Origin: Limonium bicolor
Lineage: Eukaryota; Streptophyta; Magnoliopsida; Caryophyllales; Plumbaginaceae
Direction: 5' to 3'
Length of the DNA stretch: 64,000 nt
Assembly: GCA_023374045.1 (NCBI GenBank)
Contig: CM041783.1
Location: 95,949,298 to 96,013,297, forward strand
The translations under genes and the position numbers were made by a program. The notes beneath the pieces were generated by a model, which was not told the DNA's origin, made no database searches, and saw nothing but the letters and a program-made list of their open reading frames with translations. This document shows, one piece after another, positions 1 through 64,000 of the stretch; the stretch's first letter is position 1, and every line of letters begins with the position of its first letter.

Positions 1-2129
1 AACTTCTTGAATTCCTTTCTCAAAACCTTACCTAAACATCATTCTCTCCATACTCATCAATATTACCTAAACCTTAAACAAACTTCTCCAAGACTTAAAT
101 ACATTCTCAAAACACACCTTGAATTCCTAGAACTTCCAAGATAATACCTAAATCCTTACATCACCCTAAATCACCTTAATACATGTTTTCTTCTCAAGTA
201 AACATTTATTCACCTTTAACACTTCCTAGTTCACCAAAACTCACTTAAAACACTTAGAACTTCTTACACATTTTCCCAAATTTGGCCATAGCTTCTCTTG
301 TATTTACTCACATCCAAACACTTAGGTTTTTACCTTTTTTTCATTCAAAACACCTAAAATCCATCAAACACATTTTTATACACAAACTTCACACATTTAG
401 CACTACATCACAATATAGTGCATAACTTAAATTGCTTGGCACTTAGGCCCTTAAATAACATGGCTCTTAGGCCCTTAAATTGCATAAACCTTAAACACTG
501 AATTTCCCACATAAGTAATGCCTTTGACCTGCAAATACACCCAACAATACATATGCCTTTAATAAACTCCTTGAGAGCATTTCACTAGGTCATTCACCAT
601 TGGCTCCTTAGGTATTTTATTAAGCAAATCAAGCTCATTTTCCTAAGGCATTTAAGCTACATTGAGATAGCTTGTTTACCTCTTTTTCCTCACAAAACTT
701 CTTTCTTGTTTCCTTGTAAAACCGGTGGGGTGTTTGGTTGTTTGTCAACTTCTAAACAATGTACAAATATTAGAATGAGTATTCAAGCATTATGCTTCAT
801 CTCATTATAAACCCTAGTTACACATATTGTTTTAACACATTAAGGTAATTGTTTTACCTTGGAATTGGAAGAGAACTTGAATAAGTATCAAGAGAGGACT
901 CCTCCTAGCCCTTGGAAGATTCAAATGAAGCTAAAACAAGCAAGGTAAAGACACCATGGTGAGGTGAATTTTCGGCCATGTACTAAAAGGAGAGGAAACT
1001 TGATTTTTCTTTGAGATTCCTTACCTAAAAGCAAAGGAGAGTAATAATGTGTAGAAACACAAGCTCAAGCTCCATCAATGGTGATTCTCCATGGCACCAA
1101 AATTGAGCTCTTGAAGATTTGAAAAGGTAGAAGTGTAGAGCTTGACCTAACTAAGACAAATATGGTCTTAGAATTTGATTTGGAGCATGGAGTTGGATTT
1201 GGCAAGGAAATGAAGATGGAGAAGAGAGGAGCTGTAGCAAATCGTAAATGGAGGAAAGGAGAAGGTGAAGAAACCGTGTGAAATGAAAGAAGAGAAGGAA
1301 ATGAGAAGGTAAGCTTGCTTTTGGAGATATTTATGTTATAAAGCAAAATAGTACTTTACTTTAAGCTTTACTTTACTTATTTGATTTCTTTTACATGTTG
1401 GTGACTCACACCATGAAAAACCGGCCCCCATATACTTAGGAGGGTATAATAGTCTTTGTTGACCAACTTAATTACTTATAACGACATATGTTACAAACTA
1501 GCTTATAAAAGTTACTATTCATCAAACAAGGCACATAGAAGTGAAATATTTGATTTCCCATTGATATGGACTTCCAAATGTGATACTATATAGTACAATG
1601 TTAATTAAAGAGTAATGATGGACATTTAGCCATTCAAAACTCATTTACAAGACAATTTTTCAAAACGTGCTTTAAGACTCCTTAAAGCACTTTTTGTGTT
1701 TTAACTTGTTTTTCAAGCTTGGTTTTCTTTGGTAATTGATTTAATATGTTCATTAACATATTTATAAGGTATAGGTATGACCATTAGGTCTTATACAAAT
1801 TTATCCCAAGCTTAGAGCACATTTTTGCTCTTATTGACTTTAAGGTATTTATTTGTGTTTTGTTTGGTTCCAATGTCTACCAAGGTTTCCTAAGGACTTA
1901 ATTAGCCCTATTAAATCATAATTGAATATTATTAAGTCTTGGTAGGCTCTTTGGGTCCTAACCAAGTTCACTCATAGCTTAGAGCATGTTTTTGCTCCAA
2001 CTGTGTCTTAGTGCTTTATTGCATTTTACTATGATTTAAACTGTTCACTAATGTTTCTAAGACACTTTTTAGCCTTTACATACCATAGTTTGATATTTTA
2101 AACCATATATTAAGGTTTGGGGTATTTCA
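1..2129 (-). repeat. Partial LTR of family E (Ty3/gypsy, Tekay-like), cut by the window edge
   Basis: The stretch ends with GGTTTGGGGTATTTCA, the outer LTR border seen at 44223, and is similar throughout to 42100-44223 of the solo LTR E. Shared blocks include 'cttaggcccttaaat' repeats near 430-480, the region around 1060-1320 that resembles 43300-43560, and 'caagcttggttttcttt' near 1715. The inner LTR end lies left of the window, so it cannot be decided whether this is a solo LTR or the end of a full element. Orientation is inferred from the TG...CA ends and from primer-site-bearing relatives. The small reading frame at 1065-1346 overlaps a part shared with other LTR families and is not a gene. 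Confidence 0.8.
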
Positions 2130-2331
2130 ATTTTGGTTGGTGGTATTTTGGTTGGTGGTGTTTTGTCGGTGTATAATTTTGGATAAGTGTTGTAAATCGA
2201 TAAGGCCGGTATATTCTAACGATCAGACCGTGGCAAGGTCCCGGAGTTTGTTATTTCCGCTGTGACGAATTCGATTAAGTGTTAAGTTTTGCGATAACCA
2301 CGATTGGCTTTGGACGGGGTGTTACATCAGG
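2130..2331 (+). repeat. Inverted fragment of a B-family LTR end
   Basis: From about 2160 to 2326 the plus strand matches the reverse complement of the first about 170 bases of the B LTR (6920-7090): 'ggccggtatattctaacgat', 'cagaccgtggcaaggtcc' and a terminal 'ggggtgttaca'. It is therefore the 3' end of a B-like LTR in plus orientation, opposite to elements A, B and D. A degenerate GGTATC-like string follows at about 2334 and could be a decayed primer site. No downstream gag was found on the plus strand. Confidence 0.7.
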
Positions 2332-2699
2332 TATCTAAAACCCGTGCTTATCCATGATGGATGTCTAATTATATATTTTGAAGTTCTATTTCTCTATTGT
2401 CATATTTCAAGGTTTCCACTATCTTTTCTCGAAGTTAATAAGGAATTGTAAGATTTTCCCGTCCCGCACTGGGCGGTAAGCTCAGTGCCTGGGTATCCCA
2501 TGAAATGCAATGTTTGTTTTTCATGTGTAGGTCTTCAACAACCCTTTTAACAATTTTTGTAGTCTTAAGTATTTCTTATTAATTTATGTATTCTTTTTCT
2601 TGACATCTGCTCGTCATTTAGGCAGGTCATAATTTGTAGTTACTGTAAGTTTGGACAGTTGATAACGCCCTTTGGCAAACCAAGCAAAAACTAACTTAC

Positions 2700-3088
2700 T
2701 ATTCCTCAATGTACTATCTCACACCATGTATCCCAAGGCTAATTATGGTTTAATACTCTTAAACTCATGGTACCCTAATTTGGGTTCTCCACCAACTATC
2801 AATGTGTTTCCTGACTTTAAAACAATCTTACTTGCCCTTTTTCATCCTCTTCGAACCACCGTATATAAACTCAGCCTCATCTCCTATGGAGAATGATACA
2901 GCTGGTATCCCAATCCTTAACCATATACATCATAAATAATTTAAGTTTTGGTCCACTTCCATATCCTGGAATATAAGGTCCTTCAAGGCCTATCCCTAAG
3001 TTCTACATTCATTTATATTAGTTATTTGTTCATTTATAGTTAAGTATTTCTTGAGTAGGATCCTGCCGGGTCAAGGTACTTGGCATTA
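2700..3088 (-). pseudogene. AlkB (2OG-Fe(II) dioxygenase) relic of element A
   Basis: The minus-strand translation, read through stops and frame changes, aligns with the AlkB domains of B and D. There is a counterpart of CQVIRPGMILL (here interrupted by TGA), then ECRT-GIGLEG, KLKLFMM and VKDWD, and, after a deletion, IPAVSFSIGDEAEFIYG and a degenerate KSGNTLIVGGEPK-GYH. The deletion removes the segment that carries the HxD iron ligands in the other copies, and the C-terminal RPGRLNLTFR motif is not found. It cannot encode an active enzyme. Its divergence from B and D shows that the capture predates the split of these families. The position, just 3' of the gag zinc knuckles, is the same in all three elements. 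Confidence 0.75.
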
Positions 3089-3419
3089 TGCCTCTGGATA
3101 TTCCCAACCTTCGCTCATAAGCTCAGGTGACCTTGGTCTCATAGGTAAGGAAACAAACGTCGAAGTATCTTATTAGGTGAGAGGTAACCTAAATTAGGTC
3201 TCTCTAAATTTTTTGATACTTACTAATCACATATAAGTCTCATTGACTAATAACTATAAACACACATTTATGCATCATGCATTTAGTTTAGGTTCTAGGC
3301 TTACCGGTTTCGCGCTGAGCGCTAGCCTCAGCGCCTGAAGTTCCCACTGTGTACTAGGTGTTTCTTCCTGGAATTATCTCCTTTCCCTTCTGGCTCCCGG
3401 ATGAGGATGGCTGTCCTCC

Positions 3420-4398
3420 TGGTCCTCTAGCATAAGTATTAGTCTGCGGCGCTTGACCTCCTCCGGGTCCGCCTGTTTCAACAGCTGGTGTTCTCTGTGA
3501 CCTTTTTTCTCGCAATAGCGACACCTCACCGTCTTGCCTGCGCAGTCTACACCTGGATGATCCTTTCCACAGCGCTTACAGTAGTAGTGGCGCCGGGTTG
3601 GCTTATTGCTCCTAGGTGGTGCTGATCTCCGTGGCTATGCATCCATGGCTGGGCCGGTCAAACGAGGAATCTGCTCCTTCGTCTTCTGACCATGGAAACC
3701 TTCCGCCCCTTCCTCTTGTCAAAGAATTTCTTCCTCTTCTTGTAGAAACCGCCAGAGGTTGCTCCACCATCATCTCCTTCAGCACTCTTTCTCTTCTTTC
3801 TTCCTGCTCCTCTTCCCTTAGACTTTTGAGTCTCCACAGTGTCGGAGTAGTCGACTCCTGGTGTGTAGTCCAATAGACTGGTGAACCACTTGTAGTACTG
3901 GTCAACTGTTTGACTCCCTTGGATTAAGGTCTCGATCTCCTGCCTTTTTCTCTGCTTTAGGTGTTCGGGGTAGAACTTCTCCCGCAACACTTCTACAAAC
4001 GATGTCCACCCAAAGTCCGGTGTAGCTCTACGGTGGCCCTCCACAGACCGCCACCAAATGTCGGCTGCGTCCTTCAGGTTGTACGCGGCTATGTCGACTC
4101 TCTGGTCTTCAGGAACTCTGACAGTCTTGAATGCCTTCTAGTGCTCTACAATGAACTTCTCCAGTGCGGTGGGGTCCGGTTCCCCTGAATATGTCGGTAC
4201 TCTCGCGTCTACAATGCTCTTCAACCAATTGGTATCCCTGGGCTGTGGCGGGTGGGGTATGGCTCCCGTAAGTTGAGCTCCTAGTTGCTGCGCGAAGGCC
4301 GCCATGGCTGCTGCTAGGCCTGGTACCTCTGGAACATCCGCTGGTGTCTCGTCACTGCGTCCACTGCTGTTTCCACGTGGTCTTCCTCTTGTCGACAT
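3420..4398 (-). pseudogene. Gag of element A (broken)
   Basis: It starts MSTRGRPRGN at 4398, an R/G-rich start like D's MSGRGPGRPRGG. An in-frame TAG at 4138-4140 follows KFIVEH. The core resumes with WWRSVEGHRRA, KFYPEHLKQRK and VDQYYKWF, typical of chromovirus Gag. The centre is deleted after TPGVDYSD, joining directly to a basic linker. A tandem zinc knuckle lies near 3500-3580: CKRCGKDHPGVDC, then CRYCEKKGH. A GTAAGC donor-like site at about 3304 may match the gag-end donor of B and D. Gag would coat element RNA in the cytoplasm; this copy is dead. Confidence 0.8.
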
Positions 4399-4597
4399 CT
4401 ATGGTATATTATTATTACTACTCGGTTGCTACACAGTTTTACATACACAACCACAAGCATATAAGAAACTTAACTATTAGCAACAAAGATATTCCTAGAT
4501 TTTTCTAGGTCACGAATCCTCACAGACGTTTTCCCGTATTCCCAAATATCCTATGCTCATATTCTTGACTCGGTATCTTTCATCAGAGCGGTACTCT

Positions 4598-4609
4598 GCT
4601 CTGATACCA
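4598..4609 (-). other. Primer binding site (tRNA-iMet) of element A
   Basis: The minus strand reads TGGTATCAGAGC, the usual plant initiator-tRNA primer site, five bases inside the LTR end (TGTTACA on the minus strand). It fixes the orientation of A as minus and marks 4615 as the inner border of its 5' LTR. Confidence 0.9.
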
Positions 4610-4614
4610 ATTTT

Positions 4615-6914
4615 TGTAACACCCCTAATCTTAAACCTGTAATGACGTCACAATTCATAGCATAATAAATAGCAAATCGCAGCGGAAAATAAAACTATCT
4701 ACCTTGGTGTTACACGCCGTTACTCACCCTTGTGAGTAACAAGGCATCCTCACTTCTTCCTACAAACCAACTCCTCACGCTGTGATGAACAGATACTGAG
4801 CACTTCTAATTATTACAAACCAAATCCAACTAAATGAGCAACTAACTGAATACAACAACCTCTTTAATACAATACAAAATAAAACCAAAGGTGTTTGCTG
4901 AAAACACAACAGCTACCCCCGTGTCCCGCACTCCGGCTTGAGTCTTCTTCAATAACCTGGAATGTTTGGCCCAATGAAGGGCTCAGCAATCAAAATGCTG
5001 GTATGCTAAATGTAGTCTTAAATCATCAAGATTCCTTAAGTCGTTTATCCATCTTGATATTAGATTCTTTACATGAAATACCGGTTTATAATAACAACAG
5101 TGATAACTGTATACATTAAACATCCACATACTAACTCACCTGTAAACACCAATGTACAATAGTACACAACACCAATAACCACACATCAATAACAATAACC
5201 AATAATCACACATCAATAATCCAAACAAGACACACATATTAAACTTTACTTGTTAGTTGGCCACCTGGCCCTTATCCTTTAAAACCATTCACTTAACCTT
5301 TTCCAATTAATTACCACCTCAGGCGTCATGTCAAGACAACCCTTAATAACTTATTAATGAACGATAGTCCCCTGTGTTCCAATGGAACCATTACCAGCTG
5401 ACCTAATGGCCCTGGATAAGTAAATGACCGATCCGGTTGAACCTGTGCACCAACGGCAGTGCCCTCCGCCATCCCCGAATGTGGCTGATAGATTCCCTTG
5501 AGTGACTCCCCAATGAAGTCTCTCGTAGTGATCACTATGCGCAACCAGAAAGTCGAAACAGTCTGGATTCCTCTCTTTATAAATTAGCCCTTTTGTCAGT
5601 GGTACAATAACCAATACTTGAATTAAGACTATAACAGTTGACCATCAGTTAGGTTCAATAATACCTAAAGGTCAGTTAGCCTCGTTCCAGTTTAGATGTA
5701 TAAACTTCCAGTCATAAGACGTTCGCGTATAAAATACAGCGCAACAGTTTGAGCAATACAATACACAATATCATATACATAAAATCACAGATATCGCTCT
5801 TAATAATTAAACACATAATGTCTGGACCTTAGGATAACCCTTAGGACATTCAGACCACACAATTAACATACCGTTCACCAAGTAACTGCTAGCTTGACAG
5901 ATTCCTGTTCAATAGTCCCTTCCCGTACGCTGTTATATAAACATGCAATACCGGGTAATATTAATATAATTATTCATTAAATATTACAGTATTGTCACTA
6001 TAGCATTTATACTTGTCGTATACAAACTCTGTATATCTTTTATTTCCCCCAGTTATTTAACAGTGGTTCTAAGTAGTTCATCAGTTCATGATTTTATGTG
6101 ATATCCACATGTGATAATGAATTTTCCAATTCAAGATATATCTTATCTCATTAATTATATATCCATAATTAATTCTTCTTATTCCTTATACCAATATAAT
6201 TTGGTTACCTTAATTATCTCCATAATTATTTGATAAACTCTATATTATATTCTTTTGGTTATTCTTATCATAACCACAATTTATTTTATAAACCTTATAT
6301 TATTCCTCATAATATATCACATTACTTAACCTTAATTCCTTTCTTTATTAAATTATAAAACCAACCTTTCCAATTTCGGTGATTATAAATTAATCTCACC
6401 AACTTTTATAAATTACTAGTTAAGCCCATAAACTTTTCAGTAGTTACAATTCAATCACTCCAACTTTTACAAATTACCAAATAACCATATAACCTTTATA
6501 ATTTACTAAATACCCATATCAATTTTCAGAAATTGCAAAACAATTATATTAACTTTTATAAATTACCATATGACCACAATTATTTTCGGTCTTGACATAT
6601 ACCTTTCCTTTATTTACAATTTAATCCCAAAACTTTATATAAGTTACATATGAACTTATAAACTATAGTTTTAATTCCTAATTATCTTAAATAACCGGAA
6701 AGCCCCTTATAATTTTACTAATTATCAATTTGCCCTTTAACCTTTTCGGTTTTGTAAATATATTCTCTATATTTACATTTTAACCCCAAACTTTATATAA
6801 GTTACAATTTAACTTATAAATTATAGTTTTAATACTTAATTTTCTTAAAATACCAAGTGGGCACTTATATTTTCGTAAACCACCAATTCGCCCCCTTTTA
6901 AATTTGATTTCACA
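4615..6914 (-). repeat. Element A 5' LTR, left segment (interrupted by element B)
   Basis: It begins TGTAACACCCC next to the primer site and carries the shared LTR module CGCAGCGGAAA (about 4679) and a perfect 9-bp stem GTTACTCAC/GTGAGTAAC at 4719-4740. From about 5940 it is very A+T-rich with repeated 'aaattac', 'ataaacttt' phrases. It stops at the TATTT target duplication of B, and the same kind of A+T-rich sequence resumes at 21355. No palindromic array like those in the B, D, E, F and G LTRs was noticed. Confidence 0.75.
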
Positions 6915-6919
6915 TATTT

Positions 6920-9900
6920 TGTAACACCCCATCCAAAGCCTATCGTGGTTATCGCAATCTGAACACTTAGTCGAAAACGTCGCAGCGGAAATAAACAACA
7001 CCTGGACCTTGCCACGGTCTGATCGTTAGAATATACCGGCTTAATATATACAATACTTAACCAAAACACTTATCCAGCTCAAAACATTAACATCCACAAT
7101 CCCACGACCAACCGAGTACTAGTATCTCAATCATAATCTCAAACTTACAACAATTTAATATAAACAGTCGGGTGCACAGGCGCAACCCGAACTCAAAATA
7201 AAAGTCCCCACCTAAGTCTAACCGCTCCTACTCTCGTAGTGCGTCCTCATGGGCCTCTTACCTGCAAGTGTAAAAATAGCCCCCGAGGGGGTCAGCACGA
7301 ATGCTGGTACACCCTCTCATGGCCCCCAAGCTAACGGGGCTACGACGACTAATTGTCGATAGCATGGAAATTGATTACATACACAAACATAATATGAAGT
7401 GCAATAACAATAACCACAGATGAACATATATGGTTCACAAGCAATGAACGACTCAAGCGTTCCCTTAACGAGTGGGTTAGTAACCCCCTCCTTAGTCCTC
7501 ATTTCCTTAATCTCAGTTCCTTACCTTACTTTAATCTTAATCTCAATCTCAATCTTAATCTTAATCTCAGTATACCAACCTTTCCTGGAAGGGATTGGTT
7601 GTAGCTTAATTCGAACCTGGGATTTAGGTGATCCCACCGCACCATCTTAATGCCACCTACCCTGGACGGGAGCCCAGCGTAGCTGAGCCGGCAACCGGCC
7701 CTAGGCTACAAGTCCGAAGACAAGTCCTTAAGCGGAGGGCGGATCTGATTCAGATACCGTCCCCCTTTCACTTAGCATGCATGACCGGAGATCGGTCCCG
7801 GGTTTCCTCACTCAAGTTCCAGTTAGTAGACACCTTAAACACCATGTGCTAGCTAAGCCTTAACGGGCATTAACCAACAACCATCAACCTTGACTCTTAT
7901 TCTTAACTCAGTAAGTACTAAACTGGGTTAGTAGCAATCTCAATTCTCGCGGGTTAGTGTAAATATAACACAATCACAACGAGAACAATATAACCGGTTG
8001 CATGCTTTATCTTGTTTTAGTCATAGCAAATAAACAGATAGCACACAAGCCGAGGGACACCTCGTTAGCAAGCAGGTCACGAAAAGGATTGTACCGTTCA
8101 CCGTCGATCGTTGTTTGTTTAACCTTCTTCGGGGTCCCAATTCACAAACCTAAAACATTCATTCATTTTTAGGTTATTAGTTGTTTGCACCTTACTCAAC
8201 TCACTTAGTTCCTAAGTACTTCCATTCAATAACCTCTCAAGTCCTTATCACTTAATCTTACAAACTTAACTTTATACATTAAAACTTATACTTGATCTTA
8301 ACTTAATTCCTCAAGTTCTTAGGGTCCCAATCATTACTACCCTACCAAGGGCATACCTCATTACCCATCACCATTTTTAGAAATTGAAATTTCTTTTTTT
8401 TTTTTTAGGCTCGACCGGACTTACCGACCGGACTTGCCAAGTCCGGTCCATTCCAGTACCTTTTACCGTTGGAAAATTCACTCCGACCGGACTTACATGT
8501 CCGGTCCTATGTCCGGTCGATTCCAGGGACTTATAATCCGTACTAAATTCATGCCGACCGGACTTGACAAGTCCGGTCCCATGTCCGGTCCATTCCAGAA
8601 ACTAATTTCCCTCACAAAACAGAAGCCCGACCGGACTTGTAAGTCCGGTCCCCAAGTCCGGTCGATTCCAGAAACATTTTCCGGTAGTGTAACAGAGCCC
8701 GACCGACCTTGCAAGTCCGGTCCTAAGGCCGGTCGGCTCCAAAAACTTGTTTCTAAATTCCTTTTCAACTCCAAACTTCTCCTCATATAACCTCATATGT
8801 TATAACCTCATTTGGGCACCTCAAATACACCTTAAGCCCTCCTTAAAATACCTTAATTCATCCACCAAAATCCATCTTAGTCATTATGCATTTTCCTTGT
8901 GATAATGTTAACACTTGTAATGTTTTCCTCTAGGTTTCTAGGTGGTGGTTCATACCTAGTGTAGCCACTATGCCAAATGTTTCCTTCACCACTATAACGT
9001 CATCTCACAAGCATCTCTCACTATCTAAACTCTTTTAAACATTCACTTAAGGTTCCTTAACAAGATTAAACTTCCATCATCATTACATTATTTCCTTCCT
9101 AGATGTGCACCAACATTTGCCTAAGTCCTAAATACCCAAATACATTCTTTTGATTCCTAAATACTCCATGGTGATACCTAAGTCATCATAAGTCATTAAA
9201 ACATCTTAACTTCACCCTTTTTCATCAAGACAACCCATAGAACATTCCTAGTACTTTCTTAGTCATTAAATCCCCTTAGAATATCTTAAACACTTAAACT
9301 CTCCTTTAAATTTTGCCATGGGTTCTCTAGTATATAGTACTTCCTAACAAATGGTTTTTCTCCATCAAACAACCAATACCACACAAATTCTCATCACCAC
9401 ACCTTAACACCAAATTTACACTAAAACTTCACCACATCATCATATAATGCTTAAACTTAAAATGCTTGGCACTTAGGCCCTTAAATGACAATAATCTTAA
9501 CCACTGAATTTCCACATATATATATGCCTTCAACCTGCGAATACACTCAACAAGGCTCCCATTGAAATAAAATGCTTCTTGTACTTCACCTTTACATCCT
9601 TAAACTATCTCTTTTCTCATTTGCTCCTTAGTCACAAGTTCACAAGAATAGTCATTGTTTCTCCTAGGTTTTATAGAACCTTCCCAATATAAACTCTACA
9701 CTAAACTCATCATATACCCATATCTCATTCCCTTAAACAATAAGACAACTTAAGGTAAGTAATTTACCTTGTTTTCTCACAAGCTTACAAGCTTTTCTCC
9801 TTAGGTTTTCTTTGTTCAATCTCGGTCACCAATGTGATTCTCCTTGCCAATGTTCTAACCAATATCCAATGACTCCAATGAGTACTAGATAACACATTAA

Positions 9901-11071
9901 CCCTAAGGAACAAACCCTAGGTTTAAAAATATGTTTTAAGGTATTAATGTGATTGTTTTACCTTGGTTTCTCAAGACAACCTTGGATGTGAAGCTAGAAG
10001 GACCTCCTCTCTCCTTTGAAGAGTAGAAACAAGCTAGAACAAGGCATAAACATGGAGTCCCATGAGTATATTTTCGGTCAAGTGAAGAAAATGGTGGAAA
10101 CCTAGATTTTCTTACACTTTCTTTACCTTAAGAGAATGGAGATGCCAATGGAGTCTCCAAACTTGAATTTCCTCCTCTAATGGTGGTTTGACTTGGCACC
10201 AAAATGAAGCTCTTGAAGTTTTGAAAAGATAGGAAGAAGGAGCTTGAGCTAACTAAGAGGAATATGTATTTTGTTTTGGATTTGGAGCTTAAATGAGCAA
10301 GTGGTGTGCAAGAGAAGGTGGAGCTTTCATGGAGGTGAGCTCTACGTGAATGGAGAAGAGAAAGAGAGCAAGAAATCGTGGGCAACAAGGGGAAATGAAG
10401 AAGTGAGGAGAGAGGTAAGCAAAAGTAATATTTATCTTAAAAGGTGAATAGTGTTTTATGCTTTATAACTTACTTATTTGCTTTCTCATTACTTAGTTAG
10501 ATAAGTGTGGTGAGTCACACCTAAAGAAACCGGCCCCCTTTAGTGAATGAGGGTAGTTTAGTCTTTGTTGACCAATTGTCTCACTTATATAGACTTATGT
10601 TATAAACTAGCTTAATAAATTCACTATTCATCAAAAACAAGGCACATTGTTGTGAAATTTTTGATTTCCCATTGATATAGACCTCCAAATGTGATACTAT
10701 AGTACACATATTAATTAAAGAGTAATGATGGACATTTAGCCATTCAAAACTCATTTACAAGACAATTTTTCAAAAACGTGCTTTAAGACTCCTTAAAGCA
10801 CATTTTGTGTTTTAACTTGTTTTCAAGCTTGGTTTTCTTTGGTAATTGACTTAAAATGACCATTAGGATATTACTAAGGTCTTGGAACGATATTTGGGTA
10901 CTCTCCCATGTCTCTCCAAGCTTAGAGCGCGTTTTTGCTTAAACTGCTCTTTTGGTGTTTCCTTATATTTTCTTTGATTAGAAATGTTTCTTAATGTTTC
11001 TAAGGCATTATTTAGCCTTCTTATATCTTAGTTTGTCATTTAAACACCATATCTAAGTTTGGGGTATTTCA
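6920..11071 (-). repeat. Element B 3' LTR (4152 bp)
   Basis: Left border TGTAACACCCCATCC, right border TTTGGGGTATTTCA, directly followed by the polypurine tract on the minus strand. It is highly similar to 17276-21349. It holds the CGCAGCGGAAA module (about 6981), a pyrimidine-rich TTAATCTCAATC run near 7530-7565, and the palindromic array at 8410-8745. Reading frames in it (for example 7420-7650, 8434-8790, 10128-10388) follow the repeat and have no protein signature. Confidence 0.95.
8410..8745. repeat. Palindromic array in B 3' LTR
   Basis: There are five units about 70 bases apart. A full unit has one GACCGGACTT arm followed by two AAGTCCGGTC arms, then the constant tail 'attccag'. Each unit can fold into a 10-bp stem in two alternative ways. 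The same array is at 18740-19075 in the other LTR. Confidence 0.9.
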
Positions 11072-11108
11072 ATCTACCCCCCTTAAAAGAACTTTGTCCT
11101 CAAAGTTC
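11072..11108 (-). other. Polypurine tract and adjoining hairpin of element B
   Basis: The minus strand reads AAGGGGGGTAGAT directly against the LTR border, the expected plus-strand primer. Next to it, 11089-11108 is a perfect 8-bp stem GAACTTTG/CAAAGTTC with loop TCCT. Confidence 0.85.
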
Positions 11109-11381
11109 ACACGTGTGTTTAACCATTCACGGTACACAGTTCTCTTAATCTTAATACCACATCTTATATTCACATTCATACATCTCAAGACTCAAAGGTC
11201 AATCTCAAATGCAATACATAAGTATCATACATAACTCAAACTTACACCGAAGTGTAGCAACTTGCACAAATTCGCATCTTAAACAACCAAACAAACGACA
11301 CACATGATCGTTTCCTAACTCAAAAGCGAGGAAGCTCTACCCCCTTAAAAAGGGGTACGCCCCGTACCCTATACAGACGAT

Positions 11382-14300
11382 CTAGTCAGTAAATAAAGAA
11401 GGGTACTTCGCCCTCATCTTATCCTCTAATTCCCACGTGGCCTCTTCGACATCCTGGTTAGACCAGAGAACCTTCACCAGTCGCACTGACTTGTGGCGAG
11501 TGTCCCTAGTCTTACTGTCCAAGATTCTCTGAGGAGTCTCCACGGATCTCATATTGGTTCTAAAGTCAACCTCTCAGGTTCTAACACATGGGAGGGGTGG
11601 TGCATGTATTTCTTCAGCTGTGAAACATGAAAGACATCATGCACTTTACCCAGCTCAGCAGGTAAATTCAACCTGTAAGCAACCGGGCCCACCCGCTCCG
11701 TAATCTCATAAGGACCAACAAACTTCGGGCTTAGTTTGCCCTTCTGCCCAAACCTGAATACCCCTTCATCGGTGATACTCGCAGAAATACCCGGTCGCCC
11801 ACTGCGAACTCCAGGTCTCGTCGTCGGACATCAGCATACGACTTCTGCCTATCTTGAGCAGCTTTCATGTTCTCCCTGATCTGCTGAACTTCAGCCTGAA
11901 CTTGTTCTAAATAATCTGGTCCTAAGATGACCGTCTCACTCGACTCATCCAGCAGAGCGGTGTACGACACGGTCCTACCTACAACGCTTGAAAAGGTTGC
12001 CATCTTGATCGAAGCGTGATAGCTGTTGTTATGAAAATCGATCAGATGCAATCTCAATCCAACTGCCCTGGAAGTCTAAGGCATGCTCTCAGCAGTCCTC
12101 GAGTGTCTGAATAGTACGCTCAGTCTGACCATCTGTCTGAGGATGGAACGCGGTACTCAATTTGAGTTCTGTGCCCAACGCTTCTCTGGTAGCTCTCCGT
12201 ACCTCGAAAGGAATCTGGTATCTCTATCTGACACTATGGTCTTTTGGTGTGCCGTGGTGCCTCATGATTTCTTTGTCAAATAGCTCAGCTAATTTGGTCA
12301 CCTTCCAAGTATCCTTCATCGGTATGAATCGGGCTACTTTGGTAGATCCACCACCACCCATATCATGTTGAGACCTCCCCTAGCAGGTGGAAGCCCAACT
12401 ACGAAGTCCATGGAGATATCATGGAACTTCCACTCCGGAACTGGCATCGACCTGTACCATTCCGCCCGGTCGTCTTGCTCGAATTTCACCTTCTGGCATG
12501 TGAGACACCTCAAGACGAACTCGGTAACATCTGTCTTCCCCGACCACCAGAAGTATCTCTTCATGTCTTTATACATTTTAGAGGCTCCCGGATGGATGGA
12601 AACTGAAGAACAGTGTGATTCTCTAAGTATACGGTCTTCAGATCCGTGTTACCTCGTGTATGCATAATCGGCCCTTAAGTCTGATCAGATCATCTTCATG
12701 AAGTCTGAAGTCGTATTTCTGACTCTCAAAGGTACCATGTCAGCTTCTGTCTGACCTCCCTCATATACTCACGTCCTCTGCGCCTCTCGCACCTCATCAA
12801 CCAAGCTGGAGAAAGAAACTAGCGAATGGAGTGAGTGTGCTCGACGGCTCAGGGCATCCTCTACAACATTGGCCTTCCCTTCTTTGTATTGGAGGTCAAT
12901 GTCATAGTCTTTCAGAAATTCTAACCACCTCCTCTGTCGAGATTTAACTCTCTTCTGAGTGAATATGTATTTCAAACTCTTGTGATCGGTGTAGATCGTG
13001 ACACTAACCCCAATATAGTGGCGCCATATCTTCAAAGCGAAGACTACAGCTCCCAGCTCTAAATCATGTGTGGGGTAGTTTCTCCTCATGTTTCTTCAAT
13101 TGGCGTGAGGCATATGCCACCCCTTGCCATGTTGCATGAGCACGCAACCCAGCCCTCTGCCGGATGCATCACAATAAACCTCAAAGCCCTCTGTACCGTC
13201 TGGAATGGTCAGTACCGGCGCAGTGGTCAGTGAGTCCTTCAAGCGCTGAATGATCTCTCACAGTCAACTGTCCACAGAAATGGTGCGTCTTTCTTCATCA
13301 GACTGGTCATCGCTTCGCGACCTTGCTGAAATCTCTAACAAACCTCCTGTAGTAACCTGCCAGACCGAGAAGCTCCGGATGTCGGTAACAGTCCTTCGCC
13401 TTGGCCAGGTACGTACGGCATCAATCTTTGCTGATCCACTTATCGATCCCAGCATCTGAGATGACATGAACCTAGGAAAGACCTGGTCAAGCCAAAATTC
13501 ACACTTGGAGACTTACAGATAGCTGGTTCTCCTTAATATTTCCAACACCCTCCTCAATGTTCCTCATGCTCAACCGTAGACTTTGAATATATCAAAATAT
13601 CATCAATAAAAACCTACCACGACTTGTCCACTGCTCCCGGAACAAGCTGTTATCAGATCCATAACTTCGCTGGCGCGTTCGCAAACCGAACGGCATCACT
13701 GTAACTCGTATGGCCGTTCGTGTCCGGAATGCCGTCTTCTCAATGTCTCCCTCCTTAATGCTATCTGATGATACCCCGATCTGAGATCTCTTGGAAAACA
13801 CAGATGCTCCCTTCAACTGATCGAACAGATCGTCAATGCGGGTAGTGGGTACTTATTCTCACTGTTACTGCATTCTACTCTCTGTAGTCGATGCAGAGCG
13901 GAGACTACCATCCTTCTTCTTCACGAAGAGGACTGGCGCTCCCCATGGTGGCACACTTGGTCTAAAGAATCCTTGAATCCAACAAATCTTTCAGTTGTTC
14001 TTTTACTCAGTCATTTCTGCCGGAGCCATACGTATGGTGCTTTGGCTATCGTCCGTACCAGGTAGCAGTTCAATGGTGAACTCTACCTCCGAGTGGGTGG
14101 CATGCCGGGCAGTTCCGTGGAAATAAGTCGGGGAAACTCCGACACTACCGGTAAGTCGGGGTCGAACTCAGGGTCTCTCTCTATGTACTGTACATAGCAG
14201 AGGTATACTTCTTCCTTTCTCCTTAATTCTCTATGATTGCCATGGCGGTGATGATCTTAGTCGAAGGCTCTCTGGGCCTCTGGCGGTATGATATTGTTAC

Positions 14301-14713
14301 CCCCAGACGGACTCCTGAGCAGCAGTCTATGCTCGGCGCAGAGGATACGTCCCTTGTGCCGCTCCAACCAGTTCATCCCGAAGATAACATCAAATCCTAG
14401 CTTACTGAACTCAATGAAACTGACTGGGAAGTCTTCCCCCTTAATTCTGATGGTGGCTCCTCGGTAGTAACGAGTGCAACGAACCTTCTCCTTAGACGGG
14501 AGCGTAACCGTGAAGTCGGGTAGCTAGCTCATCACGTCTAGCCCCAACCTGCTCGCAAATGATGCAGAGACAAAGGTATGTGAGGCCCCTGAGTCGAAGA
14601 GAACGATGCCTCAATCCCATTGATCGGAAAGGTGCCGGTGAGGATAGTACCGCTAGCGTCGGCCTGTGCCTCGGTGAGTATGCTTAGTGCACCTTCCGTA
14701 CCGAGTCCATAAC
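11382..14713 (-). pseudogene. Pol of element B (protease-RT-RNase H-integrase-chromodomain), frameshifted
   Basis: The minus strand starts at a predicted splice acceptor (exon from 14713, YGLGTEGALSILTEAQA) and ends with WELEDKM and a TAG at 11382-11384. Protease LFDSGASHTF is recoverable near 14590 only after a one-base deletion. RNase H appears near 12950-13090 ([26 protein letters not shown]). Integrase appears near 12370-12570 ([32 protein letters not shown]), followed by a [13 protein letters not shown] segment at about 11750. At least eight frame breaks are needed to read through, so the copy is not functional. Motifs match the Tekay/Del lineage, as in D. The long spacing to gag is explained by the AlkB exon in between. 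Confidence 0.9.
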
Positions 14714-14865
14714 CTAATTGTGTTCACAAGCTCCATGAGTATTGATGGTATAACAAGAGTCGTAACAATTTATATGAACAACACTGTTATTTTATTATGC
14801 CATCCTGTTTACAACATGTGCTTCAATCTTACATCCATTTCTCATCTCATTCTAACATTACATGG

Positions 14866-15600
14866 CTAATATTGTCTAAAGGTTAGGTTTAATCTTCCTG
14901 GTCTCATATGCGTCGCATTGATTACTGCTGACGGTGCTGTATTCAGCTTGACTCTTTTAATCCCATGGTATAACATCCTTGATTCTCCTCCCAAAATTAA
15001 TACATCACCTGACTTAAGTATTATCTTATCTGCACGGTCCGCACGCTTCTGCTCGCCGTATAAAAACTCCGCATCATCTCCAATGGACCAAGACACTACG
15101 GGTATCCCTCTTCGAGAGACTCCGTTGTCTCGTTTATCCTGGTGTAGTCCCAGTTTCCCATCTTTTTCATAGAAGTTTACAATGCAAATGTCTGGCTGGA
15201 TGTCTGGAATCGGTTCAGCTTCCAACTGCTGAGCGATTTCCACGACTTGTGTAATAACTGGATGGAACTCTTCGGGTATCCCGGTGGTGAGACTCCATCT
15301 TGCTCCCTCGTGGTTTGGTAATTCTTGGCATACGGATTCCAATCCTTGCCCAAGCTCATCATCTTTAATTTCATCCTTGCTCCCCCTGGGTACTCCGGTG
15401 TGTAAAAACCTCCCGGTCCCATTCCTAGTTGATGCATCTCCTGATGATGGCTACTTGTGCGTCGGGTGTCAGGTATCCCCTTAATAAAATCATACCTGGG
15501 CGGATAACCTGACATTGTTCGGTTGGAAAGTGCATGGTTTCGATGTCGGTGTGCTCCGGGTTAGATGTAGATGGTATAGGGTAGCAGATGTTGAATCTTC
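14866..15600 (-). pseudogene. AlkB/ALKBH1-like dioxygenase exon of element B
   Basis: The exon is predicted to start at 15600, after the acceptor CACTTTAG, in frame with gag via a phase-1 junction. It begins with NICYPIP, then CQVIRPGMILLRGYLTPDAQ (15515 region), GMGPGGFYTPEYPGG, RMKLKMMSLGKDWNPY, PDICIVNFYEKDGKLGLHQD, PVVSWSIGDDAEFLYGEQKR, KSGDVLILGGESRMLYHGI and RPGRLNLTFRQY, then stop. Iron ligands are H and D of LHQDKRD and H of YHGI; the two arginines of RLNLTFR match the 2-oxoglutarate-binding arginines of AlkB. The order and spacing follow plant ALKBH1D-type proteins. A one-base loss near 15430, after RRCI, breaks the frame between the N-terminal strand and the core; the core from 15342 is open. 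AlkB enzymes oxidatively remove methyl groups from nucleic-acid bases; the substrate here is unknown. Confidence 0.88.
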
Positions 15601-15734
15601 CTAAAGTGGTAGTAGGTTATATCTTACTTATGTTCTAATCTCATCTTATTTTCACTTCTTAATCATATATTCACCAAACATGCATGATAATGCGGTAAGC
15701 AGGTAGTTTTATTGCTAAATGGTTATAGTGGTAC
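15601..15734 (-). other. Predicted intron between gag and AlkB in element B
   Basis: Donor CCAG|GTACCA (phase 1) and acceptor TTTAG|GAAGATTC; 134 bp. A second acceptor, AATTAG|GTTATGG (exon from 14713), gives the same phase into protease. Both match element D. Splicing is inferred from sequence only. Confidence 0.65.
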
Positions 15735-16076
15735 CTGGCCTCGATGAGGGCTCAGGCTCATCGTCCCGATCCACCATGTGTAGAGTGGGCCCCGTCTTCT
15801 GGGTCGCCCGTGGGTTCTTGTCCGCCGGCTGCTGCACTTTCCTCTGACCGTCAGATCCAGCTCCCTGATCGGTCTTGCCCTTGCCCCTGGTGTCGGGCCT
15901 ATAGGCTCTGCTAGCAGGGTTCCGGTAACACTCATATGCCCGGTGTCCATACACTCCGCAGAAGTTGCACTCCACCTTGTTTCCCTTACAGTCGAGCCCG
16001 GGGTGGTCCTTGTGACACCATCTACAGATGAAGCGTCGCTGGTAGCCACCACCGGCTCCTCTCTCAGTCTCAGATC
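15735..16076 (-). pseudogene. Gag zinc-knuckle exon of element B
   Basis: Between two predicted introns on the minus strand. It reads GSETERGAGGG, then tandem zinc knuckles CRWCHKDHPGLDC and CNFCGVYGHRAYEC, then a basic, Gln-rich linker (GKGKTDQGAGSDGQRK, LHMVDRDDEPEP), ending at the CCAG donor. Both knuckles keep all metal ligands. The first has the shorter C-x2-C-x3-H-x4-C spacing usual in Tekay-like Gag. It would bind element RNA. The exon itself is open apart from the splice joins. Confidence 0.8.
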
Positions 16077-16163
16077 CTGATGATTCACATTGTCAATTCC
16101 CATATCTCAATCAGTTACTAATTTATTTCTTAACTCATTCAATATCAATTTTTTTTTTCTCAC
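16077..16163 (-). other. Predicted gag intron in element B
   Basis: Donor AAAGG|GTGAG and acceptor CATCAG|GATCT; 87 bp, phase 1, joining ..APKG to SET... The intron of D at 36566-36650 (85 bp) interrupts the same PKG|S position. It contains an A-run of about ten on the minus strand near the donor. Confidence 0.65.
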
Positions 16164-17043
16164 CCTTTGGCGCCTTAGAGCGCAGTGGTGTAGCTGCAAT
16201 AGCATAGGTCAGCTTCAATGGCTCTTCCGAAGCCTTCTCCTTTCCTCCTTCCCTTTCGGGTTCTGATTCTTCTGGGCCTGAGGCTGGTACTCTGTTTCTT
16301 GTACCTCCTTGCCCTTGACTCTCTGAGCTCTTCCCAGCACTCTTCCTCTTAGCATTCTCCTCGTCCCTCAGCTGGACGGTGATCTCAACCTTAGCAGCGG
16401 CATTGATAGCATCCTGCAAGTAGTGTAACTCGTCGGCCCATGCCGTAGCGGAGTCGATGGCTAAGCCCGCCATAGAAGCGGTCTACCAAGATCTGGTCAG
16501 AATACCCTAGACCTGGCAGAAGACGGAGCAAGGCGGTGAACTCTGAGTAATACTCGTCCACCGTCATCTTGTCCGACTGCTTAAGCGCAGCTAACTGCAA
16601 GCGCTTCTTCGTCTGGACATGGGCGGGATAGTACTTGCCGTAGCAAGGCGGTGTACTGCTCCCAGCCGAACTCTGGGTTGGCCACATGCTCGGCCCTCAC
16701 CAGCTTCACCAACCGCCGCCCCCTTCAGGTAGAAAGCAGCTAAGCGCACCTTGATCCCAGCAGGGACATCAAGGGTCTCGAAGCGGTCTCCAGCTCGGAG
16801 ATGTACGCCTCAAGCTTGGCGGGATCGGTCTCCCCCTTGAAGTGCGCGGGTCGAAGATCTGACAGACTTCACCCATTGGGTTCCCTAGGTTGTGGCGGTG
16901 GAGGTGGTGCACCCACACCAGGCTGATAGCCCATGTGCCCTAAAGCGGCAGCTACGATCTCTGCGATCGTCTGCCCTCCAGGTATCCCTGGAATGTCCTC
17001 ACCCCGGCCGCGACCTCGGCCTCCTCTAGGGCGTCCTGCATCT
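16164..17043 (-). pseudogene. Gag core of element B, frameshifted
   Basis: It starts near 17043 with GRPRGGRGRGRG, then IAEIVAAALG, a Pro-rich stretch, FYGGLSHRLRYGMG (about 16450) and AAKVEITVQLRDEENAKRK. Compared with D there are several one-base shifts, for example near 16480 and 16860. B has no intron at the LQ|D position (about 16417) where D has one. Role as for other Gag proteins: capsid and RNA packaging. Confidence 0.8.
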
Positions 17044-17258
17044 GGACAAGCATAACTTACATTAGTTTCACATTCACCACTGTTTGGTTAGTAAATTTAT
17101 AACGTCCGTAGACGGTAAAGACAATCCACACTTATTAGTGGTCATCTGACTCCACTCACTCTAACTTCTCACACCCTTAACCCAATACTTATTCCTTAGC
17201 TTATATCCTAACTCGGTGGTCACTCATGTCCGGTATTTCTTGATCAGAGCGTAACTAC

Positions 17259-17270
17259 GCTCTGATACCA
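17259..17270 (-). other. Primer binding site (tRNA-iMet) of element B
   Basis: TGGTATCAGAGC on the minus strand, five bases from the LTR border at 17276. It lies within a perfect inverted repeat, gcgta/tacgc, with the copy of 'tcagagc' at 17244. Confidence 0.9.
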
Positions 17271-17275
17271 CTTTT

Positions 17276-20200
17276 TGTAACACCCCATCCAAAGCCTATC
17301 GTGGTTATCACAATCTGAACACTTAGTCGAAAACGTCGCAGCGGAAATAAACAACACCTGGACCTTGCCACGGTCTGATCGTTAGAATATACCGGCTTAA
17401 TATATACAATACTTAACCAAAACACTTATCCAGCTCAAAACATTAACATCCACAATCCCACGACCAACCGAGTACTAGTATCTCAATCATAATCTCAAAC
17501 TTACAACAATTTAATATAAACAGTCGGGTGCACAGGCGCAACCCGAACTCAAAATAATAGCCCACCTAAGTCTAACCGCTCCTACTCTGTAGTGCGTCCT
17601 CATGGGCCTCTTACCTGCAAGTGTAAAAATAGCCCCCGAGGGGGTCAGCACGAATGCTGGTACACCTCTCATGGCCCCCAAGCTAACGGGGCTACGACGA
17701 CTAATTGTCGATAGCATGGAAATTGATTACTACACAAACATAATATGAAGTGCAATAACAATAACCACAGATGAACATATATGTTCACAGCAATGAACGA
17801 CTCAAGCGTTCCCTTAACGAGTGGGTTAGTAACCCCCTCCTTAGTCCTCATTTCCTTAATCTCAGTTCCTTACCTTACTTTAATTTAATCTCAATCTCAA
17901 TCTTAATCTTAATCTCAGTATACCAACTTTCCTGGAAGGGATTGGTTGTAGCTTAATTCGAACCTGGGATTTAGGTGATCCCACCGCACCATCTTAATGC
18001 CACCTACCCTGGACGGGGCCCAGCGTAGCTGAGCCGGCAACCGGCCCTAGGCTACAAGTCCGAAGACAAGTCCTTAAGCGGAGGGCGGATCTGATTCAGA
18101 TACCGTCCCCCTTTCACTTAGCATGCATGACCGGAGATCGGTCCCGGGTTTCCTCACTCAAGTTCCAGTTAGTAGACACCTTAAACACATGCTAGCTAAG
18201 CCTTAACGGGCATTAACCAACAACCATCAACCTTGACTCTTATTCTTAACTCAGTAAGTACTAAACTGGGTAGTAGCAATCTCAATTCTCGGGTTAGTGA
18301 AATAACACAATCACAACGAGAACAATCTAACCGGTGTGCATGCTTTATCTTGTTTTAGTCATAGCAAATAAGATAGCACACAAGCCGAGGGACACCTCGT
18401 TAGCAAGCAGGTCACGAAAAGGATTGTACCGTTCACCGTCGATCGTTGTTTGTTTAACCTTCTTCGGGGTCCCAATTCACAAACCTAAAACATTCATTCA
18501 TTTTTAGGTTATTAGTTGTTTGCACCTTACTCAACTCACTTAGTTCCTAAGTACTTCCATTCAATAACCTCTCAAGTCCTTATCACTTAATCTTACAAAC
18601 TTAACTTAACATTAAAACTTATACTTGATCTTAACTTAATTCCTCAAGTTCTTAGGGTCCCAATCATTACTACCCTACCAAGGGCATACCTCATTACCAT
18701 ACCATTTAGAAATTGAAATTTCTTTTTTTTTTTTTAGGCTCGACCGGACTTACCGACCGGACTTGCCAAGTCCGGTCCATTCCAGTACCTTTTACCGTTG
18801 GAAAATTCACTCCGACCGGACTTACATGTCCGGTCCTATGTCGGTCGATTCCAGAGACTTATAATCCGTACTAAATTCATGCCGACCGGACTTGACAAGT
18901 CCGGTCCCATGTCCGGTCCATTCCAGAGAAACATTTCCCTCACAAAAACAAGCCCGACCGGACTTGTAAGTCCGGTCCCCAAGTCCGGTCGATTCCAGAA
19001 ACATTTTCCGGTAGTGTAACAGAGCCGACCGACCTTGCAAGTCCGGTCCTAAGGCCGGTCGGCTCAAAAACTTGTTTCTAAATTCCTTTTCAACTCCAAA
19101 CTTCTCCTCATATAACCTCATATGTTATAACCTCATTTGGGCACCTCAAATACACCTTAAGCCCTCCTTAAAATACCTTAATTCATCCACCAAAATCCAT
19201 CTTAGTCATTATGCATTTCTTGTGATAATGCTAACACTTGTAATGTTTTCCTCTAGGTTTCAGGTGGTGGTTCATACCTATGTAACCACTATGCCAAATG
19301 TTTCCTTCACCACTATAACGTCATCTCCCAAGCATCTCTCACTATCTAAACTCTTTTAAACATTCACTTAAGGTTCCTTAACAAGATTAAACTTCCATCA
19401 TCATTACATATTCCTTTAGAGTGCACCAACATTTGCCTAAGTCCTAAATACCCAAATACATTCTTTGATTCCTAAAACTCCATGGTGATACCTAAGTCAT
19501 CATAAGTCATTAAAACATCTTAACTTCACCCTTTTTCATCAAGACAACCCATAGAACATTCCTAGTACTTCTTAGTCATTAAATCCCTTAGATATCTTAA
19601 ACACTTAAACTCTCCTTTAAATTTTGCCATGGGTTCTCTAGTATATAGTACTTCCTAACACATGGGTTTTCTCCATCAAACAACCAATACCACACAAATT
19701 CTCATCACAACACTTAACACCAATTTACACTAAAACCACCACATCATCATATAGTGCTTAAACTTAAAATGCTTGGCACTTAGGCCCTTAAATGACAATA
19801 ATCTTAACCACTGAATTTCCACATATATATGCCTTCAACCTGCGAATACACTCAACAAGGCTCCCATTGAATAAAATGCTTCTTGTACTTCACCTTTATT
19901 TCTTAAAACTATCTCTTTTCTCATTTGCTCCTTAGTCACAAGTTCACAAGAATAGTCATTGTTTCTCCTAGGTTTTATAGCACCTTCCCAATATAAACTC
20001 TACAAAACTCAATATACCCATATCTCATTCCCTTAAACAACAAGACAACTTAAGGTAAGTAATTTACCTTGTTTTCTCACAAGCTTAAAGCTTTTCTCCT
20101 TAGGTTTTTTGTTCAATCTCGGTCACCAATGTGATTCTCCTTGCCAATGTTCTAAACCAATATCCAATGACTCCAATGAGTACTAGATAACACATTAACC

Positions 20201-21349
20201 CTAAGGAACAAACCCTAGGTTTAAAAATATGTTTTAAGGTATTAATGTGATTGTTTTACCTTGGTTTCTCAAGACAACTTGGATGTGAAGCAAGAAAGGA
20301 CCTCCTCTCTCCTTTGAAGAGTAGAAACAAGCTAGAAAAGGCATAAACATGGGTCCCATGAGTATATATTTTCGGTGGTCAAGTGAAGAAAATGGTGGAA
20401 ACTAGATTTTCTTACACTTTCTTACCTTAAGAGAATGGAGATGCCAATGGAGTCTCCAAACTTGAATTTCCTCCTCTAATGGTGTTTGACTTGGCACCAA
20501 AATGAAGCTCTTGAAGTTTTGAAAGATAGAGGAGGAGCTTGAGCTAACTAAGGAATATGTATTTGTTTTGGATTTGGAGCTTAAATGAGCAAGTGGTGTG
20601 CAAGAGAAGGTGGAGCTTTCATGGAGGTGAGCTCTACGTGAATGGAGAAGAGAAAGAGAGCAAGAAATCGTGGCAACAAGGGAAATGAAGAAGTGAGGAG
20701 AGAGGTAAGCAAAGTAATATTTATCTAAAAGGTGAATAGTGTTTATGATTTATAACTTACTTATTTGCTTTCATTACTTAAGATAAGTGTGGTGAGTCAC
20801 ACCTTAAGAAACGGCCCCCCTTTAGTAATGAGGGTAGTTTAGTCTTTGTTGACCAATGTCCTCACTTATATAGACTTATGTTAAAACTAGCTAATAAATT
20901 CACTATTCATCAAAACAAGGCACATTGTTGTGAAATTTTTGATTTCCCATTGATATAGACCTCCAAATGTGATCTATATAGTACACATATTAATTAAAGA
21001 GTAATGATGGACATTTAGCATTCAAAACTCATTTACAAGACAATTTTTCAAAAACGTGCTTTAAGACTCCTTAAAGCACATTTTGTGTTTTAACTTGTTT
21101 TCAAGCTTGGTTTTCTTTGGTAATTGACTTAAAATGACCATTAGGATATTACTAAGGTCTTGGAACGATATTTGGGTACTCTCCCATGTCTCTCCAAGCT
21201 TAGAGCGCGTTTTTGCTTAAACTGCTCTTTTGGTGTTTCCTTATATTTTCTTTGATTAGAAATGTTTCTTAATGTTTCTAAGGCATTATTTAGCCTTCTT
21301 ATATCTTAGTTTGTCATTTAAACACCATATCTAAGTTTGGGGTATTTCA
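17276..21349 (-). repeat. Element B 5' LTR (4074 bp)
   Basis: Borders TGTAACACCCC and GGGGTATTTCA, followed by the TATTT target duplication. It is about 80 bases shorter than the 3' LTR, through many scattered 1-4 base deletions rather than one large gap. The palindromic array is at 18740-19075. By analogy with other plant LTRs the promoter should lie in the right half; no TATA box could be fixed with confidence. Confidence 0.95.
18740..19075. repeat. Palindromic array in B 5' LTR
   Basis: Same five units as 8410-8745, with small deletions such as 'tatgtcggtc' for 'tatgtccggtc' near 18840. The arms stay recognisable in every unit. Confidence 0.9.
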
Positions 21350-21354
21350 TATTT

Positions 21355-24300
21355 CTTTTTATAAATTACATATTCACCCCAAAACTTATATAAACTTAAT
21401 ATTTTATGTCATAAATCATTTTAACCCAAAGTTTTTGGTCAACACTTTGACCAAGCCTTAATTTCATAATTAATACTTTAATATACCCATAAAATATATG
21501 TAATTCGGTTTCTCCTCTAAACTTTCCAATAATTACAAATTAGTCCCAAAACTTTATAAATTGTTATTTTAACACTTAAACACTTGTTTAAATTCACCAA
21601 AATTCATAATATTAATTCCAACCTTATATTATAATATAAATATACCAAACAACTCCTTATGTTCTCGGTTTTCATATTTTGTACACCAAACTTCTCAAAA
21701 TTTATATTTTTGCCACATCACTTATTTAACTAGCCATTTAAATACTTGTAGCTATTTTTAATATTCCCAAAATTTATAATATAAGTTAATATACTTATAT
21801 ATTTCGAAAATCACCAAATAAAACATTTCATTCTCGGCCTTAAATAAATATTTACCATATGATTTTAAAACTTGATTTATACCTTATAATAAATACATAT
21901 AAATGTATATAAGCCATATAACACTTCTAAAAATTATGTTAATGACTTAGAATGATTATAAACTCAAAATAGAACATTTAATCCTTAGATAATTCGGTTT
22001 ATATATGTATGCATCTTAAATAATTTTTGTGACACATAGTTATACCTTAAGGTAATAATCTTACCTTATATGTTATAAATTATTTTCTTGACATTATAAC
22101 CTATGATTTTCGGCCTTAATTTTTCTAAAGGTCGTACATAATTTTTATACCAAAGTTTGAAGCTTAAATCAAGCTTAAACTTAATAAACCTTAATTATAT
22201 ATACTTACTCCTTAAATCAAGACAATTCTTGTACTTGATTTCTCCTTGAATTCCAAGCTCTCCAAATGTTATTTTAATGTAGAGATTTCGGCCTCCTTAT
22301 ACATATTTAGGAGATCCATTTGTTAGACTTCTAACAAAAATTATAAATAAGATTTGAAGTAGTTTTACAAGAGTTTACCTTAGGAATTTATCAAGGTATT
22401 TTTGATACACCTTGTGATGATTGTAGATCCAAGTTTCCTTCATGAAATAATGAAGAGAATATAGATTTAGAAGTTCCTTATTTTCGAAAATGATTTAGGT
22501 AATTACTTAAGATTTTTCAACATGAAAATATACCTTAACTTGATCTTGTTGTTCCTTGTGTTGTTGTTGAATCTAGAAACCTCCTTGGAGCATCTAAGCT
22601 TGGCGAAAATTATAAGAATCCCTAGGATGATTCTTGCTTCAAGACTTAGGAGATTTAACTAAGAAATTACATAGAAATGGTGTTGGAACTTAATTCACCA
22701 TTAATGGAGCTTTAAAACTCTAAGGAATTAACTAACAAATGAAGAAGAAAAGAGAGGGTAAAGAGGAGCTCACCATTCGGCCATGGAAGGCAAAGAGGGA
22801 ATGAAGCTCACGTTGGTATTAGAAGAGAGGCAATTGAAAGGATTCTTATTTTGCTTAATTAATTCCTAATTTGACTAGTCTTTGTATTTAATTTATTCAT
22901 GGATTATTGGCTCAATAATGCTCTCATTATGGAGCTTGTCTTTCGGCTGATTGAAGAATTAATGGAGCATTTGTTTGTTGATTGAAGCTAGAAGACAAGG
23001 GTAAGGTTAGTGCATGCTTTCTTTTGATTTTTCTACATTGATTTCTTCTTGTTTTCTCAAGTCTTTTACGGTACCACATGTGCATCTAGGAGACTTATTT
23101 CTTTGTTAATTAATGACATAGGAACATGGCTATATTGGTAGGCATTTTATTTAACTAATTATAAGGCAATCAACTTGTTTTTCTAGCTCCCATTTTCGGT
23201 AATATGGGCTGTAGCTAGCCACTTGATCTTTGTTATATTAAACATATAATTGAGCTAGTTAGGTACTTGTCTTTCTTTTGATTATTGTAAGGAAAATGAT
23301 TCCCCTTGTCCATGCTTAAATCGGCAGCACTTAGGAGGATAACATGCTTTGCTTTGTTTGTAATGCAACTTGCACAAAGTAGATTCTAGTCATTTGTTTT
23401 ATTTCTTTACTTTTGTTTTAACTTATCTCTTTGTTGTCTCTTGCAGGTCATACGGTTGATGGGATCTTCTTTTGACTGCAATTAATTGTTACATCATCAT
23501 ATAATATATGCTAGGTGAGTCACATTAGCATAAGACAATATTTTTTGTAAAAATCTAGCCAAAAACTACCTTAAATGGCGCATGGGATGGGGATCAAATG
23601 GGATTAATTTTTGAACTAATTCCTGTCACATTATATTGTACTAATACCATATTATAACATGTAATAGGTCACAACATTTAATTGGTACATTTATACTAAG
23701 GTAAAAAGGTGAAAGTTTTAAGGTAAAAATGTTGATTTTAGGTACCTTTTTGTCCCAAAAATCGCCCCCATTTGTACTATGAATTTAGTACAGCCATTAA
23801 TTGATTTAGATGCTAAATTTATCCCCTTTTAAGATTATCAACTCGTGGCTCCTCAAAAATTTCAAGGCAATTGCGTAGAACACATTTTTGTGACACCCGA
23901 AGGTGTGTTTATGTGCCTTAAGGATTTTCTGAAAAATAATTAGTCGCTATGAGTTCCAAGTGTTTATTGACATTTTTTATAGTCAATAATAATATGTTAA
24001 GGTGTTACATTGAATTATATGGGGTTATATCAACTCAAAACACAACTTCCGGGCTAACCGGGCAAAAAGGAGCATTAAGAAATTCGTCCGAGCACTTTGT
24101 TTATTCTTGAGGAAGTAACTCATGCATTCTCTTTAGAATGCTGAATAATGATGTTAGGGACTCTAAGAATTAATTTTATAGGAGTTCGTGCCACCTCGGC
24201 ACTCCTCCTGGCATTCCCGAGGGTTTATGGGGCCCTCATAAGGCATCTCCTAGCACTTTGCGTTTAACTGAGAATTTAGTGTGAGTACTTCATCTTAAAT

Positions 24301-24587
24301 GTTTATTAAGGTGTTATGGTGCATTTGGAATGAAGTTTAATGCTTTACTTCATCCTATAATGTATTTCCGGGACTTTCGGGCCTTAAGGGCTTTTAAGGG
24401 AACTCCCGAGCATTTTGTATTTTCACTCAGTTTTAGCTGAGGTCCTGTGTTCTAAGGGTCATATAATGATCCTTGATTAACTTCATGCGAAGTTTATAAC
24501 TTATATAACTTGTTTAACTTAAGGTCGGGCTTTAACGCACGTTTTTGACCTTAAGGAGTTTAGGTGCGTTTTAACGCCCAAATGATT
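21355..24587 (-). repeat. Probable continuation of element A LTR and undefined flank
   Basis: Right of B the sequence resumes with A+T-rich text like that left of 6914 ('ataaattacatattcacccc', 'aacttatataaac'). The part 22680-22990 resembles the equivalent middle part of the other LTRs. Near 24520-24570 'gcacgtttttgaccttaagg' recalls LTR ends of B and D. No clear CA border with a matching target duplication was found, so the right limit is uncertain and part of 23500-24587 may be ordinary flanking DNA. No gene was recognised here. Confidence 0.5.
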
Positions 24588-24766
24588 CAGCAGCAAATAT
24601 TGAGGGATGATAGGCATAGATCTCTGATTTGTACTAGACCATCCTCTGTTTTTTCTTGATCAACCTTTTTTTTTGTATACTAGTATTAACTATAGTTTAT
24701 AGCTAGCTAGGATTTATGATGCCGGAGTTGTTCATGCATATGCTTTATATATTTACAGCATGTCTA

Positions 24767-25203
24767 AGCTACATCTATATGTAGCCATCCTGGCTACATC
24801 TTTTATTTTATTTTATTTTTACAAAAAAGTAAACAACCAATTTGGACTAATCCGGCTACTTCACGTGCGCCTGATTTGGTGTTTTTTCATTTTTTTCTTT
24901 TTCTTTCTTTAATCTTAAAATTTTAAATTGTTATAACTTTTAATATATAAGTCTAAAATAAAAAAAATTATATCATTGTTCACCTAAATTCAAGCTCTTC
25001 AAAACAAGACCAATCATGAATATGTTTTGACATCTTTTTAAAAAAAATATTTTTACATGTATACGATGATTTTTTACCGTGAGAATGTATGTACATATTT
25101 TAATGTACATGTTCAAATGTGAGAATGAACATGTTTTTAATGAACATTTGTACATGTTTGTATGACCATCTGTACATGTCTGTATGACTGTCTGTACAAG
25201 TGT
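24767..25203. mobile_element. Left arm of a foldback/MITE-like DNA element, split by D
   Basis: 24940-25200 is the inverted counterpart of about 45535-45850 (for example 'cctaaattcaagctcttc' here and 'gaagagcttgaatttagg' at 45769). Toward the centre both arms carry repeated 'gtacatgttt' units. The outer ends may start GCTACA (24767; and 46013 in inverted form) but match less well, and no target duplication was confirmed. No transposase is present. Confidence 0.65.
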
Positions 25204-25208
25204 TCTTT

Positions 25209-28200
25209 TGTAACACCCTAACCGCTAATCCTATGCTTACCGTCCAATCATCCCATAATCCAGAGTTACTCGCAGCGGAAATACTACTTACTACGGCGGG
25301 TGATACAACCCCGCTAACCGCCCATACGGCTAGCTAGGCTTACCTTACTTACAGTCATGGTCTGATGATCATAGTATACCAAGCTACTATATTACTTACC
25401 AAATTACCACATACCAAATACTTACATCAATGGATCACCGAGTATTAAAGTATATTCGATTACATCATTTCTAAGTTCCAAAAGAGTGAGTTTCTACCAG
25501 CTACTCATCTATACCAATTCCCATTCTATCAAAATCCAAAAAGGTGTACCCCATGGTACACCGGCTAATCAAAAAGGCTCTAGCCGTGTACTACTTAGTA
25601 CACCATTCACAATTCACCAATTACAATCCAAAAGAAATCAAAAGAAACGAGCTCTAACACTTCCCGGCCTTCATCCTTCTCTTGTACCTGCGTGTAGTAA
25701 AAAGGGTGCCCCAAGGGGCTCAGCAAACGCTGCGTATAAACTCCGCATATACCGCGTGCTAGCTAGGGCACGCCAACTATTTGACGTCCACTAAACATGC
25801 GATTCATTATTTACATACATACATGCTTTACATACATCATACAATCATGCTCAATACATTACACATTCCAACGTAACAATACAATTGCACGCATCTTACT
25901 TACTTTCACAAGGTTAGCCAAATTATGCATCCGGGTTAATCGGAATGCTTTTACTCTTTTACTCATTACTTACTTTTTCTTACTTACACTTACTTACTCA
26001 TTCTTACTTACTTACTCATACTCAAGTTAAGTCGTCGGGACCTCCGGCCCTGGGGACTACGCCGTCCTACCTCCGGGATTTACTTGACTCACCAATCCGG
26101 GATGCTACCCACTTAAGGGATTTGGGCCGCGGACCAGTTTAAGAGTCAGGAATTGGAGCCAACCTCTCGTGACTCCGCATCCTCACGCGTGGCCAAAACT
26201 ATATCGGACTTCTACTCATTCCAATTTAATTACCAATTTAAGTTAGATTGGTTAGCTTGATAGGAATAAGTTAGAAGTCCATTCACACAAATAATCGGTC
26301 ACAATGCAATACATCATACATACACACATTCATTATCATCCATACATTTCATGAATTATACAAACTAAATTTAAAGACAACATACAACACTACATATTCA
26401 CAAGTAAACATGATAACTCCGATTCGTGCATTTATCTTATTTGGTGATCAATTAGCACACAACACACAAATCAGAGTAACCAAGATAGCATACGGGGCAT
26501 GAGGAATCCATACCGTTCACCGTTGTTCGTGTTTCCAAACGTCCTTCGGTGTCACAAATCAAATCCTATGATATACATACATTTGAATGATTAATCTAAC
26601 TATCATTAACTTAACTCATACTTACTATGTCCTTATACTTCTTACTCCCACACATTACTTACTTATTTTTCATTACCTTAAGTTTTATTTTCTTACTTAA
26701 GATTGGCATGCTTACATACATGTACATATATATATGTGGGTATACATATATATATATATATATAATTATTATTTAATTTAAATAAATTTTTTTTTTTGAC
26801 TGGACCGAACTTGCAAGTCCGGTCGCAAGTCCGGTCCATTCCAGTAGCTCACATTACCGAATTTTCCTGGGCCGACCAAACTTGCAAGTCCGGTCGCAAG
26901 TTCGGTCCATTCCAGAAGTTCACATTACGGAAATTTTTTTCTGGCCGACCGAACTTGCAAGTCCGGTCGCGAGTTCGGTCTATTCCAGAAGGTTTCATCG
27001 GGAAATTTTTCTGGCTCGACCGAACTTGCAAGTCCGGTCACAAGTTCGGTCGATTCCAGTAGGTTACAGACAGGAGAATTTTCTGGTCCGACCGAACTTG
27101 CAAGTCCGGTCGCAAGTTCGGTCCATTCCAGAAGCATTCCCGTCTTTATAAATCTGGGCTCGACCGAACTTGCAAGTCCGGCCGCAAGTTCGGTCTGGCC
27201 CAGTATTTGCATTTTTATTTCTGTTTTCAGTCCTCTCTTTTACCCATTACTTCCCCATTGTTCCTACACTTAATCCCACATGTTTTAACACTTATTAACC
27301 CTCCTAATACACCTTAATTCATTCATTAAATCTCTATTCATTTCTATACTAATTCACTCACATAATTTTCCAAGTTTCCCTCAACACTTACACTAGTTTC
27401 TTCTCTAGTTGCATTTTGCTACAGATTTTAACATTTACACTCCTCTTCTACATCTCCCTCTTCTATTGAGATTTCTAACACTCCTAATGCCTTAAAACTA
27501 CATTAACTATCTCCCCTAATATACCCTCTATCTTTCTCTAACAAAATATGTTACAACCTATGCCACTCACCTAGTTTTTAATCTCTTAAGTCCACTAGTT
27601 TCTAAGTAAATTTTGCCATAGTCTCCCCCATATTTTTATACTATCACCTCATTATTTTCATCCATATTTACATTATCTCACCTGTTTTCAACAACCAAAA
27701 ATATACAAGCTCCCATATACAATACCAATACTAAAACACTCATAGAAATTCCTGCACTCAACATTAATTCCCAACTATGTTTGTGACAGTTTTTAATTTT
27801 TTACAAAGGTTTAACACACTTGTTTCCTCCTACACATTTCACTACCAATACACTACCATTTAACAATACCAATTTTCACTTCTAAAAATCTGTTACATTA
27901 TACATTACTAACTACACAAGAGAATGTGATTTACCTTGTTGTTTTACTAGCTTCTCCTTTCTTCTTCCTTCTTCTTTCTTCCTCTCTTTCTCCACCGGTT
28001 ATAGTACTTCATAAATCTTCCAAAGGTGCAAGTGCTGTTTGGGATAGCTCAAGAACAAGACTTCTCACTCTCCAAAGAAGCCAAAATCGGCTTAGAAGAA
28101 CAAGGAGAATGAGGGCCTTCTAATGGTGGTCTTGAAGCTCCAAATGGGACATACCCATAAAAACAAAAGTTGTTGTTTTCGAATTTTGGAAAGGTAGAAG

Positions 28201-28906
28201 TGTAGCTCTTGATGAGGGGATTCCAATGGTGTAGTTTTTATAATTTTTGGAGCAAGTTTGATGGAGTTTCAAGAGGAGAGAAGATGATATTTTTGTGGAG
28301 CTCTTCAATTCTCCATGGAAATCGCATGGAAGAAGAAAGGAAGAAAAAGAGAGAGTGAGGGTGGGGGATTTACGTGAGAGAGGGAGATAGAGATAGGAGA
28401 GAGAGTGTGAGAGTGTGGGGTAATAAAGTAGTGAGTGTTTACTTTATTAGTTTTGTAGTTTTGTAAATAAGGGAGTGAGTGTGTGAGGGAGTGTGAGTGA
28501 GGGGTCCAAATCGGACATACACACAGCACACACATACATTTTACTTTTTATTTTAAAGGTGGACACATAAGTTTGTGTTATTTATGTTTATACCCCACAA
28601 CTTCCCGTTTTTGACAGTTTTTACTAATTTCTCGTTTTCTTGATTTTATTGGTTCTAAAACTTCACTAATATTTATTAATGATTATTTAGTTGACCAAAA
28701 TTGTTACTAGTCTATTTGACCCGCTTAAAGACACGTTTTTCCCGGTTACCTCGAAAAACGTGCTTTAAGGTTCGGTAATGTTTTTAAACCGTTTTAAAGA
28801 TCCGTTTTCTTTGGGATTTGTTCCCTCATGATTATTTATACTTAATTAAGCTTCTAAATTACTTATTAGCCTAATTAATCACTATTTTTAATTACGGGGT
28901 ATTTCA
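25209..28906 (-). repeat. Element D 3' LTR (3698 bp)
   Basis: Borders TGTAACACCCTAACC and ATTACGGGGTATTTCA. It holds the CGCAGCGGAAA module (25271), a stem at 25313-25334, a 'ttacttac' run near 25960-26030, an 'atatat' run at 26730-26765 and the palindromic array 26800-27205. It is closely similar to the 5' copy. Reading frames such as 28120-28535 are LTR sequence repeated at 44730-45151. Confidence 0.95.
26800..27205. repeat. Palindromic array in D 3' LTR
   Basis: Six units about 72 bases apart. The main unit has a perfect 12-bp stem GACCGAACTTGC/GCAAGTTCGGTC around the loop AAGTCCGGTC, followed by 'attccag'. The copy in the 5' LTR is at 39534-39935. Confidence 0.9.
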
Positions 28907-28942
28907 ATCTACCCCCCTTAAGGAACTTTGCCCTCAAAGTTG
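28907..28942 (-). other. Polypurine tract and adjoining hairpin of element D
   Basis: Minus strand TAAGGGGGGTAGAT against the LTR border. The hairpin at 28923-28942 has stem AACTTTG/CAAAGTT and loop CCCT, equivalent to that of B. Confidence 0.85.
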
Positions 28943-29403
28943 CTCAAGGTTAATAGTTTAATTAGTTCTACTCATTAGGCAACCAATTGCCATAATGTGT
29001 CCTTCTGCCACCTATGAGGTGTTTACTTCATTCCACATTGCAAGCGTACACAATTCAATCACAATACGAATTCACATACACAATCCACACTTTCCATACA
29101 TACCACATTTGCAATACAACATTACAATTCACATTACACATTGCACCCATACATCACACATACACATTACACATACATGCACTACACATTACCCATACAT
29201 ACATTCACATGCCAATTCACTTGCACTACATGTGCCATACAAAAATCTATTACAATACTTACTCTCTAAGCAATGCTTACCCCGAAGCAATGCAAAAGCA
29301 AAAGGGCTCTACCCCCCTTAAAAGGGGTACGACCCGTACCCGTATTGCTACATGCTAGACTCTCTAGTCTATGAACAGCTGTGGGTACTTAGCCTTCATG
29401 GCA
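28943..29403 (-). other. 3' untranslated part of D with pol C-terminus
   Basis: 29403-29364 encodes the last pol residues, EDAMKAKYPQLFID then TAG, separated from the rest of pol by solo LTR F. Between 29300 and 29340 lies a second polypurine-like tract with hairpin (ccccccttaaaaggggtac), also present in B at 11345-11375. The rest is a CA-rich run of 'cacatacat', 'cacattac' motifs (29080-29250) with no gene. Confidence 0.75.
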
Positions 29404-29408
29404 TCTTC

Positions 29409-31846
29409 TGTAACGACCCCAAAACCACCCTAGGAGTTAGGGACGTTACACGCCGCGTATCTATTACCTAATAACGCAAGGCTCTAACATACGAAACCCA
29501 AAGCTGAAACAAAGTACACCTTTATTAACTGAGAACAGATTACATGGTCTATCTGACATTACATACAGAAGTCAAACTACATTACATAACGTAATCAAAT
29601 TACAAAGGGCCTTAAGCCACAACTGCAATTACAAAGTGAAAGACGAAGCAGAAAGCAGAGCGGAGTCTTCAAAGGAAACTTAAACCTGCAAATCAGACGG
29701 AAATGGGGGTGAGCCAAACTATAGCTCAGCAGGTGATAAACTTCATCAGCTGAGCATGCTCAAAACATATACTGAACATAATCGTACTAATACATAAGCT
29801 TAGCAAAACAGACTGGAAGCGTAACAGAAATCAGATAGAGAATGAAGCTTTCTCAAATCAGAGGAGTGACAGGTCAGAACCGAAACAGAAGTTGGTCAAA
29901 TCAGAGTAGAGAAGCAGAAACTGAGTAAACTGAACAGAAGTCTTAAACCAGAGCAAAGCAAATCACAAACTCAAAAGTTCATAACAGAAGCTCAATCAAA
30001 AAGAGGTGGGACACTAGACACCAGCTGACACATCAGAAGGACTCATATAACGTCCTATGGATCCGAAGATCCCACAACAGAAGCCGTAGAGACAGCTATG
30101 GACCCGTCGGTCACTAAACATCCAAGGGACCCTGAGTGATATAACAGAAGGGAACCCAAGGAAAAACAGAAGGAATTCCTGCGCAGCATGCTACGGGACA
30201 GCCAGACCCGACTATCCAAGGCTCAGAAGCTAAACATCTAGGTCCCAAAACAGAAGCTTTACAAAACGAAGAAGAAGCCTTTAACAGAACAGAGGGCCAA
30301 AGCACATCACACGGATCATAAACCTTTATCAAAACAAAAGTCATATACTGACTATAAATCACAGATAGCAAACAGAAGCGTAGAAGCTCGAACACTCTTT
30401 CTGAGCAAATCAGAGTTCAAAGGCTTATCTAAAGAAATTCAAATTAAAGTGCACATACACATGTGCCGAACATAATAGAAGAGAAGTACTCGAGAAGAGA
30501 AATCCAACGCCGCAAACGGCACTCAAAACGGAGCTCAAACGAAGGAGTTATGCCAAAAACAGAGGCATGTCCGAACTTGCGTCCGACCTTGCAAGTTCGG
30601 ACAGATGCCGAGAACAAATACTGCAGAGAAATCACAGTGTCCGAACATCGAAGTTCGGACTGATGTTCGGACGGTTTTTCGGAAAGAGTTACGCGGGACG
30701 TCCGAGCTTTGAAGCTCGGAGATTTCAGAAAAACGGGGTGTCCGAACTTCAAAGTTCGGACTGAAGTTCGGACACACCCCGAATGCGAAAATACAGAAGC
30801 TCAAAACATGCTGTCCGAACTTCAAAGTTCGGACTGAAGTTCGGACAGCACAAAATCAGCAGAACAGAGGCTACGAACAGATCAGAAACATTACCAAAAC
30901 TTCACAAATCTATACCAAAGTATTACCCACACCAAATCAGACATAAACACAGAGAAACCATGGGGTTTCAGCCACTCAAAAACGCAATTACAACGCATTA
31001 AAACTCACGCACAAATCCATGAACAATCCTTATAAAACCCAAATCAGCGGCCCTCAGAATTCACAAAACAGAGGGAAATTTACAGATGTAAATTCACCAT
31101 TGTCAAAGCAATACTTACATACCCAAAATATACGAATCAAAATACTACCCACGGGGTTTTAACACATTAAAACGCAAATCAAAAACACCCAAATCACCAC
31201 AAATCAGAGAGTCAAATAAACATATACGGAAACATTTCTCGAAACCCCCGTGGGTGAACACACACAACCGAATCCATCTACCACCTACCTCACATCCGAC
31301 GCAAAGCCATCTCTGCGGACCCTAACCAACAGACTCCTCGAATCTCCACTTGCAACAACGAACCCTCAGACCGAACAATTCCAGCATTCTAGAGTTAGAA
31401 TCAGAAAAGAAAGAGGGGAAAACTTAATGGAGAATAGAACCGGAACTTACAAACCAAACCTGATAGACGATTGATATACGAACGGAATTCCACAAGCAGA
31501 TCTCTAGCAATCAGTAATTGAGAGGAAATTGAAGAAGAGAAAGAGGAGCAAAGGGAGAAGAACTTGAACGCGTAGAGGATGACCAGAGAACCATCAATGA
31601 GAGAGTGGAGAAATTATTTGATCGTGAATTAGGATGAGAGAGAAGAGGGAAATAAAATAGTTTAATAACCCACTCTCTTAAGAAAATAATAAATAACAAA
31701 AGGAAGAAGACAAATGTAACCTCCTTCCTCAAGCTGACATATTAACATTACAAGAATGTCATAGGCTATTTAATATAAGATTACAAAATAGCTCAAACTC
31801 CCTTTGCGAATCAAAAGAAAATAAAAAAAAAATCTGGGGCATAACA
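29409..31846. repeat. Solo LTR F (2438 bp) inserted in D pol
   Basis: Borders TGTAACGACCCC and GGGGCATAACA, with target duplication TCTTC at 29404-29408 and 31847-31851. No primer site, polypurine tract or coding is inside, so it is a solo LTR left by recombination. It differs in sequence from LTRs A-E but shares the TGTAACG-ACCCC type of border and has its own palindromic array at 30567-30850. Between 29650 and 30400 it is rich in repeated 'cagaag' and 'aacagaa' phrases. Small frames inside (30114-30825) are not genes. Confidence 0.9.
30567..30850. repeat. Palindromic array in solo LTR F
   Basis: About five units built on GTCCGAACTT and AAGTTCGGAC. The best unit, at 30739-30773, has one forward and two inverted arms, as in B and D, but with different arm and linker sequence. 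One unit (30698-30720) has changed both sides together to CCGAGCTT/AAGCTCGG. Confidence 0.85.
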
Positions 31847-31851
31847 TCTTC

Positions 31852-34800
31852 CAACTCCCATGTCGCTTCTTCGACATCATGGTTTGACCATAGGACCTTC
31901 ACCATTCGTATAAACTTATGGCGAGTGTCTCTGGTCTTCCTGTCAAGGATCCTCACGGGGGTTTCAACGTATCTCATTGTCGGCTCAATAGATAGTCTCT
32001 CCGGCTCTAAGACATGAGAAGGATCAGCAATGTACTTCTTGAGTTGTGACACATGAAATACATCATGGACACGTCCCAAGTCCTCAGGTAATGCTAACCT
32101 GTAGGCTACGGATCCAACTCTTTCGGTGATAGCATACGGCCCTACAAACTTTGGGCTCAGCTTGCCCTTCTGGCCAAATCGGAAGACACCCTTCATAGGT
32201 GAAACGCGCAAGAACACTTGGTCGCCCATGGCGAACTCAAGGTCGCGTCGTCTCACGTCCGCATAGGATTTCTGTCTATCTTGGGCTGCCTTCATATTAG
32301 CTCGAATCTGCTGAACTTCAGCTTGTACTTGCTCAAGGTATTCCGGTCCTATGATGACCGCTTCGCTTGACTCATCCCAACACAAGGGTGTACGGCAAGG
32401 TCTACCGTATAGAGCTTGGAAAGGCGACATCTTAATCGAGGCGTGATAGCTATTATTATACGAGAACTTGATAAGATGAAGCTTATCTAACCAACTCCCC
32501 TGAAAGTCCAAGGCACATGCCCGAAGCATGTCCTCCAGTGTCTGGATGGTCCTTTCTGTCTGACCGTCGGTCTGAGGATGGAAGGCGGTACTCAATTTCA
32601 ATTCTGTACCCAGCGCTTCCCGTGTAGCTCTCCAGTATCTCGAAAGAAATCTAGTGTCGCAGTCAGATACTATTGTTTTCGGGACTCCGTGATGTCTGAT
32701 AATCTCCTTGTCGAATAGCTCAGCTAGCTTTACTACCTTCCAGGTGTCCTTCATCGGTATGAATTGGCAACCTTGGTAAGGCGATCGACTACAACCCAGA
32801 TCATGTTGAGTCCTCCCCTGGCAGGTGGGAGTCCTACAACAAAATCCATGGAGATATCATGAAATTTCCACTCCGGAACTGGCATCGATTGTACCAATCC
32901 GCCCGGTCTACGATGTTCAAATTTCACCTTCTGGCATGTTAAGCATCTCAATACAAATTCTGTCACATCTGATTTCATTCCAGACCACCAGAAGTACCTC
33001 TTCATGTCTTTGTACATCTTGGAGGCTCCTGGATGGACTGACAATGTAGAACTGTGTAACTCTCGCAGGATGCGATCCCTTAGCTCAGCATTGCTTCGGG
33101 GGACGCATAGCCTGCCATTCAACCGAATCAAACCATCTTCATGTAGCTTGAAGTCATACTTTTTCTTCTCAAATGTACCATTCTCGATCTTTTGTCTGAT
33201 TTCGGTTAGGTAAGGGTCGCTCAACTGAGCGTCTCGCACCTCGTCAACCAAGCTAAAAGAAGCGAGTAGCGAATGGAGCGAGTGTGCTCGACGGCTCAGG
33301 GCGTCGGCTACAATGTTTGCCTTCCCTTCCTTATACTGCAAGTTGATGTCATAGTCTGAAAGAAATTCCAACCATCTTCTTTGTCTCAGATTCAGTTCTT
33401 TCTGTGTGAATACATACTGTAAGCTCTTATGGTCGGAGTAGATGGTGATGCTTACCCCGTAGAGATAGTGTCGCCATATCTTCAAGGCAAAGACAATGGC
33501 TCCTAACTCTAAGTCATGTGTCGGGTAATTCTCCTCATGCTTTTTCAACTGGCGGGAGGCATAAGCAACAACCTTGCCTTGCTGCATGAGTACGCATCCC
33601 ATTCCTTTACCTGATGCATCACAATATACCTCAAATCCCTATGTGCCCTCTAGAAGAGTAAGGACGGGCGCCGAGGTCAATGAGTCTTTAAGGCTCTGAA
33701 ATGATAACTCGCACTCGTGTGTCCATACAAACGGTGCATCTTTCTTCATTAGTGTAGTCATGGGCTTAGCGACTTTCGAGAAGTCCTTTACAAATCTCCG
33801 GTAGTAACCGGCTAGACCAAGAAAGCTCCTAATGTCGGTAACAGTCTTGGGTCTAGGCCATGATCGTACAGCTTCAATCTTAGAAGGGTCAACTGAGATA
33901 CCTGCGCTCGAGATGACATGACCAAGGAATGATACCTGATCTAGCCAGAATTCGCATTTGGAGAACTTCGCATACAGCTGGTTCTCGCGCAGTGTCTCAA
34001 GCACTTTCCTCAAATGAATTTCATGTTCCTCTGTTGATTTTGAGTATACAAGTATGTCGTCGATGAAGACAACCACTGAAGTGTCCAACTGCTCACTGAA
34101 TAGTCGGTTCATGAGGTCCATGAATTTAGCTGGTGCATTTGACAAACCGAATGGCATCACCGTGAATTCGTAGTGGCCATATCTGGTACGGAATGCCGTT
34201 TTCTCAATGTCTTGCTCTTTGATAGCAATTTGATGATACCCAGAACGGAGGTCAATCTTGGAGAAGACTGATGCTCCTTTCAGCTGATCAAATAGGTCGT
34301 CGATGCGTGGCAATGGGTATTTATTCTTGACTGTGACCGCATTCAGCTCGCGGTAGTCAATGCAAAGTCAGAGAATACCGTCCTTCTTCTTCACGAAGAG
34401 AACCGGTGCTCCCCAGGGTGATACGCTCGGGCGTATAAACCCTTTGTCGAGAAGGTCTCGCAATTGTTCTTTCAGTTCAGTCATTTCAGCAGGTGCCATG
34501 CGGTACGGTGCCCTAGCAATGGGACCGGTACCTGGCAATAGATCAATTTCAAATTCCACTGCTCTCGGGGGTGGCATGCCGGGTAGCTCCTTGGGGAATA
34601 CGTCGGGAAATTCGGATACAATCGGTACATCATCACTAAACTCTGGATCTCTCTCCAGGTCTTGTACATAACACAGATATACTTCTTGGCCCTTTCTGAG
34701 CTCCCGGTACATAGCCATAGCAGATATGAGTGTGGTCAAAGGCTCTCTCGGTCTCTGGCGGTAAGATACTGTAACCCTAGAAGGACTCTTGAGCAGCAAT

Positions 34801-35185
34801 CGATGCTCGGCGCAGAGGATTCTACCCTTGTGCCGCTCCAACCAATTCGTTCCGATGATTAAGTCGAATCCCAATCCATTGAATTCGATGAAGGAAATGG
34901 GAAACGATTCGCCTTTGATTTGGATTGTGGCTGATTGATAATACTTGGTGCACTTTACTCGCTCCTTCGATGGGAGAGTAACCATGAAGTTCGGTAGCTC
35001 ATCCGCATCTAGCTTCAACCTCTGTACAAAGGATGGTGATACGAAAGTGTGAGAGGCGCCGGAGTCGAATAACACATTGGCATCAATGCCGTTCACTGGG
35101 AAGGTTCCCGTTAAGATGGTGCCGCTTCTGCCGGCTTGTGCTTCGGTGAGGATACTCAGATTACCTTCGGTACCGAGTCCACAAC
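31852..35185 (-). pseudogene. Pol of element D: protease, RT, RNase H, integrase, chromodomain
   Basis: The exon is predicted from the acceptor at 35186/35185 (CGLGTEGNLSILTEAQ). Protease has VLFDSGASHTFVS (about 35070). RT has VKKKDG, then a TGA at about 34367, [20 protein letters not shown] and [11 protein letters not shown] (about 34060). A TAG at about 33640 precedes RNase H ([22 protein letters not shown]). Integrase has [32 protein letters not shown], a frame break at 32750-32765, SDCDTRF, and [25 protein letters not shown] follows at about 32120, then a chromodomain with VKVLWSNHDVEEATWELED up to solo LTR F. Motifs are of the Tekay/Del chromovirus lineage. Pol copies element RNA to DNA and integrates it; the chromodomain usually targets chromatin. 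Confidence 0.95.
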
Positions 35186-35307
35186 CTATTGAAGTCACAA
35201 TTGGATAAGTATTGATGGTGGACACAAGTGGAATTAAATCAACACTGCTCTTTATTGATAAACCAACCATCATACATACCGTGTCTCTAATACACGTTAC
35301 TAATAGA

Positions 35308-36065
35308 TTACAAGATACGATGAATTGAATACTTTCTAAAGGTAAGGTTCAGGCGTCCTGGTTTCATGTGTGTGGCATTGATTATTGCCGGCGGTGTCGT
35401 ATTCAACTTGATCTTGTTGATCCCGTGATACAGCATCCTAGAGTTTTCACCCATGATTAGGACATCTCCTGATCTCAATACCAGTTTCTGTGCGAGGTCC
35501 ACACGCTTCTGCTCGCTATACAAAAATACGGCGTCATCACCAATGGACCAAGACACTACGGGCACTCCTTGTTCAAGAGATTCCGCTGTCTCGTCCTTGT
35601 CTTGGTGTAACCCAAGTCGTCCTTCTTTCTCATAGAAGTTTACGATACAGAGGTCCGCTTCGAGTGCGGGGATCGGTTCATGTTCACATCGTTGTGCAAG
35701 TTTTACTGCTTGTGTGACGAGTGTCTGAAACTCTGGAGGTATTGTCGGTGGCGTTGCTCCGTCTTGTGTTCGTGTCTCTTGGTATGTCTTGGTATAAGGA
35801 TTCCAGTCCTATCCCAAGCACATCATCTTCAGCTTCATCTTCTCTCCACCGGGGAATTTGGGTGTATAAAATCCACCTTGACCCGTTCCTAGCTCGTTGC
35901 ATCGTCGGATGATTGAGATTTGCGCTTCGGGTGTCAGGTATCCCCTTAATAAGATCATACCTGGGCGGATGACCTGACACTGTTCATTGGTGTAGTAGTG
36001 GTTAGTGATGTCGATCTCTTCTTGATTCAGGTTTACCGGTATCGGATAACAGATACTAAAGCTTC
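35308..36065 (-). pseudogene. AlkB/ALKBH1-like dioxygenase exon of element D
   Basis: The exon is predicted from 36065 (acceptor CCATAG). It begins SFSICYPIPVNL, then CQVIRPGMILLRGYLTPEAQ, GTGQGGFYTPKFPGG, MKLKMMCLG, then an in-frame TAG at 35809-35811 where B and A have AAG (Lys), then DWNPYTKTYQ, ADLCIVNFYEKEGRLGLHQD, PVVSWSIGDDAVFLYSEQKR, RSGDVLIMGENSRMLYHGI and KPGRLNLTFRKY, with a stop shortly after. The domain is full length (about 230 residues) with all expected iron ligands (LHQDKDE; YHGI) and 2-oxoglutarate arginines. The single TAG is the only lesion, so the source copy was probably intact recently. It is most like plant ALKBH1D-type proteins; flexivirus AlkB domains are a more distant alternative. 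Confidence 0.92.
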
Positions 36066-36220
36066 CTATGGTTACAAATTTCGTCTACGGTGAGTATTAG
36101 TTTCAACTACTTCTTTTCATGCTTAATACACACTTCAATTTATTTACTCATGCATTCACTCGTACAGTTGCTCCAATACTTAGACATACTACTTCAAGGA
36201 TTAAAGGTTTAGATTATTAC
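36066..36220 (-). other. Predicted intron between gag and AlkB in element D
   Basis: Donor CCCAG|GTAATA (phase 1), acceptor ACCATAG|GAAGC, 155 bp. The alternative acceptor CAATAG|GTTGTGG (35186) joins the same donor in frame to protease, skipping AlkB as part of a 1035-bp intron. Both choices are conserved in B. Confidence 0.65.
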
Positions 36221-36565
36221 CTGGGCCAGATTTAGAACCGGACCCATCACGGTCTATGACATGAAGGACAGGCTGCCTCTGAGGTGCACCCCTTGGAGGT
36301 CCCCGGGATCCCAGTCCCTGTGGTGCCTGCTGGGTCGGTGCATCGCCAGATGCAACCTCCTTGCCTTCCCTCTGCCTGTAGCTTTGGTAGTTCCCTTTTG
36401 GCTTCCCACTCTCTGGGCACTTGTTAGCTGTATGTCCTAGCTTCTGGAAATTGTAGCATTTGATCTCTCTCCCATAGCAATCTTTGCCGGGATGGTCCTG
36501 ATTGCACTTTCTGCACACATAGGCGCGGCCATCGGAGAAGGTTTTGGTGACACCGGAGCTAGAAC
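36221..36565 (-). pseudogene. Gag zinc-knuckle exon of element D
   Basis: It reads SSSGVTKTFSDGRAYV, then CRKCNQDHPGKDC and CYNFQKLGHTANKC, then a Gln/Gly/Pro-rich linker and LHVIDRDGSGSKSGP up to the donor. In the second knuckle the second cysteine is Phe (B has Cys), which should impair metal binding. The exon is otherwise open. Confidence 0.8.
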
Positions 36566-36650
36566 CTGAGGTTAGAGGGTTAGCACATGTGTGCGTGGAT
36601 ATACTAGATATGATACTGATAGGAATATGAATTAGAAATAGAAGTTTTAC
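36566..36650 (-). other. Predicted gag intron 2 of element D
   Basis: Donor CTAAGG|GTAAAA, acceptor AACCTCAG|GTTCT, 85 bp, phase 1 at PKG|S; same position and phase as in B (16077-16163). Confidence 0.65.
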
Positions 36651-36930
36651 CCTTAGGTGGGTATGATCTCAGTGGCTTTGCTGCCACCGGCGCAGATGAA
36701 CCGAGTTGAAGAAGTTCAACCGGTTTGCCCTGCTCAGCATGGGCACTGCTTTCACTTGGGAATTTCTTTTGGGATTGCTGAAAGAAATTTCCCTTCTTCT
36801 TTTTCCAGCTTTTACCCTGGTTCTGCTCCTCAGTACTGGTGTTTTTATTGTTGGCTTTGCGCTTCAGCGCGGTCTCTTCATCCCTTAGTTGGCAAGTGAT
36901 TTCAATGCGAGAAGCCGCGTGATAACACTC
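36651..36930 (-). pseudogene. Gag middle exon of element D
   Basis: Continues gag from the acceptor at 36931 with ECYHAASRIEITCQLRDEE, a Lys/Asn/Gln-rich linker and LRSYPPKG. It corresponds to AINAAAKVEITVQLRDEENA of B. Open in the predicted frame. Confidence 0.7.
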
Positions 36931-37051
36931 CTGAAGTTTCAGGTATTAGCCGGGATTCTCATTTAAGAAGGATAAGGAAAGACTCAAAGAATTCAAGGAA
37001 TTTAAGGAATTCAAGGAATTGAAATGATACTAAGGGTTAACCGATATTTAC
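36931..37051 (-). other. Predicted D-specific gag intron 1
   Basis: Donor CTTCAG|GTAAAT, acceptor AAACTTCAG|GAGTG, 121 bp, phase 0. It contains about four tandem 'ttgaattcc'-type repeats. It is absent from B at the same codon, and the hexamer CTTCAG stands at both ends. Confidence 0.6.
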
Positions 37052-37717
37052 CTGAAGGGAGGTAAATCGAGTGTAGCCCATACCGTACCGAAGGCGATGG
37101 CTCAGACCGCCATAGAAGCGATCGACCAACACCTGGCCGGTGTATCCTAGATCAGGGAGAAGACGGAGAATGGAGGTGAAAGTTTTATAGTACTCATCCA
37201 CAGACATCTTGTTTGTCATCTTCAAGGCGTCCAGCTCTAGCCTTTTCTTAGTTTTTACGTGCTCTGGATAGTACTTGGATCGGAGGATAGCAGCAAAGGA
37301 CTCCCAATCAAAGGTGGGGTCGCTGACATACTCGTGCTTGACTAGTTTCCACCAGTCCATAGCGGCATCCTTGAGGTAGTAAGCAGCTACTCTCACTCGA
37401 ACTCCAGCAGGAGCTTCGAGGGTCTCAAAAGCAGTCTCCATTTCGGAGATATAAGCTTCTAATTTGGCAGGATCGCTCTCGCCTCTAAAACATGGAGGAC
37501 GGAGATCTGCGATGGCCTTTACCCAGTTCACTTCCCTGGGTGGCGGGGGAGGGATTGGTCCCGCTTGGTTCTGTTGGTTTTGCTGGTTTTGTTGCATTGC
37601 TTGAATTACCTGTGGTAGCATCTGCGCTACCGTGGCAGCGACGATCTCAGCTATCGTCTGCGTGCCCGGTCCGTCATTGCCCCCTCCTCTGGGGCGACCT
37701 GGACCTCTTCCTGACAT
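37052..37717 (-). CDS. Gag first exon of element D
   Basis: It is open from MSGRGPGRPRGGGNDG (an upstream ATG at 37732 would add MLHIQ). It has IAEIVAATVAQMLPQ, a poly-Asn/Gln run, PIPPPPPREVNWVKAIADLR, PPCFRGESDPAKLEAYISEM, MDWWKLVKHEY, KYYPEHVKTKKRLELDALK, MSVDEYYKTF and FYGGLSHRLRYGMG, ending at SLQ where the predicted intron 1 begins; without splicing, a stop follows after VNIG. This is a typical chromovirus capsid region, and no lesion is seen. It would form particles and package element RNA with the zinc-knuckle exon. Confidence 0.88.
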
Positions 37718-37928
37718 CTGAATATGTAACATTCACATTAGGCTCCGCAAGATATGACTCAAAGGTCTTGGAATTAAAACAAGGTATCGTTCCTAAGAAC
37801 GTCAAGGGTATCCGTTGTTAACAACGGTAGTTCCTAGTTAGGTTTCTAAGTATCCGTCTTAAGACGGTTGAAATCCTAACTCGGTAATCCCCTATGCTCG
37901 GTAACTAAGGACATCAGAGCGTAACTAC

Positions 37929-37940
37929 GCTCTGATACCA
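37929..37940 (-). other. Primer binding site (tRNA-iMet) of element D
   Basis: TGGTATCAGAGC on the minus strand, five bases from the LTR border at 37946; same layout as A and B. Confidence 0.9.
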
Positions 37941-37945
37941 CTTTT

Positions 37946-40335
37946 TGTAACACCTCAACCGCTAATCCTATGCTTACCGTCCAATCATCCCATAATCCAG
38001 AGTTACTCGCAGCGGAAATACTACTTACTATGGCGGGTGATACAACGCCGCTAACCGCCCATACGGCTAGCTAGGCTTACCTTACTTACAGTCACGGTCT
38101 GATGATCATAGTATACCGAGCTACTATATTACTTACCAAATTACCACATACCAAATACTTACATCAATGTATCACCGAGTATTAAAGTATATTCGATTAC
38201 ATCATTTCTAAGTTCCAAAAGAGTGAGTTTCTACCAGCTACTCATCTATACCGATTCCCATTCTATCAAAATCCAAAAAGGTGTACCCCATGGTACACCG
38301 GCTAATCAAAAAGGCTCTAGCCGTGTACTACTTAGTACACCATTCACAATTCACCAATTACAATCCAAAAGAAATCAAAAGAAACGAGCTCTAACACTTC
38401 CCGGCCTTCATCCTTCTCTTGTACCTGCGTGTAGTAAAAAGGGTGCCCCAAGGGGCTCAGCAAACGCTGCGTATAAACTCCGCATATACCGCGTGCTAGC
38501 TAGGGCACGCCAACTATTGACGTCCACTAAACATGCGATTCATTTTACATACATACATGCTTTACATACATCATACAATCATGCTCAATACATTACACAT
38601 TCCAAGGTAACAATACAATAGCACACATCTTACTACCTTCACAAGGTTAGCCAAATTATGCATCGGGTTAATCGGAATGCTTTACTCTTTTACTCATTAC
38701 TTACTTTTCTTACTTACACTTACTACTTTCTTACTTTACTTACTCATTCTTACTTACTTACTCATACTCAAGTTAAGTCGTCGGGACCTCCGGCCCTGGG
38801 GACTACGCCGTCCCACCTCGGGATTTACTTGACTCACCAATCCGGGATGCTACCCACTTAAGGGATTTGGGCCGCGGACCAGTTTAAGAGTCAGGAATTG
38901 GAGCCAACCTCTCGTGACTCCGCATCCTCACGCGTGGCCAAAACTATATCGGACTTCTACTCATTCCAATTACCAATTTAAGTTAGATTGGTTAGCTTGA
39001 TAGGAATAAGTTAGAAGTTCTCACACAAATAATCGGTCACAATGCAATACATCATACATACACACATTCATTATCATCCATACATTTCATGAATTATACA
39101 AACTAAATTAAAGACAACATACAACACTACATATTCACAAGTAAACATGATAACTCCGATTCGTGCATTATCTTATTTGGTGATCAATTAGCACACAACA
39201 CACAAATCAGAGTAACCAAGATAGCATACGGGGCATGAGGAATCCATACCGTTCACCGTTGTTCGTGTTCCAAACGTCCTTCGGTGTCACAAATCAAATC
39301 CTATGATATACATACTTTGAATGATTAATCTATCTATCATTAACTTAACTCATACTTACTATGTCCTTATACTTCTTACTCCCACACATTACTTACTTTT
39401 TCATTACCTTAAGTTTTATTTTCTTACTTAAGATTGGCATGCTTACATACATGTACATATATATATGTGGGTATACATATATATATATATAATATATATA
39501 TAATTATATTAATTTAAATAAAAAAAAATTTTTGACTGGACCGAATGCAAGTCGGTCGCAAGTCCGGTCCATTCCAGTAGCTCACATTACCTTTTCCTGG
39601 CCCGACCGAACTTGCAAGTCCGGTCGCAAGTTCGGTCCATTCCAGAAGTTCACATTACGGAAATTTTTTTCTGGCCGACCGAACTTGCAAGTCCGGTCGC
39701 GAGTTCGGTCTATTCCAGAAGGTTTCATCGGGAAATTTTTCTGGCTCGACCGAACTTGCAAGTCCGGTCGCAAGTTCGGTCGATTCCAGTAGGTTACAGA
39801 CGGGAGAATTTTCTGGTCCGACCGAACTTGCAAGTCCGGTCGCAAGTTCGGTCCATTCCAGAAGCATTCCCGTCTTGATAAATCTGGGCTCGACCGAACT
39901 TGCAAGTCCGGTCGCAAGTTCGGTCCGGCCCAGTATTTGCATTTTTATTTCTGTTTTCAGTCCTCTCTTTTACCCATTACTTCCCATTGTTCCTACACTT
40001 AATCCCACATGTTTTAACACTAATTAACCCTCCTAATACACCTTAATTCATTCATTAACTCTATTCATTTCTATACTAATTCACACATAATTTTCCAAGT
40101 TTCCCTCAACACTTACACTAGTTTCTTCTCTAGTTGCATTTTGCTACAGATTTTAACATTTACACTCCTCTTCTACATCTCCCTCTTCTATTGAGATTTC
40201 TAACACCTAATGCCTTACAACTACATTAACTATCTCCCTAATATACCCTCTATCTTCTCTAACAAAATCTATTACAACCTATGCCACTCACCTAGTTTTT
40301 AATCTCTTAAGTCCACTAGTTCTAAGTAAATTTTG
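37946..40335 (-). repeat. Element D 5' LTR, inner segment
   Basis: Matches 25209-27615 of the 3' LTR with scattered small differences; interrupted by solo LTR E after 'aagtaaattttg'. It includes the stem at 38050-38071 and the palindromic array 39534-39935. Confidence 0.95.
39534..39935. repeat. Palindromic array in D 5' LTR
   Basis: Six units matching 26800-27205, the first degraded ('accgaatgcaagtcggtcgc'). The fourth and sixth units have the regular 'gtcgcaag' and 'ggtccggcc' where the 3' copy has 'gtcacaag' and 'ggtctggcc'. Confidence 0.9.
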
Positions 40336-43300
40336 TGTAACCCCCTAATACGCACATGATACTAAATGAAATCGCAGCGGAAATAAAACTAAACAGTAAC
40401 TAACGCTTCGGTGTTACAACGCCGCCAACCACCCACGTGGTTGACAAGGCAGAACAATACATTGTACCGGTCTGATGATCAGACTCCCGAGCAATAAAAC
40501 TAAACCATAATTACATCATATACAATACCGGTTTGTACATATACAACCTTCACTGTTAAACATCACTGTAAACTGTCACAACCAAATCCAACAACGCCAC
40601 GGGAGCACAGGCGCATCCCGGGCCAACATCCCAAAAGTATACAAAAGTAAACCTGCACCCTAGGATCTAAAGCCACTCGCTTCTTCGATCCTCATCCTGC
40701 CGTATAAGAAATATGGATCCCCCGAGGGGGTCAGCAACCCTTGGCTGGTATGGCTAACGCGCAGCCCATCGGCTACGGGATGCGCGCAGCTACTTGTCAT
40801 TATAACATGGTATTCAATTATACATATCATAACATAACATGGAGCATGGCATCAATGGTGCATAGCTCAACAACACACACACAGTGGATTTTCACTCCAC
40901 GATAACAACCACAAGGGTCAAATAACATAAGAGCCTAGAGAGTGATTCACTCTCATGTCAAGCTCGTTAAACACACTCATTACCGTTCTGTTAGACGAAC
41001 GAGTAACTTAAGTCACAGATGGTTCGGATTTAGGACCGAACACACCACACAAACACAGGTTCCCACTAAACCGATCATAAGTCAGAATAGGTAAGCTTTG
41101 GAAGAAGTAGCGGGAGATCGAACGCCAAATTAAGGGGAACAATCTTAACAACATAAGAGTCGAATCTGATTCAGATATCTACTCTTAACTTACATGCATG
41201 ACCGGAACCGGATTCCTCACTTCCCAGTTAACACTTGTTAGAAGTTCATAGTGGAACTTAACAACCAACACACAATAGGTGGTAAGTCATGTTAGACACA
41301 CACAAGGGAATTGAGTCACAACATTACGTCACAATAAAATGAACAACTGTAAACTCATTACATGTTTAAATCTTATAACGTTGTAAACACACAGAAAAAC
41401 ATACAACACACAAACCGGTGTAAACCGCTAGACAACAGACTGCAAGAAAACCATACCTTGGTCCTTGCCTCGACTGATTTCCACCTTGAGAGAACCCTAA
41501 ACACATTAGTAATGTCGGTTAATTATTTATTTAACTCCAAACTTACTAAGTATTTAACATGATTGTATGACATGTTTTAATGCCTATCTTACCCTAGGTT
41601 ACCTTCATTATACACCCTAGGGTTAACTACATAAGTCACATTCTTTTCTGTTTTTTTTTTATAAGTTTTGGTCCGACCGACCCACCGTCCGACCACCACT
41701 GGGTCGGACCCTCCCAGTGGCTTTCGGGTCTGAAAAATCTTACCTTGACGACCCATGTCCGACCCAACCTTCTGGGTCGGTCCATTACAGAAACCCTTTT
41801 ACTTCCTCATAAAACATGCCCGTCCGACCCACGTCCGACTCACTCGACTGGGTCGGACCATGTGCGAACATTTCCCTCCTTTGAAATTTGACCGACCGAC
41901 CCATGTCCGACCCACCCTTTTGGGTCGGACCATTACCGAACACTTCCTTAACATCAAACAGAGGCTCGACCGACCCAAAACTGGGTCGGACCCCTGGGTC
42001 GGTCGCCTTCTAAACTTACCCAAACTTTGCCAATCCTTCACCAAACTCCTCCTAAGGCCTCTTAATGCTTCCTAACAACATTTGGTAACCTTACATCCAC
42101 ATACAACATCCATGAAACTCATTTTCTAACTCCTTAAGCCTTTACTTATTTCCTTGTAACAATTCCTTAACACTTATGTTATTTTATACTAGGTTCCAAG
42201 ATGGTGTTTCTCACCTATGGTGACTACTATCCCAAATGTTTTCTCCTTGCTTAACACCATCTCTCAAGCATTATTTCTCACAACCAACTCCTTATGTCAC
42301 TCTTGAAGTTCTTTTTCCAAGTTCACACTTTCTCCTTATTTACCAAAGTTTGCCTAAGTCTTTACTAAGTCCCAAAATGACTTTGGTACATACTAAGATC
42401 TCAAGCTCATGCCTAAGTCCTTATTACATCCTAAATCACCTTAATGCATGTTTCTTACACAAGAACAACACTTAACCACTTCAAATACCTTAACTTATCA
42501 AACCCATTCTAACACTTAGAACTTCACATTTGTTACCCAAATTTTGACATAGGTTCTCCTAGAACATTACTAACCCAAAACACATTGTTTTACCAACAAA
42601 CAACCAAGAACACTAAAAATCCATCAAGTACTTATTATACACAAACTTCACTTACAAAGCACTACATCACAATATAGTGCACAATTTAAATTGCATGGCA
42701 CTTAGGCCCTTAAATGACATGGCTCTTAGGCCCTTAAAATGCACAAATCATAAACACTGAATTTCCACAATATATTTGCCTTTAACTGCAAATACACTCA
42801 ACAACACATATGCCTTTTACTAAGCTCTTGGAAGCACTTTACTAAGTCATTCACCATTGGCTCTTTAGGTAGTTTAATAAGCATTTATGAGCTCATTTCT
42901 CCTAAGGCATTAAAAACATTAGGTTAGTAGATTTACCTCTTTGCAAAATAACTTCTTTCTTGTTTCCTTTAGAAAACCAATAGAGTACTTGATTCTTTGA
43001 CAAGCTCTAAACAATATACAAACATTGAAATGAGTATTCAAGCTATAAGCTCCATCTCATTGTAAACCCTAGTTTTACATTGTTTCAAAAACATTAATGT
43101 AGTGTTTTACCTTGCTCTTTGAAGAGAGTTTGAATATCTAGCAAGAGAGGACTCCACCTAGTCCATGAAGAGTTGGAATGAAGCTAGAACAAAGTCACAT
43201 AAAAAGCTCCTTCAATACATATTTTCGGACATGACAAAAACAAGGAGGAAAGGAAGTTTTTATTTGAGATTCCTTACCTAGAATCCAAGGAGAGTAACAA

Positions 43301-44223
43301 TATGTAAAAATACAAGCTCAAGCTCCTTCAATGGAGAAACTCCATGGCACCGAAATGGTTGTCTTGAAGTTTGGAGAAGATAGAAATGAAGAGCTTGAGG
43401 AGAGGAAGAAGATGGTGTGTTTGTTTTTGATTTGGACAAGTGAGCAAGGTTTTACAAGAGATCAAAGCTTGTGTTTTAATGGTGGTAGTGGTTCTATCGT
43501 GAGAGAACAAAGAAGAAAGGAAGAAGAGAGGTGGGAAACCGTGTGAGCAAGGAAAGGAAATGATGAGATGAGAATGAGATAGAATTTACTTTATGAAGAT
43601 ATTTATACTTATAAAGTAAAAAGGGTACTTAAGTAGTTTACTTATTTTGTTAACAGCTAACAAAGGTGGTGTGTCACCAACCTTAAAAACCGGCCCCAAA
43701 TAGTAGTAGGAGGGTAATATATTTGTTTGTCAATTTAAATACTTATACAAACATATGTTACAAAATAGTATAAAAGTTACTATTCATAAAACAAGGCACA
43801 TAGAAGTGAAATTTTTGATTTCCCCCTAATATAGACACCCAAATGTGATATTATATAGTACACATATATATTTAAGAGTAATGATGGACATCTAGCCATT
43901 CAAAACTCATTTACAAGACAATTTTTCAAAATGTGCTTTAAGACTCCTTAAAGCACATTTTGTGTTTAAACTTGTTTTCAAGCTTGGTTTTCTTTGGGAA
44001 TTGATTTAATATGTTCATTAGTGTATAAATGAGGTCTTGGTAAGTTCATTAGGTCTTAACCAAGTTTATCCCAAGCTTAGAGCACATTTTGGCTCTTATT
44101 GTCTTTAAAGCACATTTTGTGTTTTCTTTGTTTAAACTTGTTTACTAATGTTCTAAGACTCTTTTTAGTCTTAATACACCATGTTTAAGTGTTAAACAAT
44201 ATATTAAGGTTTGGGGTATTTCA
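40336..44223 (-). repeat. Solo LTR E (3888 bp) in the D 5' LTR
   Basis: Borders TGTAACCCCCTAATAC and GTTTGGGGTATTTCA with target duplication TTTTG (40331-40335, 44224-44228). It has the CGCAGCGGAAA module (40373), a stem at 40424-40445 and the palindromic array 41670-42010. There is no internal region, so it is a solo LTR. It is the same family as 1-2129. The frame at 43331-43546 lies in a part shared among LTR families. Confidence 0.93.
41670..42010. repeat. Palindromic array in LTR E
   Basis: Five units of the form GTCCGACCCA ... GTCCGACCCA ... TGGGTCGGAC, followed by 'cattacagaaac' or similar. Here two forward arms meet one inverted arm in most units, the reverse of B, D and F. Confidence 0.85.
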
Positions 44224-44228
44224 TTTTG

Positions 44229-45522
44229 ACATAGTCTCCCCTATATTTTTATACTATCACCTCATTGTTTTCATCCATATTTACATTATCTCACCTGTTT
44301 TCAACAACCAAAATATACAAGCTCCCATATACAATACCAATACTAAAACACTCATAGAAATTCCTGCACTCAACATTAATTCCCAACTATGTTTGTGACA
44401 GTTTTTAATTTTTTACAAAGGTTTAACACACTTGTTTCCTCCTACACATTTCACTACCAATACACTACCATTTAACAATACCAATTTTCACTTCTAAAAA
44501 TCTGTTACATTATACATTACTAACTACACAAGAGAATGTGATTTACCTTGTTGTTTTACTAGCTTCTCCTTTCTTCTTCCTTCTTCTTTCTTCCTCTCTT
44601 TCTCCACCGGTTATAGTACTTCATAAATCTTCCAAAGGTGCAAGTTGTTTGGGATAGCTCAAGAACAAGACTTCTCACTCTCCAAAGAAGCCAAAATCGG
44701 CTTAGAAGAACAAGGAGAATGAGGGCCTTCTAATGGTGGTCTTGAAGCTCCAAATGGGACATACCCATAAAAACGAAAGTTGTTGTTTTCGAATTTTGGA
44801 AAGGTAGAAGTGTAGCTCTTGATGAGGGGATTCCAATGGTGTAGTTTTTATAATTTTTGGAGCAAGTTTGATGGAGTTTCAAGAGGAGAGAAGATGATAT
44901 TTTTGTGGAGCTCTTCAATTCTCCATGGAAATCGCATGGAAGAAGAAAGGAAGAAAAAGAGAGAGTAAGGGTGGGGGTGGGGGATTTACGTGAGAGAGGG
45001 AGATAGAGATGGGAGAGAGAGTGTGAGAGTGTGGGGTAATAAAGTAGTGAGTGTTTACTTTATTAGTTTTGTAGTTTTGTAAATAAGGGAGTGAGTGTGT
45101 GAGGGAGTGTGAGTGAGGGGTCCAAATCGGACATACACACAGCACACACATACATTTTACTTTTTATTTTAAAGGTGGACACATAAGTTTGTGTTATTTA
45201 TGTTTATACCCCACAACTTCCCGTTTTTGACAGTTTTTACTAATTTCTCGTTTTCTTGATTTTATTGGTTCTAAAACTTCACTAATATTTATTAATGATT
45301 ATTTAGTTGACCAAAATTGTTACGAGTCTATTTGACCCGCTTAAAGACACGTTTTTCCCGGTTACCTCGAAAAACGTGCTTTAAGGTTCAGTAATGTTTT
45401 TAAACCGTTTTAAAGATCCGTTTTCTTCGGGATTTGTTCCCTCATGATTATTTAAACTTAATTAAGCTTCTAAATTACTTATTAGCCTAATTAATCACTA
45501 TTTTTAATTACGGGGTATTTCA
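44229..45522 (-). repeat. Element D 5' LTR, outer segment
   Basis: Matches 27616-28906 almost base for base; ends GGGGTATTTCA followed by the TCTTT target duplication. It would hold the element's upstream promoter part. Confidence 0.95.
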
Positions 45523-45527
45523 TCTTT

Positions 45528-46025
45528 CTTATATGTACAAGTTTTAATGTAAGAATGTACATATTTAGTGATTCATACAGGTTTATGTGACCTTCTGTAT
45601 GTTTTTAATGTACATGTTTTTACGCGAGTATGTACATGTTTTAGTGAACATTTGTACAGGTTAGTATGACCATCTGTACAAGTTTTTTTTTTACGTTCTG
45701 TGCACTGTACATGTAAAAATAATTTTTTTTAAAGTTGTCAAAATATATTCATAACTGGTCTTGTTTTGAAGAGCTTGAATTTAGGTGAACAATGATATAA
45801 TTTTTTTTCATTTTAGACATATATTAAAAGTTACAATAATTTAAGTTATTATTATTGTTGTGATAAAGGAAAAAAAAAAAAAAAACTTCAGGCCTCCGCC
45901 GATTTTTTAATTATAAAACCATCCCTCCCTTATTTTCTATTACAAAACCACCACTTCCCTTATTTTCTATTACAAAACCACCCCTTTACAAAATCACCCA
46001 TGGATATAGCCATCTACCTGTAGCC
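45528..46025. mobile_element. Right arm of the split foldback element
   Basis: 45535-45850 is the inverted counterpart of 24940-25200. Outside this, 45880-46000 has an A-run and about 2.5 tandem copies of a roughly 31-base unit ('cccttattttctattac' followed by 'aaaaccacc'). A possible outer end GCTAC (inverted) lies near 46013. There is no coding. Confidence 0.6.
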
Positions 46026-46602
46026 AAAAAATTGGGATATATTTAGTCCTTGTCCATTTTCCTCTAGCTTTCTTGGTCAATTAATGATAGATATAGATAG
46101 GTCAATGTCTTAGGTTAGATCAGAGTTATTCTATTTTGTTTGATTTCTACTAGATGCAAGGCCAACTTTTATCCTGCTAAATTTTCTAAAACCTGGCGTC
46201 CCATAATGCATTTGTAGAGCTATCTTGTCAAAGCCAGAATCTGGTAGGAATGAGTCTCAGCAGAATTCGGCTGACAACCCAGTGGACGGTAATCCTACCA
46301 AAGAGATCAATATCAAGACACTCATGCATTTGCTTGGTTTATGTTTCCTGTTACTACTATTATTTTGCCAGCAACAAGCTCTTCTACAAAGATCAACCCA
46401 TCCTTTTGAATCTAAAGAATCCTCCCCTTCAGCTGAACCATATAAATAGGCAGGTCAAGCAATCAAAGAGCAACAACTTTAACACTTTAGCGGTGTGTCC
46501 ATCCGTATCACAATCCCTAACTCTCTCAATCCACAAGAAAATTTTTCTTTATCCCTCCAAGTACTCTTCCCAGACAAGCAAAAGTATCACAGCCACTGCA
46601 CA
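46026..46602. other. 3' flank of the AspRS gene
   Basis: Downstream (minus strand) of the AspRS stop codon. It should hold the 3' UTR; no poly(A) signal can be fixed with confidence. Open frames at 46225-46675 run antisense and show no protein signature. Confidence 0.6.
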
Positions 46603-49600
46603 TCATGAGGAAAAGGAGATATCCTTTAGCTGCTGTGAATCAACTTCTGAGGGTGCTCTAGTCAGGGCACACTGAGCAGTGGAGGTTTTGGGAAATGCAA
46701 TGACATCACGGATTGAATTAGCGCCAGCTAACAGCATCACTAGCCTATCTAAGCCAAAAGCTATCCCGCCTGCAATTACGTATTGCATTGATTAATCAGC
46801 TCATAGTCAATACGGCAACTTCACCAAAAAAAAAAAATTCAATCAATCACAGGGACAATAGTAAACAAGCATACCGTGAGGAGGAGCTCCCATGTCAAAC
46901 GCCTCCAAAAGATACCCAAACTTGTCTTCTGCCTGGTAACACCGACAAGGCACAACTATCACGGTCTGTTCCCATGAACATTATTATCTATGTGAATTTA
47001 TTTTCCTATTCTTATAGAACTACCCAGCTGGCGATACCTGCTCACGAGTAACACCCACGACTTCAAAAACCTTTTCTTGCAGAGCACGCTTGTATATTCT
47101 TAAACTTCCACCTCCAATCTGAAAGAGACACATCTCAGGTCATCAGCCAAGCAAGCATCGCTTCAAGAACGATATATACGTGGGTAAACATCATCAAGAT
47201 AAACTATTCATGTCTAAGCACCTCGACTCCGTTGTACACCATGTCATATGCCAGTGCTCGGGCGGAAGATAAATCATTCATGTCTTCAGGGTTTGGCGCA
47301 GTAAATGGATGATGCAGTGCCTGCAAAGAAATCCATGCCATTACAATCCCCTATGATCACTGGAAACTAGCAGAATCTGAGGCACAGTACAGACACTTCT
47401 AAATGGTGAAGCGCTAATAGAGGATCAGTTAAATTATAGCATCCAGAGGTTTAGAATTCAGAACACTTTCTAAAAGGAAAATGCTAGAACACATGTAACA
47501 AGTATAGTGACAATCCCATTTTGAAAGTTGGAAGAAGTTAAAGTACGACTTAAGCATAATGACCACCAGCACGCTCTTGGAGGTAGTTGTGTGGTGCATA
47601 AACAAATGTCTATCATTGACACATGTCAACAAAATCCTAGAAGAGATGGACAACATGCCATTTGGATTGTCTCCAATATCCTGGTTACACTACTACTGGT
47701 TTTGGTAGCATTTGATATAAATTATCCATCAAAGAAACAGCAGTAACAATTAGAAAAGAGATGGCAAAAATACATTGTTTTTAGTAGAACTTCTAATATA
47801 AAAAATCATCATGCAAGTCGGACCTACCTCAAATCGCTGTTCAGAGTCGTTCCACTCAAACATTGGAAAATCAGTGACCCACAGAATTGAATGCTTGGTC
47901 TAGTCATCCAACAGAGAAAAACATTACGGTATCAAAACAGAATGTGCTGGAACAAAATGAAAAAGTCCTCCATATCTAGCAACGAAAGCTATGCTCATGC
48001 ATGCTTACATTATCAATCAGGTGAAGGTCATGGGCTACCAATTGCCTCAGTCGATCAAGAGTCCTATTGACAGACTTATGTTGACCCACAGCAAACAAGA
48101 TAAGGTCACCTGGACCTGCAGAGCAACGGCTCAGCAACTGTTCTCTACTGGGTAGATCCAAACTTGATATTAGAGCAGAAATGCCTTCCAGAGTACCTAC
48201 AGAAAGACCCAAATAGTCATAGTATCACATATCTCAGACATGAGAAGTATGAACATGGAGATACCTACCATCACTTGAAACCTTCAGGAAAGGTAACCCC
48301 TTCGCACCAGATCTGATAGCTTCGTTATAAATTTCACCCTTCTTCAGAGCTGTATTGGAATATGATTTAGCACCGGAAGGGACACATAATGCCTTTACCA
48401 TGCCCCCGGTAGCCAGCACATCAGCAAAGACTTTGAACGTGGATTTGAGGAAAACGTCCGATACCTAACATGAAATTGAGTGATAAATGCCAACAATAGA
48501 TTCCAAGAGCAACAGAACAGCACAAATTTATTGTTAATTACAAGCATGGCGAGGGAGACTCTTAACGCTACATAAACCAGACTTCACATGATGATGGTTA
48601 ATAGTTAGGTTCTGGAAGCATTGTACTGAGGCATCTGCAATATGATAGTAAATATAGTACGTTGACGCACAGGTTGAGACATAAATAAGAAACAGAGAGG
48701 GTAAAATATATACGCCTTAACAATAATAAGTAATCAGTGTTTCTAATTACATACATCCATCAATTCAAGATCAAAACGAAGATCAGGTCTATCTGACCCA
48801 TATCTTTCCATTGCTTCAGCATATGTTAGTCTCGGAAAGGGATTTGGTAGATCAACAGCTTTGATCTCCCAGAATACCTGCAACAAGGAGCTCCTGTCAT
48901 TTATTGTACAGCATTTAGGAGTATCAACAATCAAGCAATTATATCATCTTGATCTGGGAACTCAAGTGGACGGGATCCATATAACAGCTGTAACCAGGAG
49001 GGATCACAATAGATGGCAATGTGATGTTGAGCTAACCTAAACCATAGTCAGAGGAACTAACAAGTGTCCATGCACATCACGTGATATCAGTTCTTAATTA
49101 AAGGGGCGTAAATGACTCAAGAGTATGGGGAAACCATTCTAAAAGTGTGTACAAGAAAATCCTAGGACTATTAGGCAAGAGGCTCACTGTAAAAAGTTGT
49201 AAAAATAGGTCTAACAGCTCCATGGGGATTGATGAATGTCCTATAACAGAGAAAGCAATCTACAACCATGCAGCTTTTCTAGATAGGTACAAAAAGAAAT
49301 AAAGAGACAGCAACAGCCAAGGTAAATAATTAACTACTTGCGACTTATAACATCTAGAACTTCTTCCATCTCATTGCCTCAGCTGAGATTATCATCAAAT
49401 ATAAACTTGAACGAACATTGTAGTACACCAACCTTCCTGATCAACTCTTCATTAAGCTCCAATATCTCATCCAAAGGAGTGGACGCCATCTCCATATCTA
49501 GTTGGGTAAACTCTGGTTGTCTATCAGCTCTTAAATCCTCATCACGGAAACATCTGCAATAGGAGAGAAAGTGGAAATGGAAGGCATGAGAAGAGGATTC

Positions 49601-52600
49601 TAAAGAAAGATAAACTATATTTGTATCTGAATAAAAGTAGGTTGAGCTGCTTAATTGAAACGGTTATCAAAAGAAGAGAGATTGTTTTCTAAGGATGCTC
49701 TCCCACCCGTGTTTCAAGCATCCAACCACATAGAAATGAATAAGATACTTGTTAAAAAACAAAACGAAATTATCTCTGTGCACAACTGTTGCAAATGGAC
49801 ACACTTGCTATGACCCACCCGAATGACCAAGTTAAACTCATCCTTATGTCTGTGAAAGTCCTAAATCTCGACTTTTCTTTGATAAAGAAAATGTAGAGGT
49901 ACACAATTGAGCTGTTACAGATTAGTTTAAGCATCAATTTACTGAAGAAGTCAGCAGTTACCTTGCTATTTGGTAGTATCTGTCAATACCAGAGATCATA
50001 AGCAGTTGCTTGTATAGTTGTGGACTTTGCGGCAATGCATAGAATGCTCCTGGCTTTAAAGCACATGCATCAGCATCCATAAGACCTCTTAAGAAAATTG
50101 CACATGTTACTGAGAAGAAGCAAATCTAGTTAATTATATATTTTGAAATTAATGCCATCAATGACAAACCGAGGAGGTTATAATAGGTTGGGATAGTGCA
50201 TAAAGTTGAACATTTACAAAATTGTTCTTGGTTAGTACATCTGCTATATATTATTGATCATATCTACTTCACACCAAACTCAAGATATTTTATCACGCTT
50301 GCCAAATCTTCCATTCTGCATCTTTCCCGTCTTATTCAGTAGATACCCTACTAGTGAGCAACTGGCATACAATAGAAAGCATGCAGTCCAGCCATAGTCG
50401 GGCGAGAAATCATCGGGAGCATAGTGAGGAAGGCTGAGGATAGATGTCATATAACAGAATAGATCACATATATAACAATTGGCAAGAAAATGTTGTCATA
50501 TATATTATTCTGTTTATTTTTGGTGGTATCTTGTAAAATTTAAAATTAAAATATGGTATCCTGTGAACTAGAAACTACAAGCAAAGGTTGAACCAGGGGC
50601 AAAATCAACTTTTCGCACCCACGGTTAAAGCACAATTTAACTGATTTGTGGTATGTTAGGTAATCCCCCCTTATTAAACCCTAATTACGTAATAATTCCC
50701 CCCCTTACAGAGGTTCCCCTTATATAATAATCCTAGACCTAACTAACTTCCTATTAACGCGGTAACAGCCCGACTACTACTCTATTATAATACTTCCTAT
50801 TAACTCGGTAACAGCCCGACTACTACTCTATTATAATATGTAACTGCTATACTACCGCCTATGATAAATCTGTCCGCTAAATCTCCTAACAACACCTCCC
50901 TCCTGAAAATCCACCTTGTCCTCAAGGTGGAAGTCGGGAAATTGTTCTCTGATAACTGAAATCTGCTCCCAAGAAGAGTCAAAGTCAGGGCAGTCAGCCC
51001 AACGAATAAGAACTTCAGGTTCGTGGCCGTGGCGGTGCCTATAGTCGATAGCAGCTGCAGGATAAACTACCAGCTCGAGATCTGCAGCTAAACCAGTAGG
51101 TAAATGTGGAAAAACTTGCCCGGTAGGTGGAGCTCTTCTCAGCTGCGAAACATGGACTGTGTCGTGAATCTTAGTACCGGGAGGAAGTTGCAGCTTGTAC
51201 GCGACCGTACCAATGCATTCCAAGATTTCAAAGGGGCCATAAAACCGTGGGCTCAGCGTAGCATTTCGCTTAGTAGTTAGAGAGCGAAATTTATATGGAT
51301 GGATCCGTAGGTAGACCCGTTCTCCCACCTGAAAAGTGACCTGTCTTCTGCGCTTATCAGCTTGCAATTTCATTCTCTGCTGAGCGAGCAGCAGATTATG
51401 CTTAAGCTCATCCAGGAAAGCATCTCTTTCCGTCAACTGCACATCAACCTCTTCAACCATGGAGCCCAAGGGGCTGTAACGCAGCAGAATCGGTGGATCC
51501 CTACCATATAAAGCCTTGAAAGGAGTAGAACCAAGGCTCTGATGGAAGGAAGTATTGAACCAGTATTCTGCCCAGCTGAGCATCTTGAGCCAACGCTTAG
51601 GTTGCTGGAAAGTTATACAGCGCAAGTAATCTTCAAGACAGCGGTTAACAACTTCAGTTTGACCATCCGTTTGTGGATGGTAAGAGGAACTCAAACACAG
51701 GTTGGTCCCCGCCATCTTAAATAACTCTCTCCAAAAGTGGCTAACAAAAATGGGGTCACGGTCTGAAACGATCGAGCGGGGAAACCCATGGAGGCGAACT
51801 ACTTCCCGAGCAAATAGTAGTGCCACATCCTTCGCTGTATAAGGATGTTTAAGGGGAAGAAAATGCACAAATTTGGTCAGTCGATCGACTACCACCATTA
51901 CTGTCTCTACTCCTTGAATTTTTGGCAGACCGGATATGAAATCCATACTAATATCTTCCCACACACGTTCTGGAATGGGCAGGGGCTGTAGTAAACCTGC
52001 AGGAGACAACGTGCTATACTTGACCCGCAAACAAGTATCACAAGATGCCACAAACTCTTTGATCTGTTTTCGCATTCCATGCCAAAAGATCACGCCGGAT
52101 AAGCGTTTGTAAGTTTTAAGGTAACCAGAATGGCCACCTAAGGGAGAGCAATGATACTCGGTAAGTAAGGTTGGAATCAATTTGGACTGCGCAGAGATCA
52201 CCAACCTGCCCTTATAGAACAGCCGACTCCCGCGTAACTCATAATCAGAATGTGAAGTAGGATCTACCAACAATTCCTGTACCAGCCTTCGCAATCTGAC
52301 ATCAGCCTCCAACTCTCCATCCAGTTCTTTCCAGCCATCAAACACAACCGTTGAAAGGGAGGTAAGCTGAGAAATACCTTCAACCCGTGAGAGAGCATCA
52401 GCAGCTTTATTCTCCTTCCCCGGTCTGTATTTGATCTCAAAATCAAAGCCGAGCAGTTTCAAAACCCACTTGTACTGATCCTCTGTCATTAAGCGTTGTT
52501 CCCAAAGATATTTAAGACTTTTATGATCAGTGTGGATGACGAAATGCCTTCCCATCAAATAGTGGCGCCATTTCTGTACCGCAAAAACTAAAGCCATCAA

Positions 52601-55600
52601 TTCCTTCTCATAAACGGACTTCACCAGGGCACGATCTGAAAGTGGTTGGCTGAGAAAAGATAGGGGTCGTCCATTCTGCATCAAGACTGCACCCAGACCT
52701 TTACCCGAAGCATCAGTTTCTAGCTCAAAAGGCTGTGAGAAATCCGGAACAGCCAAGACTGGTACAGAGGACAAAGCGAGTTTGAGATCATCGAAAGCCT
52801 GCTGAGCTACTGTCGTCCACTCAAATGAATATTTCTTTAATAACGAAGTCAGTGGGCTGGCTATAGCCCCATAGTTGTTGACAAAACGGCGGTAATAACC
52901 GGTGAGACCAAGGAAAGAACGCAGCTCTTTAACGGTCTTCGGTACAGGCCAAGAGATCATAGCATGAATTTTGGAGGGATCAGCTTCGACTCCGGCTGCA
53001 GAAACGACATGTCCCAAATATTCCAACTTCCTCTGTCCAAAACTGCACTTTTTCAGTTTGATCCTCAGCTGATTCGTGCGAAGGACTTCTAGAACAGTCC
53101 GTAAATGATGTAAATGTTCCGCCATGGACGCGCTATAAATTAGTATATCATCAAAGAACACCAATATGAACTTACGCAGATAAGGCTTGAAGATGTGGTT
53201 CATAAGAGACTGAAAAGTTGCTGGGGCATTTCGTAAACCAAAAGGCATGACCAGAAATTCGTAATGCCCCTCATGAGTGCGAAAGGCTGTCTTGGGGATG
53301 TCTTCCGTGCAGATTCGGATCTGATGATACCCTGAGGTTAAATCTAACTTGGAAAAAACTTGCGCTCCATGCAGTTCGTCTAGAAGCTCATCGATGGTGG
53401 GTAAAGGAAACTTATCCGGAACAGTAATCTCATTAAGCGCTCTATAGTCCACACAGAAACGCCATTCCCCACTTTTCTTTTTCACCAATAGGACTGGGCT
53501 AGAGTAAGGACTCGTGCTCGGTCTGATGAACCCGGACTGATGCAGCTCTTGTACTATCCGTTCAATCTCGTTCTTTTGATAATAAGGATATCGGTAAGGC
53601 CTAATGTTTGGTGGTGAAGCGTCGGGTTTCAGGGGTATGCGGTGGTCATGAAAACGGGAAGGTGGAAGAGCGGTAAGAGATTTGAATACCTCATTGTATT
53701 CATCTAGTAATGACTGGACGTTGCTGTCCAGAGGAGAGACCTCCTGCTGCTCTGTAATCTCAGGAGCCTGCTCTGGAATTTCTGGAGCTAGAGCTTTAAG
53801 AGTGAACAACAGCCAATTTTGGTCGGCACCAGAAATACTGCGAGAGACAGTTTTCCAGTTTGCTTCAACCACTGCAAAATTTGGGTCCCCGCAGAGATGA
53901 ATCATCGCTTCATTCCACCAGAAACGAATTGTTCGTTTACCCCAGTTGATATGGGTATCCCCCAATAATTCCAGCCAATCCAAACCAAGAATCATGTCCA
54001 CTCCTGTAATACTGAAAGGGAGAAGATCAAGAGTAAAAATTGCCTGTTGCAGATGGAGTTTCAAATTTCTGCAGATTCCCTGGCGACGGATGTTATCTCC
54101 ATTGCCGATAGTAACACTAAAGTGAACAGTGTCATCCACCGGTAATTTCAAACGGTTGACCAGGTCTTCCTGAATAAAGGAATGCGTGGCCCCACTGTCT
54201 ATTAAAATCAAAACTGTCTCCCCCTCTAACAGGCCCGTAAGCTTCATAGTTCGTCGCGACGGAATTCCCAGAAGAGAGAGTTGAGAAAGCTCCGCCCTAC
54301 AAAGTTCAGTGTCTGGACAATCAGATGAATCCTCCACCAGAGGCGCAATAGCGAACGCCTCCTCCCCACCAGAGCCGTCGTCGGTGAGTAACAGCTGCAG
54401 TCCGGCAGTCTTACAACGGTGCGCCTGGCTCCATCTCTCACCACAGCGATAACAGAGGGCAAGAGAACGGCGGCGCTGCATCTCCGATTCAGGAATCTTG
54501 CGAAAAGTAGACGGCCGACCATAACCAGAGAAAGAGCCCTGCGGTGTGCTGGAGGAGGCGGGTGACTTGGACGACACCGATGGTGCACTGTGCACGGAGG
54601 AAGTCGAGGAGTTTCTATTGGTGGACGCCTTACCTCCTTCAGTACCCGCGTTTGCTTCGCTGTTGGAGACAGCCATGGAACGGGAAACCCCCAAATTGGG
54701 TGGGCGGTCACGAAAATAAGGCAAACTAGGGTTTTTGACTCCCCCGAGTAAGAGAGCGTTGCGCTGTTCAATTTTCCTGGCCAACTTCATCAAATCCCCC
54801 AAATCTTTGGGTTCGTACAGAGCTAATTCCGCCTTGATGGATTCCTTCAAACCGGTTCGAAAGATACTCTGGTAAACTTCATCTGAGACGCCCTTCAAAT
54901 GCGCTGAATAGAACTCAAACTGAGTACGATACTCCTCCACCGTAGAGTCTTGGCGCAAGGCACACAGCAAGTCCAAGCGATTTCCCGTAATTGAGGGACC
55001 AAACCGCTCAATCAACAAGACCGTAAACTCCTTCCAGGAAGGAAGTCCAATATGATTCTCCAACCACTCAAACCAGTATGAGGCAGCACCTTCCATACAT
55101 ACGCTAGCAGAACGCACGCGGTCAGACTCGATGATGTTGCTCAACGCAAAATAGCGCTCAGCCTTATGTATCCACCCTTGCGGATCCTCTCCAATAAAAA
55201 TAGGTAATTCAATCTTCCGAATTTTTATCTCCTTCCTGTCGCCCACTTCCTCAGCACCTACTAAACGGTGATTCCTCACCGAATTGTCCCCTTCAGTCTC
55301 TTGGTGGTTGTCTCCTTTCTGTTGCATAGCGGAAACAATCTGAGCCAAGTTCCCCACCGTAGTGGTAAGCTCGTCAAGTTTGCCGGTGAGATCTGATAAC
55401 TGCGTCTTAATGGAAGCTTGTTCCTTATCCATTGTTTCAGCTCCACCCCTTGTCGACACCATCCAAGCCCCACCCACAGCCAAGAGCGGCTCTGATACCA
55501 ATGTTAGGTAATCCCCCCTTATTAAACCCTAATTACATAATAATTCCCCCCCTTACAGAGGTTCCCCTTATATAATAATCCTAGACCTAACTAACTTCCT

Positions 55601-58600
55601 ATTAACGCGGTAACAGCCCGACTACTACTCTATTATAATACTTCCTATTAACTCGGTAACAGCCCGACTACTACTCTATTATAATATGTAACTGCTATAC
55701 TACCGCCTATGATAAATCTGTCCGCTAAATCTCCTAACATGGTATCTCATGCATTTCGAAATTTCTTTGTGGTATCCCAAAACCTTTTTTAAAAATCGTG
55801 GTATTTCATGAACTAGTAAAGTTTTTAGTGGTATCCTGTGAATTTTTCCTAAATAATTTACAAGACATTCATAAATTGTCACAAACATTTCCTAACTTTC
55901 AAGCCAAAGAGTTTCCCAACAATTCATTCTTTAATGAATTTCTAAGCCAATAAACTCACAGACACATATGCAAACCTCTAGAATTTGTACATGGACAATA
56001 GATACCTGAGAAAAAAAGATACATAGACAACATATACCTGAGGAAAAAAAATCAAGGGTAAAACTGACAAACTATATAACAGCATACCTGCACTCTTGAA
56101 GGAACTAAATAATCTCGAGCACCTTCTGGGGTTGACCTCGAAAGAAGTGGAGTGTCAATCTACCTTATAACCATATTTCTAAACCATTAGGAATGCATGA
56201 TGACTACAATAGCCCCGAAAAACATGAAATACTATACTTAATGTCAGAAAATAATAATCCCTCCATAATTAATATCTATCATTTTAGGATTTGAATCTTG
56301 TTCAAAGTATAAGTCATTCTAGCTTTTTGACACATTTTTTCCACTTTTGACCCTACTATTCAGCACAAAAATAATTATTATTTAGATAAAAAAAAAGTAA
56401 AAAGTAGGGGTACATGCATCATTTTTCCACTTTTCTTAATAAGTGTGCAAATTTCTAAAACGACAGATATTGTTGAACGGAGAGAGTATTACAATAAGCA
56501 TATATTAGGAGGGTAAAAAGTTACCTCCATAAAATCTTTTTTATCTTCTAGGAATCTGCGGATGAGCATTACAACTTGATGTCGCAACTTTAAGTTAGAC
56601 TGCATTTCAGGTCGTCGTAAATCTAGGCACCGATATCTAACAAATATATGATCTCCAAGTCTCAAAAGGAAATAAAGGGCACAATATAAAGGTTCCATGG
56701 AGGTAGTTATTGGAAAAGAACTAACCAAATTAAGCCTCTTTTCCATCGCTTAAACAAGCACCCAATGAGTAATATGTAAGAGTTATTCTGTTCAGAGCTA
56801 TAAAAAATATTTCAGGTTTTCAAATGATATTCTCATTATTAGGCCTGTAATTTCTCCTCATAATTCGATCAAAATCCCTCTTAGTTAAAACTGTGGGAAA
56901 AACTTACAAAACAACGTAGTGATGGAACTAGACTTGCTTCAATTTGTCTATTTACATACACGAGTCTCCACGTCTTAAAATAAACATTTCTCTTGGTTCC
57001 TAACAAAACTTTAAAGAACGACATTACTAATGGTTAATTTGAATTGTATATTCCTTGGATGATAGATGTAGGACTATTTCCTGGAGTGGATAAAATAAAC
57101 GGACAAGTGAAGAAGTTTACAATGGCATCATACCATCTCGATGAAGAGGGGTTAATCTTGCATGATCATGTTGAAGAGAATAATCTATATATTTTGTTGT
57201 ACTAGTTACTAGAACATATTTAGACCCCTCCTTTGATATTGCACTAGAAACTTAGCATCCTGGTCAGATACGTAGCAGGTAACTTAAATAACCTACATAC
57301 ATAAAGAAAAAAAAAAAAGAAAACCAAATTCAAGGCTCAACCGCTAAGAATCAGAACCTCTCACATTATGTGGAATCCCAAAACATAATCCTACATAAGG
57401 TTCTTATACATAAGTATGACACCAGTGGAGAGGGAGAAAGCCCTACGTTTTGCTTCCTACTTTATTGAGATTACAAGTGCAGCATTGAGAAACTAGTGTG
57501 CCATCTTCCCTCAGAAATGTCCCACAGAGAGTCCAGAACATTCTCATATGAGTGATTACGCCACTAACAGTTGATCGTAGTTATTTCAATCTTTCTAGTA
57601 GTAGACTCAGCTTTAAAAATAACATGTGGAATACAGAGATTTAAGACACTAAGGAACTGAAGTAACATATAGCAGCATGTTGGCTTGCATTCCTTTTTCT
57701 TTCACATACATCTTGAGAGGGCAGAGGATCAACATATTGACAAATAGTTGAAAGGGAAAAATACTTCCATATACATAAACAAGCAAAAGAAGTTTGAAAT
57801 TCCAATAAAGATCATCAGGCCACAACTTACCTCAATCGTATCTCCTCTTTTAAAGAACTTGCATCATCTGCACCTGTTACCAAAAATGGCAACTTGACTC
57901 GTACAGTGTTCAAAACATCAACATGTTCTGCAGAGACCTACCAATGGAGATGTAAGGCTACCAATTACATGAAAAAACAGACATATCAGACCATTTTCAA
58001 TACATAATTTTCCAGAAATTCATTAGTTACAACTTATATGATCAATGAGGCAACAAAAGAGTATCTGCAAACAATCAGTACTTAAAAGGATTCACAAAAT
58101 CTTGAGCACATGCTCCAGGATTCTACACATGAGCATGTTCCTGACTTTCAGCAATTAGCAGTTGATTCCAGCACCTGATAGCTGATTTAGGCAGTTCGTA
58201 AGGAGTCTATGTGTATCATTTTATTTAAGGGAGCCTAGGAAACTGGAAAAATAGGGAGGGAGAAGTTAGGAAGACATTAGACGCTAGGTCCACTAGGAGG
58301 TATTCGGCTGAAATTTTCAGATTGCTTTCTTAGTTTCCTTTATATCTTTTACAACTGAAAATTTCAGATTGCACTTTTTATCTTTTACTACTGACACGTT
58401 CAAACCAGAAAACTAGTACAACAATAAACATGTAGTACCTCCTATGTGATCATTCTAGCGCAATAAGAACACCGCGATAGTATCATCTGAGTATGAGCAA
58501 ATATAATTTGCTTTCAATTCCAAGAAACATTTAAAAAGCAATGGAAAATCAGTTGCACCAGTGGAAAAAAGAGCAACTATAAAAGAAGATAGCATAACAG

Positions 58601-58967
58601 AAATGTATATAGGATCCGATAGTCCATTGGCACTAAGACACCGAAGTAACACACCTCTATTATGCCAGTTTTCATCTTGTCATTGACCGATTCACCTGGT
58701 CGAGACCGAACAATCCCCTCAACAGCAATCACATATTCAAGCCTTAAGTTGTTTACTGTTGCATGAGCATCCGGGAAATTTTCAGGGAGCGTAGTAACCT
58801 ATAAATTCACACCACAATAACATAAACATCAACTGAGAAAACATTATTCTAAATCCAGAAAGATTAATTTGCTTACTTTGAATATCAAGGAGTACTCGGA
58901 CACAAACTAATAATGTCGTGATTTGTACAATACAACAGTAAGGAAAAGAAACCTTTGCTCAAGTTGT

Positions 58968-59007
<40 letters not shown>

Positions 59008-59520
59008 TAATTCTACAGAATTTGTAACGCAATTCAAGATAATTAATTATGACAGATGAATGACGATACAAACAGGACTACCGATACGCTTATCTGTTCA
59101 GTGAAACAAAAAAATAACTTGCAATCTCACACATATACAACAAACCTGAACGATTCCACTAATATCCCTGAGGTTAAGAAAGGTAAGGCCGCCATGAACC
59201 CTGTGCAGGGCAACCCAACCACAAAGCCTGACCCTTTTACCCACATCAGCTTCGGACAATTCGCCACAGAAATGAGTTCGACTGATCCATTCAAGCCTCT
59301 CATCCGGTGATATATGCGCCTTATTCGGGCCGCAGACAGATTTCTCAACTAGATGAGAAGAAGCTGTGCACAATGCTCTCTGATAGGTTTTTCTGCATGT
59401 CGTTGGAAACGCTAATGGATTTGCCGGTGTGGTTTGGAGGTTTAGAGAAGTAAGGTGAGGTAGAATAAAGGCTTGGCGGCAGAGGGAGCTATGACGCAAA
59501 GTTCTAAGCATTCTAGACAT
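46603..59520 (-). CDS. Organellar (bacterial-type) aspartyl-tRNA synthetase, 15 exons
   Basis: Charges tRNA-Asp in plastids and/or mitochondria. Predicted exons (minus strand): 59520-59146, 58798-58655, 57937-57831, 56636-56525, 56159-56088, 50053-49962, 49553-49433, 48877-48755, 48464-48269, 48196-48009, 47899-47828, 47320-47222, 47118-47038, 46932-46875, 46769-46603. All introns are GT-AG and all joins keep frame: 2007 nt, 668 residues, close to the length of plant relatives. The N-terminus [12 protein letters not shown] is basic and Ser-rich, like a transit peptide. The OB fold has [15 protein letters not shown] (about 95-110). The class II core has [32 protein letters not shown], motif 2 [19 protein letters not shown] (about 302-320), a GAD-type insert ([11 protein letters not shown], about 400) and motif 3 [13 protein letters not shown] (about 614-626). 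Bacterial-type features (GAD insert, [14 protein letters not shown] end) exclude the cytosolic enzyme. Intron 5 (50054-56087) holds a young chromovirus in the same orientation. No coding lesion was found. Confidence 0.95.
50654..50891 (-). repeat. Reina-like element 3' LTR
   Basis: Borders TGTTAGGTAAT and ATCTCCTAACA, with terminal inverted TGTTAG/CTAACA. It contains a 46-bp tandem duplication ('cttcctattaacgcggtaac' onward) at 50740-50831, with one difference (gcgg/tcgg). The last 13 codons of the polyprotein overlap its first 40 bases. Confidence 0.95.
50852..55501 (-). CDS. Gag-Pol polyprotein of the Reina-like chromovirus
   Basis: One open frame of 1549 codons; the first ATG overlaps the primer site (MVSEPLL), so translation may instead begin at Met14 (MVSTRGGAE, 55462). 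Domains in order: Gag core with [11 protein letters not shown] and [13 protein letters not shown] (about 110-240); zinc knuckle [14 protein letters not shown] (about 350); protease [11 protein letters not shown] (about 432); RT with [26 protein letters not shown] and [10 protein letters not shown] (about 784); RNase [13 protein letters not shown] (about 929); integrase HHCC ([20 protein letters not shown]), then [40 protein letters not shown] (about 1422); C-terminal chromodomain-like [20 protein letters not shown] (about 1500). The end, [18 protein letters not shown], runs into the 3' LTR. No stop or frameshift is present and key catalytic motifs are intact. Lineage Reina is judged from the short LTR and motif spelling. 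Confidence 0.96.
50892..50930 (-). other. Polypurine tract and hairpin of the Reina-like element
   Basis: The minus strand has GGAGGGAGGTGT against the LTR. 50911-50930 is a perfect 8-bp stem CCACCTTG/CAAGGTGG with loop TCCT, and at the same time encodes LEDKV of the polyprotein. Confidence 0.8.
55489..55500 (-). other. Primer binding site (tRNA-iMet) of the Reina-like element
   Basis: TGGTATCAGAGC on the minus strand, one base from the LTR border. The first ATG of the polyprotein frame is formed at its start (A of the spacer plus TG of the primer site). Confidence 0.95.
55502..55739 (-). repeat. Reina-like element 5' LTR
   Basis: Same as the 3' LTR except A at 55537. In this orientation it would carry the promoter; its short length fits the Reina lineage. 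Confidence 0.95.
58968..59005 (+). repeat. 38-base poly-G run in AspRS intron 1
   Basis: An uninterrupted G run on the plus strand (poly-C in the AspRS pre-mRNA), 140 bases into intron 1. The length as given may not be exact, since sequencing is unreliable in such runs. Confidence 0.9.
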
Positions 59521-59613
59521 TAGAACCGCGCGCTGGCAAGAGTGACCTTCTTGGAATTGTCGGGATAACTGCGACTGCTCCTATCCTAAAGGGAAGCTTT
59601 ATCACGGGTCCTC
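59521..59613. promoter_or_regulatory. Immediate upstream region of AspRS
   Basis: About 90 bases between the AspRS start codon and the GGGTGACGGGT-rich element. No TATA box or other element could be identified. Any promoter must lie in or beyond the inserted element. Confidence 0.4.
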
Positions 59614-60182
59614 CGGGCGATGGCAATGGGTGATTGGTACCCGTTTCACCCGACCACTAGACTCATAAAAATGGGTAAAAAAACCTGAAATAAATGGGTG
59701 AAAAATAGGTGACGTGTGAAACGGGTGCGGGTGACGGGTCGGGTTAGGTGAAGATTTTTCACCCGTTCACCCGATCCGTCGCCCGTATGTACTTATATTA
59801 AATAAAAAATATATTTATCTCATATTTGTTGAGATAATTTAGAAATATTTTGGCTAATACTCCATGTTTTAATTATGTTATTTATATTAGATGATGTGGT
59901 ACATATTATTGAACAAATATAAATGATTTTTAAAAAAATTAAGCTTAAATAAACTGTTAAAAGCAAAAAAAATTGCTAAAAAAATATATATAAACGGGTG
60001 ACGGGTTCACCCGTTTCACCCGCGGGTGACGGGTGACGGGTGATGAAGTTGCGGGTGACGGGTCGGGTCGGTGATGCGGGTGAAAAACGGGTGACGGGTC
60101 GGGTCGGGTGATGTGGGTGAAAAACGGATGACGGGTTAGGTGGAGCATCATCCGACCCGAACCCGACCCGTTGCCATCCCTA
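59614..60182. mobile_element. MITE-like element (hAT type?) upstream of AspRS
   Basis: The ends are inverted: GATGGCAATGGGT at 59619 and, inverted, TAGGGATGGCAACGGGT at 60182. Short subterminal repeats of GGGTGACGGGT and its inverse (cacccgtttcacccg) fill both sides around an A+T-rich centre (59790-59985). The TAGGGATGGCAA-type end is common among plant hAT-related MITEs (from general knowledge). No 8-bp target duplication could be confirmed and there is no transposase. Confidence 0.55.
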
Positions 60183-61589
60183 CTCTCAGGCCTTCAGCTC
60201 GGTAACATTCTTCGCAAAATTAATAATATGCCTTCAAAAATTTTCTATCATTAAAAAGTTTACAGATAATGATTATTTTATCTTTAATATTGTGGATTAT
60301 GTTTTAAATTTACATTATGTCACTTTTTTAAATCAGAATATTTTACCAAATTTTATAAAAACAATTAAAATACTATAAAAATGTAAAAAAAATTATAAAA
60401 AGTAATAAAATTATAAAAATTTATTGAAAGAAATATAATTAATAATTCATAAATATTAAATATACACAAAACTTCAAACAGGCTATATACTATATAATAA
60501 GCATATATAAATTTAAAAATAAAACTAATCCAAGGTGAGAAGAAAAAAATTAATGCAGCTGACTTAAATTAATATATATAATAACTAAAATTTGTAAATC
60601 ATAAATAGAAATATGCCTATATAATTTAACAAAAAAATTTGGCTAAGTATTTCCAAATATAATTTAACAAATTGAAACATGATTGATAATAGTAAGGATA
60701 AAATAGAGATTATTCAAGGTCATTTCACGAAATAGGGATATAATATGAGTTTTAAAACTTTTTCGAAACATACGGTGAAAAAGTTTCAAAATCACGTATA
60801 ACTTGAATTATGAAACAATTTGGTGAAAGTTTTCCCTAAATTCTTTTATTGTAACTTCTTTTTTCTTGCCATTGGCTTCCCTCTTCAGGAAATTATGCGC
60901 CGGAAGAGCACCTTAAAATCGCATTGCGGTAACTGACCATCTGCTAACTTGGTGTTTCGCTTTGATAAGCTGGAACTGAGTAAACTGCTATATCTATATC
61001 TTACGAAGGACTCCGGTCGCTATCCGAATGACCTACGTGTTGTTTTATGGCTCCGCTCGGTGCTCCTCGAGCCGAATTAGAAAGATTGCCTCGAAATGGT
61101 GGCTGCTCTCACCAGCTCCGATAATCCACTACTACAAATTTAAGTTTTAACTACTGATCAATTACAACGGTTACTTAAATGTAGTTGTATTTAAGTAAGT
61201 GTGCGGGTATGTATGGTGGGAAATTTCATATATAAGACAACTGTTATAAAGTTTTAGTTGTAATTAATCCCTTAGATACTTAAAAAGAAGCATAGAATAC
61301 TCACCCTATCAATAAGTCTTATGTTCGAACCACAGTGGAAGCATTTAAGTTGTAAAAAGAATATTATCTCTAAATATATTTACGCATTTGACTCGCTCCA
61401 TCGAGAATGCTCGGTTGCTCTAAAAAAGCTAGTTTTTCGCACAAAATCGTGCGAGTTCTACTGCTCCCTAATCTACGTGTTGTTTTTCCGACCACAATCA
61501 ATGGGATTTGTAATCTTTCCTTCCTTTTCTCTATTTCCAAACACTAACTTACGTTTCTTTGTACTTTGAGGAAAAATCCTAGCTCTCTC
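60183..61589. other. A+T-rich intergenic DNA
   Basis: 60230-60700 is very A+T-rich ('ataaaa', 'aattataaaa' runs); 60840-61130 is more mixed ('gctccgctcggtgctcctcg'). The frame at 61321-61569 is open for 82 codons without any recognised motif. Nothing else supported. Confidence 0.6.
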
Positions 61590-64000
61590 TGTAACACCCC
61601 AACTACTAACAACACACTTAACAACACCTTGCAGTGGAAATCACAACTCACAACATAATTTAACTCCTTGGTGTTACACGCCGTTAGCCACCCACGTGGC
61701 TAACAAGGCTAACATACATACATTGTACCGGTCTGATGGACCAAACTCCCGAGCAACTACACATAAATCCCGTTCCATGTCCAACAATCATTATACACTT
61801 ACATTACAACTGTACCGAGTAACTACCAATTAACGCCGATACATTTTCGGTCTTACTACACCTACCATACTTACACAATTCTCATGACACCACATACAAA
61901 CAACTACCCCGTCCTACTCTCGAACGGCTTTCAGTTCCTTGTACCTGAAACAGGAAAAGAAGAAAGGGTGGCCCCCAGGGGGCTCAGCACCTTTGCTGGT
62001 ATGGTAATCCCGCAGCCCGCATGCTACCGGGCCACACACAACTAATTGTCGTCTTAGCATGCGGTTGATTTTATTTAAAACATGCACACATTACACATAA
62101 ACGTCATGCTTAAAGGCACACATCCGTTAATAGAACACAAACACAAGGTTAGCACACACAACATAACAACACACTTCACTAATTAACATACACAAACTTA
62201 TTTCCATTCTTCTTAGAGAACATAAACTTTACTTAGGGAGTGCCGGGGTGATATAAGCCCGAGCACAACATACATACATTTTCTTTACTTAGGCGTGGCG
62301 GCCTCATATAGGACCGATCACACCTTACACAATTTCCCCCTAGCACCAATAGTGATGAGGTAGGTAAGCCTTGGTTAAGCTTGTGGGTGGTTGTAATTCA
62401 AGGAGGAAAAACAACCGTAACATAATAAAGAGGGAGTCGAAGCGAACTTAGGCATCAACACCCTACCAACATTACACATAATTTCCCCCTAACCCGATTG
62501 GAATTTGGGTAGGTAAGCTTTGGCTAAGCTAGTGGGAGGTCGAAATCCAATGAAGGAAAGCAACCCTTAACATAACAGGATGGGAGTTAATTCACATATA
62601 TACATCAACTCCCGAACAACACGCGCGACCGGAACGACCGGATTCCTCACCATACAAACATATACATATTAGTTAAAGGTTCCTTTATGAACTTATCACA
62701 TACATACATCACATAGTGTTACTAACTCTGTTAGACACATAAGGGAAGTAACATCCCTTTCTAACAAACATGGATAACTGCATCCGATAACAAACACACA
62801 AAACAAGGTCACATACTTCATACATAGTCACAACATACACAAACGCACGGATAGCCATAGTTAGAACGTTCCCGTGGGTTGGGACTTTACTCCGAATACC
62901 GATTCTTTATGTGAACCTAAGGTCGGTTAACTATTATTTAAACACATAAAGGTTAAGCGGTATCGGAGTTTAATTACGCCACAATAATGAATTACTATAA
63001 ACTCATTTCATGCTTTATCTTGCGGTGGCAAACACACAGAAAACACATGGCATACAAGCGGGTAATCGGTAGGACACAGGTTGCAAGAAAACCATACCTT
63101 ACACCATGGGTTTATCTTTCCTCGGGGGTTCTCATGCTCCTCGGTTATACTTGTTCCTCGTGTCTTACTCTTGAACCACTATTTACATGTCAAATGGTTC
63201 AATTAATATTAAGGCACTACGGTACGCACATAATCGCTACTCCCGTACTTACCCCGTTATCCCGTTATTTCGGTTTAACTTAGCGTACTTAATTTCTTAA
63301 CTTACTCACTTACTTCCAACACTTGTTTATACTTCTTAGGACCTTTATAAGCCACCAAACAACTCCTATACAACATCTAAAACCAATACCATTCAATCCC
63401 CCATGTTTAGAACCCTTTAAAACACTTTCTAGGCAATTCTGGGGGTGGTCCGGGACTTGGTCCTCACCCTAGGTCCCGGACCAATCAAAGAATGAACTCT
63501 CGGCCTATTTTCAGACACTGGTCCGGGACTTGGTCCTGGACTTAAGTCCCGGACCAATTCCTGCACTTACTCTCGGCTTGTTTTTTGATGCGGTCCGGGA
63601 CTTGGTACATATCCTAAGTCCCGGACCCTGCTAAAAACTGCTATTGAGGTACTTTTTAAGCCCCAAATCCACCTTTAAACCACACTCAAACTTTCCCTAA
63701 TCTTTCCACAAGTTTTATACATAATTAATCACCTCAAAACATACTCTAAACCACTCCAAATCCTTGGCTTAATCCACCACCCAATTCTTGCTCAAATTCA
63801 ACAAACTCACTTTTCACATTCTTGCATTTTGCACACTTGTGCATTCCTATTTCCTTTTGATAGTTCTTACCTTCTACCAATCTCACCAAAACCATCAATG
63901 ACCATTATAAATCATTCCTACATAAATGCACTTCTAAAACCCACATTCAATCTTCGTTTCACCAATTACAAACACCAACTCTTTTCCTTGAAATTCCAAG
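61590..64000 (-). repeat. LTR G (Ty3/gypsy, Tekay-like), cut by the right window edge
   Basis: Starts TGTAACACCCCAACTAC; has the related module GCAGTGGAAA (61633), a perfect 9-bp stem GTTAGCCAC/GTGGCTAAC at 61683-61704, 'cattgtaccggtctgatgg', and a middle part like LTR E. The palindromic array begins at 63440. No primer site lies left of 61590, so it is either a solo LTR or the 3' LTR of an element continuing to the right. The frame at 62987-63283 is LTR sequence. Confidence 0.8.
63440..63625. repeat. Palindromic array in LTR G
   Basis: Three units built on GGTCCGGGACTTGG and TAAGTCCCGGACC, about 75 bases apart, with 'ctctcggc' linkers. The plan is similar to the arrays of B, D, E and F, but the arm sequence differs. 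Confidence 0.85.

What the first reader, a model, noticed from the sequence alone, without database searches (positions are those of the whole stretch)
35308..36065. AlkB-type demethylase domain inside chromovirus element D, between gag and protease
Seen: a full-length AlkB-like domain on the minus strand with LHQDKDE, YHGI and RLNLTFR, placed between the gag zinc knuckles and the protease of a Tekay-like element. Known: AlkB/ALKBH enzymes remove methyl groups from DNA or RNA bases; some plant flexiviruses encode an AlkB, and host m6A demethylase ALKBH9B has been reported to promote mobility of an Arabidopsis LTR retrotransposon. Inferred: the element captured an ALKBH1D-like host gene and may use it to erase methyl marks from its own RNA or DNA. 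I do not recall this domain as a standard part of any Ty3/gypsy lineage.
Basis: partly seen in the sequence, partly recalled or inferred. Interest (0 to 1): 0.92.

Follow-up and report, generated by a model that had tools for sequence, protein, structure and literature searches.

The report
Retrotransposon splices demethylase onto Gag
In what is very likely a plant genome, thousands of copies of a virus-like jumping gene carry an AlkB-type enzyme gene inside an intron, and rare copies hold the exact joins expected of spliced RNA that either attach this enzyme to the particle protein Gag or skip it, so the element is predicted to pack its own methyl-eraser, which would likely clean methyl marks off its RNA or DNA.

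Summary
Observation confirmed. The AlkB domain (PF13532, E 9e-36; best fold OsALKBH1) lies between gag zinc knuckles and protease of an LTR retrotransposon with a 5-bp target-site duplication. A second complete element in the window carries it at the same place, a degenerate third keeps a remnant after gag, and 3,229 genomic sites match its intron/exon boundary. Between the two complete elements the AlkB exon is under purifying selection (dN/dS 0.12).

It is not a polyprotein domain but an alternative last exon in a gag intron, with its own acceptor, stop and AATAAA. From one phase-1 donor, RNA can splice in frame to AlkB (Gag-AlkB) or past it to protease. A genome scan found integrated copies with the exact spliced joins: 1 Gag|AlkB (also lacking intron 2, with LTRs and target-site duplication) and 9 Gag|protease (3 lacking all three introns); reversed-pattern controls gave 0.

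AlkB capture by a Ty3/gypsy element is known once (Phalaenopsis, ALKBH5-like, Tat/Ogre). Here the AlkB is ALKBH1-like and the element chromovirus-like, so a separate capture is likely. Enzyme activity, particle packaging, poly(A) use and the methylated substrate are inferred; no RNA or protein was examined.

The parts
25209..28906 (-). Element D 3' LTR (5'-TGAAATACCCC...GTTACA-3'), flanked by TSD AAAGA at 25204-25208
   Evidence: 96.3% (2430 columns) and 98.5% (1307 columns) to the 5' LTR pieces; boundaries read from sequence
37946..45522 (-). Element D 5' LTR, interrupted by a nested solo LTR at 40336-44223 (own TSD CAAAA); outer TSD AAAGA at 45523-45527; PBS TGGTATCAGAGC just inside
37052..37732 (-). 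gag exon 1 (capsid; PF03732, PF19259)
   Evidence: coordinates
36931..37051 (-). intron 1 (GT-AG); absent from element B and from genomic copies L037, L038, L040, L044
36651..36930 (-). gag exon 2
36566..36650 (-). intron 2 (GT-AG); exactly absent from L033, L037, L038, L043, L044 (and from L042, which also has a gap in exon 2)
36221..36565 (-). gag exon 3 with two zinc knuckles; ends in phase 1 at the shared donor
36066..36220 (-). intron 3a: shared donor to AlkB acceptor, removed exactly in genomic copy L033
35308..36065 (-). AlkB (ALKBH1-like) alternative last exon; one in-frame stop private to this copy near 35810
35251..35256 (-). AATAAA poly(A)-type signal after the AlkB stop, present in 29 of 30 copies and in element B; use not tested
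35186..36220 (-). intron 3: shared donor to protease acceptor, containing the whole AlkB exon; removed exactly in 9 genomic copies
34372..35185 (-). protease exon and start of pol (RVP_2)
31759..34367 (-). RT, RNase H, integrase, weak chromodomain (below Pfam cut-off)
6920..11071 (-). Element B 3' LTR; TSD AAATA at 6915-6919
17276..21349 (-). Element B 5' LTR; TSD AAATA at 21350-21354; 96.9% to its 3' LTR
14866..15600 (-). Element B AlkB exon at the same place (frameshifted in this copy); AATAAA at 14791-14796; shared donor at 15735|15734, protease acceptor at 14714|14713
2749..4398 (-). Element A: degenerate gag (capsid 40.7% aa to D) and AlkB remnant at 3061-2749 after the gag zinc knuckles; no pol found beside it

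Best explanation
An LTR retrotransposon, very likely of a plant, carries an ALKBH1-type gene as an alternative last exon in a gag intron; genomic copies hold both exact joins, gag to AlkB and gag to protease, so the element is predicted to make a Gag-AlkB fusion besides Gag-Pro-Pol, and that fusion would likely erase methyl marks from its own RNA or cDNA. Shown: AlkB exon under selection, in-frame shared donor, both joins in integrated copies, AATAAA after the AlkB stop. Inferred: that the joins came from spliced RNA (strongly supported by several introns missing at once); that the Gag-AlkB mRNA ends at this AATAAA; that the protein is made and, through capsid and zinc knuckles, enters the virus-like particle; that it demethylates adenine (6mA on single-stranded cDNA, or m6A/m1A on the packaged RNA). 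The unspliced RNA would be the genome that is usually reverse transcribed; the two spliced forms would set the ratio of Gag(-AlkB) to Pol, as spliced and prematurely terminated shGAG does in the copia element EVD.
Against: No RNA or protein data were available. The Gag|AlkB join rests on a single genomic copy, and the scans cover only D-like sequence; the scan for element-B-like joins did not complete. The AlkB exon of D has a stop, that of B has frameshifts and that of L033 has a stop, so none of these makes a full enzyme. The Gag|AlkB copy continues past the AATAAA, so use of that signal is untested. L037 and L038 are 99.3% alike and probably one event; L036, L039, L040, L041 are one subfamily that keeps intron-like sequence elsewhere and may be one event or an AlkB-less ancestral form; L042 has a gap in exon 2. 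The 30 aligned copies were the best-scoring ones, not a random sample. Synonymous sites between D and B are near saturation, so dN/dS is approximate. Substrate and activity are unknown; the AlkB fold also serves enzymes with other substrates.
Confidence: 0.68

Rival explanations
1. AlkB is made as a separate small protein from an internal start in an unspliced or differently spliced RNA, and the gag join is an occasional mis-splice without a protein role.
For: Only one Gag|AlkB copy was found against 3,229 unspliced boundaries. In the orchid element the AlkB is a separate ORF.
Against: Reading frame is kept across donor and AlkB acceptor in both D and B, which differ at about a quarter of sites; sequence conservation rises at the acceptor; the linker upstream is at 47% identity.
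Confidence: 0.2
2. The AlkB exon acts mainly as a splicing and polyadenylation switch that makes a short Gag; the enzyme activity is secondary.
For: Alternative last exon plus AATAAA resembles the layout by which EVD makes excess Gag; AATAAA kept in 29 of 30 copies and in element B.
Against: Purifying selection on the amino acids (dN/dS 0.12) and conserved catalytic residues are not needed for a mere switch.
Confidence: 0.1
3. The AlkB stretch is a host-gene fragment carried along in some copies, without function.
For: Both complete window copies are broken in AlkB.
Against: Present in three elements of different age, 3,229 boundary matches, dN/dS 0.12; an AlkB relative P0001 and the only close gag relative P0234 both list a contig of 26,621 bases.
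Confidence: 0.02

Closest known systems
Phalaenopsis Gypsy_Pa_2799 elements with an AlkB ORF (Alvarado-Marchena et al. 2022, PMC9289625)
   Same: Plant Ty3/gypsy LTR elements in high copy number with a captured AlkB-family dioxygenase and conserved cofactor residues.
   Different: Orchid: Tat/Ogre lineage, 25.5 kb, tRNA-Arg PBS, separate ORF2 of the ALKBH5 clade with m6A activity shown in vitro. Here: chromovirus-like layout, PBS TGGTATCAGAGC (initiator-Met type as recalled), ALKBH1-like, AlkB as alternative last exon in a gag intron, activity not tested.
EVADE (EVD) shGAG of Arabidopsis Ty1/copia (PMC8892269, passages)
   Same: Splicing plus early polyadenylation in the gag-pol unit makes a short Gag mRNA beside the full-length one.
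   Different: EVD shGAG encodes Gag only; here the alternative last exon encodes an enzyme fused to Gag, and Gag-Pol itself needs splicing.
[quoted passage not shown]
   Same: An intron within the coding region, spliced from a subset of transcripts, regulates polyprotein expression.
   Different: There it lies after protease; here between gag and protease, and it holds the AlkB exon; lineage differs.
AlkB domains of plant flexi- and closteroviruses (as cited in PMC9289625)
   Same: A mobile genetic element with an AlkB thought to act on its own nucleic acid.
   Different: RNA viruses; AlkB inside the replicase polyprotein (recalled).
Plant ALKBH1 (OsALKBH1, ALKBH1C/D)
   Same: Nearest enzymes by sequence and fold.
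   Different: 47 host-type rows (41 with plant names, 6 unnamed) stand apart (99/99) from the eight element-type rows.

Membership tests
AlkB-type 2OG-Fe(II) dioxygenases (PF13532) | Profile match above cut-off | tested here: met
   124.3 bits, cut-off 31.2
AlkB-type 2OG-Fe(II) dioxygenases (PF13532) | HxD...H and RxxxxxR cofactor residues | tested here: met
   H68, D70, H128 invariant, R152 and R158 at least 90% in 83 aligned sequences, all present in the 166-aa piece
AlkB-type 2OG-Fe(II) dioxygenases (PF13532) | Demethylase activity | not testable with these tools
   needs protein
ALKBH1 class | Nearest fold and sequence among AlkB classes | tested here: met
Recent copy of one of the sampled host ALKBH1 genes | Nests among the sampled host proteins | tested here: not met
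   47 host-type rows form their own side of a branch, 99/99; the 8 element-type rows lie outside, their own grouping 66/27 (careful tree) or 81 SH-aLRT (quick tree)
Ty3/gypsy LTR element | LTRs with 5-bp TSD, PBS, order gag-PR-RT-RH-IN | tested here: met
Chromovirus (Ty3/gypsy) | C-terminal chromodomain after integrase | tested here: inconclusive
   PF00385 E 0.0004, 20.6 bits, below its cut-off of 25.1
Tekay clade | RT/RH/INT phylogenetic placement | not tested
   no reference set was aligned
Phalaenopsis AlkB Gypsy lineage | AlkB of the ALKBH5 clade | tested here: not met
   fold and sequence are ALKBH1-type
Phalaenopsis AlkB Gypsy lineage | tRNA-Arg PBS and separate ORF2 | tested here: not met
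   PBS TGGTATCAGAGC (its match to initiator tRNA-Met is recalled); AlkB lies in a gag intron

The most novel reading that the evidence does not exclude
A retroelement fuses a nucleic-acid demethylase to its own capsid protein by alternative splicing, so that each particle carries an eraser beside the genome it copies: an ALKBH1-type enzyme placed on Gag zinc knuckles to strip adenine methyl marks from the packaged RNA or nascent single-stranded cDNA, captured separately from the orchid case. It would imply that plants mark retroelement nucleic acid by adenine methylation strongly enough to select erasers at least twice.
Probability: 0.4. Interest if true: 0.92.

Novelty: new variant of a known kind. 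Interest (0 to 1): 0.8.

Why it matters
A second, apparently separate capture of an AlkB by a Ty3/gypsy element, from a different AlkB class, argues that methyl erasure is a recurrent need of plant retrotransposons rather than an orchid curiosity. The alternative-exon layout gives a direct handle: a splice choice that can be read in RNA, and a predicted Gag-AlkB protein that can be looked for in particles. It makes the open question of whether adenine methylation (RNA m6A or DNA 6mA) restrains plant retroelements testable with one enzyme assay and one RNA dataset. It also shows how integrated copies can preserve spliced isoforms and so report on retroelement splicing without RNA data.

Tried and rejected
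Polyprotein domain between gag and protease: rejected, stops and frame changes separate it from both, while the splice joins restore frame. Single-locus accident: rejected. ALKBH5-type as in orchids: rejected. Junction copies as chance matches: reversed-pattern controls 0 in both scans. Viral-contig search gave 2 weak loci (29 of 166 residues matched), not followed. First AlphaFold job (7 sequences, pLDDT 43.6) was useless; the second with 83 was good. Tree: first script failed; quick tree, then careful tree in which I dropped three host-type rows (P0012, P0014, P0015) and five bacterial rows as long, odd or surplus; P0121 was dropped before because it holds an internal duplication. Of 227 further proteins listed I used 50 host-type and 7 bacterial rows. 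The label 'element-type' of P0002-P0006 is mine; their genomic setting was not seen. One search used unoriented loci and was discarded; one search replaces it. In one search a naming fault hid AlkB and PR matches; one search replaces it. No answer came for the host ALKBH1 gene search or the element-B junction scan, so the host gene structure, the donor of the capture and splicing of the B family are open. A tRNA scan found none in 17,000-18,000. Papers: PMC9289625 read in parts 1-4 of 7 and the Discussion section; PMC8892269, PMC10469495, PMC6317226, PMC12786077 passages only; all others search listings. Absence of another report of AlkB in LTR elements rests on the searches; for a Gag-fused alternative last exon (no bioRxiv held).

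Full report

2. It belongs to the family, not to one copy. A second complete element (B: LTRs 96.9% alike, TSD AAATA) carries AlkB at the same place; D and B align at 74.4% over 4.2 kb from integrase into the AlkB exon. A degenerate third (A) keeps gag and an AlkB remnant in the same order, with no pol found beside it. A compact element at 50.7-55.7 kb, RT 58% identical, has no AlkB hit. In the assembly, 150 of 150 scored AlkB matches are 93% identical or more, out of 44,995 first-look candidates (candidates are not a copy count). The boundary between intron and AlkB exon matches 3,229 places with at most 2 mismatches, control 0. Of the 30 loci fetched, D included, all 30 have AlkB with protease and RT matches after it and 29 have gag exon 3 upstream within 1.5 kb; in the exception (L007, wider view L048) LTR sequence sits between gag and AlkB.

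3. Selection. Comparing the AlkB exons of D and B codon by codon (239 codons), dN/dS is 0.12 (bootstrap 0.07-0.19); protease and the start of pol give 0.07 (0.05-0.13) and the zinc-knuckle exon 0.40 (0.25-0.77). The intron linker upstream of the acceptor is 47% identical and the stretch after the AlkB stop 58%. The enzyme has been kept by selection between these two lineages. Synonymous sites are near saturation (some bootstrap replicates were undefined), so the ratios are approximate.

4. Gene structure. Gag is interrupted by GT-AG introns. Intron 1 of D is absent from B. The third donor, after the zinc knuckles, leaves one base of a codon; both the AlkB acceptor and the protease acceptor begin with the two bases that complete it, in D and in B. 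Thus one donor can be joined in frame either to AlkB, whose stop is followed by AATAAA, or to protease. In 30 copies the exact donor is kept in 27, the AlkB acceptor in 28, the protease acceptor in 30 and AATAAA in 29.

5. Spliced copies as fossils. If these sites are used, some element RNA should be reverse transcribed after splicing. The Gag|AlkB join occurs once in the genome within 2 mismatches, with 0 mismatches, control 0. That copy (L033) lacks intron 2 and intron 3a exactly, keeps intron 1, and continues unspliced past AlkB into protease; it has LTRs 98.0% alike and a duplication read as ATGAC with one changed terminal LTR base, so it integrated as an element. As it stands it reads 282 aa from gag exon 2 through two zinc knuckles into AlkB before a stop. 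The Gag|protease join occurs 9 times, 6 without mismatch, control 0. In all 9, protease adjoins gag exon 3 exactly and AlkB is absent; L037, L038 and L044 lack all three introns; L043 lacks introns 2 and 3, as does L042, which also has a gap in exon 2; L036, L039, L040, L041 are one subfamily, and L037 and L038 are 99.3% alike. I count at least five separate groups, by inference. Loss of several introns at once in the same copies speaks for splicing rather than deletion or an ancestral AlkB-less state; for the L036 subfamily the latter cannot be excluded. Both scans cover D-like sequence only.

6. Origin. In the first protein search six unnamed sequences score above every named plant protein (58-68% identity to D). 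One of them, P0001, and the only protein that resembles the D capsid at E 1e-20 or better, P0234, both list a single contig of 26,621 bases, so another element of this kind probably exists elsewhere. In the careful tree 47 host-type rows (41 with plant names, 6 unnamed) stand apart (99/99) from the eight element-type rows; the latter group together only at 66/27, while D, B, P0001 and P0005 group at 99/90. The capture is old or fast-evolving; its donor is not resolved.

7. How it probably works. Shown: the exon, its selection, its frame-compatible sites, both joins in integrated copies. Inferred: a Gag-AlkB protein ending at the AlkB stop would assemble with Gag into particles, bring the enzyme to RNA or cDNA by its zinc knuckles, and remove adenine methylation. 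Literature that makes this plausible: the orchid enzyme removes m6A in vitro, ALKBH9B demethylates ONSEN RNA and frees it from stress granules (review passage), and ALKBH1 enzymes prefer 6mA in single-stranded or unpaired DNA. The ALKBH1 class leans to DNA, which would favour cDNA or R-loops at the element as the target; I hold RNA about as likely. The splice choice resembles EVD, where a spliced and early-terminated mRNA supplies excess Gag.

8. Known or new. AlkB in a Ty3/gypsy element has been published for Phalaenopsis (Tat/Ogre lineage, ALKBH5 class, separate ORF), after a screen of 121 plant genomes that found it in no other genus. Different AlkB class, different PBS and different genetic layout make a separate capture the likelier reading. 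I found no report of an AlkB in a chromovirus or of an enzyme fused to Gag by an alternative last exon. Verdict: a real and striking new variant of a known kind.

Noticed in passing
26791-27224 and 39592-39954: Both LTRs of D hold a tandem array of about 72-bp units with a strong inner palindrome (GACCGAACTTGCAAGTCCGGTCGCAAGTTCGGTC), 6 and 5 units as listed.
   Followed up: no
30629-30847: Between integrase and the 3' LTR of D lie three copies of another palindromic unit (TCCGAACTTCAAAGTTCGGACTGAAGTTCGGAC).
   Followed up: no
40336-44223: A 3.9-kb solo LTR of a related family, with target-site duplication CAAAA, sits inside the 5' LTR of D.
   Followed up: partly
50653-55739: A compact element with 239-bp LTRs (99.6% alike), RT 58% identical to D, without an AlkB hit.
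   Followed up: partly
L036, L039, L040, L041: An AlkB-less subfamily (93-97% alike) that may have multiplied after losing intron 3; a natural comparison for what the element does without AlkB.
   Followed up: partly
16375-16445: Element B lacks intron 1 exactly where D has it, suggesting that spliced RNA founded or passed through the B lineage.
   Followed up: partly
L048: A genomic copy in which LTR sequence in reverse orientation lies between gag and the AlkB exon.
   Followed up: no
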